Source of the DNA: Branchiostoma floridae
Taxonomy: Eukaryota; Chordata; Leptocardii; Amphioxiformes; Branchiostomatidae
Direction of reading: 5' to 3'
NCBI RefSeq assembly: GCF_000003815.2
Contig: NC_049986.1
Location: forward strand, 17,866,457 to 17,930,456
Length of the DNA stretch: 64,000 nt
The notes beneath the pieces were generated by a model. That model saw only the letters and a list, made by a program, of their open reading frames with translations. It made no database searches and had not been told where the DNA came from. This document shows, piece after piece, positions 1 to 64,000 of this stretch (position 1 is the stretch's first letter; every line of letters starts with the position of its first letter). Position numbers and translations under genes: made by a program.

Positions 1-1731
1 AAAAGCATGGTAGACAATTTCTGCATGCTCAATCATCTATAACAAATCAATGAATATTAAATCTGGAGCAACTAGAACCTTCTCTGTACAATCACCCGTA
101 ATTGTTCCGAACCTGACATACAATTTTTTTCATCTTTTAGTTATTTGCTATTCAGACACAAATTAGTTAGACACCACGCACTATGGAACAGATGAGAATT
201 CATGAGAACAGAATAGGTGCAATTTGAAATTATAGTAATTATGTTACATTATATTATATATTATATTACATTGCAATTATGATTATTTTTTAAATAATAA
301 GTACACTTTGTATGTTCATACAGATATGCGCAAATCTCTGTTAAAGTGTCCTTCGACTATACACATTATTATGCATGAATAACAAAGGACAAAATTTTCT
401 GTTATACAACGTCATCTAAAGGCAATGGTAGAAAAATTGTCAACACTTGACGTAGATATAGTATTGAAAAGGCTTTAAATTGTGAGCTCTATGAATATTC
501 TGCTAAAAAAAGTGAAATTCAGCCAACAGGCTTTAAAAGTTTTGTTTTAGATTGTACAATAGATCTTTCATACAGTCTTTCAGTCATAGATAATAATGAC
601 ATTTTGCAATCATTTGACATCTCTGATAAAAAATTAAACAAGAAAGATGGTAAAGTCTACACTATGTAACGTTACATCATAATAAAAAAAGGTGTCAAAC
701 TCCAAAACACCACAGCAAAATAAATTGTCACACATTGATACAAGATTCTCCATGAAGTATCCAAGACTGTCTTCAGCTTTAAATTCTCATTGTTTGGGAG
801 CCCATGTTGACAATTTCCTTTGCAAAATTTGTCATCTCAAGCTTATAAAAATACAATTTCATCAATGTAAATGATTGTCATGTCATGAAGTTCAGATTTT
901 TTGACAGCATTTCAAACTATACAGTGATAATGAGATAATGATCCTCTGCCTCCTGCAGAAGCCTTTATAGTGGCTAGTTTTTTTTCTGTGGCTTTTTTTC
1001 TGATTTGTGCCGTTTTGTTTCTGTTGTTTTTTTAAATTCTTTTTTTACTTAATGGTTACCAGTTACCACGTACAAGACCTGAAGGTGCAAGGCATATACA
1101 AGGTGCAAGGTGTGATCTGAAGGCCACTCTGGAGTTGCATGTTACATACATACATTTGTATGCAACTGTAATGGCATCTCTTGTCCCTGAGTCAGAAACA
1201 TTGCTCACTAAGAGTGAGGACTAACTGACCCAATAGGAGAAGCAGTACTTAGGGCATAGTCACATAAAGGTCGTGCAATTGTCGTACGATCGCTAACTTT
1301 GGGCATTTGGGAGGACAAAAACGTACGTCTCTTGCAAAGTTCAACTGTCTTGGTACACAAAAATGCTGTTTTGGATCCATGTCGGTGGTTGGTTCTGTCA
1401 CAGCCTGTTTGTAAATCCATGACATCAAAATCGTACAATAATCGCATGACCTATGTGACCGTGCCCTTACAAAGGCTGCTCGGTTCTGTTTTCTGATCTC
1501 TCACATGTTCTTGAATCAATAGATGGCCAACTCCCCAATATGAATGTGATAAGAAACCATGTGATAAGAAAAGAAACACAATTCCAACAGGAACCTGCAA
1601 TTGAGGCTATTATTAAGGGAAATGCCATGCGATTGACCTACATGTAGCTGTTTCAGACAATATGGTGTCTTCATTTAAACAGTTTGGCCAATCACAATTA
1701 AGCAAGACCAAATGAGTCAAGTACGCAACCT
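1..1731. other. Spacer downstream of the FIBCD1-like gene
   Basis: AT-rich. Contains one copy (1320-1450) of the repeat seen at 45.4-45.7 kb. I see no exon with convincing splice sites and no clear polyadenylation signal for the upstream gene. Confidence 0.5.
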
Positions 1732-1987
1732 TTAAGTCGGTTTGATCATCATCTTAAGGTCCACCATGTCCACAAATGGCATGCCTGGGGCATAGCTGCG
1801 GAGCCATTGGCCCAGAGCATGTATGGATGCCCACCACCCAGGAACATCAGGCTCCATCCTTCTATCCGCGGTGACGAACGGCTGTCCGTCGTACATCTCC
1901 AGGATGTTGCCAGCATCGCCCTCCATGAAATCCCCCAGGCTCAGTCGGTAGCCTTCTTCTTCATTCCCAACACGGAACATTGTATGA
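1732..1987 (-). CDS. FIBCD1-like gene, coding exon 8: end of fibrinogen-related domain, stop
   Basis: Encodes FRVGNEEEGYRLSLGDF and GWWASIHALGQW and ends DLKMMIKPT. FRVG-x-E-x-x-YRLSLG and MMI(R/K)P are fibrinogen-domain hallmarks. The calcium loop, normally TKDRDND-like, reads TADRRMEPDV. The Cys normally before GGWW and the Cys normally just after it are both absent. Confidence 0.9.
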
Positions 1988-4900
1988 CTGGAATAATAAT
2001 AAACATACTTGTATGATTATAGTATTTAACTTAGGATATAGGGAGATCAGGAGCATTCTTTTCCACAAGCAGTAGCTACTTATTTGGCTTACGTTTCAAT
2101 GTCTCTCTGAGGAAGGTGTCTGAGAGACATCGAAACATGAGCAAAGTAAGTACCTACTGCTTGTGGGAAAGTATTCTCCTATGTCCTATATTGAACATGA
2201 TGAAATTATTTTCGTAATATGTAACTTATATTCTACACATAATATATATTGATGTGTATGACCACTTGTATGTCAATTTTAAGCACTAGTACATGCTTCT
2301 ATTGGAGACAACACCCCCATGTTTCGATGCCCCTAAAGCTAAAATACCCCATCTTCTGACCCCCCCATCATTAGGGTTTATAGGGTTATGATATAGGGAG
2401 TTGTTGAAACATGTGAGAAGAGGTTTGAAGAATTCTATCTAAAGAGCCTCTGAGCATCTTTATCGAAACATTTTTCGAAAGTGTTTTTGAGAACGCTTGG
2501 AATCGTTTGTGAAAACGCGAGTTAAGCGGGCCTTACCGTGCAGCCACGGTCGGGTAGGTTCCGTCCTTGGTTCCGATGACCTTGAGCTGGTAGGTCGTCT
2601 GGCGGGTGATGTTGTGGATCAGGTCGTTCCCCAGCCAGAAGGACTCCCAGCCCTCCAGCTTGAAGCCCTTCTTGAAGATGTACCAGGGCTCATGGTAGAG
2701 GCCTGGATTGAATCCCTGGTGAACATGAATACAAATTGAGCATTTTTTTTAAATTATATATTGTACATTGTTTGTTTGCTTATTTCTTTAATCAGAGAAA
2801 TACATATCGCCTTCAATCAGTGTTTTTCAATGTGGCTCTGGGGGGAATCCCCAGACATTAGCGAAATCAATCTTAGCAAAAAATCAAACTTAGCAAATAA
2901 TAGTCAGATTACAAAATCACAACAATCCTGTTTCAACATCCAAACTCACAAGGCCAAGGAAAAATATGTTGTGTTCCCTGTTACCTGACTAACCCTAGCC
3001 TTCTTTGGGTTGTTGATCCCCGAAAAGGGACATGAGAAATGAATGATAAAGTTGTTGAATCTAGTAAACCTACTTATACTACTAGTAAATCTCTAATGTA
3101 CATACATGTATGTTGTATAACTACCCTATTTTTTCCAGGACTATGATCCAAAACACCAATTTTTTCAGGCCTAGTGTTTAGTAACCAAGCCATTACTAGG
3201 TGTCTGGTTCAACTTGTTTTGATCTCAACATCCAGACATGAATATCTCTTCTGTTGCTGTAAGTGTTAGTTTTAGTGCTACTTAGTGTGTATGGTGTTCC
3301 TGTCCTTACTTCAGTGTTCTCTGTAAGGCATTACGTACAATTTTGTTTTAGGTGTTTCTGCGTCATGTATTCGTAATTGTTTATTAATGTATATACATAT
3401 ATTTCTGTATTCACCATGTAACAAGTTGTAAAATCAGTGATATTCAGTTTGTTTTTTTACTGACTGCGATGCTGATTGTTTTTCTGAATAAACTATGAAT
3501 AAACTATAAACTATGAAACATTAGATTGGTGAATAAATAGTGCTGGAATTCACAACCATGAGTGCTGGCTACCTTGCGAGCATGGATGACAGTCCATCCC
3601 CCCTCCTGGTCCATGTGGCAGTACACCTCCTGATTGGTGCGAGTACCCCTGGGCCGGATGAACCGTGGGCCGTCCTCAATGACGCCTGCCATGTACCAGT
3701 CAGCACAGTCCTCCTTTGCAACTGTGAAGGAGAGCAAACCAGTTACTTACGACATCACTCATGTAACGTTACCTGTAACTCAACAGGTAATGCTAGCTCA
3801 CCTTTATCTGTGGGGTAACCTGTATTCATTTTACATGTTTTTTCAAAAAACAGTTTTAAGGGATATCTAGTCAATGGTTTTACTTTGCAATGCTTTGAAA
3901 TATTGCAGTTTGAAACCACCATCTGTCGACTTGATATCCCTAAGTACCCTGTTTTGAAAAACAACGAATATAGGTTACCCTGCAGATAAAGGTGAAGTGG
4001 CAATAACATAATGTATGCCAACTTTTCTTCCAATTAGTGCATTGGTCCGAACAAGGATGGTTTGACTTACAGGTGAAGGTATGATCAGTGTACTTGGTAA
4101 GGTTTCACTGTTTTCCTATTCAAAGATGTTAGACATGAATGAAACTAAATTTCAGCCAGAACAAGGACGGTTTGACATAGTGTCTGTTATAACAAACTGT
4201 TATAACGTTATGGAGCATAATTTGCCAGGGGAGTTTCGCTAGCCAGCGGGGAGACATTAACCTTAGCGCGGACTGACTCTCCTGGCCAATTTCCAAAGTT
4301 CTACTCTCCCTGTACCCCTCTAAGGCTTAGGTCCCAATTTCCAGGGGCCCAGTCGGGTAGCTTTCAGAAACAAAAAATATGATATAAAAGGCAGCAGAAC
4401 ACACAGAACCTACAAAAATATTCATGAGCATTACGCTAGTTCACCTTTATCCGCATGGTAACCTTCATCCATTGTATATAAAAAAATTTTTAGGTATATC
4501 ACGTTGACAACAAGTGTTGCTATGAATGCTATGAAAATATTGCAAATTGAAACCAACGTTTGTCGACTAGATATCCCTCAATATCTCGTTTTTTTAAAAG
4601 AACGGAAATAGATTACCATGTGAATAAAGGTGAACTATTGTTAATTTGTGCGCATTCCTTGGTAAACACTTTTTTTTTTCTATCCGCAAACATCCCAGCC
4701 GGCGCCCGGTTTGGAAATGGGACCTAGGCCTAACCCTTAAACTGCCAGAGTTTCAGCCCTATAAAATGCTATAAGTGCCAGGGTTGGCTGCTGACCTCCA
4801 AAAAGAACCCCCCGAACAAGGCCGAAGTCCCTATTTCCGGGGTTCGTGCACTACGCGCGCGCAAAGCTGCTACTTTGGGGGAATACACTATCCCGGACAT

Positions 4901-7900
4901 ATCCGGGCACGGCACACAGGGCATGTAACGTTATATGTGTGCCAGATATATCCGGGTTTGGCAGTTTAAGGGATGGCCTGGTGGAGGCTAAGTTTGACTT
5001 ACAGCTGTCCATCATGTAGTCCAACTGGATGCCTCCGAAGGGTGCCTGTGCTTCAGGCTCCGGGGTGGTGGCATGCAGAGGCAGGGGGGCAGCCTTGGCG
5101 TCGGGGGTGGCCCTGGTCAGGCGCTTCTGCTGCTTGGCCGTGGGGATCTTCTCCACGTTCATGGCCGCATCCTCCAAGGCTGTGGCCGTGGTCATTGCTT
5201 CACCTTCTGGTTTCTCAGTGGGTCCAGCATGCTGAGCATGACAATACTAGAGTCAGGAAAGTATGTAGTTGAAACAATAATGATGTTATTTTGGGGCATT
5301 TTCTTATTAATTTCCTCATGAAGGGAGGAAGAAAGGGAAACCCCTTAAACAAGGGAAACCCCTATAGGTATCCTAATGCTGTAATTAATGCATGATGACC
5401 AGTTAAATAGATTGAGATCACACTGCAAGTGCATGTATGAACAAAAACACATAAAAAGGAGACAAATGAAGATTTTTTGCACAAAACTGTGTATTGTATT
5501 GAACAGATGTTACTTGTTTCATAATGAATTACTTCCAACTGACAATTCAGAATCCATCCTCTACCTTCTGGGCCTTAGAAAGGGCTGCCTTCTGCTTTGC
5601 CAGTTGAGCTTCCAGTGCTTTGAAGCGTCCCTCTGTCTTCAGTTGAAACTTCTTTTGCTGTAGGAAGATTTGAGAAAAAAAACAACAATGTAAACAAAAA
5701 TGCCATTTATGGCAAACAACTTTACCCTTTTCTATTTTTTTTCAAGATTTGCCCCTTAAAAACACATTTCACACATTTCAAGTAGAATGGAGCATACATC
5801 TATGCCACCAACAAAATAATAAGAATATTCTGTGATATTTGACTTGGTATGATTCATTCACTTGACATGAATCCTGTACAAATGTTAAGTGTAGCTCTTA
5901 AATGTCATCCAGTAGCAAGCACAGGAATAACTGTTATGTAGCTTTAACACTCAGTAACCAGAGAAAGAGACATTTAACATGTGATTCAGGGGCAGGGACA
6001 ACAGTAGTTTAACATGTAGTACCAGGGACAGGGCCAATAGTAAATCTAACATGTTATTTAGTACCAGGGACAAGGCCTTCAGTAGATCTAACATTAACAT
6101 ATCATTCAGTACCATGGACAGAGGAAATAGTAGATCTAACATGTCATTCAGTAACTAAAGACAGGGATGACAGTAGATTAACATGTAACATGTCATTCAG
6201 GGACAAGAGTAAATCTGATATGTCATTTAGTACCAAGGGCAGGACCAACAGTAGACCTAACATGTTTTTCAGTATCAGGGACAGCGAATTTAACTTGTCT
6301 TTCAGGGATAGGGACAATAGTAGAATTAACATACATTTCAGTACCAGAGCACAATACTAGCGGTAGATCTAACATGTTTTTCAGGAACAGGGACAACAGC
6401 AGATTAAAAATGTCATTCAGTGCCAGGCCTGGGGACAACAGTAGATCTAACATGTCATTCAGCACCAAGGACAGGACCAAAAGTAGATTTAACCTGTCAT
6501 TCAGTACCAGGGACAGGTACAACAGTGGATATGATATGCCTTTTAGTACCAGGGAAAGGGCATGTTTTTCAGGGACAGGGCCAACAGATGATGAGATATG
6601 CCATTCAGTGCTGTGGACAGGGGTAATAGTAGATCTAACATGTCCTTCAGTACCATGGACAGGGCCAACATTAGATGAGATATATCATTTAGTACACGGA
6701 CAGGGGAAAATGTAGATCTAACATGTCCAGTACCAGTGACAGGGTAGAACTTCATTGCACTCTTCTATCTTTTGTTTTGATTATCAAGTAACCACTTTTG
6801 CTACATGTTCCTGTGTAAATGAAATTGGGCTGACTTTTTTTCTACCCACCTTGTTGTGCAAGAACGTCTGGTGACTGGCCCGGTGAATGACCTTTCAAGT
6901 AATCCCTATGGCTACGGCTGTTGTTTTTATTCATGGTTTTTACATGCTCTGGGCAAACATATTTCAAACCCAGACAATCTTCTGCAGGAACATCCTTTGG
7001 CGCCGTGTCATGTTTTATTGATTTTTTGACGACGCCTCAGGGGAGTCGTCAAGTGGTATATATTGCATTCAGTCTGCAAAAATTCTAGGAATTGCACAGG
7101 CATTTTTCCAAGAATGCTAGTACTCCACAGTATGCTGGGTATGCAAGTCCCCCCTCCCCCCTAAATCTGTTCCAGATGTATCTCTGGTATGCAATGGTGG
7201 AATGTAGGTCACACTGGATCCCTGGAGGAATTTGTCCTTTGAAACTAGTGGTAAGACAGGGAAACTCTGCACAATGGATCAAGTTGTCTTGGTTGTTATG
7301 TTATGTTATGAAGGATACATTTTCTTTTCTAGAGCTTGTTCAAGCCATACGCCAGAGGCAGACAGGAAATACTTCTGTAGTGCTCAGCTGTAGGTTTAGG
7401 TCACTGGCAGACCATTGTGCTGTACCGGGGATAGTACATTTCTGGCTGTAGGTTTATGCTACAGGTGGGCTAGTATATTGTGCCAGGGATAGTGCGACAG
7501 GGAAGTTCCAGTCTATTTCTGATTTGAGCTGTATTGTTGTACTCGTTGTTGTATTGTTGTATCGTCGTCATGGCAATAATACATTTTTATTGCCAGTCTT
7601 GTTTCCTATTTGACCTCTCAGAACAAGGAGGTTATGAAAGTGGGAGTAAAAATAAGGTACAGTACGAAAAAGTTTTTCTTGTTGTTGTTGTAGTGTTGAA
7701 TAGGTCAGCAAGTGTGTTGCTTCTAAAGCAGGGTACATTTTTAAAGAGATGGGTTCTAGCCCAGCACAAGGCACACAAATAACTCGAACACAGGACCCCC
7801 ACTTATGTCCCTTCCGAAAGACAGGTGAAGCCCCAACCGAGAATCCCGATCCCGTGATGGGGATCTCTAAGTTGGAACTATGGGCTCAACTGTAAGAGCT

Positions 7901-10900
7901 GCTACCAGATAGGCCACAGGGACGTACAAAAAAGACGCTCTGACAGAAAAAGACGGCAACCAACTTGGTGGTGATCTCCGACAGAAAAAGACAGCATATA
8001 AAAAAACGATCACGGTTTTCCCCTATCAAACTCTGCTTGGAGATAGCTGACGGGAAAAGACGACATATAAGGAGAGGGGTCACGATTTTAAACCCCATCA
8101 ACGTGTGCTTGAAGAGTATGAGATGCCCAGTGAGATCGTGTGGCGCAGCGGTAGCAAGTTTGGCTGGGCACCGAGAGGTCTCTCGAGTTCGGACCCTGCG
8201 GTGTCGCCGATACTTTACACGGTTTTCCTCACTTTACTCAGGTGAAAATGAGTGCCTAGTGCTAGGGCCGTCCCTCGGATAGGACGGATAGTTAAATGGA
8301 GGTCCCGTGTTTGGGGAGAGCCACACCCCACGCACGTTACTTAAAGAACCCCACACGTGCGATGGTGCGGCGTGCGATGGTGCAAATCCTTCCGTCTAGA
8401 ATTGGTGATTCGCTACAAATCACCCGGACTCCAGGAAGTATGGTGACATATCAGTCATTAATGGAGATCTGTATTAAACCAAACCACTGTACCTGTTCGC
8501 GTAGTTCCTCAGCGTCGTTCCCGGCAGACATGGACAGGATGAAGGCAGACACCTGCAGACTGACGGACAGCACCATCAGCAGGGTGAAGATCAGGAAGCT
8601 GGCCCGGTAGCTGGTCTTCTCGCCCGACGAATTGGTCCTTTTTGGGGCTGTACGGTAGAAAGGCATAATATCGTTTTACGTTTATGAAGGTTAGACATCC
8701 AGGTAAACAATATTTATATTTTGATCCACATGAAGAGAGAAGAGAGGAAGAAAGAGATAGAGAGAATTCTAGCAGTTGTGGTCCTCTTCTGGGCTGCATG
8801 TACAGTAGAAAAGCATGATATGTACCGTTTTGCGTTTATAAAGGTTAGACATCCAGGTAAACAATATTTAACGTTTAAGTGCAATCCAATATCTACAACT
8901 GGATAAAAACGGAGATTTACTTCCGAACGTTTTGAGTGACACCCATCACCCTTCTTCTAATGACACTGAGGAAGAGTGATGGTTGTCACCCGAACGTCCG
9001 GAAGTAAATCTCGGTTGTTATCCAGGTTGGATCGAGAGAGACAGAGAGAAAGAGCGGGAAGGAGGAGTGATAGAAAAAGAGAGACGGATCTCCAGAGAGA
9101 GAGAGAGAGAAAGAGAGAGAAAGAGGGGGGGAGAGATAGAAAGAATCCATACCTCCGGCAGGGTAGTTGTTGGCTCGGTGGATGGGCCTAGGCGAAGACG
9201 ACACCATGGGAGCCGTACGTACGGGCTGCGGGCGGATGACCACCGCCGCCGGGCACTCGTAGTCATCGGAGCTGGTCGGGTCCGTCCGGGGAGCTGGAGC
9301 GGAGATAGAAACAAGGGAACACAAAAGTTAACGAAGAAAAGAGGAACGGTGTTTTTTTTTCTATTTCCTGAAGTATATGAATGGTTTATTTGACATAGAT
9401 ATCAATCTTGCAGTCGTAGGACTGAAATGCAGTGAACACTGGATACAATTACACAGTGGATACAATTACAATTACAAAGTATAGAGAAATGCGAACGAAG
9501 ATTAAGATTGTTGAAGTTCTGTCTGAAATTGCGAAGAATGCCATCAGAGATGTCCGCAAAACAAACGCTTGTCACCGTTTATCAAAATTAAACCGTACCG
9601 TTACTGCTGGATGTATTTTCTAATTTTCCACCTTAAGGTTTGAAAATTTCGTTTTCTAAAAAAAATGGTAAAAGAAAAAGGGTAAAAAAAATGCTAATCT
9701 ATCCACCCGACAGAGTAGGAAAATATCTAATTGAATTGTAACTCCTACAGGGATATGAGAAACCGTCCTCCTACGCATAATCCCCCAACGGCACTAGCAA
9801 ACTGCCTATTGGGGCACGGTGCGTAGGAGGACGGAAGAAGCAGGTGAAGACTGGGACTGACATTACAGTTCGATGAAGAAGATTTCTAAGTATATAGTAT
9901 GGATCCCCTGCCATTACGGGAAAAGAAGGCCCAAAACCAAATGGGGATAAACTAGATAGGGTGGCCCGACGTGCCTTAGAAAGCATGGTGTGGATTATTG
10001 CTTAGGGATAGAAATGCTAGAAGTTATAAATACAAAAGTGGGAGAGAAACGGCATATTATTTCAATCCTATGGTGGAAGAATAGAAAATACATCCTACAG
10101 TGACGTATTGAAAACTGTAACAAATTCGGTGAAGAAATGTAAAAACCATTTCGTGTTCTTTAGCACCCGAAAGTTAAAAGAGGAATATCTAAGGGCATAT
10201 GTCCATGGACATACGAACAAAACCTATCATTACAGGTTGTTTATCACAAATCTATTACAACATACGGCGTTCTTAACGTTATACAACAACAAACGAGCGC
10301 TAAATAGCCACTTTCTGCAATGATTAATTTCTGGGTGAGTGTGGCTCAATTCGTATTCTTTTAACTCTTTTCTTCAAGCATTTTTCCTGGTAAACAGTCT
10401 ACATAAGACATTGACCGTAGTCTATTACAATGTACAGCGCTTGGTATAACAATAAACAAGCGCCAAACAGCCACGTTATGCAATGATTAATTTCTGGGTA
10501 ACTGTACATGTGGCTCAACTCGCATTCTTTTGACTCGTTTCTTCGAAAACATTTTTCCTTGAAAATAGTCTACGAGATGTGTAAGACTGAAAGCCTTGAA
10601 GTATGATTAAAGGTATGACGGAGGCCGGGTGGACATCAAAACCAGGAGCATGCGCAGTCAACCGAATTGTGCATGTTGTGTCCTTATAAAGTTCGCAAAA
10701 CGTCTTTCATATGATGTGACGCTTGTTTACATTAAACAACGCTGTATTAGGAAAGGAGAAAGACCTAAAATTAATTTGTGCAGAAGTTTCGTTATTCATA
10801 TACCCCCAACGTGCCTTAGAAATTATGGATGGGAGTGAAGTCTGGGATAAAAATGCTAAAACTTTAATATAAAAATAAAAGAGGAGAAGAAGCAGTCATA

Positions 10901-12656
10901 ATTGTTTAACCTTATGGTGGAAAATTTGAAACTACATCCAGCAGGTGCGGTACGTATTGATAAACGGTAACAAATTCAGTGAAAAAATATATAAAACGTA
11001 AGTAGTACGGAAAAGTAAAACCCAGTACGTATTCTCTAGCACATGAAATATATATATATATCAAGGACATGATGTCCATGCAAATACGAACAAAACCTGA
11101 CATTATTAGAAGTTTTGCACAGAATAACAACATACAGTGTCCTGATATAACAACAAACAAGCGCCCAACAGCCACCTTATGCAATGATTAATTTCTGGGC
11201 GTGGGTCCACCCGCATTCTTTTAACTCTTTTCTTCAAGGGTATGAGTCTATGACGGAGTGGACATCAAAAACAGGAGCATGCGCAGTCAACCGAATTGTG
11301 CTTGTTGTGTCATTATTACGTTCACAAAACGTCTTTCATGTGCCACGTTATGCAATGATTGATTTCTGGGTAAGTGTGGCTCAATTCACATGCTTTAAAC
11401 TCCGTTCTTCAAACAGTTTCCCTCGAAAATAGTCTACGAGATGTGTAAGACTGAATACCTTGAAGTATGATTAAAGGTATGACGGAGGCCGGCTGGACAT
11501 CAAAAACAGGAGCATGCGCAGTTAACCGAATTGTGCTTGTTGTGTCCTTATAAAGTTCGCAAAAAGTCTTTCATGTGGCGCTTGTTTACATCAAAAAGCG
11601 CTGTAAGCAGAAAAGCCGAAAATCAGTTTCAGCAGAAGTTTGATTATTCATGTACCCAGGGCTGGGGATTAATGGATTCCGTCTGCAGTGGCCCCGGTGA
11701 GCATGAATACTTTAAACAAAACTCAGAACTATTGCAGAGTGGAATTTGTTATCACCAAGCACAGTAGGGCCATTTTCTCTGGATAGTTTTAAAGAACGCT
11801 TGCAAATAGATGCGCGAAAGTCAGGTCTGATGGGTCATTCAGTGTAATATAACCAGCGCCGCGTGCCTAGCCCCTGCGAAGCTGGTGTGTTACGCCGGAG
11901 GGCGGTTATACCGGCTATATAGATACAGATACAGAAGCTGGTGTGTTATGCCGAAGGGCGGTTATACCGGCTATATACATATAATACAGATACAAAACTG
12001 GTCTCTACAGCAATCCTGAAAATAAGCTTACATAGTGGCCTTTGTGGTCAATGTTGTCGGCTTAGAACCTGGGGGTATTGAGTTCTAATCTCCGACATGT
12101 CCCAATATTGTGCAGTTGGGAAAGGCACTTCACACCAATTTTCTCACTTGACTATGGCGCTTGCGAGTACAAAATGTACCTAGCTTTGGCATGGAATATT
12201 CCTAGGATAGGACGTTTAATGGAGGTTTATGATTTGCGGAGAGCCACAACTCGATCACGTTAAAGAACCCACCACTTTTATCGAAAAGACAAGGGGTCCT
12301 TCTCGGTGTGAGCGGATCAAACCTTACAGTTTGGTTTCAAGCAGCTAACACTTACTGTACAAACCTAGGGTGTTACGCATAAGGGTGGTTTACTGGTGGT
12401 GCGAAATAAACAAACAAACAACGAAAAAGATGACAAAAACAACTTTAAAAGCTAACAACAGCTTACCACCCAAAATCGTGATCACATATCATGTCCAGAA
12501 CACGAGATATCCAAAACCGGACGTTCCGCTGCAGTACTTAGGGAAGCCGCTAGAGGGCCCCATATCTAACCATTTCCAGTTGTTGTCACACACTACTAAC
12601 ATACCAAATATGATTATCAATCCATCCAGTCGTTCTTGACTTAAGCTTGCTCACAA

Positions 12657-12748
<92 letters not shown>

Positions 12749-13156
12749 ACACACACACATACACACACACACACTTTGACTTTATTGACGATGAGCCAAG
12801 TCATTACATGGGCCCGGGTCTGCCTAGGCAGCTTTGGGCTGGTAGCGGCAGACCCTACAAAATGCGGACGAACATACAAAGAATTCATCACAAGAAACAT
12901 TACAATATACTACAATAAAAATAACCAATAACTATAAAATTTGTCATGCATACACACACACAAACACACACACACACACACAAGCGGCCAGAAATATAAC
13001 CTCAAACCAAAATCCACTATTGCACCTACCTGGCAGTTTGGTGTCGCGCTTAGGCGCAGCGGTGGTGGGTCCGTACCGGCTGACGGGCGGAGCGGCCCGG
13101 GGTGGGACCTGAACCGCCACCCGCACAGGCTGGGGACACTCGTACATATCCCCCAT
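1732..13156 (-). CDS. Type II transmembrane fibrinogen-related protein (FIBCD1-like), complete, 8 coding exons
   Basis: Coding exons in transcription order: 13156-13030, 9293-9153, 8647-8493, 5657-5565, 5231-5003, 3721-3573, 2715-2537, 1987-1732 (stop TAA at 1734-1732). All junctions are GT-AG and all phases match, giving 442 residues. Layout: Pro-rich cytoplasmic tail (1-104), one membrane segment (about 105-129), coiled coil (about 132-172), Ala/Pro-rich stalk (173-248), fibrinogen-related domain (253-442). The order tail, single membrane span, coil, C-terminal fibrinogen domain is that of FIBCD1, a plasma-membrane receptor for acetylated ligands that forms tetramers; a similar surface lectin role is inferred. 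The domain keeps DCADW, GGWTV, FWLGNDLIHNIT and a final MMIKP, but is shorter than usual (about 190 residues) and lacks key residues. The start is the ATG at 13156 (G at -3 and +4), 10 nt inside its exon. Another fibrinogen-domain membrane protein is the alternative reading. Confidence 0.85.
2034..2190. mobile_element. Fold-back element, ACGTTTC(G/A)ATGTCTCTC family, copy 1
   Basis: CCACAAGCAGTAGCTACTTA and TAAGTACCTACTGCTTGTGG form the arms. The inner ACGTTTCAATGTCTCTC pairs with GAGAGACATCGAAACAT. Lies in the last intron of the FIBCD1-like gene. Confidence 0.7.
2537..2715 (-). CDS. FIBCD1-like gene, coding exon 7: middle of fibrinogen-related domain
   Basis: Encodes a segment containing YIFKKGFKLEGWESFWLGND and LIHNITRQTTYQLKVIG. 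The W/Y-x-x-F-K-K-G-F and FWLGND-x-IH-x-x-T signatures are the most conserved part of fibrinogen-related domains. NIT is a potential N-glycosylation site. Ends in phase 2 at GCACG/GTAAGG. Confidence 0.9.
3573..3721 (-). CDS. FIBCD1-like gene, coding exon 6: start of fibrinogen-related domain
   Basis: Encodes DCADWYMAGVIEDGPRFIRP, then a VYCHMDQEGGWTVIHARK segment. This matches the start of fibrinogen C-terminal domains (DC, G, Y/F-I-P, VYCDM, GGWTV). The first disulfide pair, Cys254 and Cys283, is present. Acceptor CACAG/TTGC, donor CGCAAG/GTAGCC. Confidence 0.9.
3793..4002. mobile_element. Fold-back MITE, TTCACCTTTATCCG family, copy 1
   Basis: The left arm CTCACCTTTATCTGTGGGGT and right arm ACCCTGCAGATAAAGGTGAA are complementary. 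Inner arms GGGATATC and CCATCTGTCGACTTGATATC are family-specific. Lies in intron 5 of the FIBCD1-like gene. Confidence 0.75.
4434..4638. mobile_element. Fold-back MITE, TTCACCTTTATCCG family, copy 2
   Basis: GCTAGTTCACCTTTATCCGC at the left is inverted as AATAAAGGTGAACTA at the right, with inner CGTTTGTCGACTAGATATCC. Only about 430 bp separate it from copy 1. Confidence 0.75.
4734..4971. mobile_element. MITE with CCCTTAAACTGCCA inverted ends
   Basis: CCCTTAAACTGCCAGA at the left and TTGGCAGTTTAAGGG at the right. It contains CGGACATATCCGGGCA-type internal repeats. Lies in intron 5 of the FIBCD1-like gene. No clear target duplication. Confidence 0.65.
5003..5231 (-). CDS. FIBCD1-like gene, coding exon 5: extracellular stalk
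   Basis: 229 nt encoding residues 173-248, rich in Ala, Pro, Glu and Lys (HAGPTEKPEGEA to GIQLDYMMDS). The acceptor is GCTCAG and the donor AGCT/GTAAGT, phase 1. It has no Cys and no recognisable fold, consistent with a spacer between coil and lectin domain. Confidence 0.8.
5565..5657 (-). CDS. FIBCD1-like gene, coding exon 4: coiled coil
   Basis: 93 nt, phase 0 at both ends, encoding QKKFQLKTEGRFKALEAQLA then KQKAALSKAQK. Heptad-spaced Phe/Leu/Ala and many charged residues indicate a coiled coil, the usual oligomerisation element of membrane fibrinogen-domain proteins. Only this frame is open. It joins in frame to ELREQ of the membrane exon. Confidence 0.8.
5968..6742. repeat. 42-bp minisatellite, about 17 units
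   Basis: The unit is close to AACATGTCATTCAGTACCAG plus GGACAGGGACAACAGTAGATCT. Units vary by substitutions and by deletions of the CAGTACC part. Because 42 is a multiple of three and the unit lacks stops in some frames, open frames with a 14-residue repeat appear on both strands. Lies in intron 3 of the FIBCD1-like gene. Confidence 0.85.
7725..7925 (-). mobile_element. Second-family SINE, degenerate copy
   Basis: Minus strand: CCCTGTGGCCTATCTGGTAG, ACAGTTGAGCCCATAGTTCC and CTTTCGGAAGGGACATAAGT correspond to the copy at 25.26-25.53 kb. Confidence 0.6.
7930..8115. repeat. Degenerate fold-back fragments, CTCTGCTTGGAGAT family
   Basis: Two units contain GACAGAAAAAGACAGCATAT or GACGGGAAAAGACGACATAT, each followed by a CACG-TTTT stretch. 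CTCTGCTTGGAGATAG at 8029 is the family terminus. Lies in intron 3 of the FIBCD1-like gene. Confidence 0.5.
8125..8360 (+). mobile_element. tRNA-derived SINE
   Basis: Pol III box A TGGCGCAGCGGTA and box B GAGTTCGGACCC lie 30-odd bp apart, followed by a body with TTTTCCTCACTTTACTCAGG and AAATGGAGGTCCCGTGTTTG. The body recurs in the SINE at 12.03 kb. Not a functional tRNA: no cloverleaf 3' half. Confidence 0.75.
8493..8647 (-). CDS. FIBCD1-like gene, coding exon 3: transmembrane segment
   Basis: Encodes residues 90-141. A basic stretch (APKRTNSSGEKTSYR) precedes about 25 hydrophobic residues starting ASFLIFTLLMVLSV and ending AFILSM, then an acidic stretch (GNDAEELREQ). Positive charges before the span and the absence of a signal peptide indicate type II topology, with the C-terminus outside. 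Ends in phase 0 at GAACAG/GTACAG. Confidence 0.85.
8880..9030. mobile_element. Fold-back element, CTGGATAA-CGGAAGTAAAT family
   Basis: ACTGGATAAAAACGGAGATT and TTACTTCCGAACGTT at the left are inverted at the right as AACGTCCGGAAGTAAATCTC and TTATCCAGG. A related half copy lies at 13508-13605 and a fragment at 34198-34290. Confidence 0.65.
9093..9138 (+). repeat. (GA)n-rich simple repeat
   Basis: GAGAGAGAGAAAGAGAGAAAG with a G run, within 60 bp of the donor of coding exon 2 of the FIBCD1-like gene. Confidence 0.9.
9153..9293 (-). CDS. FIBCD1-like gene, coding exon 2: cytoplasmic tail
   Basis: 141 nt, phase 1 at both ends, so it can be skipped or duplicated without a frame change. It encodes residues 43-89, including DDYECPAAVVIRPQPVRTAP. 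The donor is GGAG/GTATGG, and a GA-rich simple repeat lies just downstream in the intron. Confidence 0.75.
10080..11640. repeat. Locally duplicated unit with GGAGCATGCGCAGTCAACCG
   Basis: TGCAATGATTAATTTCTGGG occurs near 10315, 10480, 11180 and (as GATTGATT) 11350. GGAGCATGCGCAGTCAACCG and relatives occur near 10648, 11274 and 11507, and GTCTACGAGATGTGTAAGAC near 10567 and 11430. At least two rounds of tandem duplication explain this. Intron 1 of the FIBCD1-like gene coding region. Confidence 0.75.
11860..11990 (+). repeat. Dispersed repeat with GCGAAGCTGGTGTGTTACGC
   Basis: GAAGCTGGTGTGTTACGCCG and GGGCGGTTATACCGGCTATA occur twice, 57 bp apart. Related pieces (GCTGCCGCGCC, GCGAAGCTGGTGTG) are at 33238-33272 and 15000-15050. 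The copy number suggests a common element, of unknown type. Confidence 0.6.
12030..12423 (+). mobile_element. tRNA-derived SINE, near full length
   Basis: Box A-like TGGCCTTTGTGGTCAATG and box B GAGTTCTAATCTCC, a core with TTGGGAAAGGCACTTCACAC, then AATGGAGGTTTATGATTTGC, GTTAAAGAACCCACCACTTT and an AAACAAACAAAC tail. The most complete copy in the window. Confidence 0.8.
12655..12772 (+). repeat. (CA)n microsatellite
   Basis: About 58 dinucleotide units with two CATA interruptions near the end. Open frames across it in both strands are artefacts. Confidence 0.95.
13030..13156 (-). CDS. FIBCD1-like gene, coding exon 1: start of cytoplasmic tail
   Basis: Begins MGDMYECPQPVRV and ends in phase 1 at CTGCCAG/GTAGGT. 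The exon itself starts at about 13166 after a pyrimidine-rich tract and CACAG. It is Pro- and Val-rich with no hydrophobic stretch, as expected for the cytoplasmic end of a type II protein. Its MYECPQPVRV resembles the DYECPAAVVIRPQPVR segment of the next exon. Confidence 0.7.
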
Positions 13157-13480
13157 CTCTCTGACTCTGTGCATGTGGCAAGGGAAAGAAGGTGATGTTA
13201 ATACTCTCATAGATCAAAGTGACCATAAGTGTGTTGGTGTCTTTTCCACAGAGGTTTGACTGTTCATTTCTTTGTACATGTGTACGCATGTGTACTGTTC
13301 TTAGTGTTATATGTAGCAAGGGAAACGGCGATGCCAGTACTCTCATATATCAACACTCGTACATATCCCCTATCTCTCTGACTCTGTACATGTGGCAAGG
13401 GAGAGATGGTGGTGTCAATACTCTCATATATCAAAGCGGACCACAAGTGTGTCGGTGTCTTTTGCTCATAGAGGTTTGAC
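13137..13480. repeat. Tandem duplication spanning the FIBCD1-like start-codon splice site
   Basis: About 130 bp starting ACTCGTACATATCCCCCATC recurs at 13346 as ACTCGTACATATCCCCTATC, followed in both by CTCTCTGACTCTGT, ATGTGGCAAGGGA and ACTCTCATA. The 13.14 kb copy contains the acceptor and ATG; the other carries the acceptor-like CAG but ATA in place of the ATG. A third partial piece lies at 13312-13345. Confidence 0.8.
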
Positions 13481-13507
13481 TCTCATTTTTTTACGGTTAT
13501 GAGAGTA

Positions 13508-13605
13508 GGCGTGCAGGTAAACAATATCTGCAACTGGATAAGAAACGGAAATTTACATCCGGATGTTTCAAGTGACATCTATCACTCTTCTTAAGCGTCA
13601 CTAGA
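13508..13605. repeat. Half copy of the CTGGATAA element
   Basis: CAACTGGATAAGAAACGGAA, CATCCGGATGTTTCAAGTGA and CATCTATCACTCTTCTT match the left half of the element at 8880-9030. Confidence 0.55.
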
Positions 13606-13991
13606 ATGAACTGGCGGAACAATTTCTTTGTAAAAGTTCACATCACGAAACGTTTGTGCAAGATTTGGACAGTGCAACTGTATATCTAAGCGAGGCATGT
13701 TGGAAAAAAGCACAACGCAAGCAGCAAAAAAGGATTGGAATCGATTCCCCCAAGCTAGCAAAAAGTACATCAAACCTGTTTCTTCCCGTAAATTCAGGCA
13801 GATTTTACCTGAGAAAAGCTCACCGAAAAGTTGTCAAGGGTCCAAATACACACAATGATATGGTATGTTTTATAATGATTACAAAGCTAGAAATCGGTGT
13901 GAAAGATACTTTCTTGAACATTTATCTATTCCATCATTAGATATTGTTTACGGAAAAAAAATAAACGTCTAAAGCATTTAAAGTTACTTAC

Positions 13992-14045
13992 ATATTGCAG
14001 TTGGTCTAGAGCTGATCGTTGTCGACTCTTCTCTGTGTACTGTTC
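13992..14045 (-). other. Possible 5' untranslated exon of the FIBCD1-like gene
   Basis: A strong donor, AATAT/GTAAGTAA (exon end at 13992), lies 0.83 kb upstream of coding exon 1 on the same strand. No ATG-initiated frame from here continues into coding exon 1, so it would be leader sequence. The upstream limit given is arbitrary. Confidence 0.35.
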
Positions 14046-14491
14046 AAGCACTCACGATCTTTCCTCAGTACACGCTTAAGCTTGTACACGCTGTGTCACC
14101 AGTCTGAACCTTTTCCAAGCAGAGCGGCGAGAAAGTGTGGTCCCGGAGGGTCGCACGGCTTGCTATATGTGCACCCCGCAACGTTTGATTGCTTGGTTCT
14201 GACGCACACACACATGACTATTAAACAGGTAGGCGTAAGAAAAACATGTCGAAGGGCAGACAATTATCCTCGCCTACGCAAAAAAAAAAAGATAGTGGAA
14301 GATAGAAGGCAACTGATCCCGACAACCCTCTCAAGAAATGAATGCAGCAACAAACTGTATACTTATCCTCATAGAACTATACATATAATATATTGAATGA
14401 AAGAAAGAAATTAAAGATGACACAAGAAGATTCTTTATATTTTGTAAAAAAAAACGCAAAATGATTTACGGTTAAGATATCTCCAATAGCC

Positions 14492-14505
14492 GTTGTTATG
14501 GCAAC
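14492..14505. promoter_or_regulatory. Consensus RFX X-box
   Basis: GTTGTTATGGCAAC matches the RFX X-box consensus RYYNYYATRRNRAC at every position. It sits in the longer inverted repeat GCCGTTGTTATGGCAACGGC and is about 0.5 kb upstream of the likely first exon of the FIBCD1-like gene. A CRE-like TGACGT follows at about 14520. Confidence 0.5.
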
Positions 14506-15531
14506 GGCTGTGCGCTCTATGACGTAGAACGAGGGCGTGGCCTTCAATTCGTGTTGTTCTTTTTGTCTATCTATGACTAATTGTATATTACTGCAACTAC
14601 TTATATAGAAATTGGCGTGATATGAATTGGTCGTTTCAGTTTGTTGACAGAAAGCAAGAATGGCTTCACGTATTGAAATGTTTTTTTTTGTTGTAAAAGT
14701 TGGTTTCGCTATATCCTACATTTGCTCCTTTTTCACGTGAGTACCTGTCCTTCCTACTGTCCTTAAGGGACCTTGCACACTTTCTGTTTTTCATATCTGA
14801 GGCTGAGTTGGCGCTTGTTAGAACTCGTTGCATTGTCGGCACTGTACACATATTTTACATAAACATAGGTATTCAAGGCTAGTAGTGTTGTCTTGTGTTG
14901 GTCGTAGTTAGCGCTTGGAAGTACTTCTAATACTGGTACTTCCAAGCTAGCACTTTGAAGTGATTGTTTACGTTACCTGGTAACAATTTATGCTTTAAAC
15001 CGGCTGCTGCCGCGCCTATTGCTCGCGAAGTTGGTGTGTTGCACCGAAGGGTTACTAGGGGTGGGTACCGGTACAGACAATGATTCTGTTTTGTGGAGTA
15101 GCCGACGTCCATTGACTATCCGAGTCATATAAACAGCACTAACTGTCTCTGTTTTAGACCAAGTTTGACTGTAGAAGTCTGGTTAAAACGACCCCCAACT
15201 CTCCCATACTTCGTTTTGTATACCGGTCCCCACCCCTTCCGGTTACGCCACTCCAGCTAAATAAGATTTCCAATGGATCCAGCGGCGTGCCACTACACTT
15301 TTTTTCGATGACCCCATTTTAGATTGACCTACGGATTGGTGGATCACTTCACCAAACTTTTGTACATAAAAAATATCCTACATCCATTCTATATAGAACA
15401 GAATTTTCCAAGTAAAGAAATATACAACTCCTTTTTGTACGTATGTTAGAACAGGTGAACAGTCGTATTTTGTTAAGAAATGGGAGTGTTTGGCTAACAC
15501 CTGACACTGCCCTTGAAAAATTTGCGACTGG

Positions 15532-15703
15532 TAGCCTCCATAGCAGACTGGGCCTTTTTTGCTCATAGTACACTTTTGCTGGCCATTTCTTTTTTGTACT
15601 GGGTCGTTTGTGTCTACCAACTGGCGGCAACCCAGTACAAAAAGAAATGGCCAACAGAAGTTTATTATGAGGGAAAAAGGCCCAGATAGCCTGGTATGGA
15701 GGC
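15532..15703. mobile_element. Fold-back element, GTACTGGGT-centred family, copy 1
   Basis: TAGCCTCCATA at the left and TATGGAGGC at the right. The inner GGCCATTTCTTTTTTGTACT pairs with AGTACAAAAAGAAATGGCC. A second copy is at 58456-58627. Confidence 0.75.
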
Positions 15704-15956
15704 CAGAACTCCGGCTTGAATCCTGTGTGGAAACTGCGCTTTTTTTTGCCATGGAAATAGGTAGCAGAAGAAACTCCAACATGACAGGAATAAAAAGACC
15801 AAGTGTCCAGAGGTTAACTCATGGTCAGGAGAAAAAAAAATCCCCACCCTCATGGAAAATTCATAGAGCATGTAGATGGTCAAACTTTGTCTGAGGGACA
15901 CTTTTAAAGCGCGCATTTAAAGTACGATGGGTACGTAGAATATGGACAAAACATGG

Positions 15957-16104
15957 TGACTAGGTATATCACATCAACGGCCTGTGATTTCAAATTGTAA
16001 TATTGCAGTTTAAAACCACCGTCCGTAGACTTGAAATCCCCAAAATGCCTGTTTTGAAAAACAACGGATACAGTTTACCCCAGGAATAAATGTGTACTAG
16101 CGTT
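15957..16104. repeat. Truncated copy of the TTCACCTTTATCCG MITE
   Basis: Has the inner and right part (TATCACATCAACGG, CCACCGTCCGTAGACTTGAA, ACAACGGATACAGTTTACCC) but lacks the left end. Confidence 0.6.
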
Positions 16105-16622
16105 AGTTGCTATTCCCTATTTACAAAATAGCTTAGTTATCTGATTAAGTGTGTGTGACTAAATCTGTATTTTGTTCAACATTTTTTTCCAATCCTATTA
16201 CTTTATCCAGAAAACTTCATAGAAACCAATATACAGTTCGCCGCGTACGATTAAAAGCCTTCAAACATCAAAATATGTGAGTATGTGAAAGTAAGGAGCA
16301 TGCGCATTCAGTTGAAATGCGCTCGTGGTGGTTGTGTAACACGGTTGTTTACATAAAAAAACGAAAAACACAAATGTCAGAAAAAATGTCAACTGAAGTC
16401 CACGACGCCCCCGTGTGGGGAAATGACTGATCTCTGTAGTAGATCAGTAGAGGCACAGCCAGAAAAACATGCTGCAGTGTATTACTACTGACGTCATAAC
16501 GCCTACAGAACGATTAGATTTACACGACTTCCTCACTTCACACCGGTGTAGAAATCGGTACCTGACTTCGGTTGGAGAGGTACAGGCCCAGGGTAACAGG
16601 GCAGTGAAAGGAGAGGGAGATG

Positions 16623-16737
16623 TAATCTCCAAGCAGATCTTGCTGTGGCAAATGAGAAGGAGTTTAGCTGTGACCAATAACTCCTCTGCCGGCTAAACTC
16701 CTTCTCATTTGCCACAGCAAGATCTGCTTGGAGATTA
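16623..16737. mobile_element. Fold-back element, TAATCTCCAAGCAGA ends, exact 9-bp target duplication
   Basis: Two 46-bp arms (16623-16668 and 16692-16737) are perfect inverted complements around a 23-bp loop. The direct repeat AGGGAGATG flanks both sides (16614-16622, 16738-16746). The identical arms suggest a young insertion. Confidence 0.88.
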
Positions 16738-17418
16738 AGGGAGATGGGCTTCGCCTTGGATAGCAACCCACCGCCCCACGCCGTTAAAAACGCTATAGAA
16801 CGACCTTACCTGCCCTTTTCTATGTTTGTTTAAAATGCAAAGACATATGCTTTCTTTCATAAATGGCATACTCTTTAATGAAATGGAAAAGGGGTACAAA
16901 AACAATTTCCTCTCTTCTATAGCACATTTTTCTTTACAAAACATATCCTCCCTTCTCTTAGAATTTCATTTCTTCGAAGATGAAGAAGTATCTTATGTTC
17001 TCCTTTAACAGCTTTCAATAGAATCAAAAACAAATGTCCTTATATACCATGATAATCAACGTCTACGAGCTACGTGCTCAGTCAAACGTCTGGAAAAAGT
17101 AGGACACCCGGTTGACCCAGGTCAGATACGTCCTTGGTCAGAAGTATAAAACTGATATAAGAAGGCATTATAGGTCAGTGTTTAATGAATAATTTCAGAC
17201 CCAAAACCTGGGTTGTTAGTCTCGAAAGGTTGAAATGACAGTGTGCTATCATTGTCGTATTTTTGTTTGTTTGTTTTTTTCGCCAGTTTGTGACATTACG
17301 AAAGCTATTAGAACTGTCCTTGGTTCTGAAATACAGCTGTTCTTAACTTAATGTGCCTCATCGACTTTGTTGGTGGATGTTATAATCAGTGTAGCTATGC
17401 GATGTCCAGCGGTGTACC

Positions 17419-17692
17419 GAAAGTGCGAAAAGGAACGAAAAGGAGCGAAAAGGAACGAAAAGGAGCGAAAAGGAACGAAAAGGAACGAAAAGGAACGAAA
17501 AGGAACGAAAAGGAACGAAAAGGAACGAAAAGGAAAGTACCGAAAGTGCGAAAAGGAACGAAAAGGAACGAAAAGGAACGAAAAGGAAAGTACCGAAAGT
17601 GCGAAAAGGAACGAAAAGATTGGATAGGAACGAAAAGGAACGAAAAGGAAAGTACCGAAAGTGCGAAAAGGAACGAAAAGGAACGAAGTATG
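17419..17692 (+). repeat. GGAACGAAAA 10-bp tandem array (left arm)
   Basis: Mostly perfect 10-bp units, interrupted at intervals by GAAAGTACCGAAAGTGCG. Purine-rich on this strand. Long open frames on both strands are a by-product of the repeat. Confidence 0.9.
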
Positions 17693-18890
17693 AAGCAAAG
17701 TGAAATAAAATCGATGGGAATATAAGGTAACGGCACTGTGATCGGCAAATGCATTTGCAACGGACTTTATTTTTGCATTTTGCGACTTGTTCCACGAAAT
17801 TCCTAGAGCTCCAATGGTTAAACGGCGAACCGGCGGGAAAGTGCACGCGTGGAAATAGCTAAATACAAATCAAAGGCGATGGGCGGAGTCACGAATCAGT
17901 GCGTCTCGGGTTCCCACGCGGGCTGTCACAGACCAAATTCGGGGGGAGGGGGGTAAAAGCCGCTGAGTAGCGCGCCTGAAAAACGTTTGACGGGTTGACA
18001 TTCTGGTGTAGATTATTTTTCTACGGTCTCAAAAATGCCACAAAGTCGTTTTCTAGTGGTCCCGGCCTAAATTATATGTGGCCCCGGGCAATCGGGACAC
18101 CGCGTTGATTTCAATTCGAGGTCTGGTTCCAAAGACTTTTTCTGTCGAACCCGCACGGGAGACGTGAGTCAACGGCCAAATCTCTCCGTAGTTTCCCAAT
18201 ATCCTTTGCACAAATTCCTCACGTTGTCCTTTCTTCCCGCCAAAATTATGAATACTCATGGTACAACGTGATGAAAGCTCCTTGGTACAATCACTACAAT
18301 GTATACATGCCTATCCTTTCACACCTTTTCTTTTGTCGTGAACGAGCGAGAAGATATGTCTCCAGTCTCCAGAAAAACATGTTGTGGGCCCTGTTGAAGG
18401 GAGCTGTCATGCTAGTGGGGCAGCAGTTTATTAGCATATCATTCCAGGCCGGATTTCTATTAGACGTAAACAATCGCAAGAATTGCATGCGGTGCTCCCA
18501 TCTTGGGAGAACAGAAGCCATCCAAATACAACAGCAACGCTACAATCTTGAATCATTCTGAAAATGTACGTTAATCGATATTTATCTATCACCCGCCAGT
18601 AAGAGATTCAGATTCAGCTTTATTCCTGGATGACTTTATTCCTGGATGACCTGGAAACTGAATTTTAGTCCTTACTTTCTTATCTCAGTTCTGTTTCCTT
18701 GCATTTCGCTGATCTTCAGAGAATAATTTAGCCACACAAGCACAACCGCCTAAAACAGCGCCGTAAAAAAGTCATATTGCCAAATTCTAAAATAAAACAC
18801 GTTTTAAAACATGTTTTATAGGCTTCTAACGCCCGCAGTACCGGTTCCTTATATTCTCATTGATTTTATTTTAGTTTGCTTCATACTTCC

Positions 18891-18962
18891 TTCCTTTTCG
18901 TTCCTTTTCGTTCCTTTTCGTTCCTTTTCGTTCCTTTTCGTTCCTTTTCGTTCCTTTTCGCA
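18891..18962 (-). repeat. GGAACGAAAA 10-bp tandem array (right arm, inverted)
   Basis: About seven units of the same repeat in opposite orientation, with no internal GTACCGAAAGTGCG interruption. The arms therefore differ in copy number. Confidence 0.9.
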
Positions 18963-18985
18963 CTTTCGGTAGACCCATGTCCAGC

Positions 18986-20849
18986 ATACAGATATTCAGT
19001 GTTTTTCGGTGTCAAATGTTATTGCGTGTTCTTTAATTTTGAATATTTTGAAATAACCAAGTAAAGAGGTACCTCATTTCACTGCGTCTCTGTCAGTGCT
19101 TCGTTACTTCATAACGGTATGGCCTTCAAGAAATTAGCAAAGTTGAGAGGTTTGACGGTTTTAGACACTGTAGACGTTATTTTGGACCATTTATATGTAC
19201 TTGTAATGCTTCTATTGATTTATTCTGTCCATTCTATTTGTACTGTTAGCAATTGGTTGTAGCCGCAGGCTAGTTGGGCAGCCCTGGCTGTGCGTGCTGA
19301 ACAGCCAAACCAATACGTTAATGCAGAACATTTTTAGATTCAATGTATACCCCTCGGCAACTATCGTTGTAGAGCTTCACTAGTCACGTATGAATACAGT
19401 TAATAGAATATTCTTCAATCAGTGATTCTTTGTAAGGCGTAAACAAAGTATGCCCCTGAGCAAGTTTTTTATATATATATAGAAATAACAGATACCGTTT
19501 CGGATGCCGTCCGGAAAATACTTACATACAAAACATTAATTGTCTGTCGCTGAAGAAGGACGGCATAGTGTTCAACGTCTAGGTCTGTTATTTTGCAACA
19601 AAAGCTTGCCCAGTGTTATAGATTGAATTCTTTAAAAACTTATCCTTCATTGCTTGATGTCTAACCTTCACAAACGTTTCTAAGGTTTCTAGTTTGCTTA
19701 TTGAAAAGGTTACTGGCGGGCATGTGGTTTACATGTACATGTACTTGATACGTTATCTAAGACTCAGAGACGTCTGGGTCATGCTGGCTCTACATCTGTG
19801 TGAAACAAATGTGTAAGATTGCCAATACGGAATTCTGGATCGTTTTCCCCAAACCGTGGTGAGAAAAACACATCGCAATCATCTGTGCAAAGTGTCTGTC
19901 TGAAGACCCAGATACATAAAACAAAATGTTATTTTCGTCACACGTGAGCAACAGGTCACGTTGTACCCGATTGGAATTTGTGCACGTACGTTCCAAACCA
20001 TCCTTGTCTGGAAAACATTTCGGCTCTTCCTGGCAATTCTACATAAGGCCACAGCAAGTAAATCCTCAGCAGACTGTAAAAATAGCAAGATAGGGCGACG
20101 AAAAAAGATGGGTACACAAAAAAAAAACACAAGATACCATAAACGTTGTAACAAGAATTAAAGGGACAAAACATGGTATCACAGCCAACAAGGCATTAAT
20201 TCCTTTTGTCAAGATGTCCGCTGGTGTATTCAAGTAGTATGGTAGATTGGCATCACTTACAATGTTGGTAACTACAATCATGGCTTCCATATTGGCACCA
20301 CTTTTGCAACATTCCAACAAGTTTCACTTCTACAACTACAGTCATGGCTACCTCAACAATATCACGTCTACAGGTACAATCGTTCGAATGCAACACAACA
20401 TATTTGCTCAATTAGGTAATTTTGTCGTCATGTTGACCATCTCTAAAGTGGTTGGTGGGTATATCGTAGAAATGACTTTCTCAAATGCACAATATTGGGG
20501 CATGTCGAGTATCTAACCCGTAACCTAACTGCTGGTTCTGAGTTCAACGTTACACCGACCACACCGTGAGAAGAATCGGTTGAAAAATTTTACATTAACA
20601 CCATAAGCGTAGAAAAATAAGGAAAAATAAAGGTGGAATACAATTTGCTATTGACAAAATAAATCAACAAACAAAACTGCAGCGTTCTCGTACTTCATAT
20701 AAAAAAGGAAGTCTCAAGGAAAATAGTACATTTTAGAGTAAACAATCCATTAAATGCATCAAAACAGTTGTAACGTACAATTTATGTATGTAACATTACA
20801 AAAGTTAGCTACAGGTGTAACAGTGGCTAGAAAATATATGCGTTACCAA
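18986..20849. other. Spacer without recognisable gene
   Basis: Contains an inverted pair near 19493-19590 (TTTCGGATGCCGTCC, GGACGGCATAGTG) of fold-back type. Open frames of 60-90 residues lack supported splice sites or known motifs. Confidence 0.45.
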
Positions 20850-21650
20850 GAGGAAATTCTGGTTTGGTAGACTGCAGATCTAGACCTACATACATAGATA
20901 TAATCATTGAAGGGTGGCTCTAGAAGGTCAGAGGAACCCAGACATATCTTGATACGTTCGTGTGAGAATCACGGAGATTGAGATAAGGGCCTGGGTCCCA
21001 TGGCGTCTGGAACACATAATTATCACGATGAAAATATAACCCCCTGAGGAAAAAAAATACAAACAAAACAAGTCCCAATATAACGTTAAAAAATAAGGGT
21101 CGACACAACTTTTTTTGTTTCCCATGAAGAAAGCTATGATAAGATAAACCCACCATCGGGAACTCAAACCTATAGTATCATGCAATTCATACACCTGCGA
21201 ATGTTTACACTACAAGTGTTACAGAGGCTGGAAAAATATTTGTTGCCAATACAAAATTTTGGTTTGGTAGACGGCAGATCTAGAATTACATACAAAGATG
21301 CAATCGAGGAAAGGTGGATCTAGAAGGTCATAGAAACCCAGACATATCTTGGTACGTTCGGGAGATTTTGGGGATAGAGGACTGAGGCTTATGGCATCTG
21401 GTATTTAGCACTATCACAATAAAAAACATCGTCGTCTGAAGAGCAAAAAAAAACAGGGTCGACACGATATGTTTATATGTTTATATAAGGTTCTGAAGCT
21501 CATGGCACCTGGTATCTAGCACTATCTCGATCAAAAACATAGTCTCCTGAAGGAGAAGAAAAACAGGGTCGACACGATATGTTTATATAAGGGACAAGAC
21601 AAAGAGGGAGCCGTCACACACACACACGCACACACACACACACACACACA

Positions 21651-21691
<41 letters not shown>

Positions 21692-24250
21692 AAACACACA
21701 CAAACAAACACACAAACACACAAGGAAGATGTTACATATAAAATGACTTTACATATAAAGATGTGATCAGTGAAGTGGGGGCTTAATGATGGGGGTCGAC
21801 ACAACCCAGACATATCTGTTACGTGGACGAGAGGTTGATATTAGGTACATCACAGACAGCCATGATGAGAATCTTCATGAAGTAAAAAGTCTCAATTTAG
21901 GGGTCGACATGACATGTCTCTAATCAGAACCACTGTGTCCGTTTCTTGGCTTTTGTTGGATGGCTCTGTACAAGAAGAAGGCTTTCTGTAACATTACATA
22001 TAAAGATGTGATCAGCAATATGGTGAGTCTTGATGATTGGTGTCGACATAACCCAGACATATCTGTTACGTGAGCACGAGGTTGATATTGGGTACTGAGA
22101 GCATCATAGACAGCCATGATGAGAAATATTCATGAAGTAAAAAGTCCCAATCTAGGGGTCGACATGACACAAGTTTATTCAGAATCTTTAACCGTTTTGG
22201 GGGGCTTTTGTTTTCGGTGTTTCTGTTTGTCTGCTCGCCAAGTACAGCCATGAAGAATGTGAAGTCTTTCTGCAACATTACATATAAAGATGTGATCAGC
22301 GATATGGTGAGTCTTGACGATTGGGGTCGACACAACCCAGACATATCTGTTACGTGAGCACGAGGTTGATACTAGGTAACTGTTACATCATAGACAGGCA
22401 TGGTGTTGTAGACATCATGCAACCTAGTGACTAGTCGAGATGACATCTCTTTAACAGGATCCTTAATCGTCTGTTTTTATTGTCTTTTGTTTTCGGTGTT
22501 TCTGTTTGTTTCTTTGTTTGCCAAGTACAGCCATGAAGAAGGAGAAGACTTTCTGTAACGTTACATATGCAGATGTGATCAGTGACATGGTGAGTCTTGG
22601 TGGTTGGGGTCGACACAACCCAGACATATTTGTTACGTGGGTGGGAGGTTGATACACATGTACTAGGTACCGTATGCACAGCCATGGTGAGAAATCTTCA
22701 TGAAGTAAGAAAAAGTCCCAATCTAGATAGCCTGGGTACCATTCTCCGCTGGTCGGCTTTGGGGTGCTTTACCCGGCCCAGTGTGCTAAGGCACCGACCT
22801 GCTTCTGTCAGCCTGTCTGATTAGCTGCCTTTTGAGATTTTGCCGCAAGAGATTTTAGCCGGCCTTTTTTAGTTTACAGCCATGATGAGAAATCAAGCAC
22901 AGACATCATGAAGTAAAGAAACTCCCAATCTAGGGGTCGACATGACATGTCTACTCGTACAATCAAAATCGCTGTGTCTGTTTCTTGACTTTTGTTTTCC
23001 ATGTTTCTGTTTGTTCGTCAAGTACAGTCATGATGAAAAAGTATCAATATGGATAATAGAAAACAGGGTAGGTTTTGCATGAAGACAAGAAGGAGCTGTA
23101 AAGTTACTTGTGTCGGGTGGAAACCATTTCCATACTGGGACGGCTCTGTATAAGAAGAAGGCTTTCTGTAACACTACATATAAAGATGTGATCAGTGATA
23201 TGGTGAGTCTTGATGCTGGGGGTCGACACAACCCAGACATATCTGTTACGTGAGCACCGAGAGCATCATAGACAGCCATGATGAAAAATCTTCATGAAGT
23301 TAGAAAAGTCCCAATCTAGGAGTCGATATGACATCTCTTTAATCAGAATCTTTAATCGTCTGTTTCTTGGCTTTTGTTTTCGGTGTTTCTGTTTGTCTGT
23401 TTGCCAAGTACAGCCACGAGGAAGAAGAAGGCTTTCTGTAACATTACATATAAAGATGTGATCAGGAAAGAGTTGAGCCATGATGTTGGGGGTCAAGACA
23501 ACCCAGACATATCTGTTACGTGAGCGGGAGGCTGATATTGGGTACCGAAGGCGTTAAGCTCAGCCATGATGAGAAATCACCATGAAGTTAAAAAAAGTCC
23601 CAATCTAGGGGTCCATATGACATATCTTTAACCAGAATCTTTAATCGTTTGTTTCTTGGCCTTTGTTTTGTTTTCGGTGTTTCTGTTTGTTCTCCAAGTA
23701 CAGTCATGAAAAAGAAGAAAGCTTTCTGTAACATTACATATAAAAATGTGATCATCAAAGTGTTGAGCCATGACGTTGGGGGTCGAGCTAACCCAGACAT
23801 ATCTGTTACGTGGGCGAGAGACTGATACTACGTACCGAGGGTATCAAAGACAGCCTAGATGTTGTAGATAGACATCAAGAAGTAAAAAAAGTCCAAATCT
23901 AGGGGTCGACATGACATATCTAATTTAATCAGAATCGCTCTGTCTGTTTCTTGGCTTTTGTTTTCGGTGTTTCTGCTTGTTTGTTTGTCAAGTGCAGTCA
24001 TGATAAAAAAATATCAATATGAATGATGAAAAAACAGTGTAGACGTGACATGTCTGTTATCAGAATCGCTATAGCGACTTGCTGTCCGTTTCTTGGCTTT
24101 TGTTTTCGATGACTCCGTTTGTCTGTTCGTCAAGTGCAGTCATGATGAAAAAAATATCAATATGCAAAAAAAACAGAAAACACAGGACCCAATACAGAGG
24201 GTCGACGTGACATGTCTGGTATCAGAGTCGATATGGCGGATTGGTGTTTT
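20850..24250. repeat. Satellite-like array of units of about 280 bp
   Basis: The landmark GGTCGACACAACCCAGACAT (or close variants) recurs near 21794, 22041, 22325, 22606, 23219, 23491 and 23779. TACATATAAAGATGTGATCA and CAAGTACAGCCATGA recur in step with it. Degenerate copies occur near 20930 and 21330, and partial ones to about 24220. Spacings of about 247-290 bp vary through small indels and one double-length gap. Minus-strand open frames of 60-90 residues share MSGLCRPQSSRLTISLIT-like sequence. Confidence 0.85.
21614..21690 (+). repeat. (CA)n microsatellite
   Basis: CA units with single G, T and A interruptions, inside the array of units of about 280 bp. Confidence 0.95.
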
Positions 24251-24605
24251 TTCAGAGTTACCTTTAAAGCGCTAGTCAATGTCTAATTCTAGATTATTTG
24301 GTCTGTCCAGTAAAACTTTCTAGCATGTGTTTCCAACCTTCAAAATATCACACAGCACTCAAACTTCTGCAGATTTGTACTACAATACTAAAGCTTTGGT
24401 GTGAGTGTGTCCGTGCGTGCGTGTTTGTGTGTGTGTGTGTATACGTGCGTGTGTCCGTCTGTCTGTTTGGTAGTTGAATACGTCAAGAAAAAATCGTGGA
24501 TAGGTGTTTGTTTTATTGATTTGTTGGTATGTGTTGGCAAAATGAGGATAAAACTATATGAAGGGCCCCCAGCGGCTTTCCATGGTACAGCAGCGGAATT
24601 GTTGG

Positions 24606-24957
24606 TTCTATTATGCGATCTAAACACCTCCTGAAGAACACATCCTTAAAAAAACTGTTGTATGGAGATCTACCACCGTTATCTCAGGTCATACGAGAAA
24701 GAAGGCTGAGGTTTGCAGGTCACGCATGGCGGAGTAAAGATGAGATCATTAGTGACGTTCTGCTGTGGACACCCAAACATGGTCATGCAAACAGAGGTAG
24801 ACCACGCAAAACATATGTACATCAACTTTGTGAAGACACTGGCTGCTCGGCTGAAGAACTGCCCAAGGCTATGGAGGATAGGGAAGGATGGAAGAAGAGA
24901 GTCATGTCCATCCGTGCAACCAGCATGCCCGGATAATGATGATGATGATGCTGTGTT
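24606..24957 (+). mobile_element. 3' end of a non-LTR retrotransposon (RT-protein C-terminus), 5'-truncated
   Basis: An open frame to the stop at 24936 contains ERRLRFAGHAWRSKDEIISD, HANRGRPRKTYVHQLCEDTG and REGWKKRVMSIRAT. The RRLRF-x-GH, RGRP-x-x-T and W-x-x-RV motifs are typical of the end of LINE endonuclease/reverse-transcriptase proteins. A (GAT)n tail follows directly, as in RTE-like and related LINEs. Only about 100 residues remain; the element is dead on arrival. Confidence 0.8.
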
Positions 24958-25257
24958 CTGGACATGCTAAGGTAACAGGAAGTATAATTCGCAATGCCTC
25001 CAGGGAATATCACGTCACCTGGCCTCACCTTTGCATCTGTCTCCGATGAGGAGCTATGCCCTTTGTGCCTGTCTTAGTTAAAGAGCTTTCCAAAGCCTGA
25101 CGACACATGAATACAGCGTCATTAATACTCCCCGTCTCTATTGTCTGAATGCACAAATGTCAAGCACATTTTCAAACATCTGTATTTACTATACTAAAGG
25201 GTAACTGCAACTCACTTTGTCGTTATAGTCGCCAGAGACGTTCGTTCGTTATTTCGG

Positions 25258-25530
25258 ACCCTTGTAGTACCTAGTGGCACACAAGACAACAAGTTTTCTT
25301 GCTGTTTCAGTAGCAGGGTATATTTTACAGGAAGGAGTTGCTAGCCCTTCCCCCTTAATGTGCTAGAGGAACCTCCTCGAACACGGGACCCACATTGTAT
25401 ATCCCTTTTGAAAGACAGGTACAGCCTCAACCAAGATGTCCTGACTACAAAACTTAAACACTGCTGCCAACTGAGCGGAATCAGGAGCTCAACTGTGAGG
25501 CTGCTACCAGTTGAGCCACAGGGACATCCC
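25258..25530 (-). mobile_element. Second tRNA-derived SINE family, reverse orientation
   Basis: Minus strand: TGTGGCTCAACTGGTAGCAG (box A) and CAGTTGAGCTCC, then a body with CTTTCAAAAGG and AGCAACTCCTTCCTGTAAAA. It ends about 50 bp before the start codon of paralogue A. A degenerate copy lies at 7725-7925, with fragments at 28573-28640 and 53352-53425. Confidence 0.7.
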
Positions 25531-25578
25531 TGTCGCCAGTGATATTATTCTCTAAATCACGCAGAGTCTGAGAAGAAA

Positions 25579-26377
25579 ATGCTAAGTCCACGGACTAAGA
25601 TCAGTGATCAAGCCAGAGGAGCCTCCGACGGATCACTGAGATCCCCAAGACGTCAGACACAACGGACGAGAGAGACTTCTCCAAGGGCCCCTTCTCCTTC
25701 TGTGGCACAAGAACAAAGGAGACACGTCACATCGCATTCAAGACCTGTGTCTGCCAAACGGCCAAGCTCTGGATATGCGAGACGAACTAAGACAAAGGCT
25801 AGACCGTCGAGCAGTCGTAGTACTGCCAACCACAAGAGAAAAACAAAGACCTCTTCCGACGGAAATGCCTCGACGAGAGCCGAAAGTCCACGAATCTCAA
25901 ACGACAAGCTGACAGTGCCTGACCAATCTAAAGTTTCTCCAAGATCTGGAAGTGAAAGGCCCAAACTTCTCCCGTACATGTTCACTCAGGAGTGTGGAAT
26001 ATCGCCTGATCTTCATGATTTACAATATCTCCCTTCCCCTAGCCCAAGAGACAACAAGACCGAGGAGAAAGCTCCAGCTCAAAACAAGATCTCTCCTCGG
26101 CTACGGCATCATCGCACGTCCTCCAAAACGTCGACAACATCGCAAGGAAAAGGGCGAGAGAAAACCACCCAACGACACGTTCACTACTTTCACAAGTTGG
26201 GCTCCATACCGTGCCCCGCCGGTCTGACCATAACGGACAGTCTATCCCCACCCCGACATCTCAGTCCCTGCTGTACCGCAGACGAACCAGTAGACGAACC
26301 GTGTGGTCTCGTCAAGGACTTGATAACCCCGCTGCGGCGATACCCGTACTGTGAAGTATGCTGTGGGAACGGCACTG
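25579..26377 (+). CDS. Paralogue A, exon 1: basic Ser/Pro-rich N-terminal region
   Basis: 799 nt from ATG to the donor GGCACTG/GTAACT. The frame stays open for only 8 nt past the donor, so it can look like a complete 268-residue gene; the paralogue shows that splicing continues here. Many SPR/SPS/RRTK motifs suggest phosphorylation by proline-directed or basophilic kinases. LLPYM, TQEC and YCEVCCG are the segments shared with paralogue B. Confidence 0.8.
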
Positions 26378-29300
26378 GTAACTAAATTCAATAATTGATT
26401 TGGTTTGTTTTATTCGGCTGTATAAAAAGACATACGGCCAGGGCTACCCAACTAGACAGAGGCTATCACAAATGGCTAGCCCTGGTAACTGCACAATAAG
26501 CGATACAAACGGTTACAATGCACAGTAGATGCGTTTACAGATACACAGTTTTACGTACTAAGATATACAAGTAATACAGGGAAATATTTTCGGTCTTTTC
26601 AATCGGCCATTGTTTGCTTACTGAAATAACAACAGTACTGTCTGTGATAAAAGCACTGTTCCAAGCAGATGTAGGGTCTGGCTCAGTGTATCGGGGTAGG
26701 GCGAAAACGGGAATAAAATTGGAAATGTCAAATACGACTGAAATACTAAACCGAGCCTTACGTCTTCTTGGAGATTACAGGTGACAAACTAACTTGATTT
26801 GATACTGACATCTGCTATGTTGTATCTCTATATCTTTATAAGGTTAAGGTTACAATGTCACTTTGTGTAGAAACTGGAAGCACATAAATCTGTCACCAAC
26901 ATGCATCATCATTTCCTATTAGAATATCACTCTACCTATTGGCAGTAACAATTGACCTAATGCCTGCCTGCACATCCCTGACTCAAACAAACAAACAAAC
27001 GTAACGTAACGATTCTCAAAGTCTCTCGACTCTCGACAAGGTAATGTACACTCTTATTGTTCAACAATGACGAAGAGGTCACTGGTCCATAACCACGTAA
27101 GAGTATAAAAGCCCACTTCTTCTCAGATTCCCTGGCCAGCCTCCAACAGCGTAAAGAGAGAAGAGAACATCGTGAGCAGCCCTGGACAGAGGACACGCCG
27201 GAATATGAGGACCTGCAGTGGAAAATAGGTCAGAATATCATCGTTCATGTCGACGTCTATCTTTAATCCACAAATAAAGATAGAAAGTACCAGACGAGCA
27301 CAAAAACATTTTAAAAAGTAGAATGAAGCATTTTGATGTCTACATAACCCTTAAAGAGGGGTTCACATGTGCGTATATATTCAAGTCCGTATGAGGTCTG
27401 TGTGGAGTTTTTAGCCTCTACCAGGTTCTTCAGGTCGCTAAGAAAATGCTAGTACTAGAAATTGGACAAATATTAATGCATAACATGCCAGAGGAGTTAG
27501 CTGGCCAAGTACTGGTTTGCGACCCAGCTGAATCGTTTGACATAATATCTGGCCATATATGGCAAATTTCTATTATTTTTTCAGCAACCTATGGAGCCTG
27601 GTAGAGGCTAAGACTTTCATACGGCATTATACGGACCTCATACGGACTTGAATATACATGTATACGCACGTGTGAACCCACCTTTAGTGTACACAATACC
27701 AGCATTGGATATCATATCTGGTTACAGCCGATGAACAGGCCACTTTGTTAAACTCGTTGTTTCGGCACAACACATTTCTGAGTAGCCAGCCATGAATGAG
27801 GTGTCGTGTAACAATTTATGCGCTAGATTATTCCCGGGTGACGAGATACGCCATGCCATTTCTGCATCGTGTTGTTGCGTTATCGTCTTGATATTTCATC
27901 CACTAGAGTGGCGACCTTGGTACGACCGCGCTGCGACCTTCGACTTGGCATTGCGCTATACGAATTTCACAAAAAGATCTTTATATGCTTTGTGTCTTTT
28001 GTTGTCTTTTCAGCAGTCACATTTTACATTTTGTATAATGGCCCAATCATAAATTCAGGGTTACACACATGTAATTTAGGTCGCAACCGTCCAATTAAAT
28101 AAATGGAATGGGGATATACAGCAGTATTATGCTTGAAGGAATTTGATAACGTTACGGTCTATTCGCTAGATAAATCCAACTACTTCCTAGGAGGTGATAA
28201 CACTTCACTTACAAGTGTACAAATAGATAAATATATCAAAGAATGTTTCAACCTTGTAACCAATAGTGTAAATGATATTCTAGACTCAACATGTTGAAAG
28301 ATAATTCTATTTTGTTTCCACAGTGAATGAGCTGCAGCTGAATATCGATAACTACAAGGGAGACATCGTTGACCTCCGCTGGAAGGCTGAACAGATCCAG
28401 GAGAGGGCGGACCTGGCCACACATGGCGCGCTCCCGCCGCCAAGGGTAGTGGTGAGTCAGTTCTGTGATAACACAGCTACACGGCAGCAGCAACATACAT
28501 TATTTTTAAGTTTACCTCTCCCCGTTTCTTCCACGTCCTCTTCGTATGATCCAAACAATAAAGGACATTGACCCGCTGTTTCAGTAGCAGGGTATATTTT
28601 ACAGGAAGGGGTTGCTACCTCTTCCCCCTTAACGTATTTTCAATTTTAACTCTCCCCGCTTCTTCCATGTCCTTTTTTAAAATTAAGGACATAGACCTGG
28701 ACCAGACGTTTGTTGTGGTTTGTGGTTTGTGTGTTCGGTGGTTTTCCTTAGCACTGCAACAGAACTACAGGTTTTTGTATTTTCGTATGTACGTTTGGGG
28801 GTTGGGATGGAAATCAGCTCTTTGCATATATTACAATGGAATTCTTGAAGCCTGAAAACTAGACGAGAAAGCAGGCTGAATCAGTATTCTCAGTGGATGA
28901 CTGAGTCATAGTGGTACAAACATGCCAACAATCTCGTCGATGAAAACACAGGGTCTTCGCTACGTGTTATTTATCACTACCCTGGGGCACTATTATGCAT
29001 AATGTTTGCGTGCTATTTTGTCTTCCGTTAACATAATAAACGTTTCTCAATGTCAAAATTTGACTATTCCTTTCTTCCTGTTGTATGTCATGCAATCATC
29101 TATGACCTTATTCTTTTATACAAAACAATTAATTTTGCCTGTAATAACAGCATACGGAAAACATCCAACCTTTGTCATGAAAACAGACGTAAACGTGTCA
29201 AATTTTATTGTTTGACCCGGGAAGTCAAGGACTTTAGGAAAGGTTCGCCTAGATTATAGTCACTTATTATCTAAACATTGAATTCCCAAGGGAGATATGA

Positions 29301-32300
29301 AATGAACCCCTGGTGTAGGTTTTATTTGTAGCAATCAGCTCCATAATAATGTCATGTCACTGTAGATAGTTTATTATCAAAACACAATGAGGTATCTTAA
29401 TTGATGCAAGGTTTTCTCTTAGGTCTAGAAATGCCCCTTGTTCAATATCTTGCCACTACTGTTGAACGAAAACGGCAGAATTTGTAAGCAAATGACATGT
29501 TTAAATACATTCATTTTCTAGTACAAGAAACTACTGCCCTGTTTATTCTTTACCAAACCATCCATATAATATGTGACTTGTCCCTTAAAGCTCTGTCCTA
29601 CCACTTGGTACATAATGTAATCACCACAGGATTGCAACAGCACCGAGTGAAATCATCAATGAAAGCTCCTTGGTATGCGGTATCACAAAGTCTACATGTA
29701 TGTGACTGTCCTTTCATGTGGTAAGACTTATACTATGTTGTTGCAGCTGATCTCCTCCTCCGTACCAAAAGCCAAGTTTCTGCCCCTGACCGTAAAGAGT
29801 GACCCCGCTGTTCTGGTGGTCTCCTATGTAAGTATCTCAAAGTTTCGGTATCGAATCCCTGATCAATTCAAGTGCTGTGCCCTTAGGATAACCACTATAC
29901 ACCTATTCCAGGAGACTCAGCAAAAGGGATGTGTTTGTTTGTTTGTTTATTGTTTATTTCAGGCACCATGGCCCATACACAGCTACAGTATAAACAACTT
30001 AAAAACAATAGTACCTAGCTTCGGTTAGTGACGTGCTGTCGGATTTAATGTACAACCCCGAAAGTCCAGGACTTGAAGGTGGTAACACCTCGAGCACGTT
30101 AAGAACCACACTTATCGAAAAGAGTAAAGGCCCATCTCGATATGAGTGGATTAAGCCTTACAATCTGGTCATATGCAGCATTCGTCTACTTTTGAAAACC
30201 AAACAAACATAACAAACAAACATGCAAGCAAAGACACTCCTAAGAACAATAACTAAAGAAAATAGAATACAACCCACAATAAGAGCGGTAAAAATTCAGG
30301 TCATGAAAATTAATAAGAAAAGTTTCAATTGAGATTTAAATGTTATCAACTATCAAATTGTTATATTGGCTTCTAATTCCTTTCATCTATTGCAGGACCA
30401 CCAGAATGACAGCTTTGACAAAATCCTGGGTAAGGTTTCCATCCTGTTTATCTGTTTTCAGTCTTTCTCATCCCTGACCCAATGGTCAAGGAACGTAACC
30501 ATATTTCAGTTTATACATTTATCCGTACATGTCACTTTTACCGCACAGTCTTGTCGAGTATGGCTTTATTGAAAGTTCAGGTCATCAGGTCAATGAACCC
30601 TAAAATCGCGCAATGATCGAGAAAGCTGTAACACCAGCCGTATTACTACCGAAAACGTTGTTTGTATCTCGCACACTCGTCGTCCGATCGATTTTCGCAC
30701 GATGCGACATGGGTATTATTACGTTCACCATCCGTACACCAGTCTCCTCCAGATACGCCACAAAGCAGTTACTCAAGCAACTGGATATGATTTTGGAAAT
30801 GGTCAGACGTTTCAGATAACATCCACTATCTTTTGTCAGTGACATCAAAGTGATCTGGAAGAAACTGGTCTTTTATACCCTAATTATGAATGCAAAAGAG
30901 ATGAAGACAATTTTGGGTGGAAACAATAGGAAACTAGATAAGACAAAAGTCAAACTGAAGTTGGCTTTGTCATAAGTGGAAGACGTCTTGAGGAAGGTGA
31001 GGGACGGACTGCGCTTTAAAACATCATCTGGGAGAGAGCACACATCTGGGTGCCAGGAGAGATGATTAGCAAAAGTGTCATCACTGAGCATCACATGGCC
31101 AGCCATGCGCCAGGAGGCACAATTGCCAAATCATATAGGTGGAAAACATGTCTGGTCGAAGGGCTTTTCTATACTGCCATTCACGCTTACTTATTCAATG
31201 TTCCTGTTATTCACAGGTGCTGTACAGAGCAAGTTGATCAGCTATTGTCCTGGGTGCAAGGCTAAATCTTTGCTTTTGTATATCAAGGTAAGACCCTAAA
31301 GGCTGCAATGAATTGATTTTCTCGAAGACATCCGCACGCATCGATTTTGCCAGTTTACAAGAGGGAGAAACGCTATCATGCTACACCATCATCTAAAACA
31401 GGACAACGCACTTCCGAAAAACAAAACAAGTATAGAAGTTGAATTTTACTTTGCTGCACCATCCCCATTTCTGCAAGGCAATGACTCTTTTCTGCCATTT
31501 TATTTTTCAAGCTAGTCTTTACAATTACCGCCGCCCCATATAGCGAAGTAATTGGCACCCTATATGTAGATACCAATCATTCGGCCAACAAAACAATCTG
31601 TCTTGAGCAACTATCTGGTCTCCGCAACTACTTTTAGGACAGACTACCTGAATGGCTGCTGAAACCAGGTTTGAATGTATGTCAAGGCCATTGGAATAAC
31701 ATTTTGTGGCCAGGTGTTCAACATTTTATCATGTAAAATAAAACGGTTCAGTAAAATATCAAAGTTATCAAGGGAAAGTGGACTATGTCATGTATCTCTA
31801 ACGATAGTTCACCTTTATTCGCGGGGTAATCTATATCCGTTGTACCTAAAAACAGGATATTGAGGGATATCACGTTGATGGACGGTGGTGTCAAATTGCT
31901 TTTTTTTCTCAATATGATGCAGTTTGAAACCTCCGTCCGTCAACTTGATATCCCGAAATACCCTGGATAACTATACAACGGATAAAGGTTACCCTGCGAA
32001 TAAAGGTGAACTAGCGTTACGTGTATACATGAATATAGGTGGCGCTTTTAAAGATTTTCATGGTGCTAACTGGGTTCATTACATGGCGTCAAAATATCGA
32101 TTCTTTTACACCGATCGGCGTTTTTAAAAGTCTTGAACTTCTTTATGTATTTGATTTGAATTCGATTTGAAGACGTTTGGACCTAACTGGGAGTGTTCGT
32201 GGTAGCTATAAGCTTACGATATATCCACATTTTTCCATTTTGGTAGGACATTCCCTATGACAGCCCAATGTGCAGTACCTCTCCCGTCCGCAGCTAGAAA

Positions 32301-34846
32301 AGTGACAAAGACGACCGTCAAAAAAGCGAAATTTCTGTCTTTCCGTGAATGGAGAAACAGTGAAAGACTCGCAAAGAGCTTTGAATTTTATAGGCTTATA
32401 TGGATTTCCTTTTACAAAAGTAACCTTTTAGAATAAAGAATGACATGCAATATCTAAGACATTTCACAAAGAAAATAATATCAGTGGGTCAAAAACGAAA
32501 TGTTCCTTACGCATTTTGCCAATTTTGAACGTGAATTGTTCACGTCCGGTAGATTGTAACGCTCAGACGGTGAACCACATACAAATTTGATTCGTATTGT
32601 TGTGAGACAAACTAACGTTAAACAACAGATAGTGTGTTTCTGTTTGATTGTCCATGCATTAATAGATCCAATATTTCTTTCAATATACCGCGAAGTGTGT
32701 GGATTACTTTGCAGTGCAATATAATCTTAGGCGCCAGGGAGAGCTGCTTGTTGGACTGAATTGGTGTTCTGATAACAAGACGACACAACCATATACCACG
32801 AAAGAACATGAAAATATGATTGTTTGTTTGTTATATCGCGTTGTGTGTCGCTCCAGTTTCGGGGCGTCTTGAATATGATATCCATAAAATCAAAGCTATG
32901 TGGCAGCTTTTGACTCGTACAGACGTAGAAAGTCTTCTTCATTGATATGATTAAACTTATAATGCAGCTTTTTTTTATTACTTAACCGAGTCCTTTCTTC
33001 TTCAGGGAGGCCCCGCTCATCTGTACCTGAAGAAAAACAAGGTGACAACAGTCGCCAAACTGAAGAAAGAAGGCAGTGAGGACATGGTTTGGTAAGAACA
33101 GATTATAACGTTAAACGTTTCAGTCCGTAAAGTACCAGGATGGATATGCGTAACAATCCGTTTCTTCTTATCGAAGTTTTAAACAAAAAGTGCAGCTAGA
33201 TGTGCAAAGGTTAGGTCGTTCAGTGTAACGTAACCCGAAGCTGCCGCGCCACTTGGCTGCGAAGCTGGTGTGAAATTCAATCATTACAACCCTTGCAGCG
33301 TCAATCAAGTAATTCATTTTGCGAAAACTTCTTCAGAACTGTTTTCATCACGTTGGTAAATTACTCATAGTGTAAGCTTAAGGTTCTTCAAAGACACAAC
33401 CAGAATTGTACTCACTTCCAACGTTTCGATGTCTATCAGAAACAGACCCAGTCATTCACCCTGATGATGATGTCAGATAGACATCGAAATGTTGGACACA
33501 GTGAGTACAATTCTGGTTGTGTCCTTGAAGAACCTTTCTATATATATGTGTGTGACACCGATTTTCCTTCTGTAGGTTCTGGAAGACACTGGGAAGTCTG
33601 ATGAGTAAACTGGAGCCTGACTCCACCGTCATACACATCATGGGCTGTAACGTCATGGGGTATCCCAAATATGTGGGCATTGATGTAAGTATTTGACTTC
33701 GATTTTTCCGATAGTTTCCTACCTTAATACGTTTTGTATCTGTGTTAGAAGCTATCAATAAACTGCACCAAATGCACCAGGCATTCGCAAAGGAACGCAA
33801 CCGGCGCCAATTGGTACAATTCGATTCGTCAACTAGAATTAACATTTACATTGCGAATTTGAAAAATTTCGCGATTCGCAAAAAAGCCAAAAGCTATGCA
33901 ATTTATATAAATATGCTCCGCAATGCATCATAAATAAACTCGCAAAGGTGGCACACATTCCTAGCGCATATTTTATCGCAGTCCAGTAACCAGCTTAAGT
34001 TGTTGTTCCACCTCTCTCCCCAGCTGTTTGAGTACTTACAGGAACTGATGAAGCCTTCCATTGTTAAATTCGAGGCTCCATTGGAGGTTTCCATTAAGGG
34101 TGAGTAGGACCGTTGTACTTTGCCATTGACCAAATATGTCAACAGACATAGGAATGCTATGTTTTTCTCAGAACGTTTATGAAGACCTCCGGGTGAAGAA
34201 TATATGCAAGGACAATGTAATATCTACTACTGGATAAGACTAAAAGATTATTTCCGTACTCTTCTTCAGCGTCACCCAGAATGATTTTTAGAATTCGTTC
34301 ATGTCCGAATCTTAATGCAGTTGTAGAGATTGTTTCTTGGAACTTTTAGAAATAGGAAATATCAAACTGAGATAACAGCATGGGGAGTAGGCTCTATATG
34401 GCATGGACGATAACATTACTGTCAAACCTGCCCAAGAACAGGTCACCATAGACAAGATTCGTAATGCTTATGTCCAGTGTCAAAGGAAAAAAAAGCTATC
34501 CAAGGCACCACCAAAAAGGTGGTCTTTATGTGTAGGTGATCACTTATACAGGCTTTACGTACTGTAGTTGAATGTGTGTCAAAACGGAAAGCATGTATTC
34601 ATATTTAAGCACAGTGTTTCTTCTCTCAAACTTTTTTCCTATCTTCTTTCATCTTCAGGTAACGCTATAATAGGGAGTTACTTTGACAGAAACAAGTACA
34701 AGCTGTGGAAGTCCCAAAAAAACTCCAACAACTTAGAAAAAGTGTTTGGGCTTCGATCTTCGACATCAACATCAAGAGCAACGTCGAGAGTTGCTATGGT
34801 ACCAACAATTACAAGCTGTGGAAGACGTACCGATACTCCATCTTAA
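25579..34846 (+). CDS. DUF4347-like (caspase-fold) domain protein, paralogue A, 10 exons
   Basis: Exons: 25579-26377, 27127-27228, 28324-28451, 29747-29827, 30396-30429, 31217-31287, 33006-33091, 33576-33684, 34024-34099, 34659-34846. All are GT-AG and phase-compatible, giving 557 residues. Residues 1-266 are a basic, Ser/Pro-rich disordered region ending in a Cys cluster (YPYCEVCCGNG). Next is a charged helix (QQRKERREHREQPWTEDTPE) and a NELQLNIDNYKGDIVDLRW helix. Residues about 344-500 resemble DUF4347: strand VLVVSY, DHQNDSFDKIL helix, GGPAHLYL, strand VIHIMGCNVMG (Cys458), LFEYLQELM helix. In DUF4347 the loop before GGP-like residues carries His; here it is Lys405. Function is unknown; a pseudo-protease or scaffold role is inference. 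Its partner at 37.3-45.3 kb has the same eight internal exon lengths. AATAAA motifs lie at 35069 and 35176. Confidence 0.85.
27353..27690. mobile_element. MITE with GGGTTCACA(T/C)GTGCGTATA inverted ends
   Basis: The left GGGGTTCACATGTGCGTATA and TTCAAGTCCGTATGAGGTC are inverted at the right (GACCTCATACGGACTTGAA, TATACGCACGTGTGAACCCA). Lies in intron 2 of paralogue A. Confidence 0.7.
28573..28640 (-). mobile_element. Second-family SINE fragment
   Basis: TTCAGTAGCAGGGTATATTT, TACAGGAAGGGGTTGCTACC and CTTCCCCCTTAA match the 3' end of the copy at 25.31-25.36 kb. Confidence 0.6.
30030..30225 (+). mobile_element. SINE 3' part
   Basis: ACGTTAAGAACCACACTTAT, CGAAAAGAGTAAAGGCCCAT and a tail with AAACCAAACAAAC match the 3' half of the SINE at 12.03-12.42 kb. 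Lies in intron 4 of paralogue A. Confidence 0.65.
30766..30865 (+). repeat. Dispersed repeat with GGTCAGACGTTTCAGATA core, copy in paralogue A intron 5
   Basis: GCAGTTACTCAAGCAACTGG, then ATTTTGGAAATGGTCAGACG and TTTTGTCAGTGAC. Related copies are at about 34861-34960 (+), 38284-38385 (-) and 41532-41635 (+), all within or beside the paralogue pair. Confidence 0.7.
31801..32020. mobile_element. Fold-back MITE, TTCACCTTTATCCG family, best-preserved copy
   Basis: Left GATAGTTCACCTTTATTCGC and right GCGAATAAAGGTGAACTAGC pair nearly perfectly. Inner arms ATATCACGTTGATGGACGGT and CCGTCCGTCAACTTGATATC also pair. Lies in intron 6 of paralogue A. Confidence 0.8.
33391..33528. mobile_element. Fold-back element, ACGTTTCGATGTCTATC family, copy 2
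   Basis: GACACAACCAGAATTGTACT pairs with AGTACAATTCTGGTTGTGTC, and CAACGTTTCGATGTCTATC with GATAGACATCGAAATGTTG. Lies in intron 7 of paralogue A. Confidence 0.75.
33576..33684 (+). CDS. Paralogue A, exon 8: GCNVMG motif exon
   Basis: 109 nt, identical in length to 38244-38136 of paralogue B. It encodes FWKTLGSLMSKLEPDSTV and IHIMGCNVMGYPKYVGID. The hydrophobic strand followed by G-C-N-V resembles the catalytic-cysteine strand of DUF4347 (typically LLYGCNVA). Confidence 0.9.
34659..34846 (+). CDS. Paralogue A, last exon with altered C-terminus
   Basis: Encodes GNAIIGSYFDRNKYKLWKSQ, then NSNNLEKVFGL, where paralogue B stops. Here the frame runs on through RSSTSTSRATSRVAMV to a TAA at 34844-34846. 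The extra tail comes from a partial duplication of the same exon read in another frame. Confidence 0.75.
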
Positions 34847-35015
34847 ATAGACCATATAGCAATAACTCAAGCGGCTACTGGATATGAGTTTGGAAATGGT
34901 CAGACGTTTCAGATAACATCTGTTATCTTTTGTCTTGACGTCAGACACTGAAGGGATCGTGTTGGAGAGTAACCTAGATAGAGTGTTCGGACTTTTATCT
35001 TCAACCTGTATATTT
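34775..35015 (+). pseudogene. Broken extra copies of paralogue A terminal exon
   Basis: A second copy of the terminal motif (NYKLWKTYRYSILNR) is readable in the +1 frame at about 34805-34855. A third piece, ESNLDRVFGLLSST, lies at about 34962-35010. A copy of the dispersed repeat also seen at 30.77, 38.3 and 41.5 kb (about 34861-34960) separates them. The remnant of the original end matches SNLDRVFGL of paralogue B. Confidence 0.65.
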
Positions 35016-35284
35016 TTTCAAGTTGTTTTATCCAATCTTTATCAACTAGGTGTTGTTCGTATCTTGATAATAAAATCACGAATATTAGATCGATGACTTG
35101 TTGAAATGTCTGTCTTTCCTTGATTGATAAACTAGACTAAGTATAAAACTATAATAGTGTACTATAATCTTACAGAATAAAGACTACTATTGAAAACAAG
35201 CTTTCTAATGATACTCCATACTATATAATTGGTAAGTAACAACGGAGAAATGATCAAATTTACTTTTCCGAACTGTTTAGAGAG

Positions 35285-35286
<2 letters not shown>

Positions 35287-35321
<35 letters not shown>

Positions 35322-35335
35322 GCACAAACACACAC
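35287..35335 (+). repeat. (CA)n microsatellite
   Basis: About 16 uninterrupted CA units, then CTCACGCACAAACACACACA. Confidence 0.95.
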
Positions 35336-35696
35336 ACTCCCTGTCAGTAAGGCGAGGGGTCTGACGTGTTTGCACGTAAATGTGGAGGCTTTATGGCAGC
35401 TTGTCAAACATCGCCTTTGATGCAGGCCATAAATGACAGATTTGTGAACACTTGACATCAGATAAAGTTCACCGTGTCATTTACTGTGTTGTTTCTCTCC
35501 TTGTCGCCCCTATATACGTAAAGGTCAAGGTCTGACACACTAGAGTTTTATGGATGGCATTCACGGTGATACACGCAATGCTTCCAGTCTGTCCTATCGC
35601 CAAGACGAGATGTTCGGACCTTCAATGAACACAGCAAACCATTCTACAGTAAACACCATTAAAAACCTTTAACAGTATAATAGCAGTAAAGGGAAG

Positions 35697-35900
35697 GTGG
35701 CGTCAGATGGCAGAGTGGCTGGGCAAGCGGAGAGGAGATTGAGAGTTCAGGGGTTGATTATTGACACTTTTGGCTAGAAGTTGTGCCCTTGGGAAAGGCC
35801 CTTTACATGACTTCACCTAGGTGTAAAAGTGAGTACCCGAATTTGATTGCGGGGGATAAAATGCAATCAATGGCATTTCAAGTCATGAGGACACAGACAC
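35697..35900 (+). mobile_element. tRNA-derived SINE downstream of paralogue A
   Basis: Box A TGGCAGAGTGGCTGGGCA, box B GAGTTCAGGGGTTGAT, and core TTGGGAAAGGCCCTTTACAT. Confidence 0.7.
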
Positions 35901-36679
35901 GAGGAAGGTGATTATCATCGTCTAGCTGATAATTTTTTCCTTTTCTTTATCTTAAAAGAAACATTCAGTTGATTGATGCAATATCTTTTAAAAGATCTCA
36001 AGACGATTCTTTCATTTTATGCTTTTATCAATGTTGATTCCTCTAACGTTAGTCAATTCGAAAGTCATAGAAGCTGTGAATGAAGAATCTATTGTTCTCT
36101 AAACCATACACTATATGTTTAGTCATTTGTTCAACCTTCCTGACCTCTTGAATTAATGAAGACAACTTTATTTTGGTAAACTTTATTTTTCTACATTATT
36201 ACTGATCATGACATCTTAAAATGGTTCTATTACATACTGTACAAGTCAGGGGTGTCAAAGATTGTTTTAAAAGAAATGATGAAGCTTGGAAGTTATAGCA
36301 ATTAGAGGGAAAGGAAAAGAAATGGCAACAGGGGTTGACATAAATTCTAACTCCCCCTGAAACATGCAAAATGTTCTAGACTAAAGACCATACAGTCTCA
36401 ATCACATAACAGATTTTTATACAGAACAAGTGAATAATATTATCAAAATTGACTATGTTGACTAACTTTTGACACAGTAACTGCTAATATAAAAGTATTA
36501 ACAATGTCATAATCTAAACAGTATACATTTCATTCATGAGATGCATAAATTCTGGTTTTCTTGACTGAACTTTCTGTAAAACTTAAACTACACATCTACA
36601 GACTTTCTCAGAGTTAACTTGTTAAGTTTTTTTTTATCCTACTGCTATGCAAACAATGATGATAATGATGCATGATATA

Positions 36680-36900
36680 ACGTTAGTTCACCTTTATCCT
36701 TGGGGTGACCTTTATCCGTTGTCTTTAAAAACAGCACATTGAGGAGTATTAAGTCTGCGGACAGTGCTTTCAAATTTGCAGTATTTTCAAAATGTTCTGA
36801 TTTGAAACCACTGTCTGGTGACTTCATATACCTAAATACGTTTTTTTCTTACAAACAACGAATATAGGTTACCCTCGGATAAAGGTGAACCAGCGTTACA
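36680..36900. mobile_element. Fold-back MITE, TTCACCTTTATCCG family, between the two paralogues
   Basis: ACGTTAGTTCACCTTTATCC at the left is inverted as GGATAAAGGTGAACCAGCGT at the right. It occupies the spacer downstream of both convergent genes. Confidence 0.75.
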
Positions 36901-37285
36901 TGTAAGTAACCTAAAGGTGTGACACTGACAGGTTGAAGGTAGCCTGGAGTCCAGCCTTATTGTGCTTTTAGTCGCTCCCCAAAGGTCCGCTTCTGCCAAT
37001 GTTGGTTTGGTGAAAGTAAACAAAAATGTTCAATTGAAGGCCTTATATGCTATGCTAGATATACTACAAACTTTTAAGGCAAGTTCTCACCAGTTTTTCT
37101 CTCCTGTAGATTGTGCTGTAAGTGGGTGTTTAAGTCTGCAATATTCAAATGGCTACAGGAGTCACATACATGCATCAAGAAAAACTGGCATATTATGGAT
37201 GAGAACTTGACTTTGTGGTATATTCAGCATAGTATAGTAGAGTTTTCAACAGGACCTTTTTGTTTCATTTTGCAACAGTTGAAGC

Positions 37286-40200
37286 TCAGAGTCCAAACAC
37301 CCTGTCCAGGTTGGAGTATCTCTGGGACTTCCACAGCTTGTACTTGTTGGTGTCAAAGTAACTGTTAATGACAGCATTACCTGTGTGGAAATCAAACATG
37401 GAAACAAAATCAGCATCATGAGAAAGTGGTAGGTTTTAGACAATTCATTTATCACATATTCAGGTACATGACTGTTATGATATATTCTACAGTGATTTAT
37501 GATCTTTTTTACTGAGTGTGCATTTATTGAAAAGGATACTTTTTGTAATATTTGATTTTCATCTCTGCTTAACATATCTTAAAGCAACCTTTACTACAAA
37601 ATGTCAAATGGTACTTCTGTCATTTTATCAAATGATTCTTCTTTCCACAGTTAAGTCAAGGCTTTCCCTTTGTAGAAAAAAGGATACTTACCCTCGATGG
37701 ACATTTCTAGTGGAGCCTCAAATCTAACAATGGATGGTTTCATCATCTCCTGCAAGCACTCAAACAACTAGGGGGGCAAAGGAAGAACTCTTTTTAAATC
37801 AAAGGCTACTCTATTTCAACACCATAAGTACTCCCTTAATCTTGAAATTAGCAAAGAACATCACTGTATGTACATTAGGAAGGAAGAGTTTGAAGATCAA
37901 ATGCCTCCATGAAATCTTAAGAGTTTCTTGTATGTGCTGTAAAATTGTAGTTCTTTAAGCATGCAAATACCTTTTCATTTAAATTTCAACGATTGACAAG
38001 TCTTCAACCAACCTAGAGATAGAAAAGATGTTTGGAATTTTGCAAAATTGGCAGAAAAATCCATTTACACCCTGAGTATATTATATACTATGTATCAGAA
38101 GAAAGGTTAAAAAATGTAGTGCAGACTATACTTACATCAATGCCCACATATTTAGGATACCCCATGACGTTACAGCCCATGATGTGTATGACTGTGGAGT
38201 CAGGCTCGAGTTTGCTCATCATGTTCCCTAGTGCCTTCCAGAAACTGTGTATGACAAATAGAAGGGAGTATCAACACTAAGCAAAGATATGACTCAGTGA
38301 CACTGACGAAAGATAGTGGATGCTATCTGAAATGTCTGACCTTTTCCAATATCATATTCAATTGCTTGAGTAACCGCTTTTTGGCATATCTTATTACCTG
38401 GATGTCTAATCTTCATTGAAGTATCAAGACACTAGTTCATCTTTATCTGTGGGGTAACCTACATTCGTTGTACCAGTTTGTACCATGTATGTAGTGCAAC
38501 CCGCCAATCAGCACCAAGGACAGTTATCACCAAATTGTGTGCAAGAAACAGGAGAGTATCAACTCAGGTTCACCTTTATCTGAGGGGTGACCTATATCTG
38601 TTGCATTAGTTTCTACAACGTATGTACTGCAACCAACCAATCAGCACCAAGGACAATTATCACCGCCCTTCCACTCAATGAAGTTGATGGACGGTGGTTT
38701 CAAATAACACTAGAACACTGCATGAAACATATAATGCAGTTTGAAAACATCATCTGTTGAATTGATATCCCTGCTTTTATATACAGCAGTTATAGGTTAC
38801 CCTGCATATAATGGTGTAATAACTAGTGTTATATCCAGGCAAAATTAATGCATGAAGATTAGGGCCCTCTCCCATATTGACCATCATTATCTGGATCACA
38901 AGCATTCTCAATGGACGTATTTCAAGGACACATTCAAGTAACATTCATTTGTTACAGCACAGTGGGAACAATCGATGTTTAGTAACTTGTAAATTGATAG
39001 GTCAAGTTCGTCTACACATCACAAGTTCCTTTAAAGTTCCAGAAGTTCGTTTTTTCTGTCCTTACCAAACCATGTCCCCATGGCCTCCTTTCTTCAGCTT
39101 GGCGACTGTCGTCACCTTGTTTTTCTTCAGGTACAAGTGGGCGGGACCTCCCTGGGGAACACATTCAAGATTTCAGAAGACTGAAAATTCATGGTGAGTG
39201 AATTTTGTCATGTTGAAAACAGTACAATACACATGTTGTGGCCCTCATATGTCATAAGACATAGACATTACATTAATACACTGAGTAGCTTGTGAATCTG
39301 AGACATGGAATACAGCATAAAATATCAAATATTGTCTTAACTATGTAACATGCATTGGCATAATACCGGTAGTAAGACTTATACCGGTAGATTAAAAATA
39401 CTGGAACTTAAAGAGATCTACACATGCAACAATAGTTATTTCTGAGCTGTGCACACTTCAGACATCTAGGTGTCCAATACATCATTTACAAAGCATCGAT
39501 AACAATGCATTCGAAGACAACAAGGCCAAAAGTTTTCAGTATCTTTTTCGGGGTAGGCAGCTCGTCGTGGGACGAACACACTGTCACATTCATTGCCAAA
39601 TTTATAGATCATAATTACACATGCTCACGGCACAAGACGAACATGATTCAACAACAATCTTGAATTTCTGTTGGTGACCTACAACTCATGTAAAAGTGTG
39701 AAGAACCGTTGCATAATAGCCCGGATCTACGACTGAATGGGCAAAATTGAACGTACGCAGCCATTTTCCCGCCATTTTTATATCTACGCTAGCAGTGAAG
39801 TGTTACGTCATAGCGGTTGTGACGGACAGAAGTTAAATGAAAATTCTTGACAGTATACGTCCGTTTTCTCATGACATTTTGTATGCTCATGCAGGTTTAT
39901 GTTTTATGCATTTACTGACAGAAAAGGAAGGAACATCAGAGGATGTATAAATGTACATAGCGGCAGTTAATTGTTCCGTGTTTCTTCCTACCGGTATTTG
40001 TTACCCCCTCCCAACCACGCGCCTGTTCGCCGTGTAATTCCGTGGCGTGTTACAATTACAATATTACGCTTTTAGCAGGACAAGAGTGGCAAAAAAGTTA
40101 CACAGAAGAAGTGGCAAGGGTAACCTATAACAGCAACATGTAAGTGGAGAAAATGATGCGTTGACAATTTGTCAAATCAGCATGGCTAGAGAAATCGTCG

Positions 40201-43200
40201 TAAACGTACCGGTATTATGATAATAGATGTTAACAGGCAGTCCAATCAGACAGTCTCTGCTGGAAGGCTCTCTGACTTTAAGCTTGTTCTAAATACTGAG
40301 GTAGTTGATTCCAGATATGGTCTGACACTGGAGTGTAAATTTCTTTGTGTTCAGGAACAGAATTGTGCAATTATGGATTCTATCATCACAGATGAGCAAC
40401 TTTAATTCAAATTTCATGACTTACTTGCATGTACATCAGCAATGACTTAGCCTTGCATCCTGGACAGTAGCTAGTCAACTTGCTCTGAATAGCACCTGTA
40501 AATGACATAACATTAAGCAGCTCATGATGAGAAATTGTTGTGGGAAGTGTGACAAGAATGTGTCTTGGAGAAATTTACAATATGCAATATCTATTGTGTT
40601 CAAACTCTGCAAACTGTCATTGAAAAACCAAAACAGAAATTTTGTTAAATCCTTATTTATTCAAATCACATTGATTTTATGATATAGTTCTATGTTCACA
40701 CAATGAAAACATGGTAACAAAGGCTGTACATTGCTGAGGATGCATTTTTCATAAGCTAAAAATTGCTCACAAAGTGTATAAGAAGAAAACAGATTTGAAG
40801 AGCTGAAAACTTACTCAGAATCTTTTCAAAGCTGTCGCTCTGGTGGTCCTGAAATAACAGATATTTCAAATACATATATAAATTTTATAATACATGTATT
40901 TACTAAAGCAATGGGATATGCTTTTGGAACAAATTTGCCTCTTTGACTTTTCTCATATCTACTGTATACTTGATATTTTCGGTTCTTATGTGAGAAATGT
41001 CTACAGTTATGAGCAAATATCTTGTTTTTCCAATGTACAAGACTGTTTCACCACAACAAGCTGCTAGCTGCCAAGAGGCCTGAAATCTAATAATTCTCAG
41101 TCTCATCAAGACCTTCCTACATACCAAATATCAATACAATCAATCCTGGCCTTCACAAGTTATTGCTGGTCTTATACAAACACACACACACAAACACGAC
41201 CACCACCCAAAATATAACCTTCTTGGTGAAGGTGATTAGAAACAAGTGATGAGTAGGATACTTACATAGGAGACCACCAAGACAGAAGGATCTTCCTTCA
41301 CAGTCAGGGGGAGAAACTTGGCCTTTGGTACAGTGGAGGAGACCAGCTGCAGGGAGAATGTACAAGAAGGTTAGAGTGAGAAGTGGTCTTGATATTTCTA
41401 GCTTTGAGGTTATATTCCACTGACCGTGATACAACAGACACTCCCAGCAGGTATGTGCAAATTCATTGTGCTTGGAAAGTTCCCCTAACTCATTTTCACA
41501 AGTACAGTGGACTGGAGCTAAACATCCCCTACGTCAACAAGCAGTTACTCAAGCAGCTAGATATGATTTTGGGAATGGTCAGACGTTTTAGATAGTATCC
41601 ACTATCTTTTGTCAGCGACACTGAAGAGATCTAAACAAAATTTGTCATTGGCTTGTTTGTTTGACCCTCTATTTATCAATGACAAGCTTAAATTGACCTG
41701 CAGGCTTTCTACTAAGGTTTCATTTTTCAGCATCCTTGAACATGATGTTCCACATTTTGTTGCACGTAAAACTTCATTCACATATTCTCATTCATAATTA
41801 ATAAATGACATACTACCAGGGCTGCTAAGGCATAACTAATAAGTCTATTGTTCACCTTTTATATGTATTTATTGTCAGTTAAATTACTTGTTTGAATTTC
41901 ACGATTCATCTGCCCTCGATCACCCTTTCATTCTTCAAAGTATGAGTTGATTTTTAAGAATCCTGATACTTTTTCTAAGGAATGGAAATGGTATATCCTG
42001 TATTTTATGACTAATCTTTACTCTATGACATGTTTAAGAATACCAGAAAAGAAAATTTGGGCTCGTCAGAAAAACTACAATGATTGTAAATTTTCAAAGT
42101 TTCATGTTTTTAAGACAAGATCGTCTTTATGCCAGTGAATCCTTAAAAAAATTGTTGACTCTCTTGAGTTAAAGAAGAAAATGTGATTTGCTCACAACTG
42201 CTTTCTATGGTAAGATTGATATTTTCTGATCCAGATGTGGTCACAAACAAGACAAATTGTCTGCCTCTCTCAACAGACATGCTGAACAAAAGAATTATGT
42301 CAAAGATAATTGCATGAGGTACATTGTGAAAAGAATTGTCAGAATTCTGACATTTGGGAAATATTTGTTATGTTCGCAAGGACAATGGCACATAGATTTG
42401 GCAGAACAGTGCCGCAGGGCGATAAGTATAGAATATATGTTACTGTATTGAGGGTTAACATGCAGGAATTTATCATTTCATTTTTTCATTGTGCCGGTAA
42501 AGTTCAGTAGGAAAAGAATTGATGGACACTATTCAGAGGAGTTCATGCACAGAATTTGGGCAAGTTTACAGACTAAAGATATCTGTGGGGGGAAACAGAC
42601 ACTGTTTTTTGCTCAGTACAAAATAAACCCTTTTTCCTTTATAAGAAGACAGGGAGTTTAAAGAAGGAAAACTATGTTTCTGTACTTTTTCACTCAAAAA
42701 CAACTGTTACATCGAAAAGTTAACAAATAATATTGAAAACCTGTAGCTTGGGGATCAAACTACATGTATACAACTACATATGAGTGTAGTGTTAGAATGG
42801 CATTAGCAAAACGCAACTTAGAATTTGTCTCTAATCATATAATAAGACAATTTGGTGCTTACCACAACTCTGGGAGGGGTGAGGAACCCGTGTGCAGCCA
42901 GAGCGGCTTTCTCCTCCAGCTGTTCTCCCTTCCATCGCAGACTGACAATGTCGTCCTGGTAACCATCTATGTTCAGCTGTAGCTCATTCCCTACATAAAC
43001 AGGACAAGTTAACCTTAAATAATGCTGGAAATATTCTGGACAATGAAATAATCAGCTGTAAATTTTGAATTTAGAGGCACATTTTAGCATAACGTTTATT
43101 GTATCATCATTCCATATTCAATGTGTTAATAAACAATGCAAAACAGACTAAGCTTCCATTATTAATTGGTATCACCAAGAAAAACACGCTAGCTTGATGT

Positions 43201-45282
43201 AAACAAATAAAATCAAACAGGCAGTCTTTCTACGGTATGTTGGTAATACATGAGGATACAATGATGTCACAGTTACACTCCCTTATTATTGTTATGCAAC
43301 AAAACAGAGTTGGTTCAACTTAATATGTAAAGAAATGACCAGAAATTGACTTGGGAGACCTATAAATTGACTAGAATTGAAAAAAAAGCAACAATTTCTC
43401 ATCCAAGTTGATTGTAAGACCTAGTTTTTACGTCATAGTTGTCTGTCTATGGGTTTGACGTCATCTTTCAGCTGAATGGGTAGAATTTCTTTGGACCAGC
43501 TCCAGTATTACTTAACAGCCGGGTTTTAAGTAATGTCCACAGGTCACGCACCTTTGGATAAGACTTAAAGATGGCCTTTTGTAAGGGTCTAAACTGATGC
43601 AACACAGCTATGTTTACGTCAATTACTAAAGGTGGCATCTCACTGCTCTTGGGGCACTGGTGTGGCACTGCAGGGCTTGAAAGATTATTTAACGCATTTC
43701 CTTTAACAAAGAATGTAGATATGATGATGTACATTTTTTTCTGGGAATCAGACACAATTCTTTTCCCTAGACCTAAGGCCAATTAATGCTTAATTTTGAC
43801 CTGAAAGGTCAGTTTTTACTCAGTTGGTAACTTTCAGAGTATAGATTTTATCTATAAATGACCATGATGATTTCTATTGTCATTTTCTTAAAAAAAGAAT
43901 GTAGATATGATGATATACAATCCTGTACTAACCTATTTTCCACTGCAGGTCTTCATGCTGTGGAGTGTCCTCTGTCCAGGGCTGCTCACGATGTTCTCTC
44001 CTTTCCTTACGATGCTGGAGGCTGACCAGAGAGTCTGAGGACAATAGACAACAACCATAATCTTAGACATTCCTGCAGTATAGATATTGAGTGATCTCAA
44101 TATATCCGGACTAGCTTGTCTAAGAGTTCACAAAGTGGCTGCCACAGTAGTTTTGTGCATAGTACAGTGGTTAGTGACCCTGCCTCTGGACCAAGAGGTT
44201 GACTGTTTGGAACAACAGGTATTTCAAAAGCTGTAAGCAGCTTTTCTCAAGACATCTGAGAGACGTTTTCAGAACATTGATATGACAATTATTCCTTGTA
44301 TGGTAAGCATTCCCTTGTAATTGTATTGTATGGTTGCATAAGTATGCATTAACCTATTGTGCACAATTCAGCATCTTCTGCTGTGCAAAAGATGCTGCAA
44401 TGTATTTTAGTGTTCATGCACTTCATAGATTGAACCTATAAATCAATTATTAATTACTGATAGCAAGACTTAGTCCTCCTCCCAAAAAACTGACAAAGAC
44501 AATATACAACCTAACAAGCACACTCTTGGAGGATGTCTCAAAAAGTCAAGGAAAACATGATTTTTGAGCATGTACATTTTGTATCAGCGCATCCTTTCAA
44601 AGACATTTCCTACCCGTAATGTTACACTGACAAGGACGCATTTAGGATCATGTTTCTTTTTACCTCCATAACAACAGCAGACAGTACAGTAGGTACGTTG
44701 TGAAGACTGCAGAGAATTCTCAAGGTGCAAACACTCCACATCTTCTGGAGTTAACTGCACTGATTTCTCCTCAGGAGGGATTACATGACAGTCAGGAGAG
44801 ACTTTGCTTTCCTCCGGAGTTTGTTCCTTGTCCTTGCTGTCCCTTGGGCTGACTGCAGTGAGGAACTTTGTCTCTGGAAGAGGAGACAAACTCCTGCACT
44901 CCGGTGTATCCATGTAGGGAAGCAGGTTTCTACATCCTAGCGAGGATTGAGATTGTTGAGGCATGGCTTGTTTGGCCTTTGCAATCCCCGGACTGGGAGA
45001 TCTAGGAGAAATAATCTTCACTGGGGAAGTCTTTGTCCTTCTGCTGAAGTGCACTGAACTCCGACAGCTTGGAAGTCCTGCCTTTGAGTTTGTTTGCTTC
45101 GTGCGTCCTCCTGGCCTCGGGCTTGGTGCACGTGGAGTTGCAGATTTTGGCCTTGAGCGCAACGAACCGCGCTTCCTTTGTTCTCGAACCACAAGCGGGG
45201 AAGACTTAGGAGAAAGATCCCTTGAGCGGGCCGCCTGACATCTTGGAGTAGGAGTTCTCGATCTTGCTTTAGAACTTGACAT
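37286..45282 (-). CDS. DUF4347-like (caspase-fold) domain protein, paralogue B, 10 exons
   Basis: Exons: 45282-44664, 44034-43933, 42990-42863, 41346-41266, 40848-40815, 40495-40425, 39151-39066, 38244-38136, 37767-37692, 37380-37286 (stop TGA). They give 466 residues. Internal exon lengths 102, 128, 81, 34, 71, 86, 109 and 76 equal those of paralogue A. The start is ATG at 45282; an in-frame TAA lies at 45312-45310 with no ATG between. Residues 1-206 are Ser/Pro/Arg-rich and end YCTVCCCYGG. The C-terminal domain reads LVSSTVPKAKFLPLTVK, VLVVSYDHQSDSFEKIL, YMQGGPAHLYLKKNK, IHIMGCNVMGYPKYVGID (Cys398) and ends YSNLDRVFGL. The His position of DUF4347 is Gln345. The gene is convergent with paralogue A, about 2.4 kb apart, implying inverted duplication. 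Function is unknown. Confidence 0.86.
38136..38244 (-). CDS. Paralogue B, exon 8: GCNVMG motif exon
   Basis: Encodes FWKALGNMMSKLEPDSTV and IHIMGCNVMGYPKYVGID, nearly identical to paralogue A. The junction with exon 7 gives Cys where paralogue A has Trp (MVC versus MVW). Confidence 0.9.
38284..38385 (-). repeat. Dispersed repeat with GGTCAGACGTTTCAGATA core, reverse copy
   Basis: CACTGACGAAAGATAGTGGA, CATTTCAGATAGCATCC-like sequence and CAATTGCTTGAGTAACCGC read on the minus strand as the same unit. Lies in intron 7 of paralogue B. Confidence 0.65.
38431..38830. mobile_element. Enlarged fold-back MITE with internal tandem duplication
   Basis: Same family ends, but the left arm occurs twice (TTCATCTTTATCTGTGGGGT and TTCACCTTTATCTGAGGGGT), each followed by CCAATCAGCACCAAGGACA. 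Lies in intron 7 of paralogue B. Confidence 0.65.
41532..41635 (+). repeat. Dispersed repeat with GGTCAGACGTTT core, upstream of paralogue B exon 4
   Basis: GCAGTTACTCAAGCAGCTAG, then GGGAATGGTCAGACGTTTTA and CTTTTGTCAGCGACACTGAA. Confidence 0.7.
44155..44225 (+). mobile_element. SINE head fragment
   Basis: TAGTACAGTGGTTAGTGACC and GGTTGACTGTTTGGAAC match box A and a decayed box B of the copy at 62.35 kb. Intron 1 of paralogue B. Confidence 0.5.
44664..45282 (-). CDS. Paralogue B, exon 1: basic Ser/Pro-rich N-terminal region
   Basis: 619 nt, ending in phase 1 at TATGGAG/GTAAAA. It starts MSSSKARSRTPTPR. Shared with paralogue A are EQR, SRP-x-SA, RRTKTS, LLPYM, SPRD and the CC-containing end. 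It is 60 residues shorter, so the region tolerates indels, as disordered segments do. Confidence 0.82.
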
Positions 45283-45424
45283 TTTTTCTCGTCTCACTCT
45301 CTGTACGTTTTAGGGCCTGGTCATATGCAAAAAGCAGCCAGCAGGCCGATTTGAGGTAGCTTTCATGAATAACAAAGGTTCAAACAAACGAACGATATGA
45401 TAGCTGCACGACTACAGACTGAGG

Positions 45425-45705
45425 GCATCCTTGTGATGGTCATGCATATGCCGTACAGAGTTCAACCGTCTTGTAAAAGGAAACGATGTCTTAAAAGATC
45501 CTTCTCTGCCGCTGGCTCTGTCACAGCCTGCTTGAAAAGTCTACAATGTCAAAATCGTACGCCTTATGATGGTCATGCATAGAAGAGTTTAGCTGTCTTG
45601 TTAAAGAAAACTCTGTCTTAGAAGATCCTTCTCTGCAGTTGGTTCTGTCAAAATCTGCTTGAAAACTCTGCGACATGAAAATCGTACGCCGCCCTACGAC
45701 AAATG
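45425..45705. repeat. Two-copy repeat just upstream of paralogue B
   Basis: AGATCCTTCTCTGC, then GGTTCTGTCA or GGCTCTGTCA and AAAATCGTACGCC occur twice (near 45500 and 45625). A related unit is at 1320-1450 (GTTCTGTCACAGCCTG, AAAATCGTAC). Confidence 0.65.
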
Positions 45706-46249
45706 GGATCGTGTCTCTACCAGCGACACTGCCAATGACACGGACAGATATAAACTCTTGAACCGAGCCTGGCATTTATCCATTCAGACATGTCGGTACC
45801 AGAGTCAGTGTAGTATTAATGATGTGGTATTCATGTGTCACTAACTCGTTAATCTTTTTCTTTTCTTAAATGTCATTGATTTGATTACTTTTGCCTGGGC
45901 AGAGAAATACAAAGTGGGTCACCTAACAGCCGGATACGCACACATAGGCCGATTATTACACAAACTTTGCCCATGTAACTAAATGCAACAGCATGTTAAG
46001 TTCATGGTGATTAATTTTGAGGCAGGGAGAAAGTGGAGTGTTCAGATTGGTCTTAAGTTTGTGGCAACATTATAGTCCTATACTGTACAGTAAATGAAAC
46101 ACCAATTCTAAGCGGTGAAGTGGTCACTGCAAAAACCACAAACATAGAATCAAGGCAAAAACTTAAAAAATAACAATACATTTTTTGGGTCACAGGGTAG
46201 AAGTTCAAAGAAAGAGAAAAGTACACAATTTCACACAAACTGATTATCT

Positions 46250-46255
46250 TTTATT
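46250..46255 (-). terminator. Candidate polyadenylation signal of the IQ-protein gene
   Basis: AATAAA on the minus strand, about 190 nt after the TAG stop at 46447. No competing AATAAA lies between them. Confidence 0.45.
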
Positions 46256-46446
46256 TAGAAGAAAAGCAGGATAAATCATGTATCTAGCTGGCCTGAGGTT
46301 AAAAGTTCAGGACATAAATTTGTATCTATTACATGTAAATGTCAGCTGGATTTATAGAGTGCAGGCAAAACCATATAATGGCAAAGAAATATAATCATAA
46401 GGGGAACCCATATATCTATAATTGCAGCATAATTTCCAGATAAACC

Positions 46447-49400
46447 CTAAAACTCAGTCTGTTTCTCTCCAGCAACCTCTGGGTGGTACAAAAAAAGAAT
46501 AATATTATATAAACTGTTTAACTACATGTATACATTTTTTCCAGCTCTTAATTTTCCACATTCCACTCGTTTTGGAGCCCAAGTTGTCAATCTGTCACCA
46601 TACAAAAATAATTTTTCACCAATTTATGTTTTGAAGTTCAGACTTTTTGGACGGATGGGGTAAATCTATATTCTGTCCCAACCAGCATCCTACATGTGTA
46701 GGTACACGTGAGAAGTTGAACTAGAGGGCATTGAACGAGAAAGTGGACGCCTGACATCAATCTTGCATGACAGGGAGCTATGTTGGACCTTTATGTCACC
46801 AGAGGGATGATTTGAGCTGAGTTGAGTCTTCTTGACGTGACATTGTCAGGGACCCACAGTGTAGACACAAATCACTCACCTGTCAGGCAGGTGAGTGACT
46901 GGAAACTTTATACCTGTGTAGCAAAAAAGGTCAGCTGTGCCGTTTGTTTACTGTTGGTGTCATATTGCTGTGCTGTGTCACATGATGAGGTGCATGGTTA
47001 GCATGACTGGAGGGTGTGTGGCTCAAAGCCCAGAGGTAATGGGTTCGAGTCCTCTGACGTGCTTGGACGTTGTGCCCTTGGGAAAGGCACTTTACAAGAA
47101 TTTCCTCACATCACTTATGTCCTGTTCAGGGCTAAAAATACTGGGTGCATGTGCACCCAGGCGCACCCAAAATCGGAGCTGTGCACCCAATTATTTTCTG
47201 TGGGTGCACAGGGTTCACCCAAATATTTTCATTTCAAAACATTTATGTATGTAAAGATATCACTGTATACTAGTATGCATCATATTCTTGACATGATGAG
47301 ATCTAAGTGTTAGAAAGATAATAAAAATGTCTGTCATGCTACTTGTTTAAGAATTTGATAGTAGTAGCTTGTAACTAAGTTTTATTATTAGGTTATTACT
47401 TACATTCAAGTGGTGCACCCAAACAGTTTTTGGTGCACCCAATTTTTTGAGCTGGGTGCACCAGTGCACCTAATCCCAAAAATGAATTTCGAGCCCTGCA
47501 TGTTACTTCCATACTGGATGGGACATTAACCAGAGTATGATTTTGTTTTGAAAAAATAGTGAAAACATGAGGCCACATTATCATCGGTGTCCATATATTT
47601 ATATTCTAACAACATAACTGTTATTGGAAGGAATCCAGCACCAAGGACAAGCATCTGAGTCAAGACATATTGTGACATCCCTATTATCACTTCAAGGCCT
47701 GACTGAAATGAGAACTTTGCTTAGTATAAAATTTGTCTAACATTGGAAGGCACCAAGGACAGACATCTGAGACTTCATGGAAACTTGGTGGCTTCCTTGA
47801 TCAACTTAAAAACTATCTGACTGGAGGTAAAAATTTTGCTCAATATGAATTTGTCTGCCATCGGGAGGCATTTAGCACCAAGGAGAGACATCTGAGATTT
47901 GACGGCGTAATCCAATATCAACTTGAAAAGGCCCTGGCAGGAACATTACTTAGGATAAAATTATGCCACCATTGGAAGGCATTTAGCACCAAGGACAGAC
48001 ATGTTATCTAAGAGATTCTATAGGGCACCACTAATTAACTTAACATGACCCTAACTGGAAGTGGACCTTCCCTTTTGTGATGTTTTCTGGACAACTGCTC
48101 TAGTAGCTAGTATTGCTGAGATTAAGATAGAAGAATTTTGCTGCAAATTCTGAAAATTGATACGTTGTATATAGTCAAGTGGGTAAAGTAGTCCATACCT
48201 GAGATTTTGCCACTCTTGCTGGGACTTGGTGAACTTTGTCCTTTAACCTTTCCAGCTCTCTGCTGATCCGCTGTCATGCTATCTGCAGCATCAGTCGACC
48301 CTTGACTTGCTGTGTTGCTGGATGCTCCTTCTGCTGACCCCTGACCAGTCGTGTTTTTGGATGAGCTGTCTGGTGACCCCTGACCCATGAAGTTGTTTGT
48401 TGAGTCCTCTGATGACCCCTGACCTTTTCCATCCTGGTCATCTTGGGTCTGGGTGGAGGTCATTCCTGTGCTGTTGGGCTTTGCCTGGCCAAATTTCCGA
48501 ATCAGAAGTGGTGACCTTTCACCCACAGGGTCAGCCAGCTTTGCTGTTCTTGGTGACCTCTGACCCATCCTGGAGCTGGGTATGGGAGAAGCGGTGTTCC
48601 GAGCTGGTCTTTCATGTAGGACTGCCTTCTTCACAGTCAGAGCGCGACGTCTGAACTGCCTGCAATTACAGTAAAGGCAGTGCTATGAATGAAACATAAA
48701 AAATCTAAATAGCTGCTGGACAGACACAAGTTTTCTTTAGCAAGTTAATGGTCTGAAGGCACCAAATCTGTACTGAGAAGTGGCTTAATGTCAGTACAAT
48801 TTAGATATAGCCTTTGAGGTATTCAAAGATAATATTATAGCTGCCGAGAGAGGTTGGAAACTTACTGTTTGTTTATTTGTTTATCTTTATTTTACCAGGG
48901 TAACATATCGCCAATTAAGGCATTTTTCAAAGTTCCCTTCTTTACCCTTGTGCATGCAAAGGCCTGCTATCACTGATCGTTGAGGTATCCTCATTGTATT
49001 TCAAAAATAGCAACTTGCAGGACAGGAGTAATTAGTCTTCTTGTTGATCATATGTATGATTTGTTGTCGTGGAAATCTTGGGAGGAATTTTAATTAGTCC
49101 TGTTCACTGTAGATAACGGTTGTTACACATCACCACAACACCATCACATACCTCTGGATCACCCGAGCCATCCGCTGCTCTGTCTCTAGGTCTTTTCTCG
49201 TCTTGTAGCCACGGAACCATCTACAAACAAACAAACAAACAAGCAAATGAATTATCTTAAATATTGTTGCCCACAAAGACAAAACTAGATGCACTAGTTT
49301 TTTGAATGGGGAAAAGGCGCACAACTTTTTTCTTGAAGATCTGGGCAGTACCATTGCAACACAACAAATGGACACAACAAATCCAGTTCCCTAAAAGCTT

Positions 49401-52400
49401 CTAACACTGATAGCTAGAGGAAACTTTTGAGCAAAACTACAATTGAAATCATAGGAGATACAGACGTTCTACTGAGAACATTTGCTTACAAAAAAAAATT
49501 GCTTACAAAATTTGTTTTTCATAACAATATTCAACAGTTGAGTTGACATGTGTCATTGTGCAACAGATGTCTGACACTTTGGCCATTACTTGGCCAATGG
49601 CTATCAGACTAATTCGACTCAACATCCTGGTCAACTCAGTCCCACACCCTAACCCTAACTGTAACCCTGGCAAAGTTGACAAGGGCTTTGGGGCTAAGTT
49701 GATCAGGGTTTTGGACTCGGTTGACCAGGAAGTTGACAATGCTGAGTTGTTAGGCTGACTTGTCCTGATCCCAGTGCAACAAGTCTTACCTGCAGTGTGG
49801 ACATGACTTGTAGTGGGGAAAGAACTGGTCCAGTTGAAAATCTTCAAACATATTTGAGCCAAGTCTCCTTACAGCCTTGCATTTCACAGCGCAAGAGGTC
49901 TAGTCTGACATCATATATACGTCATCAGAGAAAGTCTAATTAAAGCGCTAATTATAGAGTTGCCAACAAGCAAGTCTTATTGGGAGGAGGCATTTTTAGT
50001 TTTAACTTTTTTCCCGTTTCATTATCAAACATTTACAACTTTTGGAAAGGAACACCTTTTCACTTTGAGCTTTTGGACAACCATTTCAAGTTTTCAACCA
50101 TGCCAGATTTGATTTACCTTGCATAGATATTCAACATTTTCACATTAGACCCCATTTCTTCAGATATAAGATGGGCTATTCCACTAAAGGGTGATGCTAC
50201 TAATCATCCACAAACTTAGAGTCATAATTATGGGTGTCATTTTTCTCCAGTAGTGATGAAGCTATTCATTTATCTTGTACCATGGCTACAAAGATAATAA
50301 TTTTCCTAATTGGCCCAAATCACTACCATTAGATACAATCAGGAATAGTCATGTTGCGTCCATAGCAACTGGATGAACAGGTGTTCAAATTTTGTCATAT
50401 TGAGGTGGTTGATGAAAATGCAGGAGCTTCAATAAAGCAATGTCTTTACATTGAGTGTAAAAGGTAAAAGGTAAGGTAGTCCTTTAGCCCTTGATCATAT
50501 ATATTAAGTGAATGGATTGTTATCCACTGCATCTGTATTGGAAGGCACAGCCTATGCCTGTTCTTCTGCCGCCTTTCACCTTAGAACTGGAGTGAGAAAA
50601 GTTGTGTACAGCTCCTTTCCCAAGGAAACTACGTTTTAGTACGTATGTCTAGGATTGCCTGTAATCAAACCTGTAACTCTCAATCTCATGCCCAGTACCC
50701 TAGCCATTCTGCCATTTGAGGCCACGAGTCTGTGTTATGTGAAGTCTGAACAAAGCTTGTGGCATTTCATGGTACACAATGTGTATTACCTTTGAATGAT
50801 AACCGCTGCCAACATCAGCTGCTTCAGCTCTGTTGCTGTGTACGTCCGTCGGGGCTGTTCTGTGATGTACCCATCACGTGTTGTAGCAATGGTCTCCCCT
50901 TTGATATAAAGATGCCAAAAGAAAATTAATACTTTGTATCATAAAGTATGTTGAAAAGATAGAATATGCATTGAGAGAATACAAAGTGTTTGAACTTGTA
51001 AATATATATACAAGCAATGTATATTTTAGTCTGTCTTGACTGCATGTTACTAGAAGTACTTTGTAACCTTCTATCATAGAGAAAGTTTTTTGTATGTTTG
51101 CCACACAGTTGCGACAAGGAGGGCCTGTAGAAGTCCTGTACGTCATGTACTTACATTATAGATGTTACTGTTTGAAGCTGAATGGGAGTAGTTTTGCTGA
51201 AAGCTATGCGTCCAACTATTCATAATAAAGCTATGTGTCTAATCATTCATAACCAACTATTTTTGCTTGCACCGTTCTGCAGGTGTCCGTCTGCTGGTCT
51301 CCCTGGCTGCAGTACTGCATCTTGTTGCATGGTGGCACTGCTGTCATGTCCATTTGTACCTTCATGTTGAAAATAAAGTGTATGTGCCATATTCATTTTC
51401 TGGCAATTATACAGAAAAAATCTCTGAATACTCTTCCTGCCGTCCAGTAGTTCCAGATTCTTAACTTAAAAATAATGATTGTTTCATATTTCCTGAGAAT
51501 TTTGTAATCAGCTTTATGATATGAGTGAATTGTTCCATTATAACTTGAAAATAGAATACCCTAAGTAGAGATCTTATTTATGTACTCACCATTTGTTGTA
51601 ACTGGACTTTTTCCATTTTCTTCATTGTGACCATTTTCTATTTCCTTCTGCTGCAGTACTGGTTCTTGCTGCAATGTGGCGCTGTCATTGCCTGAGACAG
51701 AACAAAAGATTTAGAAAGGACAAAAAATGACCATGAAAAACAGAATTTCCTAAGTTTGAGGCTAACTCTACTGAAAGTAGGCTTTGTTGATTATTCTATA
51801 GCTGCAAATCATGTTTTACCAGTAGATAATATTTTCATACTTAGCTTTTTACTTCATGACTGTGTGTTAATAAATACCTTCATTAAAATAATGTGAAAGG
51901 AGCGTGCAATTCTGCAACCGATTGCAAAATGGTTTTGTTCGTTTGTTTGTTCGTTCATTCATTTATTCACTCTTTCATTTTGTGATACAGTCCATTTTGG
52001 CATTGCATTACAATTATAAACAATAACAGCAAAAGACATTTTCAAGTGAAGCTGATGTAGCCATTAAGTTCATTCACCTCTCTGACCCAGTTTTAAGATT
52101 CAATCATCTTAACCATGATATGAGTATCAGGTATTATGATTTTCCTTTTTGTTGCCCCCCTTGTTCAAACACTAATCCATTAAGGGCTATTGGGTCTCTA
52201 TACACCTTTTGGAAAAAGAAGCTACATCAAATATTGAGAAAGTCATCCAGAGTGAGCAACGATTTCCGAACAAACAATATCAGCAGGCGATACAGTAGTT
52301 TTATGTGGCCTAAGTGTTTTATTTCATTGCCAAACTGCATCTGTTTTTACTTCATACTGTCTATAGCTAATATTAAAACATGACAAACTAGAGTTCCTCG

Positions 52401-55400
52401 AACACATATCTTCGCCAAATAAACAATTTCTATGGAAGATAGTTCTTTTTGAATGATTAATGTGTATAAGTCCATATGTTATCTAGTCACATCATGTAGT
52501 GGTTGGTTGGATTATGAACATTGTGAGTAGATTAGTCTATTCTGTCGGTGTACATAATGCAGCAAATCTTTTGGCGATGTGAATGAATGTCTTTGCATAA
52601 TCAGAACAATTTGTACAGGTATGAGGTTACTGTTCTATTTTGTGTTGTCATAATTACTTTCGGAGAGCTGGTTATGTTTTGGGTAGCGTTTGTATGTATG
52701 TATGTATGTATGTATGTATGTATGTAGAAACCAGCAAATTGAAGACCGGCTGAATGGATTGAAGTGATATTTGGTATGTGGGTAGGTCTTGGAAACCTGG
52801 AAACCACAGGAAGTCACGCCGATAATTGCATTCGTCACTCACCAAACCTCGGCCACTGTAACAGTTGTTCCTTCCAATTTACGGAACTTTTTAACTCACC
52901 AAGGGTCATCTAAGGGCCATATGTAAGGATTGCTACGACCCCCGCCTTGGTGAACGTTTGTTTCAATCTCATGAAAATAGAAAGTAAAGTTTTGCAGTCG
53001 CGAGTTAAGTCAGAGGTATTTTACAGAGTCCAAGGTTATGATTTCTGCGACTGTCCGATGACAGCCGCCTGTCACCTTTGGCGATTTGTATTTCTCGCAA
53101 TGATGTCAGTTCTTTCTAGCCGACCTTTCCCTTACAACATGACATCTCTGTTAAGAGTTGAGGAATGCGTGGATAATTGACGGTGACCCTTTTGACCTAA
53201 GTGCTGTTCTTCAACATGTTGGGTTTGTCTTGTCCCAGCACTTGGTCACTTGTTGTTTTAACCTAGTTCACAGATGTAAGTACTATGTGTTACAAGCCGT
53301 CATTGTTCAATTATGTTATATTACTGACTTTACATAGTACTTATTCGTTTGTTTAGACCCATGTAGTGTTACTGGCACATGGAACACCAAGTTTCCTTGC
53401 AGTCCATCATAAGAAAATACACCTGAAGTGTCTCGTAGATATTAGCTCTACATCTTTATATCAAGTGATATTCGTCAAGTTCCCTCTACTACATTTTTAC
53501 CGTTCCCATGATATAGTGTTGCTTTTATTGTTGATCTGTATATAGATATAAGCAACACTTGTATATAGATATGTTATATTTCAACTGCTATGAATCCTTT
53601 GCTGTGTGCCGTCGTATTGACATCAATTCAGCAAGCTATTTAATTGCTTAATTTTATAGATACGTGTTGGACACGGTCAGGCTTTGTATTTTGCTAACAT
53701 GAACCATGACCATTTATAGGCATTTTTCAGCCAGTAGTCTCTACCAGACTCCATCCTGGCGGAATAGTACACGGATGACCTAGTAACATCCCTGGTCAAT
53801 CAGAATTTCATGCCTCCAAGACAACGTCTGTTTATCAGGGAGCCCCTGCTTCCACTGGCTCCTTTGACCTACTTTATTAGACTATTTTTAGACATGTATG
53901 GGTCGATTCAAGTCCTTTCAGGTGACTCCGTCACAAGTATTTTTCAACCGTTATAGAAGTTTCCCTAAGTAATTATATTAAATACAGAGTGATTTATATA
54001 ATTTGCATCTCATTATGTTGATAATCATCCAAAGTACCTACCTACCAAAAACAAAAAATATCCATCAATCCCCTCAGGAGTTATCCATCTAAAAAGTTAC
54101 GAAATATAACACCCACTGCAATTCCAAACAAGCTGCTAGGGGGCCCAAAATTAGACCATTGACTCCTAGTACCAACAGCTATCCACCAGTAAAAAATCAC
54201 GAACCTGGCACTTCTGGAAAATTTAGGCGCAAACTTTGATGCTCACTTGCAGTACCAAAACAATTTGCCAGGAGGCCCATTATCGAACTTGACCTTCCTT
54301 TCTGTGTCCCCTACCTATCAACCAAATATCATTAACATCCATCAAGAACATCTCGAGTTATCTTGCTTACAGACAAACGCACTTACATACAAAGCCAGCT
54401 ACAGCACCATAGGTAAAAGGTAGCTAAACCATTCTCGCACATGGCAATCCTTTCCACAGCCGCTACAGACCTGCCAAATATCGTGGAAATCGCCCAGCTA
54501 CATTTTGACTTATGCCTCCCGAAAAAACACCAAAAAAAATACCAAGCTCGCTAATGTACCATAGGAAAACGCCAGGTAACCCATTTTCGAACTAGGCATG
54601 CCTTTCAACAACCGCTACACACCTGCAAAAAATAAAAAAGTTCCATCCACAATTTCTCGAGTTATATCCTGTTGACCTACATACAGACCCAAGTCGGCAA
54701 AAACATAAGCTTCTTGGCGAAGCTAATGACTCGGTAAGAGCAGCTGGAATAAAAGACTTGTTGTCTCACCTTTATTTGATTCTTCATTACCTGGTGGTTT
54801 AGGTGCGTTGCTTGTCACTGCTGAGATGGCACTGAAAATTAAGAAAATTGAAAATTAATTAATACATTTATAATATATCTATTCAGTTTAAATTAGTGTA
54901 GTGAAAAATTGCGAATCTTCCACTGAATTAGAAAGAATGCTTTATACAGACTACAATACAGGTTCAGTGTACCAGAAAATTAAGAAAATTGAAAATTAAT
55001 TAATACATTTATAATATATCTATTCAGTTTAAATTAGTGTAGTGAAAAATTGCGAATCTTCCACTGAATTAGAAAGAATGCTTTATACAGACTACAATAC
55101 AGGTTCAGTGTACCAGAGAAGTTCCTCTTTCAACTGTAGGTACAATGAACAGAAGGCCACTGCTTAAGGAACAAAGCAGGTGATCTAAACACAGGTGAGT
55201 TTCCCACAGGTGCGACAAGAACAGGTAATTCCAGGTGTTAACAAAACAGACTCCACAGCAAACAGAGAAAGGTCCACAGGTCAGGGTACCCACCATAAAC
55301 ATACATGACAACCTGTGTTGTACATAATAACCGACTGTGCTGTTGGCATTTGATGTGATAACAAAGATGAAGGAAAGGTCAGGTTAAATAACTGGGTATA

Positions 55401-56689
55401 TTGTGCTTAATAAACACCATCTTTCTTCATAACTCCAAGCACTGGGGTTGTTTCATTATTAGATATCAGGGTTAGAAAGATGAGTGATTTGGACGATTTG
55501 GCCCTTTAAGAATCCAGCGCCGTCAATTCAGCCCCAAACCCTGGCCAACTATGCCCCAAACCCTAGTCAACTTGGCCAGGGTAAGGGTTAGGGTGTTGGG
55601 CTTGCAGACATGGGTGTTGGTCTAAGATGGTCTGATTAAATCTCCAAGCAGAGGTTGGTGGGGAAAACTGTGACCTCATCTTTATATGCCATATTCTTTT
55701 TACCAGACTCCCCACTGGCAGGTGGAAAAAGTAGCATATAAGGAAGAGGTCACAATTTCCCCCCACCAACCTCTGCTTGGAGAGTAGGTATGATGACCAA
55801 GTTGGTAAAGGGCCAAACTGTCTGAGGTCTAAAAGATGATAAGATTTCTATTTCTTTGCAGAATTTTCCTTCAGTTTGACAGGATTGTATGATTTCATTT
55901 CACTTGAAAGGAAAAACTGGTCAAATGAGATCAGAGAATTTATATGCCTGAGATCAGTAATTTCATACTCAGCTGAAATACTGTTAGTGTTACATTGTTT
56001 GTAAATCCTATGAAATAACTGCAATAAGGTTTCCACAGTGGAAGTTGATGGATCTTGCTACATCTTAACATATGTATTTGAGTTGACTGTATGGGATCAA
56101 AGGATTTGAAGCCTTAGAGATCTCATCTATCTGCGTAGAAAATAGAAGCTTAGCAAGCTGCGGATCCTAATGATCATGATATTGGTGTATAAGGGACAGT
56201 AAAATCAGGTCAAGTTCAATGATAGGCCTCCTAGATTTAGAATAATCTGCAATCATGGCAACAGTTTTTCTGTAGTTTGCTGGTTCTGTATACTAGAACA
56301 GTTCAGCTGAATCAAAGCATGACCGAGAATGGCAATACACATCAGACAATCCGTCCACGTATTGTTTACAAAATTGTGTGTGGTCCAGGCAAGGGGCTCT
56401 TGAGTACAAACTTCAGAATTCCGTGTCCTTGCATATTCCACAGTATCAAACAACTGTTAACGTTCACATAGAAGCTAAATTTCAGATTATAACCTCCTTG
56501 TGAGAAGTCACAAAGAATCGCTGGGATCACTGATGTTGATACATGACAAAAGATATGATAGACGATACAAAACGTTTGATAAAGTTAAACACCCAAATCC
56601 CACAGTCTTCTAGTTCAGTACATAATACGACGGGCTCACCTAAGTTTAGTTGCGGCGTTCTTCTTTCTCCTAGACGCCGCCGACCCCAT
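46447..56689 (-). CDS. N-myristoylated IQ-motif (calmodulin-binding) protein, 7 exons
   Basis: Exons: 56689-56640, 54831-54770, 51691-51590, 50898-50790, 49220-49152, 48659-48199, 46478-46447. All phases match and the product is 294 residues. It starts MGSAASRRKK: Gly2, Ser6 and a following basic cluster form a classic N-myristoylation and membrane-binding signal. Residues 106-116 (IQRWFRGYKTR) fit IQxxxRGxxxR exactly, and a second, weaker IQ motif begins at Ile129 (VIQRQFRRR). Calmodulin or a related light chain is the expected partner. The tail has imperfect repeats built on GQGS and SQGS and ends EVAGEKQTEF. AATAAA on this strand at 46255-46250 is a plausible polyadenylation signal. I cannot assign it to a named family. 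The weakest parts are exon 2 and the 10-residue last exon, both supported by splice sites and phase only. Confidence 0.75.
46985..47126 (+). mobile_element. tRNA-derived SINE, abutted by hAT-like element
   Basis: Box A TGGTTAGCATGACTGG, box B GGGTTCGAGTCC, core TTGGGAAAGGCACTTTACAA, TTTCCTCAC. It is cut off where the CAGGGCT element starts. Confidence 0.75.
47127..47498. mobile_element. hAT-like non-autonomous element (CAGGGCT ends) with GTGCACCC internal repeats
   Basis: Begins CAGGGCTAAAAATACTGGGT and ends AATGAATTTCGAGCCCTG. CAGGGCTCGAAATT-type ends are usual for hAT elements. Both ends carry several GTGCACCC(A) units in inverted orientation. I could not find a convincing 8-bp duplication. 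It lies directly after a SINE. Confidence 0.65.
47625..48015. repeat. Tandem repeat, about 115-130 bp, with AGCACCAAGGACAGACATCT
   Basis: The landmark AGCACCAAGGACA or a variant occurs near 47638, 47751, 47875 and 47986, each with GGAAGGCA-like sequence before it. Four diverged units in the last intron of the IQ-protein gene. Confidence 0.75.
48199..48659 (-). CDS. IQ-protein exon 6: low-complexity tail
   Basis: 461 nt encoding RQFRRRALTVKKAVL then a Ser/Gly/Gln-rich region. GQGSSEDS, GQGSPDSS, GQGSAEGA and SQGSTDAA recur about every 15-17 residues. Probably disordered. SPRT, GERSPLL and SPSPSK are possible proline-directed phosphorylation sites. Confidence 0.8.
49152..49220 (-). CDS. IQ-protein exon 5: single 23-residue IQ module
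   Basis: 69 nt, phase 2 at both ends, spanning from the Arg of the first IQ motif to the Arg of the second (WFRGYKTRKDLETEQRMARV then IQR). Both bounding introns split the Arg codon immediately after I-Q, so the exon is exactly one IQ repeat, the arrangement expected from exon duplication. Confidence 0.82.
50475..50735 (-). mobile_element. tRNA-derived SINE, reverse orientation
   Basis: On the minus strand: AATGGCAGAATGGCTAGGGT (box A), GAGAGTTACAGGTTTGATTA (box B), then TTGGGAAAGGAGC core. Intron 3 of the IQ-protein gene. Confidence 0.7.
52686..52726 (+). repeat. (GTAT)n microsatellite
   Basis: About ten GTAT units in intron 2 of the IQ-protein gene, followed by AAACCAGCAAATTGAAGACC, a sequence of repeat character. 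Confidence 0.95.
54035..54720. repeat. Diverged tandem units with CTCGAGTTAT and taxa-wide intron-repeat character
   Basis: About three to four units of roughly 150-200 bp share CCTACC/ACACACCTGCCAAATATC, ATCCATC, TCTCGAGTTAT, CAGACAAACGCACTTACATA and CACCATAGG. The first lacks TCTCGAG (has GGAGTTAT). Lies in intron 2 of the IQ-protein gene. Confidence 0.55.
54834..55115. repeat. Perfect tandem duplication, 141-bp period
   Basis: The block starting AAGAAAATTGAAAATTAATT at 54841 repeats at 54982 with no differences seen over the whole unit. It begins 3 bp outside exon 2 of the IQ-protein gene. It ends GGTTCAGTGTACCAG in both copies. Confidence 0.88.
55637..55785. mobile_element. Fold-back element, TCTCCAAGCAGAGG ends
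   Basis: ATCTCCAAGCAGAGGTTGGT at the left is inverted as ACCAACCTCTGCTTGGAGAG at the right. Internal arms also pair (GTGACCTCATCTTTATATGC with GCATATAAGGAAGAGGTCAC). No exact 9-bp duplication remains. Confidence 0.75.
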
Positions 56690-57465
56690 AGCGTCGTCTA
56701 CAAAATGAAGGACGTCTTCTCCGGCGCCCCAAGATCTGTCCTTGTTCCAACAGACACTTGTTGATCCACTGCCGGGTACGTAGCAAACGCAAACGCAGCT
56801 TTCTGATTGTCGGGCGTTCGCTCAAGTATATTCAACTCGTAGTTAAACTGTCCAAACGCGTATTTTATGCGTTTATATAAATTTACTACAGTTACAACGT
56901 CTGGTACTATGCCGTACCGTTCCCTCGGCAAAAAGTCGGACGCGCCACTGTTGTTGAATCATCAACCCCTCGTCAACACGCCCCGCGGCGCCAATTTACT
57001 TTTCTCGATACCGACAATTATAAGTTGATAAGGGACTGATCGTCCTTAATTTGAAGGGGCTTATCTTTCTGTGTTTTTTTACGGAAACAAAAAATAAAAT
57101 CAACTTGATCTATGCATTGATCTATATCTTATCAGCAAACTCGGAAACCAGCCTTCGGGCGAAAAAAGGTTGGAAAACTGGATTGCATTTAAGTAATAAA
57201 ATCCAACTGAAGAAAGAGTGCACATTACCACAAATGATTTTTGATAACTTGGGTCATAGCGATTTTCTGTCAAAACTTTCTGAGAAATTTCTTTTCAACA
57301 GTTTTCCCGCTTTCTTTGATTTTACGCGAGTTATTCTCACAGGCAGTGTATTTTACAATGCTTTGTACTTATAGGAATCTCGGCAACCAGTTCCGAACCC
57401 GTCTTACTAGTGTCGCGATCCGTCCCCGAGTGTCCTGCGGCCTGACGACTTTACCCTCTGATGCT

Positions 57466-57479
57466 GTTGCCATGGCAGC
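57466..57479. promoter_or_regulatory. X-box-like site with nearby inverted CCAAT box
   Basis: GTTGCCATGGCAGC matches the RFX X-box except at one position near the 3' end, and ATTGG (inverted CCAAT) follows at about 57489. The pair lies 0.78 kb upstream of the IQ-protein start codon in a relatively GC-rich stretch. The promoter role is inferred. Confidence 0.3.
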
Positions 57480-57700
57480 AGTAAACGATTGGACAGCGCT
57501 GTCGTTTGATACCAGAACTTCCGCCTTTTCATCGCGTCATCGGAAATGCCTTTATTTATCATGACAAATACGTGTGCAAAACACGATCAAGGTAATGGAC
57601 TGACAGTTTCTTGTCGAAGTTTCTCCGAAGCAGATTGTCTGTTTATGTAAATATTATTATGCCCGCGGCTTTACCTGGCCGTATGCAGCAAACTTGTGGT

Positions 57701-57914
57701 TCTCTCCAAGCAGAGGTGTAGCTCCGGCTATTTTGACGGGTTTTAGGCGTTGTTATCGGGCTTTGTATTTTGTGCAGTTTCCCTCATGACTGGCAAGTGC
57801 TTTTTAGGCGTTTTTATATTAACTGTTATGTGCTATTTTCTTTATGACTGGAAGACAGATAAAAACGCCTATTAAAAACACGTCAGAAAACAGCCGAACC
57901 TCTGCATGGAGAGT
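57701..57914. mobile_element. Fold-back element, TCTCCAAGCAGAGG ends, upstream of IQ-protein gene
   Basis: TCTCTCCAAGCAGAGGT at the left is matched by ACCTCTGCATGGAGAG at the right. Internal TTTTAGGCGTT and AACGCCTATTAAAA also pair. Confidence 0.65.
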
Positions 57915-58455
57915 TTCTCCGTTGTTTCGCGATTTTGCTGTGGAAGGGAGCTTGCCATGAAAGAGTCAAATCTTCCTCGACAAACCCCCTTTCCCGGCAC
58001 AAGGGAACATAGCCAATGTTGAAAATCAACGACCTCCCCCCCCCCCAGTGGCTAGTGCAAAAAAAAACCAGCTCCCGGCGTTCGAAGAGTGCAACGGAGG
58101 CTACATTCTCCCTGGGTTCAACAGGAGGTGGTGCTACCTTTCGGGTTTGCTGGTTTAAAGAATGTGGCTTGAAATATCAAAGATCTTATAGCTCAGGGAA
58201 ACATTTAGAGTTATTTAGAAATTCCTTCCCAGAAAAAAAAAAACACAAACATGTCCATTTCACACATTACACACACCACAATGAGTCACATGCCATCCTT
58301 GGGTTCTTGACTTTTAGTCACTTCCTACAAGCTTACAAAAGTGATGACCAGCTTCACATCCTGCCACTCCCTGTTTACAACTCAGGAACAAACTTGACCC
58401 CAGGTCTGGGGGAATAAACCTGCACACACTGCTCCAACACAAACAGACAAAAAAA

Positions 58456-58627
58456 TAGCCTCCGTAGTAGGCTCCCTGTGGCCTTTTTTTGGCACATAAT
58501 ACACTTTTGCTGGCCATTTCTTTTTGTACTGGGTTGCGGGGCCGGCAATCAGACACCCAGTACAAAAAGCAAAAGTGTATCATAAGCCAAAAAAAAAAAA
58601 GGCCCCAGAAAGCCTGTTATGGGGGCT
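58456..58627. mobile_element. Fold-back element, GTACTGGGT-centred family, copy 2
   Basis: Same order as the 15.5 kb copy: AGCCTCCGTAGTAGGCTC, AATACACTTTTGCTGGCCAT, TTTTTGTACTGGGT, then the inverted half ending TATGGGGGCT. The right half has lost part of the arm. Confidence 0.75.
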
Positions 58628-59668
58628 ACCAAAAAAAGTACTAGTATACCACAACATCACAATGGGATATTCTCTAAATTTTGATCTAATCAAATGGAAG
58701 AAAATGTCATGAACCAGTTATTTAGCACCAAGTAACAATACCTGACATGGTTGCTCATCCCTAATCAATCGTGAAATTAAAGACACAGGAAAGAAATCTA
58801 ATCAACAATTCAAAGTTTAATACAAAACCTTAACTAAACAGGTAAAGAGATACAAATTCCACATATTTAATTTGTTATGGCACAATTCTGAGTAAGAGAT
58901 CATAGAATTCTAATAGTATGTTCTTCAACTTCTTGCTAAAAGTATGTATCTATGAATCTAAACGAAGGACCTTGTTTAAACCAATGTATGACTACTTATG
59001 GCTGGACTATAGTGTGGGTTGTTGTCTTAAAGTTTTGTAACTGTCTCCTTTGCTGGTATCACCTTTCATACAACAACTTTTGTTTTGAGCTGAAAAACTG
59101 CAGTTTCGAAACAAAGAGTAACAAGAACAGTCCCATTTCTGTATTCTGTTGTCTGTCATTAAAAATTGTGCTTTTGGATCCACCCAGTCCATGGCTGATT
59201 AAAATGCTATGGGGTGATGATGATGATGATGAGTCCACTTTAGAGAAAACAACTTGAAGAGTTAAGAGAAATACGGTGAAACTCTCTTAAGTTGCCAGAG
59301 AAGTATTTTCTTCTATAATCAATATTACCTTACATTCAATAGAAGACATATCTTTCTCTAATACAATGTAGCTACAAATGCCTCAATAATGAGCACCAAA
59401 TACATGTACATTAATAGGAAATCTACACATAGAGGGATTGAAAATGACAAATTAACTTTTCTGGGTACACATAATTCTTATAAAAGCTAATAATCTATAA
59501 CTGACTTCTCTTACAAATACTAAAGAAAGTATCTATACAAACCCTATCATTTATTACTGATAGCTTTCATGATTGTACATTATGTCTACTACAATTGTAC
59601 AGGATGTCTAGATTTTACAAGATAAATTTCTTCACAAAACTCTTACAATTAATACCGACATTGGATAT

Positions 59669-59893
59669 AGGAGAATTCTTTTTACACAACTAGCAGGTAC
59701 ATTGTACTTACATAGCTTACGTTTCGATGTCTCTCAGACACCTTCGTCAGAGCTTCTAACTGGAGTTCAGCTTCTCACCGCTATGTAGGCAGCGCTTTTG
59801 CGGTGAGAAAACAAATTGCTGGTGTCTGAGAGACATTGAATCGTAAGCTATGTAAGTACCTGCTGGTTGTGTAAAAAGAATTTTCCTATATTC
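59669..59893. mobile_element. Fold-back element, ACGTTTCGATGTCTCTC family, copy 3
   Basis: GGAGAATTCTTTTTACACAA with TTGTGTAAAAAGAATTTTCC, and TTACGTTTCGATGTCTCTCA with TGAGAGACATTGAATCGTAA, form the arms. Lies downstream of the PCL gene. Confidence 0.75.
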
Positions 59894-60235
59894 TACCAAC
59901 CTGATGAAACTATTTTTGAAAATACCGACATTACGGGATGAAAAAGGTACTGGCCTTCCTAAACCTTCCAGCACAATCTAATGACATAGAGAATTCTTTC
60001 ATTCTTGTAAAACATTACTGGAAGCATATAATGGCAACAATAAGCAAGATAATTTCAGTTGCTCCAACTAGTGAATTTTCAATATTTGATACTTTTTTTT
60101 AACAAGTATGGACAATGTTATACAATGGCTATCTAAAATGATAGGCTACCTTAAAATAAGAGACATGAATGTGATTGTGATTACAGGATTAATTCAGTGC
60201 CTCCAGATTTGCAAAACCTGCTATGAACTAATCTC

Positions 60236-60405
60236 TTTAGTTAGCAGATCCTACAATGGCATAAGATAGTACTTAACTGGCCAAAGAGTGTTGTCAGCCA
60301 AGAGGTGTACATTTGGTAGCGTAACACACTCCTAGGCCGGCTTCACACCTCTGGCAGCTTTTGATACTTACCATTATGCTACCATAGGATCTGCTTGTAG
60401 ATTAC
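60236..60405. mobile_element. Diverged fold-back element, AGCAGATCCTA family
   Basis: GCAGATCCTACAATGGCATA near 60245 is inverted near 60375-60395 (ATGCTACCATAGGATCTGC). It has the same arms as the element at 60646-60822, with decayed termini (GCTTGTAGATTA). Confidence 0.7.
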
Positions 60406-60645
60406 TATGATCTGGGTCTTAGGACCTGCAATTTGTATGGTAGATACTAGACATGTTAAACATTTCTCTGCTCCTACTGATTGTTACCCTGCTAGCACCT
60501 TGGCTGAGCAATTTGGTCTTCAATTTTCTAAGTTTTGAGCCACTAAACAATCGAGTCTGGGCTTCATGTACATACATTTGTGTACATATTTAGGGGTGGA
60601 TTTACACATATTAATTATATCTTATTGTCTACATCACATTTCAGT

Positions 60646-60822
60646 TAATCTCCAAGCAGATCCTACGGTAGCATAAGATAGTCTCAAAAGCTGGCAGAGG
60701 AGTGAAGCCAGCTTAGGAGTGTGTTTCGCTACCTACATGGCAAATGGACACTTTTTAGCTGACTACACTCCTTGGCTAGTTTGGTACTATCTTATGCCAT
60801 TGTAGGATCTGCTTGGAGATTA
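60646..60822. mobile_element. Fold-back element in PCL 3'UTR, TAATCTCCAAGCAGA ends, 9-bp target duplication
   Basis: Begins TAATCTCCAAGCAGATCCTA and ends with the complement. CATTTCAGT flanks both sides (60637-60645, 60823-60831). Arms are imperfect internally (both contain GGCATAAGATAGT-like sequence). The right flank abuts the PCL stop codon at 60834. Confidence 0.85.
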
Positions 60823-60833
60823 CATTTCAGTTA

Positions 60834-61325
60834 CTAAGTCCTACCATCTGGCGTGAACCCCTCCCACTGTACCAAGTACTGCACCTTTCCGTCCGGTGTT
60901 ACCCTTCTCGCCAACACAGTGTACTTCTCCCCGCATGCCAACCTTCCTTCCGCCCCAAAATACGAGTTCACCGAAGCCCGGAGGTGCTCCATAGAAATCG
61001 CTGTATCTTTCATACTCTTGATCACCTCAGGTTCGACAATGCTTTCGTCCTCACTCTCGCTTGACGTCTCTACGTAAAGCTCCTTCTTGGACGGCCTTCC
61101 CCGCTTCCTACCCGTGCTCTTAAACTTCTTTTCCACGTTCTTCTTGGGGCGACCGCGCTTGTTTGGCTTCTTGCCCTTCGGAGAGAGGGACCTCCTGTTG
61201 GAGGGGGAGGTGGAGGGGTGGTGTCGGCTGGCCACCAGGTAGCTGCTGCCGGCTGAGGGAGGGATGCTGGAGCAGGAACTTACTGTGGACTCGGACACGG
61301 ACGGTGCACTGCTGGAGCCAACACT
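60834..61325 (-). CDS. MTF2: PCL last exon: AT-hooks and C-terminal chromo-like domain
   Basis: Begins [17 protein letters not shown] after CTCCAG and contains a long Ser-rich linker, then [12 protein letters not shown] and [10 protein letters not shown], an acidic SSESEDES stretch and the final domain. AT-hooks are not a standard feature of vertebrate PCL proteins, as far as I recall. A fold-back element lies directly after the stop codon. Confidence 0.92.
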
Positions 61326-63465
61326 CTGGAGTGCCGGTGAAAAATCAGTAAATACCAAAGAAAAAGAGAGCTTACTTAAAATCTCAACTACCAGTTGTAC
61401 AAAACGGATACTGGAACAGGAACTGTACATGCTTAACTAGGGAAATTCTGTCGAAGGCACAATGATCCCAGGAAAATGTTGAAATCTAGACTCTCTGAAA
61501 TGCTATTTCCTTTCATCATTTCCTTTAAGTGTATTTTGAAAAGCGAATTTTGCTGATAGATCCAGCTTCGTTCAATTAATATCTTCACATGCCAACTTTT
61601 GTCAGTCACAATGGACAGAATGGACAAAATTTTTGTCCGTTCGTTCCCAGCTGAAAAATTCTGTCAAAAACTGGAAGGACTGACGGAGGTCCTACCCTGT
61701 TTGAGCTGAGATTGTCGAAGGTTGCCTCGTCACAGTGAGGGATGCTGTCCAGCAGACTGGAGGTGGAGGGGAGACCGTTATCCCCGTACAGCCTGCCGCC
61801 GTAACCTGTGTACGACTGGTTCGCACTCTTCGGGCTCTTCACACGCAGCTGGAAGAGAGAAAGAGATAATAAAATGATCTTGCACCAGTGAAGTCCTGTG
61901 AAGTCCTGTGCACAAATGGTTTGCACTCTTGGGGTTCTTCACACAGATCTAGAAGAAAGAAAATGGGAAAGAAAGTGATCTTGAACCAGTTTAGCTAATT
62001 TTAGAGGTAACTCTTCCACTGTAGCCTGTGCCTGCCAGTATAACCTGTGTACGACTGGTTCACACTCTTGGGGCTCTTCACACGAAGCTGGAACAAAGGG
62101 AAATAAAGAGATCTCAAACCAGTTTAGCTCACTGAAAAGCTATTAAGTAAGCCTGGTCCACATTCTTTGGGCTCTTCACCTCAAGCTAATAGAAAGAAAG
62201 TGAGAAAGAAAGTGATCTCGAACCAATTTATCTCACTGAAGCGCAACTCTACCACTGTTTGTGTGAAGACAGATGCTATGTACAGCATTTATAGGTTCAT
62301 TGTGCTGGGGAAATATTAACTACTTTTAACAAGTACATGTACAATGATCAGTGGACCACAGTTTATTTGTTTGGGTGAGGGATTCAAACTCATGGCTTCT
62401 TGGTCCAGAGACGGGCACTAACCACGGGACTACATATATGTCAACTGTTAATACAATTAATACAATTCAAATGCATACTGTATATGATATACGCACATGT
62501 ATATTTTAATTGCTGCCAGACTCTGTTGAAGTGAGTTTCGTAACCTAGGAAATTACTGTGTTGGGTCTGCATTGGGCCTGGGCACAACTTGATTACAACT
62601 CCATGCTAATATTGTTTAAATTATTAAAAGTATCAAAACTTGCTATTGCATCTGGGAAGTATGACGTTCTCAATGGAATATTTCCACCAGAAGTCTGTGA
62701 TGACGGTAAAGTGTACATACAGTTGTCTTAGCTGCCTCCAGGAGTTTGCGCGCTCTCTTGGCCTTGGTGTCCATGTCAGAGTCATCCAAGTCTAGGGACC
62801 GTTTTCTGTTCAGGGGTACGGGGGATTCTGACAGCCTGAAAACAAATAATAGAATAGAAAGGTTTATACATACATTGTACATACATGTACACAAATTATA
62901 TAGCTATATACTAAAACAATATTACAAGGTATACAAGTCTGTTATACCTTGCTATAAAACTGGCTGAATTAAGTTAGTTTTAGTATGGAATAGCATCCTT
63001 AACATGTACAACATAACGTACTTGTCAATAATTGATACACACCAAGGTTAAAAATACATGTAGCAATACTCCATGCATGGGCCTATTATATATTAGCACA
63101 TATTAGCATATATTTGATCATTTTGCAGCTTCTTTGTATGATTTACAGTATGATCACAATTTTTTGGCTGTGGAAGGACAGAAACTGATGGCGTGGGAAT
63201 GACATCAATCATTATCCATATAATCAAGCTAGTGGGTCTTAAATGGAGAAAGAGTGATGTCTGAAGTTTTTTTGTGATTTAACATCCGTACCTTTGTGCT
63301 GGGACAAAAGTTTTGACCTTGCGACCCTTCATCTCAAGGTCATTCATTGTCACCTCGTTGATTGGCCCGTCCAACGGAAGAATGATGGTGGGGGGGACGG
63401 GAGGTGTGCGAATTCGCAAGCCAAATATGGACTTCCTCTTTTTGACTTCCTTGCCGCAGGCAAAC
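60834..63465 (-). CDS. MTF2: Polycomb-like protein (PHF1/MTF2/PHF19 orthologue), 3' part; 5' end outside window
   Basis: Exons: 63465-63292, 62835-62721, 61848-61696, 61325-60834 (stop TAG at 60836-60834), phase-compatible, about 311 residues. The last exon ends in the chromo-like C-terminal domain of Polycomb-like proteins: [20 protein letters not shown], then [19 protein letters not shown]. The first exon has [20 protein letters not shown], typical of the segment after the winged-helix region in MTF2. Two AT-hook-like motifs ([15 protein letters not shown]) precede the C-terminal domain. In the family, PCL proteins bind H3K36me3 by a Tudor domain and unmethylated CpG by the winged helix, and recruit PRC2, contacting SUZ12 through the C-terminal domain. 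Tudor, PHD and winged-helix exons must lie to the right of 64000. The symbol is by homology; one invertebrate gene corresponds to three vertebrate paralogues. Confidence 0.93.
61696..61848 (-). CDS. MTF2: PCL penultimate exon
   Basis: 153 nt, phase 0 at both ends, encoding [20 protein letters not shown] then a Ser/Asp-rich segment ending FDNLSSNR. The acceptor side of this exon has been tandemly copied into the upstream intron at 61.9-62.2 kb. Confidence 0.85.
61806..62235. repeat. Tandem copies of the PCL penultimate-exon acceptor region
   Basis: GACTGGTTCGCACTCTTCGG (exon) is followed by copies near 61915, 62056 and 62155, each with a CTCTTGGGG(C/T)TCTTCAC-like segment and then GAA-rich intron sequence. 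Each copy retains an AGCTGG-like acceptor and part of the VKSPKS coding sequence. Confidence 0.75.
62350..62440 (-). mobile_element. SINE head fragment, reverse orientation
   Basis: Minus strand: TAGTCCCGTGGTTAGTGCCC (box A) and GAGTTTGAATCCCTCAC (box B). Intron of the PCL gene. Confidence 0.65.
62721..62835 (-). CDS. MTF2: PCL exon with basic nuclear-localisation-like motif
   Basis: 115 nt encoding [20 protein letters not shown], then [25 protein letters not shown] is a candidate nuclear localisation signal. Starts in phase 2 and ends in phase 0 at ACAACT/GTATGT. Confidence 0.85.
63292..63465 (-). CDS. MTF2: PCL exon after the winged-helix region
   Basis: 174 nt encoding [20 protein letters not shown], then a Pro-rich linker and [20 protein letters not shown]. 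The ACGKE(I/V)KKRK-x-x-FGLRIR block is highly characteristic of Polycomb-like proteins. Acceptor CCAG, donor AAAG/GTACGG. Confidence 0.92.
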
Positions 63466-64000
63466 CTGGATGGGCAAGATGTGCTTGTTAAAACATTTTA
63501 TTAAATTCCGACTTTGCTATGAGCAATTTCTGAAGTATCAACAATATTACTGATTTTTGTCAGCAAACAATTGAAATCATTCCAAATACACACTTAACAT
63601 TAATCATAATATAAAATACACGTGTAGGTATAAATACTTTTTGAATTGTTCATGGTATAAAATCAATTGTGAGTTGCTTTGAATTTCATCCAAAATTACA
63701 TTAAGACTTAGCTTACTGCACAGCAGTTTGGAGCATTTCTGGGAATATTGGCTGAGAGAAGCAACAACATACTGAAGAGACAAGCAAGGCACCTCAAGAA
63801 AATTACATTGTATGCTGGCTAACTGAAACTACTGAATCTGTTTGATGGAGTATTGGACTTCTACTGGCGTTTCAAAATTCTACCTTCGTGTAAACAACAC
63901 TAATGCCTCTGTTAACTTAGATCAAGTTTGACTGTAAAAATGACTATCAACTGTCCCCTACTTCGCTCTTGTCATTTCCTTGGGCCGGTAAGCCCTAAAA

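Follow-up and report, generated by a model that had tools for sequence, protein, structure and literature searches.

Two convergent genes of Branchiostoma floridae, here called A and B, raise the question of what a domain resembling the DUF4347 family might be doing in an animal. An earlier note had read them as paralogues carrying such a domain, with the fold of caspases. They lie in the middle of the window, the whole stretch of 64,000 nucleotides that was analysed. The answer favoured here, with somewhat better than even confidence, is that A and B are conserved pseudoproteases, in which a caspase-type domain remotely related to DUF4347 would no longer cut and would act by binding.

Both genes could be reassembled exon by exon from the genomic DNA. 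Gene A occupies the + strand from its ATG at 25579 to the end of its stop codon at 34846 and encodes 557 aa, while gene B, on the - strand, has its ATG at 45282 and the end of its stop codon at 37286 and encodes 466 aa. They stand tail to tail, 2.4 kb apart, and every intron has GT/AG borders. As rebuilt, A and B are two intact reading frames, and the convergent ten-exon pair with eight equal internal exon lengths that had been described for this locus is borne out. Exons 2 to 9 measure 102, 128, 81, 34, 71, 86, 109 and 76 nt in A and B alike; the intron lengths of A are unlike those of B.

Exon 1 (25579..26377 in A, 44664..45282 in B) encodes a basic, Ser/Pro-rich N-terminal region, which by its composition is probably disordered. 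The residues S, P, T, K, R, G, Q and E make up 69% of the first 219 aa of A. Several Cys stand close together where exon 1 ends, as YCEVCC in A (about 26344-26377) and as YCTVCCC in B (about 44664-44700); a lipid-attachment or metal site would be a guess. A charged linker follows in exon 2 of A (27127..27228; B, 43933..44034) and continues into exon 3 (28324..28451; B, 42863..42990), where the domain starts at PPRVV. According to the alignment, exon 4 of A (29747..29827; B, 41266..41346) encodes the first strands of the DUF4347-like domain. Exon 5 (30396..30429; B, 40815..40848) is followed by exon 6, with the strand before the lost His; the residue at that place is Lys in A (31217..31287) and Gln in B (40425..40495). 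The loop and strand GGPAHLYL belong to exon 7 of A (33006..33091; B, 39066..39151). The strand IHIMGCNVMG, with the conserved Cys, belongs to exon 8 (33576..33684), and the Cys is likewise encoded by exon 8 of B (38136..38244). Exon 9 (34024..34099; B, 37692..37767) leads to a final exon of 188 nt including the stop in A (34659..34846) and 95 nt including the stop in B (37286..37380), the tail of A being the longer. Exon 10 of A contains a partial, out-of-frame second copy of its own sequence at about 34789-34840, which is closer to exon 10 of B than to the first copy in A and encodes much of the extra tail.

Other features were recorded in the window. The segments 31799-32025 and 36678-36904 match each other in both orientations, as short inverted-repeat transposon copies would. 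A 141-bp unit is tandemly duplicated at 54834-55117, the copies matching at 100%. An exon of a Polycomb-like, MTF2-type gene lies at 60834-61436 on the - strand (Mtf2_C, E 5.8e-26). A fragment at 1732-2016 (-) is weakly similar to Fibrinogen_C (E 0.006, below the cut-off, with a query frame that is inexact at its start).

The similarity reported earlier for the C-terminal halves holds, with 84% identity over the C-terminal domain. In a codon comparison of A and B, exon 1 is diverged (dN 0.52), and exons 2-10 are constrained (dN 0.10, dS 0.89, dN/dS 0.11). The domain itself has a dS of 0.79 and a dN/dS of 0.11; dN is lowest, at 0.036, in exon 8. As per-exon dS is saturated in exons 3 and 6, the divergence of A and B is a lower estimate. 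The C-terminal domain is under strong purifying selection. Together, the dN/dS of the domain and the dN of exon 1 point to an old duplication in which the C-terminal domain was conserved and the N-terminal region evolved fast.

When the C-terminal half of A was searched against the whole genome (513 Mb, 431 contigs), 16 of the 17 listed matches were located within A and B. The remaining one (E 7.4) fell in a 511-codon open frame on another contig of the same genome, C18 (L110:418-1953 on the - strand, equal to L112:939-2474 on the - strand). Within this frame a DUF4347-like domain precedes a protein kinase (Pkinase, E 2.9e-67), in which HRD and DFG motifs can be read and whose top PDB matches are NEK1, NEK2 and NEK7. 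There is no Met upstream of the domain in the frame, so the start must sit in an upstream exon. Taken alone, the NEK-fused domain matches Pfam DUF4347 with E 1.9e-4 and 21.6 bits, below the cut-off of 24.6; within the entire frame the match has E 0.0021. Its alignment with A and B scores above all 5000 shuffles. Because the domain was found through a faint match to A, its agreement with A is favoured, but its own Pfam match is independent. Like A and B, it begins with PPR-x-x-L-x-SS and continues into the same domain. Unlike them, it keeps both His and Cys and lies with its kinase in one uninterrupted frame rather than in many exons. Searching the genome with the NEK-fused domain returned the domain itself alone among the matches listed, and a PDB sequence search with it gave no match. 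The NEK-fused gene is perhaps more surprising than the A/B locus, and as a sequence relative it suggests kinase signalling as a possible context for A and B.

NEK kinases often act at the cilium or centrosome. One alternative, unlikely but compatible with the pseudoprotease reading, is accordingly that A and B belong to a ciliary or centrosomal pathway together with this relative. The NEK-type fusion is the sole other relative among the genome matches listed, and the N-terminal regions of A and B are basic and Ser/Pro-rich, both of which speak for this alternative. A + strand scan for RFX-type X-boxes lends it no support: 115 loose matches turned up in the window, and the single perfect one, at 14972, is not near either start codon.

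The residues behind the pseudoprotease reading were compared with those of 74 bacterial DUF4347 domains. Twelve come from plasmids, out of 123 records found. The others stem from the best 80 of 108 cyanobacterial loci, of which 63 were hand-picked with no written criterion, mostly to skip near-duplicates; one was removed for a stop codon, leaving 62. Of the 62 cyanobacterial members, 61 carry the fetching motif HGSPGCLY, which includes the His and looks like the A/B loop; it was chosen via two members similar to A and B at that place. The His occurs in all 74 domains, in 61 of them by selection through this motif, and in 13 of the 13 motif-free domains (12 plasmid, 1 cyanobacterial). Two MAFFT modes agree in putting a Lys of A, a Gln of B and a His of the NEK-fused domain into this His column. 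Over 15 residues of the loop the alignment is gap-free, with SLLLYIKGGPAHLYL of A facing SIHIVSHGSPGCLYL of L014. The H-G-x-x-G loop proposed in the earlier note thus has no His at that position, reading K-G-G-P-A-H in A and Q-G-G-P-A-H in B. Its alignment of the G-C-N-V strand with DUF4347 is supported: Cys fills the corresponding column in A, B and the NEK-fused domain under both MAFFT modes, as it does in all 74 bacterial domains, where it lies outside both fetching motifs. Of the clan CD His/Cys pair, A and B therefore have the Cys only. Strand 1 ends in Asp in all 74 bacterial domains; at that place A, B and the NEK-fused domain each have Ser. As for the C-terminal GG-x-W, one alignment puts the Trp of YKLWKS on the motif, with a long gap. 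With the His replaced and the Cys kept, the A/B domain is most likely no protease of the usual mechanism, a loss read from two sequences.

It is quite unlikely that A and B are instead active cysteine proteases with a shifted pair, another His (that of PAHLYL or of VIHIMGC), common to both, supporting the Cys. In favour of this, A and B agree in the Cys and in both of these His residues, and no exon has a lower dN than exon 8; but paralogues 84% identical share most residues anyway, and the gapless loop alignment places the Lys and Gln on the bacterial His.

How far the domain belongs to DUF4347 at all depends on the comparison used. Against the Pfam family (PF14252), the isolated domains score 14.4 bits (A) and 15.1 bits (B), below the curated cut-off of 24.6, so that neither is formally a member. 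For full B, DUF7808 (E 0.11) ranks just above DUF4347 (E 0.14, 12.4 bits); Pfam returned no family for full A or for a 166-aa piece of it that lacks the first strand. NCBIfam gave no match for full B or either isolated domain. A whole-genome search with PF14252 had one match, at 15.4 bits, which was rejected, as its frame was read as an elongation-factor-2 exon; scores of about 15 bits can thus arise by chance. Since A, B and L110 were all missing from its list, that search gives no census.

Profiles built from the bacterial domains gave more. By an HMM of the 74 domains, A scores 11.7 bits and B 8.2 bits, both higher than the best shuffle at 7.3 (10,000 shuffles, 5406 with a reported score), though weakly so. 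In hhalign, A and B together reach 37.1 over 125 columns, the NEK-fused domain 32.2 and all three together 54.4, where 150 column shuffles stayed at or below 24.0, 20.1 and 21.2, respectively. For A and B this similarity runs in register across most of the DUF4347 domain. With the fetching motif masked and 100 shuffles, A and B score 29.0 against a shuffle maximum of 22.9 and the three together 30.7 against 20.0; the NEK-fused domain alone, at 19.4 against 19.8, was reached by 1 of 100 shuffles and is not outstanding. Against the 12 plasmid members alone, A and B score weakly (18.2; shuffle maximum 17.2), the NEK-fused domain 27.5 (18.5) and the three together 37.4 (18.3), and a separate comparison of A and B with these members gave P 0.011. 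The motif bias in the bacterial set makes the case for homology weaker but does not abolish it. Taken alone, A and B are a modest DUF4347 match, part of the weight resting on the NEK-fused link. Of the DUF4347 reading put forward earlier, remote homology in the proposed register stands and formal membership does not; the HMMER-type comparison with Pfam that was to check it did return the family, below its cut-off.

In a PDB sequence search, the 166-aa piece of A matched three sulfotransferase chains (E 0.009) and an acyl-CoA binding protein (E 1.1). The sulfotransferase match nominally equals the DUF4347 match in quality; this reading was set aside because it involves 64 residues behind the Cys and covers none of the conserved loops. 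A search of phages gave no relative of the A or B domain. Two plasmid matches to it, at E 0.9 and 6, were rejected; one of them lay in arn genes, and at the other no feature was annotated. Also rejected was the single plasmid match of the NEK-fused domain (E 4), in a cheR gene. In viral contigs, none of 51 pattern matches was confirmed for the A/B domain and none of 24 for the NEK-fused domain.

That A and B have no kinship with DUF4347, and resemble it through a chance likeness of alternating strand and helix patterns, would fit the sub-threshold Pfam scores, the weak plasmid result, the sulfotransferase match, the 15.4-bit false positive and a large bacterial set fetched by a motif resembling A and B, but is unlikely given that their motif-masked score exceeds all 100 shuffles and that the NEK-fused domain, which reaches Pfam DUF4347 independently, aligns with them above every one of its 5000.

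The fold was approached through a model of a cyanobacterial DUF4347 member (pLDDT 92.5). Of the 50 PDB matches listed for the model, 48 are clan CD proteases by title or by family; the other two are 9qpe itself and one designed protein. Model strands fall, by inspection, on the A stretches RVVLIS, VLVVSY, LLLYI, HLYL and VIHIMG, and helices on SFDKILGAV and LFEYLQELM. As modelled, the bacterial DUF4347 domain is a caspase-type alpha/beta sandwich, and an excerpt of PMC13323088 also gives it a caspase-type clan CD fold. The caspase fold that had been claimed for the locus is supported to that extent, for the bacterial domain; A and B would share it by virtue of their sequence.

In the mechanism proposed, A and B would be the products of an old tail-to-tail duplication, each built from a basic, disordered N-terminal region, then a charged linker, then a C-terminal domain. 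The domain would share a clan CD cysteine-protease-like ancestor with bacterial DUF4347. With Lys (A) or Gln (B) in place of the His of the putative pair, and the Cys kept, cleavage by the usual mechanism would most likely be lost. What remained would probably be a folded module for binding a partner or a peptide that was once its substrate, tethered by the N-terminal region. A pseudoprotease adaptor best explains a kept Cys, a lost His, strong purifying selection and a disordered basic region, and by analogy A and B probably act as adaptors. A further step, improbable and drawn by analogy, would make the three domains one animal DUF4347 regulatory module: A and B, disabled, would bind the same partners as the NEK-fused member, which keeps its His/Cys pair, or that active copy itself, and so control it, as cFLIP does with caspase-8.

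To the author of the earlier note, an animal pair fused to a disordered N-terminal region would have been new. Proteins named after DUF4347 are listed for a snail in an excerpt of PMC6744689 and for the green alga Chlamydomonas in one of PMC10451321, so that eukaryotic DUF4347 is not new in itself. Neither a pair without the His nor a NEK-DUF4347 fusion was found in the open-access literature searched, where PF14252 was not found either and nothing relevant emerged for a NEK with a caspase-like domain. If the preferred reading is true, a caspase-fold family best known as a bacterial domain of unknown function has a conserved module in an animal genome that does not act as an enzyme. One copy with the His/Cys pair and two without the His offer a natural comparison, and A, B and the NEK fusion together a handle on the role of eukaryotic DUF4347-like domains.

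Among known systems, bacterial DUF4347 domains have their strands, helices and motifs arranged as in A and B along some 120-145 residues and share the Cys of the GC motif; the match begins at profile position 1. A and B differ in being animal genes, interrupted by introns and probably disordered in their N-terminal region, whereas repeat or Ig-like proteins are the annotation of several bacterial members. Tce1 (PA0256; PDB 9qpe), identified as a DUF4347 protein in an excerpt of PMC8262886, is a bacterial secretion-system effector and, unlike A and B, keeps the His/Cys pair. Closer in the proposed behaviour are cFLIP-L and other pseudocaspases, which an excerpt of PMC11121540 describes as caspase folds that are inactive through changed catalytic residues and act by binding. 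cFLIP-L belongs to the caspase family proper and is likened to A and B for its behaviour; what A and B would have in common with it is a changed catalytic residue in a putative caspase-type domain.
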